Source: a virus. From it: a stretch of DNA of 35,407 bases. This document shows, piece after piece, positions 1 through 35,407 of the stretch (position 1 is its first letter; each line of letters opens with the position of its first letter). The stretch spans positions 1-35,407 of IMG/VR virus record IMGVR_UViG_3300023223_000931, one strand, 5' to 3'. The notes under the pieces were generated by a model. That model was not told where the DNA came from, did no database searches, and saw nothing but the letters and a program-made list of their open reading frames with translations. Position numbers and translations under genes: made by a program.

Positions 1-68
1 GCAAGGAAATATGGAAAGACATAAACGCTGATGATTACATTCAAGCAGAGCGTGATGCGTGGGACTAG
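1..68 (+). CDS. C-terminal tail of an upstream gene, product unknown
   Basis: An open frame enters from the left edge and ends with TAG at 66-68, directly before the ATG of the next gene at 69. Only 21 codons are visible, ending in the residues AERDAWD. This is too little to name a family. The zero-spacing junction suggests it belongs to the same operon as the nuclease that follows. Confidence 0.55.
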   Translation, partial: KEIWKDINADDYIQAERDAWD

Positions 69-1172
69 ATGAAAGCCGACACTCTCTCCCCATCTGCCAT
101 CGACACTTACCTCCAGTGTCCCGAGAAGTTTCGGCACCGCTACGATGCTGGCACTCAAGCCAGACCTAGCACTTCCTACATGGTGGGGTCGCTCTTCCAC
201 GATGCGATTGAATCCTATATCGATAGCAAATACGAGTGGACCTTCGAGCAGAGCATCAACTATGTTCTCGAACATGTCAACGCCTATCAACCCAAAGTAG
301 TGAAGGAGGCTCTCCGAATCGGGAACAACTTCCTTGCACAACAACGACTCCCCCCGATAGACAAGGTGTTCGGAACTGAGATTTCCTTTGCTCCAACAGG
401 AAGGAAGATTCGAGGTAACATCGCTCATTCTCATGTCGATTTCCCTTCGGGGCTACGCCTCTACGGTATCATCGATATGATCTACATGGATGGTGACACT
501 GTAGTCGTAGCAGATTGGAAGACACAGAAGAGTTGGATCACACCTGATGATCTCGCTGTGAAAGTACAGGCTATGGCTTACGCTCTCGTAGTTCACACCA
601 TCACAAACCGGCCGGTTCGAGTCGAGTTCATTCTAGTTCGATACCCCGAGGAAGGTCCTGTTGTGTGGATTCCTGAAGATGATGACTTCGGTCGCATCGA
701 AGAGATGCTACTCGCTTATCAGCGCAGAATCCAGGCAGATGTAACACCTGTTCAGGCCAAACCATCTGACATGTGCCGCTTCTGTGAATACAACTACACC
801 TGCACACCCTACCAGAACTGGGCGGCTAAAGACCCACCCAACGCTGCGTTGTGGGAGACCATGACACTTGGTGAGAAGGCAGAGGAACTCGATAAGTGGG
901 AGGATATATTTAGCGCATCGAAAGGTGCCCGTGAGCATTTGAAAGGACTGATGCAGCGTGAGATGGAATGGCAGCACATCGACGCCATCGGTCACTGGAA
1001 GATCAAGCGTATCGGTAAGACAGAATACCAACCTGCAGCGCAGTTGATCATCGACCAGTATGGTGGTATGGAGAATGTGCCCGCAGAGTATCGAGCACAG
1101 TTAGAGAATTTCAAGCGGCGTAAGTTATCGAAGCCATTTCTGCAGAGAGATTGGAGGACAAGGAAAAGATGA
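69..1172 (+). CDS. Cas4/RecB-like PD-(D/E)XK nuclease with Fe-S cluster
   Basis: This 367-residue protein has the layout of the PDDEXK_1 (Cas4/AddB/RecB C-terminal) nucleases, which degrade or trim DNA ends during recombination and replication. The N-terminus has the family QCPEKFRHRY motif, with one Cys, then a His in GSLFHDAIE. The catalytic core is visible as GIIDMIYMDG followed by VVVADWKTQK, giving the D and D-x-K residues. A C-terminal cluster MCRFCEYNYTC supplies three more Cys, so the four could hold a 4Fe-4S cluster as in Cas4 and AddB. Its last bases overlap the next gene as ATGA at 1169-1172. There is no cas1 or CRISPR array nearby, so a replication or recombination role is more likely than spacer acquisition. 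Confidence 0.87.
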   Translation: MKADTLSPSAIDTYLQCPEKFRHRYDAGTQARPSTSYMVGSLFHDAIESYIDSKYEWTFEQSINYVLEHVNAYQPKVVKEALRIGNNFLAQQRLPPIDKVFGTEISFAPTGRKIRGNIAHSHVDFPSGLRLYGIIDMIYMDGDTVVVADWKTQKSWITPDDLAVKVQAMAYALVVHTITNRPVRVEFILVRYPEEGPVVWIPEDDDFGRIEEMLLAYQRRIQADVTPVQAKPSDMCRFCEYNYTCTPYQNWAAKDPPNAALWETMTLGEKAEELDKWEDIFSASKGAREHLKGLMQREMEWQHIDAIGHWKIKRIGKTEYQPAAQLIIDQYGGMENVPAEYRAQLENFKRRKLSKPFLQRDWRTRKR

Positions 1173-1540
1173 GTGAGAATTACAATTTAAGAATTGCTAA
1201 AGAAGATGTAGGTATTGTCACATTTCGTGTTACGCCAAGAGTTGGAGAGCATATTGAACACGATGGTGTAATCATAAAAATAGCACAGATCCTCCATCGT
1301 GGACGAAAGCCTGTCAGAATCAACGCCAACTGTGAGCATCATGGTAACAAGCACAATGAGTGGTGGGTAGAAATTGCAGCTCCAGTTAAGTCTGAAACTA
1401 ATCTCACCAACAACTTCACTTTCACTGATAACGGAGGAAAGAGATGTGTGGAGTGCGGATCTTTCATTCCAAATACATGGCTTCAATACAGCGGTAACAG
1501 CGATTCATTAGGAGATATAAAAATTGAACCAAGTCAGTGA
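1169..1540 (+). CDS. Hypothetical protein with CxxC motif
   Basis: I do not recognise this 123-residue protein. The ATG at 1169 is preferred over an in-frame TTG at 1151 because it forms an ATGA overlap with the nuclease stop and has GGAGG-like sequence upstream. The N-terminal two thirds look like a small beta-rich fold. The middle holds a Cys-Glu-His-His cluster and the C-terminal third has CVEC, so metal binding is possible. The sequence is more AT-rich than the nuclease gene before it. Confidence 0.65.
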   Translation: MSENYNLRIAKEDVGIVTFRVTPRVGEHIEHDGVIIKIAQILHRGRKPVRINANCEHHGNKHNEWWVEIAAPVKSETNLTNNFTFTDNGGKRCVECGSFIPNTWLQYSGNSDSLGDIKIEPSQ

Positions 1541-1655
1541 GATATGTATTTATTGTGATCGCATCACGATCCACGAACATCATTTCAATTATAGAGAGTG
1601 TGAAGTATGCCAAAGGAAGTATTACTACGACAGCGAGATCCCAGTAACATGTTGA
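1524..1655 (+). CDS. Zinc-ribbon microprotein, TTG start
   Basis: This 43-residue frame starts with TTG at 1524, with GGAG at 1511-1514 as a well-placed ribosome binding site, because a TAA at 1518-1520 closes the frame upstream. It encodes CIYC near the N-terminus and CEVC about 25 residues later, the two knuckles of a zinc ribbon, followed by a Tyr-rich stretch and a final Cys. It overlaps the genes on both sides. The knuckle spacing is the main argument that it is translated; no function can be assigned. Confidence 0.6.
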   Translation: MNQVSEICIYCDRITIHEHHFNYRECEVCQRKYYYDSEIPVTC

Positions 1656-1921
1656 AGAAGAAAACCCACCTCATTCGAGATGCCATCGTGGCCTATTTAG
1701 GCCGAGCGAAGCGGGCGTCATCACCGAAGATCCATCTCTATGTGCGCCGGCAGGGCTTCATACTCAATGGAGTGAGGAAGGAAGAGATCGGGATACAACT
1801 CAATTACCTTACCAAGAAGGGTGTTATCTTGGACCTGTTCAAAACGAATGGAAATCAAGTTTATTGTTTGAATGAAGAATATGTGGAGGATGAAGAGAAT
1901 GAAAATGACGCATCAATGTAA
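1607..1921 (+). CDS. Winged-helix-like DNA-binding protein
   Basis: This is a small basic protein of 104 residues. The segment from LIRDAIVAYLG through the GIQLNYLTKKGVI stretch and the final VYCLNEE hairpin reads as helix-helix-recognition helix-wing, typical of archaeal and viral winged-helix regulators. An alternative ATG at 1649 overlaps the TGA of the zinc-ribbon frame (1653-1655) and would remove 14 residues without touching the domain. It resembles in layout the winged-helix proteins at 2283, 2531 and 7640. The target DNA is unknown; a nearby operator is not visible. Confidence 0.6.
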   Translation: MPKEVLLRQRDPSNMLKKKTHLIRDAIVAYLGRAKRASSPKIHLYVRRQGFILNGVRKEEIGIQLNYLTKKGVILDLFKTNGNQVYCLNEEYVEDEENENDASM

Positions 1922-2054
1922 ATGTGGAAACACTTTTTACGCACTGAATACAGCCACCCATCTGAATATGGACATAGAGCGATGTCCTACTTGCTGTCTC
2001 ACTGAAACTCGAATGAATCGTGACACCTCATACACTGTTCGGTATGACCCTTGA
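1899..2054 (+). CDS. Small zinc-ribbon protein
   Basis: Start ATG at 1899 is chosen because GAGG at 1886-1889 is well spaced; in-frame ATGs at 1872, 1881 and 1890 lie inside the preceding gene. The 51-residue product has CKCG near residue 8 and CPTCC about 23 residues later, a compact zinc ribbon. It probably mediates protein or nucleic-acid contacts, but nothing in the sequence says which. Confidence 0.6.
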   Translation: MKMTHQCKCGNTFYALNTATHLNMDIERCPTCCLTETRMNRDTSYTVRYDP

Positions 2055-2286
2055 AGAAGATTATCATCGTTTAATCAAGGACTACGCTTCACTTTCGCAA
2101 GAGTTACAGAAGACGAAACGCTGGCTCCATGCCTGTGATCGCAAGCGCAAAATCCTACAAGTGCTATGCACTCATTACGACGAAGGGTTGTGCGCCGCAC
2201 TCAACTACGACCAGCGTTGCAAAACCCAGTGCACCATCATCGGTGCCACATGGGATGGGAATAAATTAATTGTACCGGAGAGATGA
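2044..2286 (+). CDS. Hypothetical protein, coiled coil plus Cys-rich tail
   Basis: The protein has 80 residues from the ATG at 2044, which overlaps the preceding stop at 2052-2054; a GTG at 2020 is the alternative start. The first 35 residues are heptad-like and charged. The remainder carries several Cys (ACDRK, VLCTHYDEGLC, RCKTQC) that could bind metal. No family is recognised. It ends four bases into the next winged-helix gene, so it is probably translated as part of the operon. Confidence 0.55.
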   Translation: MTLEEDYHRLIKDYASLSQELQKTKRWLHACDRKRKILQVLCTHYDEGLCAALNYDQRCKTQCTIIGATWDGNKLIVPER

Positions 2287-2534
2287 ACATGAAAACGGCT
2301 AGACTAAGAAACAAGATTCTAGAATACCTTACAAATCATAATAATCCTGCTACTGCTAGAGAAATTTATGAGTATATCAATCGTACATATCGTTGGGGTG
2401 TTACAATGCACGCACTTGCAAATATACTCAAGCAAACACCCGGTGTAGAGAAGGTGGAAGTCAAGACAATGAACCACTATATGGAAGAGTCAAGCCTCAC
2501 ATATCCTGCGGCTGTTTGGGGTCTAAAAATATGA
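2283..2534 (+). CDS. Winged-helix-like DNA-binding protein
   Basis: The 83-residue protein begins with a basic KTARLRNKILEYL helix, then TAREIYEYINR (helix 2) and MHALANILKQ (recognition helix), and ends in a beta wing. This is the order expected of a winged helix. The next gene is a clear paralogue with the same layout, so the pair arose by tandem duplication. The coding sequence is AT-rich. It may be a viral transcription regulator, but no operator can be proposed. Confidence 0.65.
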   Translation: MNMKTARLRNKILEYLTNHNNPATAREIYEYINRTYRWGVTMHALANILKQTPGVEKVEVKTMNHYMEESSLTYPAAVWGLKI

Positions 2535-2764
2535 AGACAACCAAAACGCGCCGGCTCATCATAAAGTATCTGACTGACAACGGTCCTGCATCTTCTCATC
2601 AGATCTTCGATCATGTCAATGAGCATTCCTACTATGGCACCTCAGCTGCCGCACTTGGTAATATTCTAGCACAAATGCCTGAAGTAAAGCGAAAAGAGAG
2701 AGTAATGTCACTATCAGCAGGACACGATGGATTCAAAGTCTGGTCGTGGGAACTGAAAGAATGA
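2531..2764 (+). CDS. Winged-helix-like DNA-binding protein, paralogue of the preceding gene
   Basis: The ATG at 2531 overlaps the previous stop as ATGA. A longer in-frame start at 2393 would lie wholly inside the previous gene and is rejected. The 77 residues repeat the layout of the upstream protein: TRRLIIKYL, then SSHQIFDHVNEH, then AAALGNILAQMPEV, then a wing ending in VWSWELK. Similar positions (KYL/EYL, LGNIL/LANIL, VWSW/VWGL) show common ancestry. Confidence 0.65.
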   Translation: MKTTKTRRLIIKYLTDNGPASSHQIFDHVNEHSYYGTSAAALGNILAQMPEVKRKERVMSLSAGHDGFKVWSWELKE

Positions 2765-2892
2765 AATGCTCAGTATGTACTCAGATAATGACATCATCTC
2801 CTCATAGGGCTAATTATGATCTCACCATTTATCAATGCGAAAATAAGGAATGTGAAGCAGATGCTGTCGAAACAAGAGTGTGGCGACATTGA
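2761..2892 (+). CDS. Ogr/Delta-like zinc-finger microprotein
   Basis: The frame of 43 residues starts with an ATGA overlap at 2761-2764. It encodes MKCSVC at the N-terminus and YQCENKEC about 20 residues later. This spacing and the phrase YQC-N-EC recall the phage Ogr/Delta zinc-finger transcription activators, although those belong to bacterial phages and the likeness may be convergent. It overlaps the start of the primase gene. Confidence 0.6.
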   Translation: MKCSVCTQIMTSSPHRANYDLTIYQCENKECEADAVETRVWRH

Positions 2893-4034
2893 TCTTCCCT
2901 CGTGCCGTAATGGGAGATCAAGGACAGGAGTTAGTATATGGTAAAGAAGATTTCGATAAAGTTGTGGCCCGTTGTAACGGAAATACCTCAGTTTTCGTTT
3001 CGAATGCTTACTATCCTGATGCAAAACGGGGAGATTCTGTTTTCGGAACCGATACGGTTGGGCTCGATGCCATTTACTTCGATTTCGACGCATGGCCCAA
3101 AGTTGAAAACGCTCTGATAGATGTAAAGAAATTCAAGGATTGGTGCAAAGAAAATGAAGTTCCTCTCACCATTGTTTTCTCTGGTAAAAAGGGATTCCAG
3201 GTTCTGGTACACCTCAAGCCCGCAATTTATAGCCTCACTGAAAAAGTTGAGGTCGAACCCGGAGAATTCCTCTCAATCAAAGACTACTACCGAGAAGTCC
3301 AAGCAGACCTAAAGAAACGCCTCGGTCTCAAGACGCTCGATCTCCGCTGCGCAGAGCCTCGCCGGATACGCAGGGTATGGAATACTCGTCATTTCTCTAA
3401 GGGTGTCAAATCAGACACTTTCTGCCTGCCCCTGAACGAATCCCAGCTCGACTGGCAGGTTGGAGAAATCAAACAGTGGGCGAAAAACCCTCGACTCATC
3501 GACACCATTATCCCTGAGGGAAACAGAACCTTTGAGGAATTTGTGGACGACTTCTCTATCGACCCCTTGGCTACCAGTCCGCTCAACGATCCTGATGGGA
3601 CACTCTTCACTGATTTCCGCACCTTCGAAGGAGAAGACAAATATGATTGGTTTAAGAAGCATCTTCCTTGGCCTTGCCTCTCTCAAGAAATGTATGATCC
3701 CAACGACAACAATCCAACTCATATGGCTCGCTTCGCATCGGCTGTATGGTGGCGAATTCAGGCAGATATCGCCCCTATTCTAGAGATCGACGGGCAACTG
3801 GTAAAGATTACCTACTCGGCTGAGTGGTTAGAGAATTTCTACCTAGCGATGCAGTATGCTGATGTGGAGAACACTGAGTTGCGCAAAGCGCAGATCAACT
3901 CCATCTGGAATCGGAGAGATCCATACAAGTTACCGTCCTGCAAAGTTCTATACAGTGCGGGACTTTGTGTTGGGAAATCCTGTGATCGATTCTCAACCTA
4001 CCTTGGGAAGTATTTCAAAGATGTGGAGATGTAG
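2880..4034 (+). CDS. Archaeo-eukaryotic primase (PriS/PrimPol-like)
   Basis: This 384-residue protein carries the three catalytic motifs of the AEP superfamily, which lays down primers for DNA synthesis. They are YFDFDAW with the metal-binding DFD at 68-70, SGKKGFQVLVH at 101-111 (the SGxxGxH-like nucleotide-binding motif, with Gln where His is often found), and a basic stretch DLRCAEPRRIRR at 154-165. Near the C-terminus, PSCKVLYSAGLC followed by KSC gives a Cys cluster that may bind metal. The start is GTG at 2880 overlapping the upstream zinc-finger gene; an ATG at 2910 is possible. There is no fused helicase domain. The gene sits in the same operon as polymerase B and the clamp loaders. 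Confidence 0.85.
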   Translation: MATLIFPRAVMGDQGQELVYGKEDFDKVVARCNGNTSVFVSNAYYPDAKRGDSVFGTDTVGLDAIYFDFDAWPKVENALIDVKKFKDWCKENEVPLTIVFSGKKGFQVLVHLKPAIYSLTEKVEVEPGEFLSIKDYYREVQADLKKRLGLKTLDLRCAEPRRIRRVWNTRHFSKGVKSDTFCLPLNESQLDWQVGEIKQWAKNPRLIDTIIPEGNRTFEEFVDDFSIDPLATSPLNDPDGTLFTDFRTFEGEDKYDWFKKHLPWPCLSQEMYDPNDNNPTHMARFASAVWWRIQADIAPILEIDGQLVKITYSAEWLENFYLAMQYADVENTELRKAQINSIWNRRDPYKLPSCKVLYSAGLCVGKSCDRFSTYLGKYFKDVEM

Positions 4035-4149
4035 ACACTGTCACTGGCCTCACAACTTCATCAGTGAGTTGCGACTCAAAGGATTTGGTTTGTGCGCACA
4101 GTGTGAGAAGCCTATGTTGAAAGCCCTATCAGTGAGAGGAAGGAAATGA
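4021..4149 (+). CDS. Zinc-ribbon microprotein
   Basis: ATG at 4021 lies inside the primase C-terminus and the primase stop is at 4032-4034. The 42 residues show CRHCHWPH near the N-terminus and CAQC about 23 residues later, followed by a basic tail. The end overlaps the HNH gene as ATGA at 4146-4149. A longer in-frame start at 3856 lies inside the primase gene and is rejected. Confidence 0.6.
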   Translation: MWRCRHCHWPHNFISELRLKGFGLCAQCEKPMLKALSVRGRK

Positions 4150-4649
4150 ATGAAGAATGGCGAGATGTAGTTGGTTATGAAGAATACTATAGAGTTTCTA
4201 ATCTAGGCCAAGTTTGGAGTAAGAGAAGTAACAGAGAAATTGTTGGTGGAGTAGTTGGTGAAGGTGGTAGATATCGCCAGATTACATTCTCTGTACATGG
4301 AATAGAATCAACAAAATTCGCTCACAATATAGTTATGGAAGCGTTCGTTGGTCCACCTCCTGAAAATATGGAAGTTAATCATATTGATGGTGATAAATTG
4401 AATAATCGATTAGATAATCTTGAATATGTTACTCATTCTGATAATGTTTTACATGCTTTTAAACTTGGACTATCTAATAATCAAGGAGAAAACCATCCAG
4501 GTAACAAACTTACCAAAGAAAATGTTATGGAAATACGATCATTAATTCATAATTCTAATCTTACTTTGAAAGCAATTGGTGACATGTTTAATGTTACGAA
4601 GTATTGTATATGGGATATCAAACATAAAAGGAGTTGGAATCACATATGA
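4146..4649 (+). CDS. HNH endonuclease, NUMOD4 type (homing-like)
   Basis: The 167-residue protein starts with a NUMOD4 DNA-binding motif (EWRDVVGYEEYYRVSNLGQV), continues with the HNH_3 nuclease core VNHIDGDKLNNRLDNLEYVTH, and ends with a helix-turn-helix region (LTLKAIGDMFNVTKYCIWDI). This is the standard make-up of free-standing phage HNH endonucleases, which cut DNA and spread their own genes. The coding sequence is markedly more AT-rich than the primase and ERCC4 genes around it, consistent with recent insertion. It is nevertheless fitted into the operon by ATGA overlaps at both ends. Confidence 0.9.
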   Translation: MNEEWRDVVGYEEYYRVSNLGQVWSKRSNREIVGGVVGEGGRYRQITFSVHGIESTKFAHNIVMEAFVGPPPENMEVNHIDGDKLNNRLDNLEYVTHSDNVLHAFKLGLSNNQGENHPGNKLTKENVMEIRSLIHNSNLTLKAIGDMFNVTKYCIWDIKHKRSWNHI

Positions 4650-5278
4650 TTCAATCTACCACAATTCCGCACATCATAGTTGATACAAGGGAAAAATTAC
4701 CACTCGATACCATTCGTAACTTCCATCTCAAATTAGAGTTCAAACAACTCGAAGTGGGGGATTACGCGTGTTCTGAAGGGTGCTGTGCTTGGGAGCGAAA
4801 AGAGGGAGATGTAACCAACTTCGCTAAAGTAATTCAACAAGCGGAGGAATTGAAAGCAGCGTATAAAAACGCCTTTCTTGTTTTTAATCTCAACGGTTCA
4901 GATTTCCTTCGAGAGAACCACTCCAGATATGGAACACGAATTGCATTCGTTGCATCTCTAATTGCTCGTGGAGTTCCGCCACTCTTCATTAAGGAACATC
5001 ATGATATGTTGGAAATCATCGCACACGCTATCAAGAAACTTCACGACGGTAAGCGTCGAGGTCTGCACGAATTCAATCCAGTCCGACATGTCACTAAGAA
5101 GGACCTGCAACTCAACCTGCTCACCGCTCTCCCTGGCATCTCATCAGGTCGTGCACAAACATTGATACACAGCGGCCACAGCATCAGGGATATCCTGAAT
5201 ATGACTGAGAAACAACTGTGTGAATTCGATGGAATCGGTCCGAAAACTGCTAAGAAAATCAGAGAGGTGTTAGGATGA
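4646..5278 (+). CDS. ERCC4/XPF-type structure-specific nuclease
   Basis: The 210-residue protein has the ERCC4 nuclease motif: VDTREK at 12-17, GDY at 38-40 and ERKEGD at 50-55, matching the GDx(n)ERKxxxD signature of XPF, Mus81 and archaeal Hef/XPF. The C-terminus has two helix-hairpin-helix motifs (ALPGISSGRAQTL near 161-173 and FDGIGPKTAKKI near 194-205). Enzymes of this kind cut branched DNA such as flaps and stalled forks, here probably during viral replication or recombination. ATG 4646 is chosen because it overlaps the HNH stop (ATGA) and follows AAAGGAG at 4627-4633; the TTG at 4634 is rejected. Confidence 0.88.
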   Translation: MIQSTTIPHIIVDTREKLPLDTIRNFHLKLEFKQLEVGDYACSEGCCAWERKEGDVTNFAKVIQQAEELKAAYKNAFLVFNLNGSDFLRENHSRYGTRIAFVASLIARGVPPLFIKEHHDMLEIIAHAIKKLHDGKRRGLHEFNPVRHVTKKDLQLNLLTALPGISSGRAQTLIHSGHSIRDILNMTEKQLCEFDGIGPKTAKKIREVLG

Positions 5279-5604
5279 GATGTAGAGGAACACCAATTAT
5301 TGGATGGAGAATTTACGCACGACAGACAGGATCTATCATAAATAATTTCATTCCTGCAACCTGCATACAAGTCGTTGGAACAAGATGGTTATCTACCTCT
5401 GATCGACATGGTCAAGATTTCGAGAATATTCTCTGCGGAAAAGAACCATGCGTGATGGGACATGAAACAGATTCACCTCATTTCTGCGGTGAGCATGTTC
5501 ATATATGGATCGAGAAGAATATCAAAGCAAAATCAGATGAAGTCGTACCTGAATGGAGAGAAGATTTGCCTGATGATCTAAAGGAAGTAGGACTGAATGG
5601 GTAA
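5275..5604 (+). CDS. Hypothetical Cys/His-rich protein
   Basis: The family of this 109-residue protein is not recognised. It starts with an ATGA overlap after the ERCC4 gene. Cys at 3, 30, 54, 59 and 71 and His at 63, 69, 74 and 76 form a dense cluster in the second half, suggesting metal binding. The C-terminus is acidic. It overlaps the next gene by eight bases. Confidence 0.65.
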   Translation: MRCRGTPIIGWRIYARQTGSIINNFIPATCIQVVGTRWLSTSDRHGQDFENILCGKEPCVMGHETDSPHFCGEHVHIWIEKNIKAKSDEVVPEWREDLPDDLKEVGLNG

Positions 5605-6016
5605 GCGCGGTCCTCGGGCTCGTGTCAGTGACAGAAAGGTTCGAACCGCTCTGACTAAGGTCCCAGAGGAGTACAAAGGGGCTACAATCTACGCTTGTAT
5701 GCGCTGTGCTAAGGAAGATAAGCGTGCTGTTTACATCAATGTGGGGGATTTACTCAACGCTGTTTTCCGCTCCGAGTTCTATATTCGTTGCCCTATGTGC
5801 GGCTACGAGTCCGTGTTCTATGATGACTATAACAACGATGCGCTCTGGTTCTGCCCGCAGTTGAAGAGTCACTATCAATTCCTTATGACTCTCGAACAAG
5901 CCCGAGCACCAGAAGAATGGGATCCGCAAACCTTCCTTACTCCAACCCGCATCACTGCTTCCGATATGAGGATGGTGATGGATCTATTAGCGAAACAGAA
6001 GGAGAAGGAGATTTGA
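5597..6016 (+). CDS. Zinc-ribbon protein with basic N-terminus
   Basis: The 139-residue protein opens with a strongly basic segment (MGKRGPRARVSDRKVRTAL), then has CMRC at 34-37 and CPMC at 65-68, a classic four-Cys zinc ribbon with a 27-residue loop. The rest is helical and ends in a charged KQKEKEI tail. The basic N-terminus together with the ribbon suggests nucleic-acid binding. The specific role is unknown. Confidence 0.7.
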   Translation: MGKRGPRARVSDRKVRTALTKVPEEYKGATIYACMRCAKEDKRAVYINVGDLLNAVFRSEFYIRCPMCGYESVFYDDYNNDALWFCPQLKSHYQFLMTLEQARAPEEWDPQTFLTPTRITASDMRMVMDLLAKQKEKEI

Positions 6017-6018
6017 CC

Positions 6019-6255
6019 ATGGAAGAAAAACTCTCACGCCTGAACGATTTCTGTGTCAGTTTCACTCGATTGGGTGACTATGATATGTCGTATAAAGTGA
6101 GTGGGGATGTGGTTCAACTCACATTACTTCAGAAACCGTCAGGAGATCGAATGATGTGGCTCTTTAAAGTAGAAGCATCTCTTCAAGAGATGTTCGATAA
6201 TGTGATCCAGACGCTTGTGACTCGTAATCAGAACAACATCGGGGTGGCATCATGA
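6019..6255 (+). CDS. Hypothetical small protein
   Basis: Start ATG at 6019 is chosen because of the strong purine-rich AAGGAGAAGGAGAT just upstream; an in-frame start at 5917 would lie inside the previous gene. The 78-residue product is acidic with a central beta-rich stretch (VVQLTLLQKPSG). No motif is recognised. It ends in an ATGA overlap with the next gene. Confidence 0.6.
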   Translation: MEEKLSRLNDFCVSFTRLGDYDMSYKVSGDVVQLTLLQKPSGDRMMWLFKVEASLQEMFDNVIQTLVTRNQNNIGVAS

Positions 6256-6458
6256 AGGATCTGATCTATCCAACGACTCCAGCAGAAGAGATCAAGGAGC
6301 GTGACACAGGTTCAACAGCACACAGACGAGTTGTCCTCCCTGGAGGGAAGTGGATCGATGTTGAGGTGCCGATCTACGAATTCAAAGGAATGCACTACAC
6401 AAAGGAGATAGATGTGCAACGAGCAGCAGCAGAACATGTGTATTGGGAGGAAGAATGA
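6252..6458 (+). CDS. Hypothetical small acidic protein
   Basis: A 68-residue product starting with ATGA at 6252. The phrase RRVVLPGGKWIDVEVPIYEF suggests a short beta sheet. The C-terminus is acidic (WEEE). It has no Cys and no recognisable family. Stop-start overlaps at both ends support translation. Confidence 0.6.
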   Translation: MKDLIYPTTPAEEIKERDTGSTAHRRVVLPGGKWIDVEVPIYEFKGMHYTKEIDVQRAAAEHVYWEEE

Positions 6459-6589
6459 CTATGAAGTGTTCATCCTGTCATCAGAAAATCAGTAAGAAGT
6501 ATCCTGACACCATAGCGGTGGAATGTGAAAATTGTGGGAGAATTGTGTATGCTTCCCCTAGTGGAAAAATATCGCCCGAAGTCAATTGA
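6455..6589 (+). CDS. Zinc-ribbon microprotein upstream of clamp loader
   Basis: ATG at 6455 overlaps the previous stop. The 44 residues encode KCSSCHQK and, 16 residues after the first knuckle, ECENCGRIVYA, a textbook zinc ribbon of the kind seen at the N-terminus of archaeal TFS/TFB-type factors. The end overlaps the clamp-loader gene by 41 bases. Confidence 0.65.
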   Translation: MTMKCSSCHQKISKKYPDTIAVECENCGRIVYASPSGKISPEVN

Positions 6590-7493
6590 CGAGGTAGTTG
6601 GTCATGACGCCATCAAGAAGTCCTTCCGACACTACATCGAAAAAGAATCGTTCAACTCCATCCTACTACACGGACCCCCTGGCACAGGAAAGACTGCACT
6701 CTTACTTGCTTTCCTTAGGGAGTTCTACGGAGATTCCTTCCGAGACAATGTCACCGAATACAATGCTTCCGATGACAGAGGAATCGACTTCATCCGAAAC
6801 ACCGTCAAGAAGTGGGCAAACATCTCACCCAAAGGTGGGTATTCGTATCGAACACTATACTTGGGAGAATGCGATGCGCTTACACCTGCGGCACAGGATG
6901 CTCTCAAACGCATTCTGGAGATCACTGCTTCCAATGTCCGTTTTGTTGCTGATTGTAATGACCTTTCTGCCCTGATCCCAGCGATTCGCTCACGCTTCGT
7001 GAGAATGTATGTAGGTCCACACGACGGAAATCAGATCGTAGAGCATCTAGGTTTCATCGCTGATGAGGAAGATCTCAACTTCGGTAATGTGACACTTGGA
7101 ACCATCGCTGAATATGCAACTTCCCTTCGTGACGCTATCCAAACCCTAGAATCGCTACCGCCGGGTGCTGATGATTTCCACCTCGCTGAGATCGACCCTC
7201 ACCCTACACCTCAATCCGTGGTAAAACTAATTCGCTCTAATTTTGAGCAATCATGGAATGACCGTGAGCGTGTGCTCCAAGAATGTCTGAAGGAATCTGG
7301 TAACCGAGCACACGAAGTGCTTGAGATGATCTACGAGATGTTCTCAAAGAAGGATCACGCTAAGAAGGGTGAGATCCTCTACACCATAGGTGAGTGGCAC
7401 TATAAGATGGAGCGTGGTGGAAACCCGATCATTGGGCTGCGTTGTTGTCTCGATGTGATCAAGGAGATTGTGAAAGGAAATGGGAATAAGTAG
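6549..7493 (+). CDS. rfcS: Replication factor C small subunit (clamp-loader ATPase)
   Basis: The 314-residue protein matches archaeal RfcS from its first residues (LPLVEKYRPKSIDEVVG). Walker A GPPGTGKT is at 42-49, the NASDDRGID signature at 72-80, and RSRF at 147-150 corresponds to the SRC box with Phe for Cys. The Walker B position reads LYLGECDAL, where family members usually have LDEAD, so the first Asp is Gly. Clamp loaders open PCNA rings and place them on primed DNA. ATG 6549 is preferred to GTG 6525 because the conserved N-terminus begins there and GGGAGA precedes it. It presumably pairs with the large-subunit-like protein encoded at 12602. Confidence 0.9.
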   Translation: MLPLVEKYRPKSIDEVVGHDAIKKSFRHYIEKESFNSILLHGPPGTGKTALLLAFLREFYGDSFRDNVTEYNASDDRGIDFIRNTVKKWANISPKGGYSYRTLYLGECDALTPAAQDALKRILEITASNVRFVADCNDLSALIPAIRSRFVRMYVGPHDGNQIVEHLGFIADEEDLNFGNVTLGTIAEYATSLRDAIQTLESLPPGADDFHLAEIDPHPTPQSVVKLIRSNFEQSWNDRERVLQECLKESGNRAHEVLEMIYEMFSKKDHAKKGEILYTIGEWHYKMERGGNPIIGLRCCLDVIKEIVKGNGNK

Positions 7494-7647
7494 AAAATCT
7501 GGCGGCTTCCATAAGCGCAAGTGTGAGTGTGGCTTCACATTCCATATTGGTAATCATTCCAAAGACCCGCCAACCAAGTGTGGGCGTTGCGAGCCTCGTG
7601 ATGGACAGGTAAGTTGGACTCTATCGGAGGGACCTCAAAATGGGTAA
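7480..7647 (+). CDS. Zinc-ribbon microprotein
   Basis: The 55-residue frame starts at ATG 7480 inside the RfcS C-terminus, just after AAGGAG. It has a basic N-terminus, then CECGFTFH and, 17 residues after the first Cys pair, CGRC. It ends at TAA 7645-7647, overlapping the next gene by eight bases. The ribbon spacing is typical; the function is unknown. Confidence 0.6.
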   Translation: MGISRKSGGFHKRKCECGFTFHIGNHSKDPPTKCGRCEPRDGQVSWTLSEGPQNG

Positions 7648-7894
7648 ATCATATGGACTAAGGAAGGGTGGTAACATCTACAACCGCATCGTAGAATTGC
7701 TCGCCGACACTGAGATGACCAGTCAGCAGATTGCCACCGCACTCAAGCCTGACTACAAATTCATCCCAACCAACGCTGTGTTGGGTCAACATCTGAGACA
7801 ATGGGGTATTCCTTGTCGAATCGAAACACGCTACGGTGAGAATGTGATCATCAAACCTCGACCGATAAAAATATGGGGGCCGTGGCCAAGATGA
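7640..7894 (+). CDS. Winged-helix-like DNA-binding protein
   Basis: The 84-residue basic protein contains IYNRIVELLADTEMTSQQIA, then NAVLGQHLRQWGI as likely recognition helix, and a beta wing (RIETRYGENVIIK). The layout matches the proteins encoded at 2283 and 2531, although identity appears low. A GGAGG sequence precedes the ATG. It may be a transcriptional regulator or a replication accessory factor. Confidence 0.6.
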   Translation: MGKSYGLRKGGNIYNRIVELLADTEMTSQQIATALKPDYKFIPTNAVLGQHLRQWGIPCRIETRYGENVIIKPRPIKIWGPWPR

Positions 7895-8031
7895 ATGACG
7901 ATCAAATCTTAGCCTCGTTCCGTCAGAAGCACCGCCCACATGGTCTAGTTGTATCCCTTGGATTGGATACAGCCTATCAGATCAATGAAGTATGGTGCTG
8001 TGATGGTTGCGGACAGAGGTTGTATCTATGA
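7891..8031 (+). CDS. Small protein with C-terminal CCxxC
   Basis: ATG at 7891 forms an ATGA overlap with the winged-helix gene. The 46-residue product ends in EVWCCDGCGQRLYL, one zinc knuckle, with several His residues near the middle that could complete a site. No family is recognised. Confidence 0.55.
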   Translation: MNDDQILASFRQKHRPHGLVVSLGLDTAYQINEVWCCDGCGQRLYL

Positions 8032-8117
8032 GACGGTGTCGCACTTGTGACGGTTCTGTCTATAGTTTCGACTGCCTCTGTGGACATTGTGAGTCATGCC
8101 ATTATGATATAAAGTAA
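8028..8117 (+). CDS. 29-residue Cys-rich microprotein
   Basis: ATG at 8028 overlaps the preceding TGA (ATGA). The product has CRTC near the N-terminus and a second cluster CLCGHCESC, seven Cys in 29 residues, enough for one or two zinc sites. It ends 13 bases before the MazG-like gene. Length alone makes the call uncertain; the junction and Cys pattern support it. Confidence 0.5.
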   Translation: MRRCRTCDGSVYSFDCLCGHCESCHYDIK

Positions 8118-8130
8118 AGGAGAAATAAAT

Positions 8131-8502
8131 ATGGGATATGACCTAAGTGGCGGAAGCCAAAACTATTGTGCAGCATTACACTTGTACTCGGCAGAAAAAC
8201 AAATTCTAGCCAACTCGAAAGCACATGGATTCAACCATGATAATCCAGCAGAAAAGATTGCACTGATGCACTCAGAATTATCTGAGGCATTAGAAGCGAT
8301 TCGCAAAACCAAAGGGAAGATGAGTGAAGGACCGAAATCAGATAAGATTCCTGCCTTCACTAACCTAGAAGAGGAAATGGCTGATGTCATCATACGCATT
8401 CTCGACTTCACTGCATTTCATTCCCTCGACATCGAAGGAGCGATCATAGCGAAGATGAAGTTCAACAGTAGCCGGCCTGTAAAACATGGAAAGGAATTCT
8501 AG
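8131..8502 (+). CDS. MazG-like nucleoside triphosphate pyrophosphohydrolase
   Basis: The 123-residue protein is a single all-alpha MazG-like domain. The metal-binding motif pairs are ALMHSELSEALEAIR and EEEMADVIIRILDF, corresponding to the ExxE and ExxD motifs. Enzymes of this family hydrolyse NTPs or dNTPs to monophosphate plus pyrophosphate, often to clear abnormal nucleotides or shift the pool during viral infection. The start has a strong AAAGGAG ribosome site eight bases upstream. It is immediately followed by a nucleoside deoxyribosyltransferase-like gene, forming a nucleotide-pool pair. Confidence 0.85.
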   Translation: MGYDLSGGSQNYCAALHLYSAEKQILANSKAHGFNHDNPAEKIALMHSELSEALEAIRKTKGKMSEGPKSDKIPAFTNLEEEMADVIIRILDFTAFHSLDIEGAIIAKMKFNSSRPVKHGKEF

Positions 8503-8862
8503 ATGAAAGTCTATGTAGCAGGTTCCTCGAAATCAATTTTAGGTCCTACTATTTGGATGGGACATCTAAGAAAAGCTGGTCACGAGATTACTTTTGATTG
8601 GACTACTGATGTGATAGCAGATAAGAAAGATGCAGAATGCGCAGTGAATGATGTCAATGGTGTCCTTACTGCCGATGCTATCATCATGGTACTAGATGGT
8701 GTTCATACTCAACGAGGAACATATGTAGAAATGGGTATTGCTCTGGGTGCGGGAAAGCCTGTCTATCTCTACGAAGATAAGGCACACTCTGATTCAGTCT
8801 TCATGTTCCACCCACTTGTTCAGATCATTACTAGTGTTGAAGATCTGTTGGAGAAGATATGA
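8503..8862 (+). CDS. Nucleoside 2-deoxyribosyltransferase-like protein
   Basis: The 119-residue protein begins with VYVAGSSKS, has ADAIIMVLDGVHTQRG in the middle, then GTYVEMGIALGAGKPVYLY. This is the NDT/RCL fold pattern, with the Glu of YVEMG as the likely nucleophile. Relatives exchange bases on deoxynucleosides or cleave deoxynucleoside 5'-monophosphates; I cannot tell which reaction applies here. The gene abuts the MazG-like gene with no gap, suggesting they act together on dNTP precursors or noncanonical nucleotides. Confidence 0.8.
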   Translation: MKVYVAGSSKSILGPTIWMGHLRKAGHEITFDWTTDVIADKKDAECAVNDVNGVLTADAIIMVLDGVHTQRGTYVEMGIALGAGKPVYLYEDKAHSDSVFMFHPLVQIITSVEDLLEKI

Positions 8863-8978
8863 TGGGTGAATGGGGTAAAACCTGTCCTCACTGCGGTAAG
8901 CGACACTACCACAAGAAGGTGTGGTTCATCAACTCAGACTGGCGAAGTCGCTGCGAAGGTGGGAGGATGTTGCTATGA
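8859..8978 (+). CDS. Zinc-finger microprotein
   Basis: Two adjacent ATGs at 8859 and 8862 overlap the preceding stop. The product is 39 residues (38 from the second ATG) with CPHCGKRHYH and a single Cys about 20 residues later. His residues after CxxC could complete a zinc site. It ends in an ATGA overlap with the membrane-anchor gene. Confidence 0.5.
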   Translation: MMGEWGKTCPHCGKRHYHKKVWFINSDWRSRCEGGRMLL

Positions 8979-9154
8979 TCATCGAAACCGTCCTCGTTCT
9001 GACCACGCTTTACATCATCTGGTATCATCGTGGAAGATTCCAACGGAAGGTCAACTACTATCACGATCTTGCATCTGCCGGTCTAGTTGGCATGGATGAT
9101 GTCAATTGGATGCGTGATCTACTTGGTCTCGCACCTGGATGGATGGTAAAATGA
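8975..9154 (+). CDS. Small single-pass membrane protein
   Basis: ATG at 8975 overlaps the preceding stop; an in-frame start at 8921 lies within the previous gene. The first 17 residues (MIIETVLVLTTLYIIWY) form a likely transmembrane helix, followed by basic HRGRFQRK, so the C-terminus is probably cytoplasmic. It is the only clearly membrane-bound product in the replication half of the window. Function unknown. Confidence 0.6.
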   Translation: MIIETVLVLTTLYIIWYHRGRFQRKVNYYHDLASAGLVGMDDVNWMRDLLGLAPGWMVK

Positions 9155-9240
9155 CCTACCCCTACCACTGTTGTATACACTGCCAGATGGGGTGCGTAGG
9201 GAAGCATCTGATTCGGTGTAAATTGGAGTGCCATGTGTGA
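9151..9240 (+). CDS. 29-residue Cys/His-rich microprotein
   Basis: ATGA overlap at 9151-9154. The product has CCIHC followed by CVGKH and two further Cys near the C-terminus (RCKLEC), enough ligands for a zinc site. It overlaps the next microprotein frame by eight bases. Confidence 0.5.
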   Translation: MTYPYHCCIHCQMGCVGKHLIRCKLECHV

Positions 9241-9316
9241 AGAAAAGAAGTGTCCAAGATGCGGATTCACTCGTCAGTGTTTCGAATGTAAAGTGTTCGA
9301 TCAGATCAAACTCTAA
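9233..9316 (+). CDS. 27-residue zinc-knuckle microprotein
   Basis: ATG at 9233, ending at TAA 9314-9316 whose last A is the first base of the polymerase ATG. The product has CPRC and CFEC nine residues apart, a compact four-Cys site. The exact TAATG coupling to the polymerase gene supports translation. Confidence 0.5.
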   Translation: MCEEKKCPRCGFTRQCFECKVFDQIKL

Positions 9317-11631
9317 TGCTAACCACCCCGCTCAGTGTCAAGTCAGTCTCAGAAGAAGACGGTGAGTATCTCGATCTGTGGCAGGACGGAAAGAAGATCC
9401 GTGTTCCTGCTCCGTTTCGACCCTATGTGATCTCCAAAGTGCAGATGCAGTTCGATGGAGATGTGCACGAGGAGCAGATCGTAGCGAAACCGTTGGATAC
9501 GCTCGAACCTGAACCCTACTTCAAGTATTCCTTCCCCACCGTCCAGGGTATCCGTGACTTCAACTCATTACTGAAGCGGGACTTCCCTCAGGATGAGCGT
9601 GATACAGTATTCGAGAATCACTGCCCGTTCATCGAGCGTGTCGCCGTGGACCAACCCAACTTCTTTACTCAGTGGCCTGATCTGATAAGTCACTGGCTCA
9701 CATTTGATATCGAAACGCTCTCCAAAAATGGGCGTTACTTCGATGACATCATCGCAATCTCCGTCAACAACGGAGACGAAACCCAATGTTTCACAGGAAA
9801 AGAACATGACATACTACTCGAATTCATCCAATATTTTACCGACGAAGACCCCGATGTCGTCATCACTTACAACGGCAAGCAGTTCGATCTCCCTCGAATC
9901 CTCGACCGCTGTCGACATTACAACATTCCTACTGAATGGCTTGGTCGAGACGGTGAGGAGACATGGCAAGATAGCGATACTGGACGCGTACATCGAATTG
10001 AAGGACGACTTAATTACGATGTATGGGAATCTGTTGATGGGGACCAATCACTATTTGGTCTTAAGAATAAGCGTCTTAAAACCGTCGCTCCGCACTTCGG
10101 AATACCGGCAATTGAAGAGGAGACATTCAACACGATTGAACTCCTCGACGATATTGAGAGACTCATTCGTTATTGCAACTCTGATGTGGACGCTACGAAG
10201 GCACTTGCCGATGGATATCTTAACAAGGACATCGCCATCTCTAACCTCCTCAAGTTCCCTATTGACGAGATTGTCAACCCTCGGGGAGCCAAGCATGGTA
10301 AGAAAGGGGATAGGATGGGAAGAGCTCGGTCTGGAATGGCTACGCTCATTGGTCGACTTATCACGCAACGAGGAATGGTCCGAGGCGGCTTTGTTGAAGC
10401 AGGCCCTAACTATGTTCGTTACCCACACATCTACCGTAGAGAGTCACGGAATTTTCAGGGTGCCATCGTGGATATATGGCAAACCGGACTTTTCGACGAT
10501 GTCCTTCATGTAGATTTCAGCGGGATGTACCCGTCAATCCAGATGAGTGTCAATATCAGCCCTGAGACAGTGAAGTTGATTGACATCGAGCCTTATGATG
10601 AAGAGGCTGAATTTTATCGTGGAGATGGTATCTTCTGCATCGTGGATAAGAACCTCGAAGGCAACGCCATCATCCATGTAGATCAATCCTTCGTGGGTGG
10701 CATCCCCAGGGATCTCGCTGACATGAAAGTGGAACGAGGGAAGAACAAGGAGTGGAAGAAGGAATCTAAAACAGAGGACCAACGACTACGATTTCACTCC
10801 GTCCAGTTGGGGATCAAGATCCTGATGAACTCAGTGGGGTTTGGTGTCAACGCTCCATCTGTGGTCCGCTACGGTTCCACTCCAGTTGCGATGCTCATTA
10901 CTGGGATCGCACGCTATATGCTCAACTTCGCTATTAAATTCATTGAAGTACAGGGCTTCGCTCCAATTGAATGTGATACAGATGGTATCTATATTGAATG
11001 GGACCCCTACTTTGACCGTAATCTTTTCCTCAAAAATCTCAATGATGCCATCACAGAAGAAGTCTCGAAGTGGGGCTCCAACCCAGTGATGGAGATGGAA
11101 GCAGATCTTTACAAAGCGGGCTACTGGCACAAAGCGAAGAACTATGTGCTGCTCGATGACAAAGGAGATCTCAAGATCACAGGTGGTGCGTTCAAAGGAA
11201 GTAAGTCACCCAAGATGATGGACGACATTAGAAATGAACTCGCTTGGTTCAGATTGAAAGGGTGTTCAGATGAGGAGATCACACCCATCGTCAAAGGAAT
11301 GATGAAGATCGCTAACTATGGGATGAAGGAAATGACGATGGGCGTCACCAATAGTAGGGCTGCAGATGACTACGAAACGGAAACGATGGGTAAGAAACTC
11401 GCAAAGATGGCTGAGAAGGAACTGGGCATACTTCCTTCTGCTCACACACGCTACGAATATGTCTACACCAAGAGTGGTTACGGGTTATCTCTGACTACAG
11501 ATCGAAGTCAACTTGATTACAAACGCTATCGAGGGATGGTCTCTACTATGTGTGAGAATCTGGGATGGGGTCACATCTCAAAGCGTTACATTGCAAGGCC
11601 GGGTTTCGTTGGAATCAGGGGGAGGAGATGA
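9316..11631 (+). CDS. polB: Family B DNA polymerase with 3'-5' exonuclease
   Basis: This 771-residue protein is the probable replicative polymerase. Proofreading motifs are intact: Exo I TFDIET with D131 and E133, Exo II ITYNGKQFD ending at D191, and Exo III YCNSD with Y286 and D290. Polymerase motifs are DFSGMYPSI (motif A, D400), KILMNSVGFG (motif B, 501-510) and CDTDG (motif C, D554 and D556). DTDG replaces the more common DTDS, as in several archaeal and viral enzymes. The length is typical of archaeal PolB and there is no terminal-protein-priming insertion that I can recognise, so priming is probably by the AEP at 2880. The gene is coupled to its neighbours by TAATG and ATGA. Confidence 0.95.
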   Translation: MLTTPLSVKSVSEEDGEYLDLWQDGKKIRVPAPFRPYVISKVQMQFDGDVHEEQIVAKPLDTLEPEPYFKYSFPTVQGIRDFNSLLKRDFPQDERDTVFENHCPFIERVAVDQPNFFTQWPDLISHWLTFDIETLSKNGRYFDDIIAISVNNGDETQCFTGKEHDILLEFIQYFTDEDPDVVITYNGKQFDLPRILDRCRHYNIPTEWLGRDGEETWQDSDTGRVHRIEGRLNYDVWESVDGDQSLFGLKNKRLKTVAPHFGIPAIEEETFNTIELLDDIERLIRYCNSDVDATKALADGYLNKDIAISNLLKFPIDEIVNPRGAKHGKKGDRMGRARSGMATLIGRLITQRGMVRGGFVEAGPNYVRYPHIYRRESRNFQGAIVDIWQTGLFDDVLHVDFSGMYPSIQMSVNISPETVKLIDIEPYDEEAEFYRGDGIFCIVDKNLEGNAIIHVDQSFVGGIPRDLADMKVERGKNKEWKKESKTEDQRLRFHSVQLGIKILMNSVGFGVNAPSVVRYGSTPVAMLITGIARYMLNFAIKFIEVQGFAPIECDTDGIYIEWDPYFDRNLFLKNLNDAITEEVSKWGSNPVMEMEADLYKAGYWHKAKNYVLLDDKGDLKITGGAFKGSKSPKMMDDIRNELAWFRLKGCSDEEITPIVKGMMKIANYGMKEMTMGVTNSRAADDYETETMGKKLAKMAEKELGILPSAHTRYEYVYTKSGYGLSLTTDRSQLDYKRYRGMVSTMCENLGWGHISKRYIARPGFVGIRGRR

Positions 11632-12167
11632 CTGACATCGACACAACCACATGGAGATGTGGTGGTCCACCTGCTACAGGTCAGCGTCAGAGATACCCTG
11701 GAAGATTTCTTCACAACTTCAAGAAGACCTACCCAGTAGAAGGGAAGAACATCCTTCACATGTTCTCAGGAACTATGGATTGGGGAGATACGACTGACAT
11801 CAGATCTGAAACTGGAGCGAAGATCGTGGCACCCTACAACGATCTCCCTATCGAGGACAACACTTACGATATGGTATTGGCGGATCCACCATACAACAAA
11901 GGGTTCAGTAATCACTGGACCACCCACAAAAACGATCTACCCAAACCGAAACACATCCTGATGGAAGCATCCCGAGTTGTAAACCCAGGTGGAATCATTG
12001 CCATCCTTCACATCATAATCATCCCTGCATACAAGGTAGCGAATGTGGATCGGATCGCACTTCATCCCGTTCTCACTGGACCCAACAATGCTATTCGAGT
12101 CCTGAATGTGTTCAGGAAGAAGGGTGGAGAAGTACGAAAGAAAGTGGGGGTGAGAGGACGCAGGTAG
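11628..12167 (+). CDS. DNA methyltransferase-like protein (DPPY motif)
   Basis: The 179-residue protein starts at ATG 11628, overlapping the polymerase stop (ATGA). The core shows HMFSGTMDWGD (likely SAM-binding region), then DMVLADPPYN, the DPPY catalytic motif of adenine-N6 or cytosine-N4 methyltransferases, and ASRVVNPGGIIAILH, a typical strand-helix of the fold. It is short and has no obvious target-recognition domain. No restriction enzyme lies beside it, so it is an orphan enzyme that could mark viral DNA against host defence. An RNA or protein substrate is possible. Confidence 0.75.
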   Translation: MTDIDTTTWRCGGPPATGQRQRYPGRFLHNFKKTYPVEGKNILHMFSGTMDWGDTTDIRSETGAKIVAPYNDLPIEDNTYDMVLADPPYNKGFSNHWTTHKNDLPKPKHILMEASRVVNPGGIIAILHIIIIPAYKVANVDRIALHPVLTGPNNAIRVLNVFRKKGGEVRKKVGVRGRR

Positions 12168-12223
12168 ATTCACGCAAAGTAGAATTCGAATTCGGCACAT
12201 GGCTTGATGAAACAGATCATAGT

Positions 12224-12478
12224 GTGATGACATTTCAAGTTACAAACATCGTTCCTCCTTATGACGGAGATCCTCTATTCCAAGGAACATTCCGTTGGAA
12301 AGGAGTATGGGAAGGAAGAATCTACTTTCAAGAGGAAGAAGAGTTTTGGGGATCTGATCTTAAAGAGATGACAGATCTCTATGAGAATCATATCGTTCCT
12401 TACTGCAAAGAACAAATCAAATCACACGCTGACCCTCAATTCTTACAGGGCATGAACGAGGACAAAGGACATGTCTGA
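12224..12478 (+). CDS. Hypothetical acidic protein, start uncertain
   Basis: A protein of 83-84 residues read from GTG 12224 or ATG 12227. It begins TFQVTNIVPPYDGD and includes an acidic EEEEF run. I recognise no family. No good ribosome site precedes either codon. The same frame stays open upstream through about 12170 with protein-like sequence (VEFEFGTWLDET) but no ATG, GTG or TTG, so the true start may be non-standard or lost. The end overlaps the next microprotein. Confidence 0.55.
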   Translation: MMTFQVTNIVPPYDGDPLFQGTFRWKGVWEGRIYFQEEEEFWGSDLKEMTDLYENHIVPYCKEQIKSHADPQFLQGMNEDKGHV

Positions 12479-12608
12479 TTACACTACAGCCCAAGAACTG
12501 CGAGACTGTGATGGTTGTGTGTTCATGGGTCACTTCGCTGGCGTCCATAGGATAACACCTATTTATGGTCGCTGCAAACTACACATGGGATTGATGATCC
12601 GATGGTAG
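12471..12608 (+). CDS. Cys/His-rich microprotein
   Basis: The frame runs from ATG 12471 to TAG 12606-12608, overlapping neighbours on both sides. The 45 residues have CDGC, then a His-containing stretch, then CKLH near the C-terminus, plausible ligands for one zinc. It directly precedes the large clamp-loader gene. Confidence 0.5.
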   Translation: MSDYTTAQELRDCDGCVFMGHFAGVHRITPIYGRCKLHMGLMIRW

Positions 12609-13408
12609 ATCTCATCGGACTCTCTGACCAGCGTGAGTCTCTCTCAGCCTACTTCAGTGGCAACATACCGGCTCAGGCTGCGTTGCTCTCCGGCCCGCTC
12701 GGCACAGGGAAATCGTCGCTGACCGAGGAACTCGCTGCAGAGTGGGGACTCACGATCTATCACCCCACCGAACCTAAAAGCGTGCGAGGAAAGCGGTCTA
12801 AACAGGCGAAACCGACGCATCTACGCAAGTCAATCCGAGGTGGTCAGCGTCTCCTCGTGGCTGAGGATCCGAGCGTGAGTTTCATTCGAAACCTTCTAAA
12901 ACAGCCAGAGTTAGTAGTGATAATTGTAACTGAAGCATGGAGGATTCCTCGTGATATTAGAAACAGATGCCACCAAGTCGTCTTCAAAAGACCCAAACGA
13001 CTTCACTATAGATCATATCTCGGAGATCGACATGATGTTTCCGATGATGTGCTTTCTCAATTCCAAAATTGGAGAGATCTACGAAACTGGATGGAAGGTG
13101 GAGATCCAACAGGGTCTGTTATTCTATCTGAATTCGAACAAGCAACTAAGATTTTTGCAAGTGAACACAGATCGAATCAATCACAAATACAGTCAACCTC
13201 GATCTCAACTGAGTCTCTCCTCCACTACTACATTCTATCAGAAGGAGACAGAGTGGTGGTGGAACGAGTGAACATGCTCCTCTCATGGGGTGAGTTCGGC
13301 AAGCGAGTCGCTCGTGATCTGCTCATGCTCCAGCACATCAAGGTGAAGTTTCCCTACGGTAAGAAGGGTGAGAAGAAGCAAGCGGTGAAGTTCCTGGGGT
13401 TCGTATGA
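12602..13408 (+). CDS. Replication factor C large subunit-like ATPase
   Basis: The 268-residue protein has Walker A GPLGTGKS at 31-38 and a likely Walker B region LLVAEDP near 84-90. It continues with VVIIVTEAWRIPRDIRNRC, matching the sensor 1/SRC region of clamp loaders. It lacks the SRC arginine in exact form but has RNRC. This layout fits a reduced archaeal RFC large subunit, much shorter than cellular RfcL (over 400 residues), with a basic C-terminal tail. It would form the viral clamp loader with the small subunit encoded at 6549. Base composition in the central third is more AT-rich than at the ends. Confidence 0.75.
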   Translation: MVDLIGLSDQRESLSAYFSGNIPAQAALLSGPLGTGKSSLTEELAAEWGLTIYHPTEPKSVRGKRSKQAKPTHLRKSIRGGQRLLVAEDPSVSFIRNLLKQPELVVIIVTEAWRIPRDIRNRCHQVVFKRPKRLHYRSYLGDRHDVSDDVLSQFQNWRDLRNWMEGGDPTGSVILSEFEQATKIFASEHRSNQSQIQSTSISTESLLHYYILSEGDRVVVERVNMLLSWGEFGKRVARDLLMLQHIKVKFPYGKKGEKKQAVKFLGFV

Positions 13409-13494
13409 AACTTCACTGGGCCGTAGAACACTGGCGTCTACGAACTTGGGATTCACTATCTTACTACCAATGGTTAGGTGAGTTGATCGAATGA
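13405..13494 (+). CDS. 29-residue Trp-rich microprotein
   Basis: ATG at 13405 overlaps the clamp-loader stop and the TGA at 13492-13494 overlaps the next ATG. The product has four Trp and no Cys, unlike the other microproteins here. It is kept because ATGA couplings at both ends leave no other explanation for the spacing. Confidence in translation is limited. Confidence 0.4.
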   Translation: MKLHWAVEHWRLRTWDSLSYYQWLGELIE

Positions 13495-13700
13495 AGTGGA
13501 CTGAACCTGACAAGGAAGTACTATTAGAATTGCTAGATCGAGCACTTACCATCTTCGATGAGTTCGAAGATAGGTATCGCTACCAGACTGAGGAGTGCGT
13601 TTACTGTAAAAAGATCAACCACACTATGAGCGATTGTAGAATGACAGATCTCAACACAGACATCGACATTGAACTGGACAAGTATAGGACTTCAATATGA
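13491..13700 (+). CDS. Small acidic protein with zinc-knuckle-like motif
   Basis: A 69-residue product with an acidic helical N-terminus (EVLLELLDRALTIFDEFEDR), then CVYCKKINHTMSDC. The C-x2-C-x5-H-x4-C spacing resembles a retroviral-type zinc knuckle, which in other proteins binds single-stranded nucleic acid. The likeness may be coincidental. Confidence 0.55.
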   Translation: MKWTEPDKEVLLELLDRALTIFDEFEDRYRYQTEECVYCKKINHTMSDCRMTDLNTDIDIELDKYRTSI

Positions 13701-13909
13701 CACCAATGAATAGACTGTGCTGCATTGCTCAGACGATGAAAGTTACTGGGGATGACGATGTGATGATCTGTTCAGGTTGTCATACTGAATATAAACGGGC
13801 TCCATATGTGATGGGTGCCCCTGAAGCATGGATCGTAACGAAGGAAGGAGATGGGACACAACCTGTAGATACATATGCGAGGAAATACAACGATGATTCA
13901 CTGTTCTAA
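13697..13909 (+). CDS. Zinc-ribbon protein
   Basis: ATGA overlap at 13697-13700. The 70-residue product has LCCIAQ near the N-terminus and CSGCHTEY about 17 residues later, a probable zinc ribbon. The C-terminal half is beta-rich and acidic at its end. The gene overlaps the last gene of the operon. Confidence 0.6.
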   Translation: MTPMNRLCCIAQTMKVTGDDDVMICSGCHTEYKRAPYVMGAPEAWIVTKEGDGTQPVDTYARKYNDDSLF

Positions 13910-14030
13910 TCATGACTGTGAAAAGGAACTCTTCCGCTGGTTCATCACGATTATAGATAGAACACCAAAGATAGACAGAGTCTACGACTACTGCTCAAAA
14001 GCCTGCGCTTCTGAGTATTTTAGTAACTAG
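13893..14030 (+). CDS. Zinc-finger microprotein, last gene of the + operon
   Basis: The frame runs from ATG 13893 to TAG 14028-14030. Its 45 residues have HCSNHDC at the N-terminus and YCSKAC at the C-terminus, with a hydrophobic RWFITII stretch between, like the small treble-clef fingers seen in archaeal viruses. Its stop shares CTAG with the stop of the first gene on the opposite strand. Confidence 0.6.
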   Translation: MIHCSNHDCEKELFRWFITIIDRTPKIDRVYDYCSKACASEYFSN

Positions 14031-14503
14031 ACACCAGCCAACCTAGTTGCTCCACCCCACAACAGTTGTCCCATAGAAGGATGTTGAGGTGGGTAGCCAG
14101 GCTGACCCGTCTGATATGGGTTGTGGTTGTAACCCCACTGATTGTTCTGATACGAGGTCACTCCATAGTGAGATCCATAAGCGGTCTGATCTGCACTCAC
14201 TGAAGCATAGCCAGACTGGACCAGTAGGTTATGGTTCGCCTCGTGGTGACGCTCGATCTCAGCACTGAGTGTATCGAAACGACTACGCATCCCATTCAGT
14301 TTGTTCACGATATTTGTGACCTGATTCGGATCGTTTCCACTTCCCTGCGTCATGAATATCATGTAGTCCAGTACACCATCCTCGATGTAGACCTTCAGCA
14401 TAGCGTGCTCAATCTCCATCGCCTGTGTATCGATCAAGTCAACGAGGATTTCCTCGACGGTGCGCTGTGGTTCTAGGTGACTCCATTGATCTCCATATGT
14501 CAT
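14027..14503 (-). CDS. Hypothetical protein with Tyr/Asn/Pro-rich tail
   Basis: The 158-residue protein is last in the late operon. Residues 1-95 are helical and acidic, with coiled-coil character around NKLNGMRSRFDTLSAEIERH. From about residue 96 the sequence is low-complexity, rich in Tyr, Gln, Asn, Gly and Pro (YNHNPYQTGQPGYPPQHP), likely disordered. It may recruit or cluster partners such as the proline-rich membrane protein encoded at 16914. No family is recognised. Confidence 0.7.
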   Translation of the reverse strand: MTYGDQWSHLEPQRTVEEILVDLIDTQAMEIEHAMLKVYIEDGVLDYMIFMTQGSGNDPNQVTNIVNKLNGMRSRFDTLSAEIERHHEANHNLLVQSGYASVSADQTAYGSHYGVTSYQNNQWGYNHNPYQTGQPGYPPQHPSMGQLLWGGATRLAGV

Positions 14504-15270
14504 TATAGTAGCCTCTGCAGTTGGTTGATGTTATCGTAATTACCTCGGATCACGGCTTTAACAATATCCTTATCAGTCAGATCCTTGGGACTTCCCTTCT
14601 GTAAGATGCGGTAGGTAAAGCCACGCCCTACAGTTCTGTTGTCAGTGAAAGTCTGAAACAATTGATAGAGAACGAAATGTCGAATGATGGGAAGTGGCTT
14701 TCGATTCGGGTTCACTTCAATATGATTGTCCCACACAGCATCCTTCACCTGCTGCCACATCTTGAAACGGTGCGTGTTCCAATCACATTTGTGGCACAGA
14801 CCAGCCTTCGACTGCTGCTTCGGCTTCTCGTTCAACTTCTTTACTTTCACATCAGCGTGCTTGAGATTGGTATCTCCACATAAATGGCACACTCCGGCGG
14901 CAGTAAACTCATGTTGCGCAAAGAAAAAGGAAAGTGCGAAGATTAGCAGGATCACACCGAGGCTCATTCTGACTGCACTACCAGCAGCGGTGCCTCCAGC
15001 GATGAATAATAAACAGCCTATAATAACCAGAATAGTTACCCACGGCAGATGAATACTCCACTTCTTCGAGATTCCAACCTTGCGCACATACCATGGTGGT
15101 TCAACTGGACCCTGCGCTAGGCACCAATTCGTCATGGCTACAAGTTCGCCATACTTCATGTTGTCCGCAGCTTTACAGACAGCAGGGAGACTACTCAGAT
15201 TCCCAAGTTCGTCGTTGGACTGCTCGTAGACCTCAATCACCTTGGTTCGAATCGTACTGGGTTGGTTCAA
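14503..15270 (-). CDS. Two-helix membrane protein with zinc ribbon
   Basis: The 255-residue protein has an N-terminal soluble segment, transmembrane helices at about 74-93 and 100-118, and then a four-Cys zinc ribbon (CHLC at 128-131 and CHKC at 159-162). A basic C-terminal domain of about 90 residues follows. The start is TTG at 15270, coupled to the GTPase stop (TTGA), with no ATG available in frame nearby. It resembles no family I know. Coupling to the GTPase gene suggests the two work together at the membrane. Confidence 0.72.
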   Translation of the reverse strand: MNQPSTIRTKVIEVYEQSNDELGNLSSLPAVCKAADNMKYGELVAMTNWCLAQGPVEPPWYVRKVGISKKWSIHLPWVTILVIIGCLLFIAGGTAAGSAVRMSLGVILLIFALSFFFAQHEFTAAGVCHLCGDTNLKHADVKVKKLNEKPKQQSKAGLCHKCDWNTHRFKMWQQVKDAVWDNHIEVNPNRKPLPIIRHFVLYQLFQTFTDNRTVGRGFTYRILQKGSPKDLTDKDIVKAVIRGNYDNINQLQRLL

Positions 15271-16040
15271 AGGACATGCCTCCCTACATTCTCAATATAA
15301 TCTTTCAGCGGCAACTTGTCTCGACTATCGAGATTGTTCGCTGGGTAGTAGTACGACTTCTCAACTGAAGCCGCAATGAATTGGACGGTGTATTCATTCT
15401 TGATCATGTTCATCGGTGACTTCTCAAAATCCTTCATGTAATAGTCGATTACCTTCTGTGACATCTGTCCTCTCTTCTCCCTACCGAGATGCTCCCAACT
15501 GTCGATCTTGTTCAGAATGATCGTGATCATCTTCACTGACTTCGATGGACGCAGATACTTCTTGATCCAACCATGACCAGGTAGCCAGTACACGATTGGA
15601 ATTGCCGCTTGCGTGGAATGACGATAACTCGTCGATGCTAAGTGCTTTGAGAGTCGATCCAGTTCCACCCAATTGTACTTCTCCTCCCATGTATCTGTTG
15701 CTAATAGTAATCCAATCCATTTTGGCTTCAACTCGTCAACTTGATCGGGAACCATCGAGGCATCGTGCGGATAGTCAATTCCTTTCCACCAGGGATCTTT
15801 GACCCTAGGGATATCCAACTTGAGTCGAGTTCGATATCTGACTCCTCGCTGTGTAGTTGGTATGCGAGTTTGATACACGGGTGTGATTCCATTCTCGAAA
15901 GAGAGATGCATCGTGGACTTCCCGGTATCTTGCATCCCAACGATGGCAAACGGAAGAGTCTTTCGAGGTGCAAGTTTGTAAGCGATGATGGAGCCAACGG
16001 AAACACCACCGTAGATTCCTGCTGTAACTGGATCTGGCAT
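15267..16040 (-). CDS. Small GTPase-like P-loop protein
   Basis: The 257-residue protein has the order of motifs of Ras-superfamily-type G domains: G1 GMQDTGKS at 35-42, a possible G2 Thr in PTTQRG at 61-66, a degenerate G3 in LDIPRVKDP (D76, lacking the usual Gly), G4 NKID at 177-180 and a G5-like AAS at 223-225. Residues 6-22 are weakly hydrophobic and could anchor it in the membrane, as in the signal-recognition-particle receptor beta subunit. GAGG precedes the ATG. GTP binding is likely from NKID; hydrolysis is less sure because of the altered G3. The gene is flanked by membrane-protein genes, so a membrane-linked switch is inferred. Confidence 0.75.
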   Translation of the reverse strand: MPDPVTAGIYGGVSVGSIIAYKLAPRKTLPFAIVGMQDTGKSTMHLSFENGITPVYQTRIPTTQRGVRYRTRLKLDIPRVKDPWWKGIDYPHDASMVPDQVDELKPKWIGLLLATDTWEEKYNWVELDRLSKHLASTSYRHSTQAAIPIVYWLPGHGWIKKYLRPSKSVKMITIILNKIDSWEHLGREKRGQMSQKVIDYYMKDFEKSPMNMIKNEYTVQFIAASVEKSYYYPANNLDSRDKLPLKDYIENVGRHVL

Positions 16041-16043
16041 TGG

Positions 16044-16301
16044 TTACCTCTCATAGGTCACATCCTGACGACTGATGTTCACTCTGGCCCACGCTACGAG
16101 GACGAGAACGAGCAGAAAGAATAACCCACATGCGCTCGTCTCGATCTTGGTGCGTAGCGTCCACGAAGCCACCCAAGGAAACAGATATGAGTTCAGATTC
16201 ACAGCGTCAGCCACTATGCCGTAAATTACAGCAAAGATGATTGTGATAGCAAATGTAGCACCCTGCTTGATGAGGACTTTGGTCTGGGCCGGGATCATCA
16301 T
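16044..16301 (-). CDS. Small two-helix membrane protein
   Basis: The 85-residue protein has hydrophobic segments at about 15-33 and 55-72, with a short loop between and a charged C-terminus. The size and topology would suit a holin-like protein, but many small membrane proteins look like this. Its start overlaps the end of the zinc-ribbon gene upstream. Confidence 0.65.
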   Translation of the reverse strand: MMIPAQTKVLIKQGATFAITIIFAVIYGIVADAVNLNSYLFPWVASWTLRTKIETSACGLFFLLVLVLVAWARVNISRQDVTYER

Positions 16302-16501
16302 TTAAGATTCGCCCTGCGCTGTCGCTTATTCCAACAGGGTTTGCAGAGAATAACTCTAGAATGAATACCCAGTGGATCGGTTCGTTTTGCGCCCTTTCGT
16401 TCGCACAATTGGCATCTCACAACACCATATTTGGCAATAGAATATTCTCGATAATTCTCTAGAGCTTGATAGTGCTCGTAATCTTCATAAATCTGCATCA
16501 T
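16298..16501 (-). CDS. Small zinc-ribbon protein
   Basis: The ATG at 16501 is chosen for its ATGA overlap with the preceding stop; an in-frame start at 16531 would add ten residues. The 67-residue product has an acidic, Tyr-rich N-terminal helix, then CQLC and CKPC 21 residues apart, a pattern also seen in HNH-adjacent zinc fingers of phages, ending in a basic RQRRANLK tail. No catalytic HNH residues are evident. Confidence 0.62.
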   Translation of the reverse strand: MMQIYEDYEHYQALENYREYSIAKYGVVRCQLCERKGAKRTDPLGIHSRVILCKPCWNKRQRRANLK

Positions 16502-16914
16502 CCTAACATCCTCCAATATAGAAACTCCCATACCACCCCAATGAATAACGCTCGTCCAGTCGCATTTGCTACGGCTACGGCTATGTCAAGGAAGATGATG
16601 ATCGTAGCGGCTCCTCCACCATACCCGATCAGGAGCATAAGGAAACACAGGCCTACCAACCCCTTCGTGGTGAACTGGTGCTTGCGCACATTGGCGTAGT
16701 TTCCCTGCACCCCTGGCATCCACTGAGCGTCCTGCTGGACAGAATACGGCGGATATGCGGCCTGCTGGAGCACGGGAGGGAGTGGAGGCTGCTGCGGTGG
16801 AGGTTGACCCATTGGAGGCCCTGGAGCCATGCCAAGAGGCGGCTGCTGACCGTATACACCCATGGGTGGTTGACCCTGTAACATAGGCGGTAGAGGTGGA
16901 CCTCCGTTCGTCAC
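16498..16914 (-). CDS. Proline-rich membrane protein
   Basis: The 138-residue protein has an N-terminal region (1-70) dominated by Pro, Gln, Gly and Met (for example MGQPPPQQPPLPP), followed by a basic KH segment and a hydrophobic C-terminal half (about 85-135) with two or three membrane helices. Pro-rich arms of this kind usually bind partner domains or extend through a cell surface layer. No family can be named. It overlaps neighbours on both sides. Confidence 0.68.
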   Translation of the reverse strand: MTNGGPPLPPMLQGQPPMGVYGQQPPLGMAPGPPMGQPPPQQPPLPPVLQQAAYPPYSVQQDAQWMPGVQGNYANVRKHQFTTKGLVGLCFLMLLIGYGGGAATIIIFLDIAVAVANATGRALFIGVVWEFLYWRMLG

Positions 16915-17483
16915 AGCTTACGCTCCTTGTTCAGCTTCCGCTTCTCCACGAACGGCATCGCTGAGGTAGTAACCTGCACGGCTACATCTGCACTCTTCTT
17001 TACAATCTTCCCAGGTACACCAAGTCCCTTCTTCAGGAAACCCTTCTTCTCAGGATACGCTTCGTGCTTATGCAACTCCATCGAGCGCATCTGCTGATTG
17101 TACATCGTGCGGACCGGTCCCTTGAAAGCAGAATCGATATGGTTGTGGAAGATGTCGAGCACCTGCTCTAGAATCTGAGATTCCTGTCCGTCAGTATATC
17201 CCATCTTCTTGATGTAGGCCTTCATCTCCTCTACAGCGAGTAGCACCTCGAAAGCAACATACTCTCCAAAGGACTTACCCATCTTGACAATATCCTGCGC
17301 TATCGTATCAAAATGACCAGCGAATTGAGAATTTCCCTTCTCACCCTTACGCTGTTTTATCAACTCACGAATCGAACTGTCGTTGTGAATCTTTTCCTTC
17401 TGCGTTTCGCGTCTGCGGTTCACCATTGACGGTGACTTCTCACCATCGGCGTCATCCTCGATGATTGTATCTTCTTCACTCAT
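16911..17483 (-). CDS. Hypothetical charged helical protein
   Basis: The 190-residue protein starts eight bases inside the MscS-like gene. The N-terminus is acidic, then strongly basic (MVNRRRETQKEKI), followed by a long helical middle (EYVAFEVLLAVEEMKAYIKK) and a Lys-rich C-terminus (KKGFLKKGLG, EKRKLNKERKL). It has no membrane segment. It may be a cytoplasmic partner of the channel. No family is recognised. Confidence 0.68.
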   Translation of the reverse strand: MSEEDTIIEDDADGEKSPSMVNRRRETQKEKIHNDSSIRELIKQRKGEKGNSQFAGHFDTIAQDIVKMGKSFGEYVAFEVLLAVEEMKAYIKKMGYTDGQESQILEQVLDIFHNHIDSAFKGPVRTMYNQQMRSMELHKHEAYPEKKGFLKKGLGVPGKIVKKSADVAVQVTTSAMPFVEKRKLNKERKL

Positions 17484-18345
17484 GTGTTTTCACCGTCTTC
17501 ATTATTTCGTTGAGTCCAATTGCATGACGCAGAGCGCGCCCTGCTGAATAGTTGATTACAGGCACCCTGATGGTAGCCGTACCGTTGACATCGAATACTG
17601 CTGTAGGTTTGACCAGCGTTTGCCAGTTCTCCTCATTAGCGTTGGGGAACAAGATAGCCACATCGCTAATACTAGGCTTGGCAATATAGGCTTTCAGATG
17701 AGGATTACTGGAAATTGTGATTGGAATATTATTCACGCCCACTTTATCCTCAGATGAAATCTTGAATTCCTCATAATGAAAGGGAGAACGATCTAGATTT
17801 TCAATGATATATTCCATCAGTAATTTATTGGGTACGATGTATTGTGTACCAGTTGGACTCATAACAGTAGTAGAATAGATAGCTACTTCCCTTACCCACC
17901 CTTCATAGTGGACACCCTTCTCATAATGAGGATGATAACAACGAATGAAGTCACCCTTTCCAAAGGCCCCAGTAAGTAGGATCTCCATCCCTGAAAGAAT
18001 GTGATTGATGATTTGTGTTCCTGCAAATATCCCTACTATTCCAATGAATCCACCACCTATAGCCCAACCTCGTCTAGATTCCTGAGTATCTAACCAACCT
18101 AGAAGATTGACAGAGATGAAAATGATCGGTAACCATGCTGCCCACCCAAGTAGTTTAGTTACAAGGTCAGACCATAGATCAGCAACTTCAGGATGATCCT
18201 GATTACGACTATACATCTTATTGATAATCTTCTTGACCAGTAACCTGAATTTGAATGGTCTCCATAGAACCCACCATAGAGGTGGAATTACCAAAGCCCC
18301 GATAATAGACCACACATCACATGGAATAGCAAAGAGGCAACTCAT
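17476..18345 (-). CDS. MscS-family mechanosensitive channel
   Basis: At 289 residues it is almost the length of E. coli MscS (286). Transmembrane helices are at about 11-29 and 66-85. TM3 at 94-125 is Gly/Ala-rich (GGGFIGIVGIFAGTQIINHILSG), as in the pore helix of the family. It is followed by FGKGDFI at 128-134, EGWVREVAIYSTTVMSPTG at 148-166 and the conserved VPN at 171-173, which is the family's beta domain. The C-terminal part fits the cytoplasmic vestibule. Such channels open under membrane tension and let solutes out. Finding one in a virus late operon is unusual. Role in egress, osmotic control or entry is inference. Confidence 0.87.
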   Translation of the reverse strand: MSCLFAIPCDVWSIIGALVIPPLWWVLWRPFKFRLLVKKIINKMYSRNQDHPEVADLWSDLVTKLLGWAAWLPIIFISVNLLGWLDTQESRRGWAIGGGFIGIVGIFAGTQIINHILSGMEILLTGAFGKGDFIRCYHPHYEKGVHYEGWVREVAIYSTTVMSPTGTQYIVPNKLLMEYIIENLDRSPFHYEEFKISSEDKVGVNNIPITISSNPHLKAYIAKPSISDVAILFPNANEENWQTLVKPTAVFDVNGTATIRVPVINYSAGRALRHAIGLNEIMKTVKTHE

Positions 18346-18836
18346 TTCTTAGGGACCTTAGTAGCGGGGGTGTCATTCCATGTGCCTACCATACCAATGC
18401 TACGCATCACATCATGAACATCATCTTTGATGATGCTATTAGCCTGTGATTTCATCGTACTCAGTTTACCTTTAGTGTAAGTCCATAATCGTTGTTCCCG
18501 AGATGGGAATGCACGATATATTAGAACAGTAAGAAATCCAAGGGAACCAAGACCAACTAATACAGCTCCAAAGAAGAACCCAGGATAGTCGATCATAACA
18601 TTCCTGATCTCAGGTGCATATACCATGAGAAGCATGAACAGATAGACAACTACACCCATAACTGCAATCGCATACCACAAGTTAACTTCATCTACAAACA
18701 TCTCCCCCTTGTGACGAATCTTATCTGCCGTTCGTTCCTGTTCGGTAAAATGAAATTCATCACGACGCTTAGGAAGTAATCTCTTCTGTGTCTTTTCTTG
18801 AGTAGCCCCAGGAAAGGGCATTTCAGTTTGTTCCAT
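18342..18836 (-). CDS. Two-helix membrane protein
   Basis: The 164-residue protein has a charged N-terminal cytoplasmic region of about 50 residues, membrane helices at about 51-73 and 84-109, and a C-terminal region of about 55 residues with helical character. Its stop overlaps the start of the MscS-like gene, so it may be a channel partner or auxiliary subunit. No family is recognised. Confidence 0.68.
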   Translation of the reverse strand: MEQTEMPFPGATQEKTQKRLLPKRRDEFHFTEQERTADKIRHKGEMFVDEVNLWYAIAVMGVVVYLFMLLMVYAPEIRNVMIDYPGFFFGAVLVGLGSLGFLTVLIYRAFPSREQRLWTYTKGKLSTMKSQANSIIKDDVHDVMRSIGMVGTWNDTPATKVPKK

Positions 18837-19153
18837 TAATGGGCTCCAGGGAGATCTCGTGGGTCGATGATTCGAATGCCTGAGTTAGCGAGTGGGACAA
18901 GGTCGCTCAATTCGTAGAGATCGTATGCAGTATAGACAGTGTTCGGCTTTAATGAAGTAAGGACTAATCTTCCATCCTCATCAGTAACACCCGCCTTCCA
19001 ATCTCGATAGTAAATCTTACTCTCTTGATAGGGCTGATGACTGTCGAGCATGTTGTCCACGAATTCCTTTCGCTTCTCACGCTCGGTCAACTCCTCCTCT
19101 TCCTTTTCAGCCCGGGTTTTGCGACCCACGATTAGGGTGAGGAATCTTTGCAA
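18836..19153 (-). CDS. Hypothetical charged protein, TTG start
   Basis: The 105-residue product opens with QRFLTLIVGRKTRAEKEEEE and a highly charged helix, followed by a beta-rich C-terminus. The start is TTG 19153: the frame is closed by TAA just upstream and AAAGG lies seven bases before it. An ATG at 19157 is in another frame that ends after 16 codons. It is the first gene after the gap that separates the tail genes from the membrane cluster. Confidence 0.6.
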   Translation of the reverse strand: MQRFLTLIVGRKTRAEKEEEELTEREKRKEFVDNMLDSHQPYQESKIYYRDWKAGVTDEDGRLVLTSLKPNTVYTAYDLYELSDLVPLANSGIRIIDPRDLPGAH

Positions 19154-19203
19154 ACATTAACCTTTCTACGGTTAAAACGGTTAAAGTAAAAGTTTTGCAA
19201 AAA
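19154..19203 (-). promoter_or_regulatory. Intergenic repeat region, candidate promoter or terminator
   Basis: This 50-base gap is the longest on the - strand. It holds a perfect tandem repeat ACGGTTAAA at 19168-19176 and 19177-19185 (given on the + strand), and is bracketed by two copies of the palindrome TTTGCAAA at 19147-19154 and 19194-19201. On the - strand it opens with a T-run just after the hub stop codon. This fits a transcription boundary between tail and membrane genes, with a repeat-bound regulator possible. No clear archaeal TATA box is visible. Confidence 0.35.
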
Positions 19204-22200
19204 TCACACGGCTTTGATGGCGAAGGTGAACAGTAATCCCATACCTCTCCACACAAATATTGAGTCACCCAACTCAAAATTGGTTGTTGTGGCAACTGCT
19301 GATCCACCTGTCTTCACTGTGTACAATGCTACCTTCTTGACCGGGAAGAGATCATTAAAGATAGTCGTAGTTTGAGGTGGGAAGTAACCTGTGAAATGAT
19401 AATAGGTAGTTCCATCAATCACTTTTCGAAATTGATGAGCATTTACTCTTCGATAATTATCATTGAGTGAATTCATCTCCACATCACCATCTAACAAGAG
19501 AGCAAGATAGTGTTCATTTGAAGCCGTGATTGTTGCACTTTCAATCACGACATTAGATTCACGAATATCGAAGTCGACATTCTCAGGATCAATACCATTC
19601 AAGTTATCCGCCTGCTCCTTCAATCTCTCCTCAAGACGAGAGAGATCGATAGGATGATTATTAAGTCGAATAGTCGTTCGATTACGAATCCCATCATAAG
19701 CCAGTTCAGCAATCTTAAACACATTATCAGTGCCAGTCACATCTGATCCATCTTCCATCTCAGGATCAATAACTCGCATGATACCATTGATGTCGAGACG
19801 ATTATCTGTATGAGTAGGGAAGAATCCACTTACAGTAATAGTTCCTTCCCTTCGTTGAAATCCAAATACATCATTGAGAGCAGATGCATACCGAAAGAGT
19901 TCATCATAATCTACAATCTTCTTGAATACAACTGGATCTCGAAAGAGGTGGAGAGGATTTCCTTCTGTACGAAGAGCAGCTGCCAGTTCCCAATTGGTGA
20001 ATTTGGCTACAAGCGTCTCGTCATCTCCCTTCACTATGAAGTCAGTGAAGGTTTCAGTTTCATTACGCTGAATCTTATTCTGAAGGAGACGCACTGCATC
20101 ATCATCTGCTAGTAAATCTGTATCGTTAGTCACCACATACTCGTGAGTTGCAGGATTAGATGAACTGGGATTATTGGTCGCAGATGCAATAGTTTTGATG
20201 ATCTCGAAAAGGAAGTTAGCACTTCCATCTACAGAAATAGTGATGATTGCACCGTGTTGATCTGCTAGATCACGAAGAGCATCAATGATCCGCCGTTGAC
20301 GGATAGCAAATTTGTCGACTTTGAAATCGCCTGAATCATCATGAAATCCTTCTGCTGAAGTTCCGAATCCATCATCAGTACCACTACCCGTTCCATCTAC
20401 AGTGATGGTCCCCCAATCATCTACAAATGAGGCAATATTCTTGACTACATCTGCAACTGTCATCGCATGTCGCTGTGCAAATGCTAATCCGGGATGAACG
20501 GTTGCTGTAATAATTCCATACTTCGCACTAGAACGATTAAGGAATGTGTTAAATCGAATTGAACGGAAGTTACCTGCTCCTGATCCCTTAGTGGTAGGAT
20601 CAGTCTGCATTCTAAATCTATCATCAGCGATGCCCACAATTTGAGATCCATCTTGCCATACTAATTTCTCATTGGTACTATCGATGACAAAATCTGTTCC
20701 TGGGATCTGTTCTCTCCATGAGTTTCCATACTCAATGATGAATCCATAAGGGGGAATCTGATCACTACTTGCCGGATTCGTATCAACCCAAGTAGTACCA
20801 CCATCTGAACTTCGAAGGAAGTCAAAACTAACATCTTGAATATTCAGAACCTGCCGCCAGATAAATGCCTTATTTCTCGTGTTGTCAATACTAGCATTCG
20901 CTCGTATCGTTAGTGCATACGAACGCCCTGGAGTAACAGGAATAGGATCATCTAGATAACTCAAATAAGCCCAACGCCCACCAGGTAAGAAATACCCTGT
21001 ACCGAACATCGGAATTTCATTTCCACTCACCCATCCTACATCAATTAATCCACTAGATGTACTGGCTTCAATACGATATGTATCAATCTGAAGATCAGCT
21101 GCACCAAGATTATCTCGATTAATGAAATCGATATTCTCTGCTTTAAGTACCGCACCTGGATCTGTAACCTCATCCATAAAGTAGACATCATACCTGAGAG
21201 ATTCGAGATGTATGCGAAAGAAGATGAACAATTCATCACCGTTGGTATATGAAACACCACTCATTGCAGTACGAATATCATTTCCTGTATCTCCTTCCTC
21301 CCCATCATAATAGAAGACACTTCCATTTTGAATATCCACTCGTGCTATGATTGTATTCGTTGATCCATCATCAACTTCAATCTCAATCTTCCCCGCAACT
21401 GCAGTATTCGAAGGTTTGATTTGGAAACAAACCCATCCTGAATCAGGCTGTAGAGTCTCAAGTATTCCTCCAGGTGTAGATGTTGTAATCGATACTGAAT
21501 CTGTAGAGACATTATTCAGTTCAAAATACGCTCCACCCCATCCAAAAGAGAATGCAGCTGAAGTTCCACCTGCCCGTACATTACCTGCAGAACTAGCTCC
21601 CGTTCGAGCAACTTCCCAAGTTATATCCGAACCTGTAATCGGACCTGAAGTGATACCTGTACCACTCGCTCCCTGCCAGCTCTCTTTGAATCCCGGAGAG
21701 AAAACTCGACTCGAAGATGCACCATCAACTGTACCAATAGCAGTACCAGATGGTTCCTGAATACCTCCTGATTCAGTTGTAGTCTCCCACGCCACGACAA
21801 TATTCGCATCAATAGGATTTGGATTTGCAGGAGCACTTGCATCAGAAGCATCCCACAGAGGCAGATAAACCCCCGTGATTGTATTTGATCTAGGTTTGAA
21901 TATGATTGCTAATCTACGATCTGTAGTACCATCATTTGATATCTCACCAATCTCATTTGTAGCGGCAGTCTCCTGATTGATATCAGGAAATCCATGAGGA
22001 TCATCGAATCTCTCTACAAGTGAGACACCAGTAGGTCCAAGAAAACTAAAATCTGTCTCGAAACTTGTATTAACGAAAGACCTTCCCTTTCCAACAAACC
22101 CATTGTAAAGAACACGATTCAATTGTTGGCGAGCAGCGTTCAGAAGAGGATCACGAGCATAGATTTCATACATGTGAGTCCCTTCAGTGTAGATCGTCTT

Positions 22201-22467
22201 CTTTTCGAGAATCTCACCAAGGAAGACTCGATTAGATTCGATATCGAGAGAGATCGTATCTCCTCTCAATACTTCTTCGAGCAGAGCAGACCCTTCATCT
22301 GCTTCCACATTGTGCAAAAAGAAGACACATTCATCACTACGATTCCAACGACGAGTCAGTTGAGGTTTACCCAGAGGCGTTAGCGTGGACGATCCATTAC
22401 TGTATGTTCCACTCGATTTTGTTATGATTGTATCGAAGTAATCTTCACTTGGTGTTGAGATTGACAC
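19204..22467 (-). CDS. Tail hub/tip protein (baseplate-like), large
   Basis: The 1087-residue protein starts with GTG at 22467, with GGAG overlapping the preceding stop region. Residues 1-130 include ADEGSALLEEVLRGDTISLDI and MYEIYARDPLLNAARQQLNR, resembling hub or late-control-type domains in which ring-forming proteins cap the tail tube. Residues of about 130-540 are beta-rich and lectin-like, probably inserted carbohydrate-binding sandwiches. The part after about 660 (VADVVKNIASFVDDWG, RRIIDALRDLADQHGA) again matches phage hub proteins. It lies two genes downstream of the tape measure region, where Tal/hub genes are expected. It probably helps bind the host surface. Confidence 0.62.
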   Translation of the reverse strand: MSISTPSEDYFDTIITKSSGTYSNGSSTLTPLGKPQLTRRWNRSDECVFFLHNVEADEGSALLEEVLRGDTISLDIESNRVFLGEILEKKTIYTEGTHMYEIYARDPLLNAARQQLNRVLYNGFVGKGRSFVNTSFETDFSFLGPTGVSLVERFDDPHGFPDINQETAATNEIGEISNDGTTDRRLAIIFKPRSNTITGVYLPLWDASDASAPANPNPIDANIVVAWETTTESGGIQEPSGTAIGTVDGASSSRVFSPGFKESWQGASGTGITSGPITGSDITWEVARTGASSAGNVRAGGTSAAFSFGWGGAYFELNNVSTDSVSITTSTPGGILETLQPDSGWVCFQIKPSNTAVAGKIEIEVDDGSTNTIIARVDIQNGSVFYYDGEEGDTGNDIRTAMSGVSYTNGDELFIFFRIHLESLRYDVYFMDEVTDPGAVLKAENIDFINRDNLGAADLQIDTYRIEASTSSGLIDVGWVSGNEIPMFGTGYFLPGGRWAYLSYLDDPIPVTPGRSYALTIRANASIDNTRNKAFIWRQVLNIQDVSFDFLRSSDGGTTWVDTNPASSDQIPPYGFIIEYGNSWREQIPGTDFVIDSTNEKLVWQDGSQIVGIADDRFRMQTDPTTKGSGAGNFRSIRFNTFLNRSSAKYGIITATVHPGLAFAQRHAMTVADVVKNIASFVDDWGTITVDGTGSGTDDGFGTSAEGFHDDSGDFKVDKFAIRQRRIIDALRDLADQHGAIITISVDGSANFLFEIIKTIASATNNPSSSNPATHEYVVTNDTDLLADDDAVRLLQNKIQRNETETFTDFIVKGDDETLVAKFTNWELAAALRTEGNPLHLFRDPVVFKKIVDYDELFRYASALNDVFGFQRREGTITVSGFFPTHTDNRLDINGIMRVIDPEMEDGSDVTGTDNVFKIAELAYDGIRNRTTIRLNNHPIDLSRLEERLKEQADNLNGIDPENVDFDIRESNVVIESATITASNEHYLALLLDGDVEMNSLNDNYRRVNAHQFRKVIDGTTYYHFTGYFPPQTTTIFNDLFPVKKVALYTVKTGGSAVATTTNFELGDSIFVWRGMGLLFTFAIKAV

Positions 22468-22468
22468 T

Positions 22469-25400
22469 TTATCTCCACTCCTTCAGCCTCACTGCAAATT
22501 GTACTATATTCATTCCTTCACTGACTTCACCAGGAATGAGATCTATGATTCTACACTTGTGAATGTAACCACGAGGGAATACAACTTCGAGCGTCTGCTC
22601 ATCGTTCATAGCCTGATTGAGGAACCCATAGAGACAGTTGTCTCTCGTCGCAAACTCCAATGTCGTTTCCTTATCAGTAAAACCCTGTATGATGTTACGA
22701 TGGGACGCTCGTCCCTGAACTGCGTGCGATATCAAATGAGGTATGTGTATAGGCTCGAACGCATCAAGAAGGAACTCTTGTGTCTGATCAATCTCATAGA
22801 CTTCTCCACCTCCAGGGTTTCCAATCTTACGGAATCTCGTATTGAGATTCACAAAGAAGCAAGATAGAATCTCCATCGGTGGATCCTGTGTTGAAGTCTC
22901 AGTCTTGATAGTCCAGAAAGTGGTCACTGCATCAGGAACAAATCTAGTTCCCGTTGCTACCAACTTCCCGCTAGTTTGAATTACGATATCTTTGTCTATC
23001 TCTAATTCGTTGCATTCAACCGTGATCAGACCTGTAATGATTTCATCGAAATCAATATCTCCAATCCAAGTTACATTACTCTCAGTCTCAGCACCACCAG
23101 TGTTGAAGAAAGCAGCAGTACGAACAGCGTTCACCGTGCCATCCTTGTAATCATAAGTTCCACCCGCAACCACTGTAAGAGTGATACTAGCACCGAGAGT
23201 TAGATTCACATCACGAAGGAAAAAGCCATGATGTTTGACGATGAGATTATCCAGATCCTGATTCGCCGCATCGCTATAAATTGCCATCTTTCCTTTAGTG
23301 TAAGTGGTGTCGACTGCAGAAAAGTTACTTGCTGAAGTGACCCAATCTGCCGCTAGAACAGTTGCTCCATTCAATGAAACTGCAAATACACCTGCGGTAG
23401 CAACACCACTGATATCTTCATTCCATCTAACACGGAAGTCAATTACAGATCCTGTGATCGTGCCGATTGAAGTACCACCATCAAAATTCGTAGCAGTATC
23501 AATTGTGGTATCAACACCTGCAACTCTCTTCACGACTCGAAGCGTATCAGTTCCTACAGTGTCTATAAAAACCTTGTAATAATTTAGGTTATCCTGCCAA
23601 CCAAAGATGAAGCCCAACTCATTAGTAATGGGATCTAACTCTGCTTCAGCATCAACACGATTGTAATCTGAATCACCGAATACTAGTTGACCTGAAGCAG
23701 TGCGCAGTTGATTAGTAGCATAAGTGAAACCTCCAGGCCAAGAATAATTGTTGATGAGATCTTCATTAAAGACAAGTGCGCCACTAGAATCAGTTTCACG
23801 CACTTCAATATCAAAGAAAGTAGATGCGAGCACGGTAGTAGCAACAGTGAATCGAATGAAGACGGTGCCTGGATTACCACTCCCTGAAAATGTTCCCTCG
23901 AAATCACTACCCGTTTGAACGAACGCAGAAAGACCTGCTCCCGTGCTAGTGGATTGATCCACTTCGAATCCATCTACTGCAACACCAGCAGGCGTCGTTG
24001 TTCCAATCGTTCCTTTGAACCGAACATAATAATCCGTACCAGCAACAGTAGGAATGAAGATCGACAACATCGTTGGTGTACCACTTACCGCCTCAAATTG
24101 ATTGGCACCATTGATATCCCAAGAAGCGGCAGTTATACTCCAATCAAAAGTATCCTCATTGACCACACTCTGATAGGCTGAATTAATCGTTTGATTGCTG
24201 AGGATGATTACTTCCTTTGTATTGGTGCGATTATGTTGCCAAGAGATGAGTGTAGAGCCTACTGCAATAGTAACATCACTCGAATCAAACATACAACTTA
24301 CAAGTTCTACATCTGAAGTAGTATCAACTTCAATAGCATTCCCACCAGTAAACGCACAATTGGTAACATTATTTAGAGCGTCACTTGCGAAGCGTCCTCC
24401 TCGGACTGAACCATCAAACACACAGCTTCGTATTTTTCCAGTGAAGGTATTCGTATCAATTAAGAGTCCTGTTGATCCGCCACTAACACCAATTCTCTCG
24501 AAGGAAATATTATCACTAGTAGTACTCAGAACCCGAATACCCAGAGGTGCCCCTGTAATTGATCCATCAGAAAAGGTGATTGTCGAGTTTCCGGAATTGT
24601 GTTGAATACCTGTCTGTGCAGGAGTGAGAATTGAGAAATTAGAAACTGTGCCATCTGTTGCTCCGTCAATATAAATCGAGGCTACGAAAGTTCCACTATT
24701 ATATCCAAGCGTGTCAAGTTCAACAAAGGATAGATTCGCTGTACCACCACTCAAACGAATATTTCCGTTATTACCACCGCCTCCAACTTGCTGATTCTGA
24801 ACCTTCAACAATCGAGTTGTGTTACCAGTAAGTGTAAGTGATCCACCTGCAATAAGATTAAGTTGCTCATCATCATCAATCTCCAACTCGAAGGTTGCGG
24901 AAGTCCCCGGTGCGCAAGTAAATGATCCACCTGATGTAATAACAGTCGTATCAAGCAGTTCGATATTGAAAGTGAGAGCATTAGCTGGATTGAAGGTGAA
25001 ATCGCCACCACAAACAAAGATTCCAAAAGTATGATTAGTAACTGTGGTGGTCGAATCGATGATCACATCTGCCGTCGAATCAAAAGTTGTGGTCGTGCCA
25101 ACTTCTGCCACCCAACTAAGAGGGAAGAAAGCGGTATCCACCGTGAAACTACAGTCATTCCCCCCTGCTCCATCATCTTCGAACAATCGGATTTCATACC
25201 CATTCGGTGTGGAGTCCTGTAAGTCTGTGGTAGTATCGAGTAGCCCCCATAGGAGAAGAACCAGTGCGGATCCGCCGCTCACATTCCCCCATACAGCAAG
25301 ACCGGCAGTAGCATTACTGATGCTTACAGTTCCATTAGTAAGAGTGCAATCATTAATCTGAACTTTAATCGGTTGGCTTACAACTAAATCTTGAGATGCA

Positions 25401-28400
25401 GACCCCGCAGTGAAAGTACAATCCTGAATATCAGTAAATAGAGCAGTCCATGTTCCAGTAGAGAAGTCAACAGCTTGTCTACCCGCTGCACCAGTCACTG
25501 TACTAGTTGTGAAAGTGAGAGATGTAGGATCAGCATTGAATTCAATCGTAGCAAAACTGGTATTATTACCAGTCATTGTAACACCACTTACATTCATCGT
25601 GGCACTCTGTGCCATGTTGATGTTACCAGTCCATGTTCCTCCAATAACTGTGAGAGTTTGACTTGAGCCAAAGGAAAAACGACTTGACGATGCAATCGTC
25701 ATATTGAACGCTTGTTGGTTCCATGTGTGACCAGTAGCCGTTGTATCCAACGCAACTTGCGCTACACCTATATTTCCCTGCACCTGGAAAGTTGCAGCAG
25801 AAGCACCACCACCCTGAATGATCGGGTAATCTGTCCTTGTGTTGATGAACCAAGTGCTGGTTGAAGTAGGATTGAAGGAAAAGATTCCCGTCCCACTAAT
25901 TATTCCTGCAACATTGAGAGGAGTGAGTCCACTACCATTGAAGTTAACTAGCCGCCCATTGAGAGCAAGTTCACTCGCTCCTCCAAGATGTTGGATAGAT
26001 GAAGTGATGATCAGCGTATCCTGAAGTGTGACTACGATAGTAGCAGCATTGATCTGTAGAAGACGGAAGGAATTTCCTGCAGCAGTAAAGTTACCAGTGG
26101 CAGTAAATGAGAAAATATCAGTGGTCCCACTCGTATAGGTTCCGTTTGTAAAATCTGCATTTCCACCTACTGCGATTACTGAAGTTCCACTTGAAGCATC
26201 GATCGTTCCATCACAATCTAGCGTGCCGCATGTAACTGTGGATGCATTCATAGTGAGAGTTGCATCTATGTTAAGTACATCAGGTGTAGTTACCGCGAAA
26301 TCCGTGACGCTTGTATCGAGCGTAGTATTGGTCCCTCCATTATCCCTAACTAGTAGATTACCAGCCGTGGTAAGAGTCAACGCTGCACCTAGAGTGAGAG
26401 TATTTGTTGCTCCTGATGTTCCTTCGATAGTGACATTGAGATTAGTGATCGTTCCGATATTATCTAGTGTCGCACTTGCTCCCTGCATCTGGAAGGATAT
26501 AGTACTGGTCGATCCTCCATTGATCAGAGCAATCGATGTAAAATTGGTGATGCCTGTTGCTCCGATAAGTTGCAGATTGGTCGATGCTATAGTATTGGTA
26601 CCTGTGCCATTGAATGTGTTGAAAACTGCGGTGGATGCGCTGAACCCGGGGGATGTAAGTGTGTTTCCGTTGACAGTAAGATTGTTAAAACTGGCAGCAG
26701 ACGAACTAACAGTGAGGGTGCCAGTTCCTCCACTCATATCTAGTGTTGATGTGCCACGAGTGAATGTCCCTGCTGAGAAATCAACATTTCCTGTTGCAGT
26801 GATGGTAGATGCACCAGCATCTATAGTTACATTTGATATCAGTGTCAAATCAACACAAGTTAGGGCCTGCCCATTGGTGTCAAGGGTAAATGCCACTCCC
26901 GTAACACTGAATAGAACATTCGCAGTTGTCACGAACGATCCTGTAATCAACTGTATAGTAGGTGAGTTAGCAGTTGACCCAAAGCGACAATCTACATTGA
27001 TAGTTCCATCGTTATCCAACTGAAATGTTGAGGTTGAAGTGCCCCTAAAATTCAAAAATGATGTACTATCTGCCCCATTGATCGTTCCACTAGAATTATC
27101 GAATCCTGAGATGGCCGCATTCTGTAGTGTTAGTGTAAATCCAGATGCGAGAGCGATTGTTCCGGTATTAACAAATCCTGTTGTACAAATTATATCGGGA
27201 CCTGAAACGGCAGGTGTTCCAGCAAGCGTTAATGTGGTGAATATATCCGACGCTGAACCAAATATTAGATTGCCAGAAACATCCAAGCTAAGAGTGTTGA
27301 TCGCTGTGCCTGCCGACATGTCTACATTAACAGCCGTTATCGTCGATGTGCCACCATCGAGAGTGCCAATAATATCCACATCCCCACTCACCGTTATGGT
27401 AGACCCGTTTGCTGTCAATGTACATCCTGAGTTAACTATGATATCAGCTGCGGTGAGAGCAAAATTACTACCCGTTGTTGTAAAAATGGCATCTGAGCTG
27501 AGATTCAATGTCTCATTGCAGACAACGGCACCCAGAGCAGTAAATGTACGCACACCAGATATTCCAACCAATCGAAGTGTTGCATATGTTCCCGCCTGAA
27601 TATCTGGTGTCGCATTAGTACTATGAATCAGTATTACTACTCCAGCAGTAATGGTAACACCATTATGTACGAATGGAACCGAACTTGCGCTTGTGGCAAT
27701 TTGTAGAGTAAATGCCCCAGAAAGTGTTCCCGTTGCTGACATTGTAACAGATTGGCGAACAACCACATTGGCTGTCATTGTAGTTGTAATTGCGCCAACT
27801 TGTACCAAACTATCTAATGACGCATTGGTGTGTGCTAAATTTCCCGTGCCGGTAAGAGTTAAGGCTCCGCGGGCGGTAGGCCAAGTCCCCCCAGTAAGTA
27901 ACCAGTTACCACTACATTGAATATCGGACCCCGCGGCAGATGGTGTAACCGTACCCGACGCCATTGCAAAATCTACTACATCGAGTCGTCCCGTGGAACC
28001 GGTAAAGGTTAGCGTTCCGCCAGCAACCGTGAAAGTTCCATTGCAATCTATGATATAATCATCAGCGGCGAAAGTACCCGCTGTAAGAGTTGCATTACCT
28101 GTAATGAAGAAAGTATCCGTTCCGGTAAGTGTGAGTGTCCCGTTGATCATATTGAGATCAGTCGATACCGTAATTGTGGCCGCGGTGCCGGCGGTGAATG
28201 TATTACTAGCCGTAAGATTGAGATCGCCAACACACACGAAAGTGTTACTACCCATCGCAAGAGTCGCACCATCTGACGCAAAGAAAGAAACATCACTGGC
28301 TACACTCATCTGAGCTGACGCTGTAATTGTTCCACCATAGATGCTTGAAATCTGTCCAATCTGAACTTCACCCACTTGAGTGCTAAGATCCCAATCGCAA

Positions 28401-28519
28401 GCATTAGTCGAAGTCGAATTAAAAATACAACGATCTGAGCTGCTAGGAATTGCATTGGGAGTCCACGCAGTCGCGATATTCGCATTCGGCTGCGTTCCGT
28501 TCCAAGTCCGATCTACCAT
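22469..28519 (-). CDS. Giant beta-helical tail fibre/adhesin-like protein
   Basis: This 2016-residue protein is the largest product in the window. Residues up to about 1100 are irregular repeats rich in Thr, Ser, Ala, Gly and Asn with alternating hydrophobics (such as GTLTLTGTDTFF), typical of right-handed parallel beta-helices. A middle region has isolated turns of the same kind. Residues of about 1580-1790 look like a lectin or concanavalin-type sandwich (ELGFIFGWQDNLNYYKVF). The last 150 residues are different, compact and globular (EIDQTQEFLLDAFEP to the end), and may attach the fibre to the tail tip, like a Dit domain. It has no signal peptide and few Cys. A receptor-binding or polysaccharide-binding role is inferred from position and fold. 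Confidence 0.65.
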   Translation of the reverse strand: MVDRTWNGTQPNANIATAWTPNAIPSSSDRCIFNSTSTNACDWDLSTQVGEVQIGQISSIYGGTITASAQMSVASDVSFFASDGATLAMGSNTFVCVGDLNLTASNTFTAGTAATITVSTDLNMINGTLTLTGTDTFFITGNATLTAGTFAADDYIIDCNGTFTVAGGTLTFTGSTGRLDVVDFAMASGTVTPSAAGSDIQCSGNWLLTGGTWPTARGALTLTGTGNLAHTNASLDSLVQVGAITTTMTANVVVRQSVTMSATGTLSGAFTLQIATSASSVPFVHNGVTITAGVVILIHSTNATPDIQAGTYATLRLVGISGVRTFTALGAVVCNETLNLSSDAIFTTTGSNFALTAADIIVNSGCTLTANGSTITVSGDVDIIGTLDGGTSTITAVNVDMSAGTAINTLSLDVSGNLIFGSASDIFTTLTLAGTPAVSGPDIICTTGFVNTGTIALASGFTLTLQNAAISGFDNSSGTINGADSTSFLNFRGTSTSTFQLDNDGTINVDCRFGSTANSPTIQLITGSFVTTANVLFSVTGVAFTLDTNGQALTCVDLTLISNVTIDAGASTITATGNVDFSAGTFTRGTSTLDMSGGTGTLTVSSSAASFNNLTVNGNTLTSPGFSASTAVFNTFNGTGTNTIASTNLQLIGATGITNFTSIALINGGSTSTISFQMQGASATLDNIGTITNLNVTIEGTSGATNTLTLGAALTLTTAGNLLVRDNGGTNTTLDTSVTDFAVTTPDVLNIDATLTMNASTVTCGTLDCDGTIDASSGTSVIAVGGNADFTNGTYTSGTTDIFSFTATGNFTAAGNSFRLLQINAATIVVTLQDTLIITSSIQHLGGASELALNGRLVNFNGSGLTPLNVAGIISGTGIFSFNPTSTSTWFINTRTDYPIIQGGGASAATFQVQGNIGVAQVALDTTATGHTWNQQAFNMTIASSSRFSFGSSQTLTVIGGTWTGNINMAQSATMNVSGVTMTGNNTSFATIEFNADPTSLTFTTSTVTGAAGRQAVDFSTGTWTALFTDIQDCTFTAGSASQDLVVSQPIKVQINDCTLTNGTVSISNATAGLAVWGNVSGGSALVLLLWGLLDTTTDLQDSTPNGYEIRLFEDDGAGGNDCSFTVDTAFFPLSWVAEVGTTTTFDSTADVIIDSTTTVTNHTFGIFVCGGDFTFNPANALTFNIELLDTTVITSGGSFTCAPGTSATFELEIDDDEQLNLIAGGSLTLTGNTTRLLKVQNQQVGGGGNNGNIRLSGGTANLSFVELDTLGYNSGTFVASIYIDGATDGTVSNFSILTPAQTGIQHNSGNSTITFSDGSITGAPLGIRVLSTTSDNISFERIGVSGGSTGLLIDTNTFTGKIRSCVFDGSVRGGRFASDALNNVTNCAFTGGNAIEVDTTSDVELVSCMFDSSDVTIAVGSTLISWQHNRTNTKEVIILSNQTINSAYQSVVNEDTFDWSITAASWDINGANQFEAVSGTPTMLSIFIPTVAGTDYYVRFKGTIGTTTPAGVAVDGFEVDQSTSTGAGLSAFVQTGSDFEGTFSGSGNPGTVFIRFTVATTVLASTFFDIEVRETDSSGALVFNEDLINNYSWPGGFTYATNQLRTASGQLVFGDSDYNRVDAEAELDPITNELGFIFGWQDNLNYYKVFIDTVGTDTLRVVKRVAGVDTTIDTATNFDGGTSIGTITGSVIDFRVRWNEDISGVATAGVFAVSLNGATVLAADWVTSASNFSAVDTTYTKGKMAIYSDAANQDLDNLIVKHHGFFLRDVNLTLGASITLTVVAGGTYDYKDGTVNAVRTAAFFNTGGAETESNVTWIGDIDFDEIITGLITVECNELEIDKDIVIQTSGKLVATGTRFVPDAVTTFWTIKTETSTQDPPMEILSCFFVNLNTRFRKIGNPGGGEVYEIDQTQEFLLDAFEPIHIPHLISHAVQGRASHRNIIQGFTDKETTLEFATRDNCLYGFLNQAMNDEQTLEVVFPRGYIHKCRIIDLIPGEVSEGMNIVQFAVRLKEWR

Positions 28520-28743
28520 TATTCTACTTCCTTCTCGTAGAACTTGAACTTCTTACCGTTGTCTTCAATGTAGTCAACAGTCGGATGTCGATCAACAACC
28601 ACTTCACGCAATCCCTTCACCTCACACTTCTGACACTCCATCTCGATATTGATCACCATCTTATCGGGTGTCAAGTAAGTCTTTCCAATCGACATGGTCA
28701 CGAGATCGTGCCCTTCATTACAATACCATTTATGATGCGTCAT
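28519..28743 (-). CDS. Small zinc-ribbon protein in tail operon
   Basis: The 74-residue protein has WYCNEGHDL near the N-terminus and CQKC around residues 37-40, with His residues that may complete a zinc site. It lies between a membrane-anchored protein gene and the giant fibre gene, overlapping the fibre start by one base. It could be a structural or assembly factor. No family is recognised. Confidence 0.62.
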   Translation of the reverse strand: MTHHKWYCNEGHDLVTMSIGKTYLTPDKMVINIEMECQKCEVKGLREVVVDRHPTVDYIEDNGKKFKFYEKEVE

Positions 28744-29175
28744 CTAAATCTTCTCCGTAACTAATTCATAACGAATCGTCTCGTTCAATCGATCAAATGT
28801 AAATTGATCTTCATAACTTACAGATCCTGAGAAGTTTCCCTCAATCTCACCCACTTCAAGATAAATGAAGATAGAGATATAATCTGTATCCGGCCAGAAA
28901 TAAGTTCGATCTCTCTTCTCTCGATCTAACTCTCCAAATTCCAATAGATAATCAAGTAAAACGACTTCATCCTCTATCTCAATTATCACTGTAATTCTGA
29001 CCCTCTCCCCTGGACGATCAACAATGAGTGAGTCGGTTACTCTTACTTCACCGTCGTAAGTCTCGATACCGTGATTCTGAGCGGTGTTGTATCGCATGTA
29101 AACGATTCCACCAACGCCTGCGCTGAAAATTAAAACCGCTCCAAAAACACTGCTTAAAACAGCCTTATTAAGCAT
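28744..29175 (-). CDS. Membrane-anchored beta-rich protein
   Basis: The 143-residue protein has one N-terminal hydrophobic helix (about 5-27, VLSSVFGAVLIFSAGVGGIVY), which could be an anchor or signal peptide. An acidic beta-rich domain follows (VRITVIIEIEDEVVLLDYLLEF). It overlaps the tape-measure gene by eight bases. A tail-associated membrane-contact role would fit, but is not shown. Confidence 0.62.
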   Translation of the reverse strand: MLNKAVLSSVFGAVLIFSAGVGGIVYMRYNTAQNHGIETYDGEVRVTDSLIVDRPGERVRITVIIEIEDEVVLLDYLLEFGELDREKRDRTYFWPDTDYISIFIYLEVGEIEGNFSGSVSYEDQFTFDRLNETIRYELVTEKI

Positions 29176-30880
29176 ACTTCGCCCTCGCTAGAAGATTGAG
29201 ACCCATATCTTGTATCTGCGGCATGAGGTCATCACTTAGAATTCCTTCAATGGTGATGTTCTGAGTGATGTTTACCTCTCGATTCTTTCCTCTCGATTCA
29301 ATACTACGACGATTTTCCACCGCAGGAACAATAGCTTCTCCTTTGTGAACGAATCGAACACCAGAATTCCGCACGAAATCCTCGCCACGATGACGACTGC
29401 TGAAGATATCACCACTAACAACATCACCAACAAATCTACCTGCAGGCGCAAAAAATCCTCCTACAGCATTCTGAATATCTATTGCTGCATCTCGAATCTT
29501 TAAGAACAATCGTGCAATTGGTTCAAGTTTAGCAAGCCATATTATCAACTTGGCTACAACTAAGCTAACTAAAATGACTATACCTACAGGACCCAGCATT
29601 AACAATCTAAGAATCAAAAATCTAGCCACAATAAGTCCAATCAACGGAGCAACAACTCTAAGAGCGGGACCAAAAAGAACAATTATATTTGCAATCACCA
29701 TCAATGCAGGAACAAATGGAAGGAGTCCAATTTTAATGATGTCAATCAATGCCAACATGATTGCCTTCAATTCATCTGCATTATCGCGCATGAATTCCAA
29801 GATGTCCTCAAACAACGGCTTCAGTTTCTCACCAGCATCGATCATTATATCTCGAAATGCAGATGCAATCTTCTTCAGAGTAGCCCAAGTAGTGAGTGTG
29901 TCCTGCTGAGTGCGTAGATTTGCCGCAAACCCTGCCTCTACATTATCAATATCCTTCTTCAATTGTGTAAATGTAGCACTACCTTCATCGAATGCCGCAA
30001 GTAGATTCAAGAAACCAGGTAATGCACGATCAGTGAAAATCTGCCCAAGGATGACTGTGATGTCGCCAAGTTCCACTTCAGCTTTCTTGAATTGCTGTAG
30101 AATCTCTGTGAGGGAAAGGAAGTTTCCTGCAGAATCTCTTGTTACAACACCTAGTTGATCCAACGCTCGTTGAGCCTGTCTCGAAGGAGATAACAGCGTA
30201 GTGAATATACGCCGCATGGCAGTTCCAGCAATAGATGCTTCCATACCAGCGTTGGCTAGGATACCCACTGCTGCAGCCAACTCTTCCATCGAGATTCCAA
30301 GTGCAGCAGCAACAGGAGATGCTACACGGAAGGCCACACCGAGATCGCTCACAGTCTGTTTCGTATTCACAGCAGTGAATGCTAACACATCAGCAACACG
30401 CTCCAGATCTTGCAACCCAAGTCGCATAGATCTCATTACTGAAGTAACGATTTCCGTCGCTTCAGCGATATCGATCAGTCCGATTTGTGCGAGTGATAGA
30501 GCAGGGTCTAAGGCCGCAAATGCCTCTTCCGTGCTAAGACCTGCCTGAGCGAAACGGAACGCTGCCGAGGCCACCTGGTCAGCCGTGAAGATCGTGGTGC
30601 GACCGAGGCGACGAACCTCACGCTCCAATTTCTCAGTGCTGATCCCTACCTCATCAATAATTGTGGCCGTTCTGACCATCTGTAATTCAAACTGGCTGAA
30701 CGCATCAACCATTGCCCGTGTGAAAGCAACTATCTCAACAGCCGCTAAAGCAGCCATGTGTGAGCGCATTGCTCTGATTGCAGCGACCATTTTGTTCGTC
30801 CCTGCTTCAGCCTGAGTGAACGCTTTCGACGCTCGATTTGTAGCCGAGATAACAATTGCCAGTTTGATTACAGATACCAT
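29168..30880 (-). CDS. Tail tape measure protein (TP901 type)
   Basis: The 570-residue protein has the TP901-like core in residues of about 70-330, with phrases FTADQVASAAFRFAQAGLS, AFTAVNTKQTVSDLGVAF and LGISMEELAAAVGILANAGM that are characteristic of the family. Hydrophobic helices follow at about 375-450, and the C-terminus has GVRFVHKGEAIVPA, common in these proteins. Tape measure proteins set tail length and assist genome entry; at 570 residues the tail would be short to medium, by the usual rough proportion. The gene follows the tail chaperone pair, as expected. Its start overlaps the chaperone stop as TAATG. Confidence 0.9.
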   Translation of the reverse strand: MVSVIKLAIVISATNRASKAFTQAEAGTNKMVAAIRAMRSHMAALAAVEIVAFTRAMVDAFSQFELQMVRTATIIDEVGISTEKLEREVRRLGRTTIFTADQVASAAFRFAQAGLSTEEAFAALDPALSLAQIGLIDIAEATEIVTSVMRSMRLGLQDLERVADVLAFTAVNTKQTVSDLGVAFRVASPVAAALGISMEELAAAVGILANAGMEASIAGTAMRRIFTTLLSPSRQAQRALDQLGVVTRDSAGNFLSLTEILQQFKKAEVELGDITVILGQIFTDRALPGFLNLLAAFDEGSATFTQLKKDIDNVEAGFAANLRTQQDTLTTWATLKKIASAFRDIMIDAGEKLKPLFEDILEFMRDNADELKAIMLALIDIIKIGLLPFVPALMVIANIIVLFGPALRVVAPLIGLIVARFLILRLLMLGPVGIVILVSLVVAKLIIWLAKLEPIARLFLKIRDAAIDIQNAVGGFFAPAGRFVGDVVSGDIFSSRHRGEDFVRNSGVRFVHKGEAIVPAVENRRSIESRGKNREVNITQNITIEGILSDDLMPQIQDMGLNLLARAKYA

Positions 30881-31622
30881 TAGTCGATCAATCCACGCTT
30901 CTTGAATGATGCCCTCGCAGATGCGATGTTGCTCTTACTATGATTCGAGCGTTGCTTCGCCCACTTCTTTGCAGTATCAGGATTTACTTCTTCTCCCATC
31001 TTGAATTTGTCACCTGACTGTTCACGCTCATACTCGCTACGAGCCATACCAAGCGCACCAAGTTCCCCATAAATGCCGGGATGCTTACCTAGTTCTTCTT
31101 CCAGTTGCGAGTAAGTCATTCCAAATCGCTCCATATAAAAATCACGAAGGAAGATGAGAGGATCTATGCTTTGACTCCCTCTGCCCTCTGATCGGAGGGA
31201 GTCGAGGATTCCCCCTTTTCATCGAGTCCGTCATCGAATGCGTCGATAGCATCTGCTATGCGCTGTTTTAACGCATGAAGGTCTTCTTTTGAAATTACAG
31301 TTTCCTCTAGATACTCTGTGACTTGATTTTCATTCATCCTCTTTCCGTCGAGAGATCTCAATGAGATCAACAACATGTTAGGTACACGCATAAGTAATTC
31401 AAACTGAATTGCTTCCTGTTCATCATCTGTCAAGAGTTCTTCGAACTCTTCTTCAGGAATATCCTTAAGCGTCTCGTACTCATTCTCTTTCATATGGATT
31501 TTCAGTTTGTTCTGCACTGAAACGGGCATCTGCGTCTGATACAATTGACGCAATTTCCCTATGATCAGTGGTCCCAATGCTAGTCCATACTTAGTTCCGT
31601 TCTCTCCAGTTACTATTTCCAT
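30880..31622 (-). CDS. Tail assembly chaperone GT fusion made by -1 frameshift
   Basis: The upstream chaperone frame (31622 to 31164) and the downstream frame (stop at 30880-30882) join if the ribosome slips back one base at 31212-31218. The fusion would be 247 residues. The -1 frame is closed by TGA at 31219-31221 and open from exactly the slip site to the downstream stop. The joining part includes SIDPLIFLRDFYMERFGMTY, more protein-like than a fresh start at the ATG at 31134. In lambda and many siphoviruses, the G and GT products are made in this way and escort the tape measure protein during tail assembly. That gene is the next one here. Confidence 0.82.
31164..31622 (-). CDS. Tail assembly chaperone G (zero-frame product)
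   Basis: The 152-residue, mostly helical acidic protein lies between the tail tube and tape measure genes, the canonical place of gpG-like chaperones. The family is very divergent, so position, size and the frameshift signal near its 3' end are the main evidence. The last 18 residues (ending AEGVKA) are read only without slippage. Confidence 0.78.
   Translation of the reverse strand: MEIVTGENGTKYGLALGPLIIGKLRQLYQTQMPVSVQNKLKIHMKENEYETLKDIPEEEFEELLTDDEQEAIQFELLMRVPNMLLISLRSLDGKRMNENQVTEYLEETVISKEDLHALKQRIADAIDAFDDGLDEKGESSTPSDQRAEGVKA
31173..31218 (-). promoter_or_regulatory. Programmed -1 frameshift signal: slippery heptamer plus stem-loop
   Basis: Read on the - strand, the heptamer A AAG GGG (31218 to 31212) is in the X XXY YYZ phase of the G frame. 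Eight bases later starts a perfect nine-base inverted repeat, GACTCCCTC (31203-31195) and GAGGGAGTC (31181-31173), with a 13-base loop. Slippery site, short spacer and stem are the standard parts of a -1 signal. Confidence 0.82.
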
Positions 31623-31650
31623 ACTTCATCACTACTCACTTGTTACTTGA

Positions 31651-32646
31651 TTATGCTTGCATATCGATGACAGGACTTCCACCAACGAGCATACCAGCGA
31701 AGGACTGCTCAAGGAAATCTACATCTTGCCCAATTGGGAGTTCATGTTCATCGAGAATACAATGGAGGGCAGCCGTGTTGACACCCATATCGAAGTCCAG
31801 ATAGAACCCCGCAGTTTGGTTGACTAACACACGCAATCTGATCTGACCAGCGGTGGTCCCAGGGTCTGCTTGGAAGATATCATACAACTCACTATTCTGG
31901 CGAATCGTTTTGATACTCCATGTTACATCTCGATTACCTTCAATCAAACAATCAGGGAAGAATCCCTGGTTATCAGCATGAGTTTCAATCAGATTGTTAT
32001 TCACACTCAGATCGAACTCGGTGATCTTTGGATCTGTTGTGAGTGTCGATCCACTCCCATCCTCCCATGACCATGTCACATCACTGAAATGTGCTCCACG
32101 GTTCGTGGTCTGTGCGAGTGTGCTCAGTTCTCCACCAGGGGGTGTGGTCGCTTGTTCAGCAACATTGCTTTGAACAAAGATGCGACCGATGATCTTCACA
32201 GTCATAAGAATGAGATCATCAGGACGGAACGCCCATGAGATGGTATCAATCTTACATCCAGAGAGCTTATAATAGAAAGGAGTGGAACCATCAGTCCAAC
32301 CCATCTCTAGCGTGAATGAACGCAATGGTTCAGCGATAGTAACAAGGCCTGTTCCGCCTACTGTTCCAAACGCCAACGAGACGAGATCATCCGTAGTGAA
32401 TGCTTCTGATACGAGCGATTGAATCTCTACCTCGAACCGCTCACTATGCTTCTGCACAATGTGAACACCACGGTGATCCTTTCCTACAGGACGATACGGT
32501 TTGTGTCCATAATCCTCCTGAAATGTTCCTTCATTCAGAACAATACCGGGCCACAAAACCCGTTGCACCGCAGGATCTGTCCCATCGGTAACTTCAATCT
32601 CGTACGCCACTAGCGTGGCATCTTTCATTAATCCGTAAGTAGTCAT
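31651..32646 (-). CDS. Major tail tube protein
   Basis: The 331-residue beta-rich protein has repeated sandwich-like segments (FTLEMGWTDGSTPFYYKLSGCKIDTISWAF, read as several strands, then DVTWSIKTIRQNSELYDIF). Two similar halves can be perceived, a pattern known from siphovirus tail tube proteins related to the Hcp fold. It lies between neck genes and the tail chaperones, exactly where the tail tube gene is found. No sheath gene is seen, so the tail is probably non-contractile. Identification rests on position and composition more than on motifs. Confidence 0.72.
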   Translation of the reverse strand: MTTYGLMKDATLVAYEIEVTDGTDPAVQRVLWPGIVLNEGTFQEDYGHKPYRPVGKDHRGVHIVQKHSERFEVEIQSLVSEAFTTDDLVSLAFGTVGGTGLVTIAEPLRSFTLEMGWTDGSTPFYYKLSGCKIDTISWAFRPDDLILMTVKIIGRIFVQSNVAEQATTPPGGELSTLAQTTNRGAHFSDVTWSWEDGSGSTLTTDPKITEFDLSVNNNLIETHADNQGFFPDCLIEGNRDVTWSIKTIRQNSELYDIFQADPGTTAGQIRLRVLVNQTAGFYLDFDMGVNTAALHCILDEHELPIGQDVDFLEQSFAGMLVGGSPVIDMQA

Positions 32647-32648
32647 GC

Positions 32649-33335
32649 TTATACCTTCGCTGCTTCTTCAATAATCACTCGGGATGCCCAAGATGTAAAA
32701 GTCCGATCTATAAACGCTTCATCATCATCACTGAGACCAACATAAGGACGAGAAGGAACTGCACTACCATGGAATCCAACATGAAGTGCTGTTCCTTGAC
32801 CTTGACCTTGTTGAACTGCCGCCTTGGTCATGCGAGATGATGTAGATGCACTCTGTCGAAGAAGAAGATTCTTCTCGACATTAGGACCGATGATTGTAAC
32901 TGTCTCCTCCCCCGCACCAAAAATAAATCGTGATATTCCACCCCGTTGTAGTCCTGATACAGAGTGTCTGATCGAACGGCGTAATTGTCCCTTTTCAAAA
33001 AGAGCCTTCCTACTACGAGACGCCGTTCTTCTAGCCCTCATCTCAAGAGTACTATCTTTGAGTGGATCCCAAGGAGTACCATCAGGACCAACTTCGTCCT
33101 TCATGCGCTTCTTAATAGCCTTCGTGATGTGATCACCTACCTCTTCATGAGGTTGCTCAGGGAACGCAAGTCTTGTCCGCATTCTACGCAGTGCTCGAAT
33201 CACTCGCTTATCGTTGAGAACTCGAACATTGATGAAGCCTTCACCGGATTTCCCTGCTAATAGTCCACCACTAACATCGGTCAACGCTCCTTTCATAAGC
33301 GATCTAATCGCTATACCAAGTATGGGTAAAACCAT
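32649..33335 (-). CDS. Virion morphogenesis protein, Mu gpG/tail-completion S type
   Basis: The 228-residue protein carries the family hallmarks of Phage_tail_S: IKKRMKDEVGPDGTPWDPLKDST, in which PDG-W-PL-ST is diagnostic, then LFEKGQLRRSIRH and a C-terminal PSRPYVGLSDDDE. Family members take part in tail completion and head-tail joining. About 40 extra residues at the N-terminus are hydrophobic and Gly-rich. It is located between the terminator-like and tube genes. Confidence 0.82.
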   Translation of the reverse strand: MVLPILGIAIRSLMKGALTDVSGGLLAGKSGEGFINVRVLNDKRVIRALRRMRTRLAFPEQPHEEVGDHITKAIKKRMKDEVGPDGTPWDPLKDSTLEMRARRTASRSRKALFEKGQLRRSIRHSVSGLQRGGISRFIFGAGEETVTIIGPNVEKNLLLRQSASTSSRMTKAAVQQGQGQGTALHVGFHGSAVPSRPYVGLSDDDEAFIDRTFTSWASRVIIEEAAKV

Positions 33336-33817
33336 TAGTCCTGCCTCACCTCACGCTTGTAAAGGAATTGTAGATCCATCGCTAGTGTATCCACGCTTGC
33401 CTTACCATCTGTCACCTCAGCATACTGAGCAGTGATGACTTTAAATTGGGTTGGGATGAGTCCATCAATCTCGGGTTGTTGATTTCGAACCACGAAATCT
33501 TCGATTGCTTCCTCATATTCATGTACGATACGCTCTCCTACGAGTTGAGTATCCTGTTGCACATCAATAACGATGTTCACGATAAGATCGTTATCATAGA
33601 GATTCTGAAAACCATGCTGAATCGTTCCCTTTCGAGTCACGAACAGATGACAGGCGGGCAACTTATCGAGAATGATATCCATCGTAGGAATTCCACGCCA
33701 TGACTTGATGTCTCGTAACTTGGACTCTTCCTTCAGATTCTTCGTCAGCCACTGTACGAAGCGATTCACTGAGGAAAGTTCACTCCGATACAGTTGTTGA
33801 CCCGTTACCCGTCCCAT
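33335..33817 (-). CDS. Probable tail terminator/neck protein
   Basis: The 160-residue alpha/beta protein follows the gp36-like adaptor and precedes the morphogenesis protein. Size, a central strand pair (NDLIVNIVIDVQQDT) and a helix then C-terminal strand (VDTLAMDLQFLYKREV) fit tail terminator proteins of the gpU/gp17 kind, which cap the finished tail and join it to the head. No signature motif exists for this family, so the call is positional. Confidence 0.6.
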   Translation of the reverse strand: MGRVTGQQLYRSELSSVNRFVQWLTKNLKEESKLRDIKSWRGIPTMDIILDKLPACHLFVTRKGTIQHGFQNLYDNDLIVNIVIDVQQDTQLVGERIVHEYEEAIEDFVVRNQQPEIDGLIPTQFKVITAQYAEVTDGKASVDTLAMDLQFLYKREVRQD

Positions 33818-34515
33818 TACCTAATCCTCGGATCGAAACTCTCCGCAGTCTCACCACGATCTTCTCTGTTATCAGTCTCAAAGAAGTCAAACCAATCCAG
33901 ATCGGTTATGCTTCCTGTCAGATCGAAGACAGCATCTCCACCGCTCACTGACACCTTGAAGGCACCAGTATCTGTGATGATCGTACCAGCAGTATTGAGC
34001 AGATCAAGATTACCAGCACGAATTTCTTCGAGCATGTGATCTAGATGCATCTTAAATTCCTTCGTTCGATCAAACCATACCTTCCCATCCATCGTCTCGA
34101 ACGACATCTGATTCATTGCATAGCAACCCACCAGATTGGTAGAGATCTCTAGAATGAGAGGAGGTGCAGGATCAGCAAAAGGAACTTCATCATATGATGC
34201 GTTCAATTTCGCATTGATGAACGATTCTGCTTGCGTGATCTGTGCTGTTACATCAGCAGAAGAGATGCCAATATCACCCTCGAAGTTGAAAACATCGGTG
34301 GCAGCAGCAGGAACGACTAAATTGATAGTCTTCGGAAAGACGAATGTGTAGTCAGTCCCACCACCTACGATAGCAGCACCGTTCTTCGTTGCTGATGTAA
34401 CAGCGAACACATGTGCGTTAAATTCTAGAATAGAGCCAATTTCACCATGGTAGTCCTGAGTCCAACTAAGGAATGGATACCTCTGTCGGATCTGGGCTTC
34501 CGTGGTGTATGGCAT
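33817..34515 (-). CDS. Head-tail adaptor, gp36/DUF1320-like
   Basis: The 232-residue protein begins PYTTEAQIRQRYPFL and has ADVTAQITQAESFINAKLN, then PAPPLILEISTNLVGCYAMNQ. Helix, short PPL turn and helix are characteristic of the DUF1320/Mu gp36 and gp6-like head-tail connector families. About 45 residues of beta structure are inserted near residues 28-80, longer than usual for the family. It fits the neck position. Confidence 0.77.
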   Translation of the reverse strand: MPYTTEAQIRQRYPFLSWTQDYHGEIGSILEFNAHVFAVTSATKNGAAIVGGGTDYTFVFPKTINLVVPAAATDVFNFEGDIGISSADVTAQITQAESFINAKLNASYDEVPFADPAPPLILEISTNLVGCYAMNQMSFETMDGKVWFDRTKEFKMHLDHMLEEIRAGNLDLLNTAGTIITDTGAFKVSVSGGDAVFDLTGSITDLDWFDFFETDNREDRGETAESFDPRIR

Positions 34516-34517
34516 TA

Positions 34518-34949
34518 CTAGTCACAATCGCAGTTGAATGCGTCCAGTTTGGATCTGTAGGTTTGTCCACATCCACGAGGACAGGTCTTGTTGTTGCGCT
34601 TGTAAGCCTTCCACCACTCATTCATGGAGAGCCATTCACCATTGAGCATCTTGGTTTCACCTTCGTCATCTCCAGGTCCACCATCATCATCGTCATCACC
34701 CTCAGCCAGATCTTCCAGAGATGCCTCTAGTTTGGCTTCGAGTGTTCCGTTATATTCATCAAAAGCATCCTCGTCTACTTCGAGAATGACCTTTTTAGCA
34801 ATAGCCTCACGATAACTGTCCATGGCATATCCCCACCCCTGCAACTCCTTCAGAGACACAACCGTGCCCATGTCGTAGTATCCACCATCCAACTTCCCTC
34901 GTCCGAAACTCATTCCCTGTGCGTTAACTTTTACAAATGTTGCTGACAT
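34518..34949 (-). CDS. Hypothetical structural-operon protein with acidic stretch and zinc finger
   Basis: The 143-residue protein has an acidic low-complexity centre (EGDDDDDGGPGDDEGE) and a C-terminal CPRGCGQTYRSKLDAFNCDCD, four Cys that may bind zinc. It lies just downstream of the presumed capsid region. It could be a head-neck or scaffold-related factor. Family not recognised. Confidence 0.65.
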   Translation of the reverse strand: MSATFVKVNAQGMSFGRGKLDGGYYDMGTVVSLKELQGWGYAMDSYREAIAKKVILEVDEDAFDEYNGTLEAKLEASLEDLAEGDDDDDGGPGDDEGETKMLNGEWLSMNEWWKAYKRNNKTCPRGCGQTYRSKLDAFNCDCD

Positions 34950-34955
34950 ACTTAA

Positions 34956-35384
34956 TCACCCTAGTTCTTCACCTAAGACGGCTATTTCATATGTGAAATC
35001 AGTTGTGCCGTCAGCACCGTTCTGTGTTAGCACAATTTGAATGTTTCCATCCGTACCAACTATAACGAAATCAATTGGGATCGTAAGTTGATCATCTAGA
35101 ATCTGTTCAGGTGGAGAAGTAATTGCAACAGCGAGATTCCTGTAAATCGTATTGATACGATTTAGCGTTGCAGTCAGATTCTGAGTATTGAGAATTTCAA
35201 TATCAACTGAAGCAGGTTGTGTTCCTCCTACTGCAGTAATATCAACCACTACACGAGTAAGTTTTCCACCATGCGGAAGTTTCGATAGAGCTATCGCAGT
35301 ACGACTCACCGTGTTATCCACATTAGGGATAGTCGTAGAACCGCCTACAAAAGTGAGAGCCCGTGCGCCTACATTAAGAGCCAT
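34956..35384 (-). CDS. Beta-rich small virion protein candidate
   Basis: The 142-residue protein is almost wholly beta-strand-like with no charged helices (for example LTRVVVDITAVGG, IQIVLTQNGADGTTDFTYEIAV), like capsid decoration or small head proteins. An AGGT ribosome site precedes the ATG on the - strand. It is the first complete gene at the right edge, and capsid, portal and terminase genes are expected beyond it. The specific role is not established. Confidence 0.6.
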   Translation of the reverse strand: MALNVGARALTFVGGSTTIPNVDNTVSRTAIALSKLPHGGKLTRVVVDITAVGGTQPASVDIEILNTQNLTATLNRINTIYRNLAVAITSPPEQILDDQLTIPIDFVIVGTDGNIQIVLTQNGADGTTDFTYEIAVLGEELG

Positions 35385-35407
35385 ATTATTTACCTATTGA
35401 AATTAAA

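Follow-up and report, generated by a model that had tools for sequence, protein, structure and literature searches.

The locus analysed here raises the question of what a run of ten genes lying behind the tail genes of a tailed archaeal virus does for that virus. The window, i.e. the whole 35,407-nt stretch of DNA analysed, is the complete IMG/VR record IMGVR_UViG_3300023223_000931 (35,407 bp, classed as linear), which is probably a fragment of a larger genome; since this linear record lacks capsid and terminase genes, further late genes may be missing from it. Replication genes on the plus strand and virion genes on the minus strand point in opposite directions (Table 1). The plus strand carries an archaeal-type replication set comprising PolB, an RFC small subunit (NF001679, 4.8e-65), two nucleases, one of Hef/Xpf type (4.9e-23) and one Cas4-like, and a second ATPase resembling RFC, together with a protein akin to the Druskaviridae primase, and the minus strand encodes a neck protein, a tail tube, a tape measure and very large tail proteins, giving a siphovirus-type tail. 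This combination of archaeal-type replication proteins with tailed-virus virion proteins is that of archaeal Caudoviricetes and bears out the tailed archaeal virus proposed in the sequence-only reading that preceded this analysis. By RFC and primase, the nearest isolates were haloarchaeal Druskaviridae, with identities of 32-34% for RFC-S and about 22% for the primase; HCTV-1, the nearest cultured virus by replication genes, gave few protein matches, and membership of the Druskaviridae was rejected on these values. PolB, the RFC small subunit and a primase are common to this virus, the Magrovirales and the Druskaviridae. The opposed gene directions also recall the Magrovirales (PMC12999244, PMC10768690), likened here by description only, but genomes of that order measure 90-110 kb as against the 35-kb fragment in hand, while the Druskaviridae differ in their replication proteins (22-34% identical) and in the late end of HCTV-1, which has no transmembrane (TM) cluster. 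Judged by these comparisons, the virus has only remote relatives in the collections used. Neither Rfam nor a tRNA scan gave a hit, and a bacterial promoter/terminator scan was at chance level.

Ten minus-strand ORFs, named A-J in order of transcription, fill positions 14027-19153, bounded by the last tail gene on one side and by the convergent plus-strand genes on the other, in agreement with the earlier description of ten genes in a row at the distal end of a late operon. The gap ahead of A contains the sequence TTAACC-N7-GGTTAA at 19157-19175, and at the other end J and the convergent plus-strand gene share 4 nt. The chain of close junctions is unbroken, with no opposite-strand genes within it: eight of the nine internal junctions overlap, by 1-8 nt, and G and H are separated by a 3-nt gap. 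The earlier claim that all ten genes are coupled by overlapping stops and starts therefore holds for these eight junctions and not for G-H, and such overlaps are found genome-wide here, including the tail genes and the plus strand, so that they do not mark A-J as a unit. A codon score with twelve confident genes as its training set ranked the annotated frame best of six for 9/10 ORFs, the exception being F. Shine-Dalgarno-like sequences precede A, E, H, I and F, the last at a corrected start: an upstream GGAGG and an ATGA overlap with the stop of E indicate that F probably starts with the ATGATG at 16501 rather than at 16531, which shortens it from 77 to 67 aa.

Table 1. Gene blocks of the window and features of the ten-gene cluster behind the tail genes (TM, transmembrane; blank cells, no entry).
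Feature	Position	Strand	Description	Family match or basis
Plus-strand gene block	69-14030	+		
Minus-strand gene block	35384 to 14027	-		
Gap, last tail gene to A	19154..19203	-	50 nt, largest among late genes	
A	18836..19153	-	105 aa, soluble charged protein; TTG start after AGAAAGG	no Pfam/PHROGs family
B	18342..18836	-	164 aa; TM helices about 56-74 and 88-106, charged ends on both sides	no significant family
C	17476..18345	-	289 aa, MscS-type channel; three predicted membrane helices, beta-domain, alpha/beta domain	PF00924
D	16911..17483	-	190 aa, charged, probably helical cytosolic protein	
E	16498..16914	-	138 aa; Pro/Gln-rich N-terminal half, then one or two TM helices; GTG start after AAGGAG	
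F	16298..16501	-	67 aa, zinc-ribbon-like, CxxC...CxxC	no significant Pfam family, weak codon score
G	16044..16301	-	85 aa; two TM helices	no Pfam/PHROGs family
H	15267..16040	-	257 aa, P-loop protein	motifs in translation
I	14503..15270	-	255 aa; TM 73-91 and 99-117, two CxxC pairs, soluble C-terminal part; TTG start after GGGAGG	
J	14027..14503	-	158 aa; helical N-terminal half, Gln/Tyr/Pro/Gly-rich disordered low-complexity tail; last gene	

Membrane genes are concentrated in A-J, and this enrichment is real: a TM segment was predicted for five of the ten cluster genes and for three of the 44 other genes (Fisher p=0.0034, a descriptive value, since the TM calls follow a simple hydropathy threshold, the outside gene list is our own choice of ORFs, and the cluster was first picked partly for its membrane proteins). 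Much of the earlier inventory stood. The three two-helix membrane proteins correspond to B, G and I, each with two hydrophobic helices, the proline-rich membrane protein to E, with its Pro-rich N-terminus and hydrophobic C-terminal half, and the disordered-tail protein to J, with its low-complexity C-terminal tail. The zinc-ribbon protein is supported by the CxxC pairs of F once its start is moved, and the charged helical protein, D, is indeed highly charged, its helical nature being probable. A match of D to a ZorA-like defence protein (E=0.0026) was at the level of coiled coils only and was discarded. Apart from C, the nine proteins showed no significant Pfam or PHROGs match and no credible PADLOC match.

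C matched the MS_channel_2nd beta-domain PF00924 with E=1.5e-10 and 41.5 bits (44.4 bits in a repeat), above the Pfam cut-off of 20.2, in line with the MscS-type channel claimed before; matches to solved MscS-like channels were weak (best E=0.0004). From its sequence, C is a genuine MscS-family protein with a predicted tension-gated conductance. Hydropathy peaks at positions 2, 61 and 95, together with the stretch GGGFIGIVGIFAGTQ, which aligns with the Gly/Ala-rich, pore-lining TM3 of homologues, give the three-helix arrangement of the family, and a single-sequence AlphaFold2 model (pLDDT 44), of too low quality for a fold search, has long N-terminal helices at 9-47, 52-84 and 88-128. The best matches of C had E-values of 6e-9 in 390 Thermoplasmatota genomes, 6e-8 in Thermoproteota and 5e-6 in Halobacteriota, the phylum names of these genome sets being deduced from the named loci used as centres. 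Aligned to the MscS of the best-matching Thermoplasmatota genomes, C covers TM1-TM3, the beta-domain and the alpha/beta domain at about 25% identity but is about 22 residues shorter than the homologues at its C-terminus, the final barrel strand being absent. According to PMC4440785, citing Schumann 2004, an E. coli MscS from which residues 266-286 are deleted becomes inactive once it has opened, cannot be reactivated and gives only partial protection; because the strandless E. coli protein still opens, as stated there, absence of the strand does not exclude C from the family. C thus shares the beta-domain, the three N-terminal helices and the alpha/beta domain with cellular MscS (PF00924), especially that of rhodopsin-encoding Thermoplasmatota, but differs in being virus-borne, very divergent (tree branch 2.8) and without the barrel strand. 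MscS- or MscL-like genes of unknown role are likewise carried by giant viruses of algae and protists and by marine phages (PMC6163359, PMC13288924), whereas C belongs to an archaeal tailed virus and is set in a membrane-gene cluster behind tail genes. No earlier report of an MscS-type channel in an archaeal virus appeared among the titles and abstracts returned by a full-text literature search. C thus adds a new and divergent sequence to a known family, unusual in where it is encoded.

The N-terminus of C, MSCLFAIP, conforms to the motif MSCLxx[LI]P common to one group of Thermoplasmatota MscS. Of the 30 best Thermoplasmatota matches retrieved, 22 begin with M-x(1,2)-CL, usually followed by a proline four residues later, and rhodopsins are encoded in 6/10 of the best-MscS-matching Thermoplasmatota genomes tested; the motif itself fell outside the region matched in the Thermoplasmatota search. 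In the MscS tree, C remained unplaced, grouping on its long branch with other long branches, a clade of C with the MSCL-type sequences was neither supported nor rejected (AU p=0.09), and profile scores for C favoured more diverse groups. Among the host clues taken from C, the N-terminal motif alone points to the rhodopsin-bearing Thermoplasmatota class. The rhodopsins are part of what suggests to us that this class is Poseidoniia, and motif and rhodopsins together suggest a marine Poseidoniia host as a hint, not as a finding.

Taken by itself, C invites an explanation by osmotic or ion-balance support, in which a channel acquired from a cellular organism would stop infected cells from bursting early and the small membrane proteins would be helpers or unrelated. 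MscS is by established function an emergency valve, and the normal effect of the cellular protein is to protect against osmotic lysis, not to bring it about; the nearly full-length alignment of C with Thermoplasmatota MscS and the N-terminal motif common to one group of them also speak for such a role. MscL genes in estuarine Caudoviricetes have been read as osmoregulatory (PMC13288924). The missing barrel strand argues the other way, a loss that in E. coli leaves only partial protection in the account cited above (PMC4440785), and four further TM proteins beside C are left unexplained, so that we regard osmotic support as unlikely, if still a serious contender.

H is less easily named. Of the motifs of a TRAFAC-type GTPase, the GTPase-like protein of the sequence-only reading has a P-loop of the GxxxxGK[ST] type (G1, GMQDTGKST) and an NKxD motif (G4, NKID), whereas the closest candidate for G3 is DIPR and not DxxG. 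H found no match in Pfam, PHROGs, other profile libraries or the PDB, and its single-sequence structure model (pLDDT 32.5) was too poor for a fold search; the GTPase label is thus reduced to the two motifs.

The sequence-only reading proposed asking whether the same set recurs in order in related viral contigs, and it was not seen in any other genome searched. A concatenated query of the cluster proteins, which left out C, the Pro-rich stretch of E and the J tail, gave no tblastn match at E<=1 among 50,697 phage records and nothing credible among 340 genomes from the archaeal class that bears rhodopsins; a single match in these genomes (E=5.5e-4) was rejected, its frame holding nine stop codons. 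In HCTV-1, no TM-rich run and no such cluster lies behind the tail genes. IMG/VR was scanned with single-protein patterns from C, the tape measure and PolB, which returned nothing, and with an MscS alignment, which returned no relative of C. Further patterns were chosen from alignments of PolB (A1), H (A3) and PolB motif C (A5), each consisting of the window protein and artificial substituted copies and serving as a search aid, not as evidence of conservation. The A1 and A3 scans returned nothing. The A5 scan returned one weak hit and one distant PolB relative (L212), on a 53-kb contig that has only PolB convincingly in common with the window and carries no MscS domain and no cluster genes. 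A scan with RFC gave 80 loci, the best being an isolate record in which RFC is accompanied by primase, PolB and a weak Cas4-like match, and none had a cluster gene in common; A-J, including C, had no match in 50 IMG/VR records found via RFC/PolB, an empty result that in the absence of a positive control says little. The IMG/VR pattern scans are weak negatives because they need short exact peptide matches, and as IMG/VR was probed by such patterns only, the outcome is that no relatives were found, not that the cluster is unique to this virus. The idea of a conserved system is left unsupported, as no cluster protein apart from the MscS had a detectable relative in the collections searched, and with the set in no second genome nothing shows that A-J evolve as a unit.

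These searches bear most directly on the proposal that there is no functional unit at all and that A-J are a variable accessory region of unrelated genes at the operon end, in which A, D and J may be minor virion or assembly proteins. Gene overlap throughout the genome, the orphan status of most cluster proteins in the collections searched and the lack of the cluster in HCTV-1 agree with it, but it accounts neither for the enrichment in membrane genes nor for the unbroken chain of close junctions free of opposite-strand genes, and it is rather doubtful. That the membrane proteins serve superinfection exclusion or envelope remodelling, blocking the entry of competing viruses, would suit several small orphan membrane proteins, which are typical of superinfection-exclusion factors, and needs no lysis homology, but genes of this kind tend to be expressed early in infection or by prophages, A-J sit behind tail genes and the defence library gave only the weak coiled-coil match of D, leaving this the most improbable of the alternatives.

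The reading favoured here, to which we give a probability of roughly 0.38, is that A-J form a cassette with which an archaeal siphovirus modifies the envelope late in infection, most likely for egress, egress being the leading guess for its role and not a result. What points to egress is the distal position in the virion operon, the membrane enrichment, the MscS assignment and a parallel in architecture with HFTV1 gp33. A-J would be transcribed late together with the tail genes, and the small two-helix proteins (G, B and perhaps E and I) would build up in the cell membrane and, as infection ends, break through it or remodel it. The shortened channel C would open under the resulting tension or dissipate ion gradients, and may fire once without recovery, like the E. 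coli MscS lacking residues 266-286; H and the zinc-ribbon proteins F and I may act with them from the cytosol, in timing or in assembly. No endolysin would be required in an archaeal host that lacks peptidoglycan, and the earlier remark that none is visible holds, no endolysin-type domain having been detected among the virus proteins scanned. Holin-only egress has been proposed in a review for archaea without pseudomurein (PMC4456609). The fuller version, an undescribed form of archaeal egress in which two-helix proteins, a one-shot strandless MscS and a P-loop switch together open the membrane without a wall-degrading enzyme, seems quite unlikely as a whole.

The known lysis proteins offer likeness in architecture. 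G resembles tailed-phage holins by its size and two-helix topology only, falling within the range of small proteins with 1-4 TM segments, but it matched no described holin family in Pfam or PHROGs and has no endolysin partner in sight. Among archaeal siphoviruses, HFTV1 was the only one found to have a proposed lysis transcript, and it offers the closest analogue. This gp33-gp34 transcript, from a haloarchaeal siphovirus (PMC12542753), encodes as gp33 a small membrane protein that has two helices and a charged tail, like G and B, but consists of two genes rather than ten, has no channel or P-loop protein and shows no sequence similarity to the cluster. More generally, no sequence relationship was detected between the cluster proteins and known lysis proteins in Pfam, PHROGs or HFTV1 gp33-gp34. 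The proposed HFTV1 lysis genes lie between the tail-completion and tail-tube genes, ahead of the tail tube and not behind the tail. The earlier argument from position, that lysis genes occupy the slot after the tail, was borrowed from bacterial phages and is weakened by this order, the phage rule not being established for archaeal viruses. It also counts against egress that MscS in cells guards against lysis, that none of the other genomes searched has the set, and that the missing capsid-side genes of this virus could hold its real lysis genes.

A recognised lytic protein is present in only about 11% of 129 archaeal dsDNA viruses (PMC12596118), and as of 2015 holin genes had yet to be identified in any archaeal virus isolate (PMC4456609). 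Virus-borne mechanosensitive channels as such are not new, and with C an archaeal tailed virus joins the few viruses that carry a gene for an MscS-type channel. How tailed archaeal viruses leave their cells is almost unknown, and a ten-gene set combining a channel with candidate membrane-breaching proteins provides a concrete target for studying archaeal virus exit.

The plus-strand replication genes of the virus include one for a small subunit of replication factor C (RFC) with the motif LGECDA at the place of LDEADA in archaeal relatives, which means that Walker B has lost the first of its acidic residues to a substitution. The virus also encodes another AAA protein that resembles RFC. The MazG-like protein, which has a match in the cultured HCTV-1 (Druskaviridae) too, forms a small nucleotide-pool module with the nucleoside 2-deoxyribosyltransferase. 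The nearest PolB relative found was on the 53,323 bp record IMGVR_UViG_3300035179_000011 (L212-L215) and is identical at 27% of 779 positions (E=5e-59). Comparison of this contig with the proteins of the window gave, beyond PolB, none confidently in common and one weak match only.

Features of the virus and of HFTV1
Feature	Record	Positions	Strand
NUMOD4/HNH homing-type endonuclease, inserted between replication genes	window	4146-4649	+
RFC small subunit	window	6525-7493	+
MazG-like protein, then nucleoside 2-deoxyribosyltransferase	window	8131-8862	+
RFC-like AAA protein	window	12602-13408	
Perfect inverted repeat TTAACC-N7-GGTTAA, inside 50-nt gap upstream of gene A	window	19157-19175	
Tail protein, 2016 aa, Thr/Ser-rich, repetitive	window	22469-28519	-
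Two long ORFs (266 and 186 aa), antisense within the tail gene	window	26223-27599	+
gp33-gp34, proposed lysis transcript	HFTV1 (L218)	16702-17176	

The large tail protein, which had no match in Pfam or PHROG, is probably a tail fibre or adhesin. The two ORFs antisense to its gene coincide with a local GC-skew reversal, were without match in a Pfam search and are probably spurious.

In the haloarchaeal siphovirus HFTV1, the proposed lysis transcript gp33-gp34 codes for a membrane protein with two helices; this transcript has the tail-completion gene on one side and the tail-tube gene on the other, instead of following the tail genes. Upstream of A, the first cluster gene behind the tail genes, the inverted repeat follows a pattern that was no rarer than chance in a scan of the window allowing ≤2 mismatches; this repeat is possibly an operator or an archaeal promoter element.
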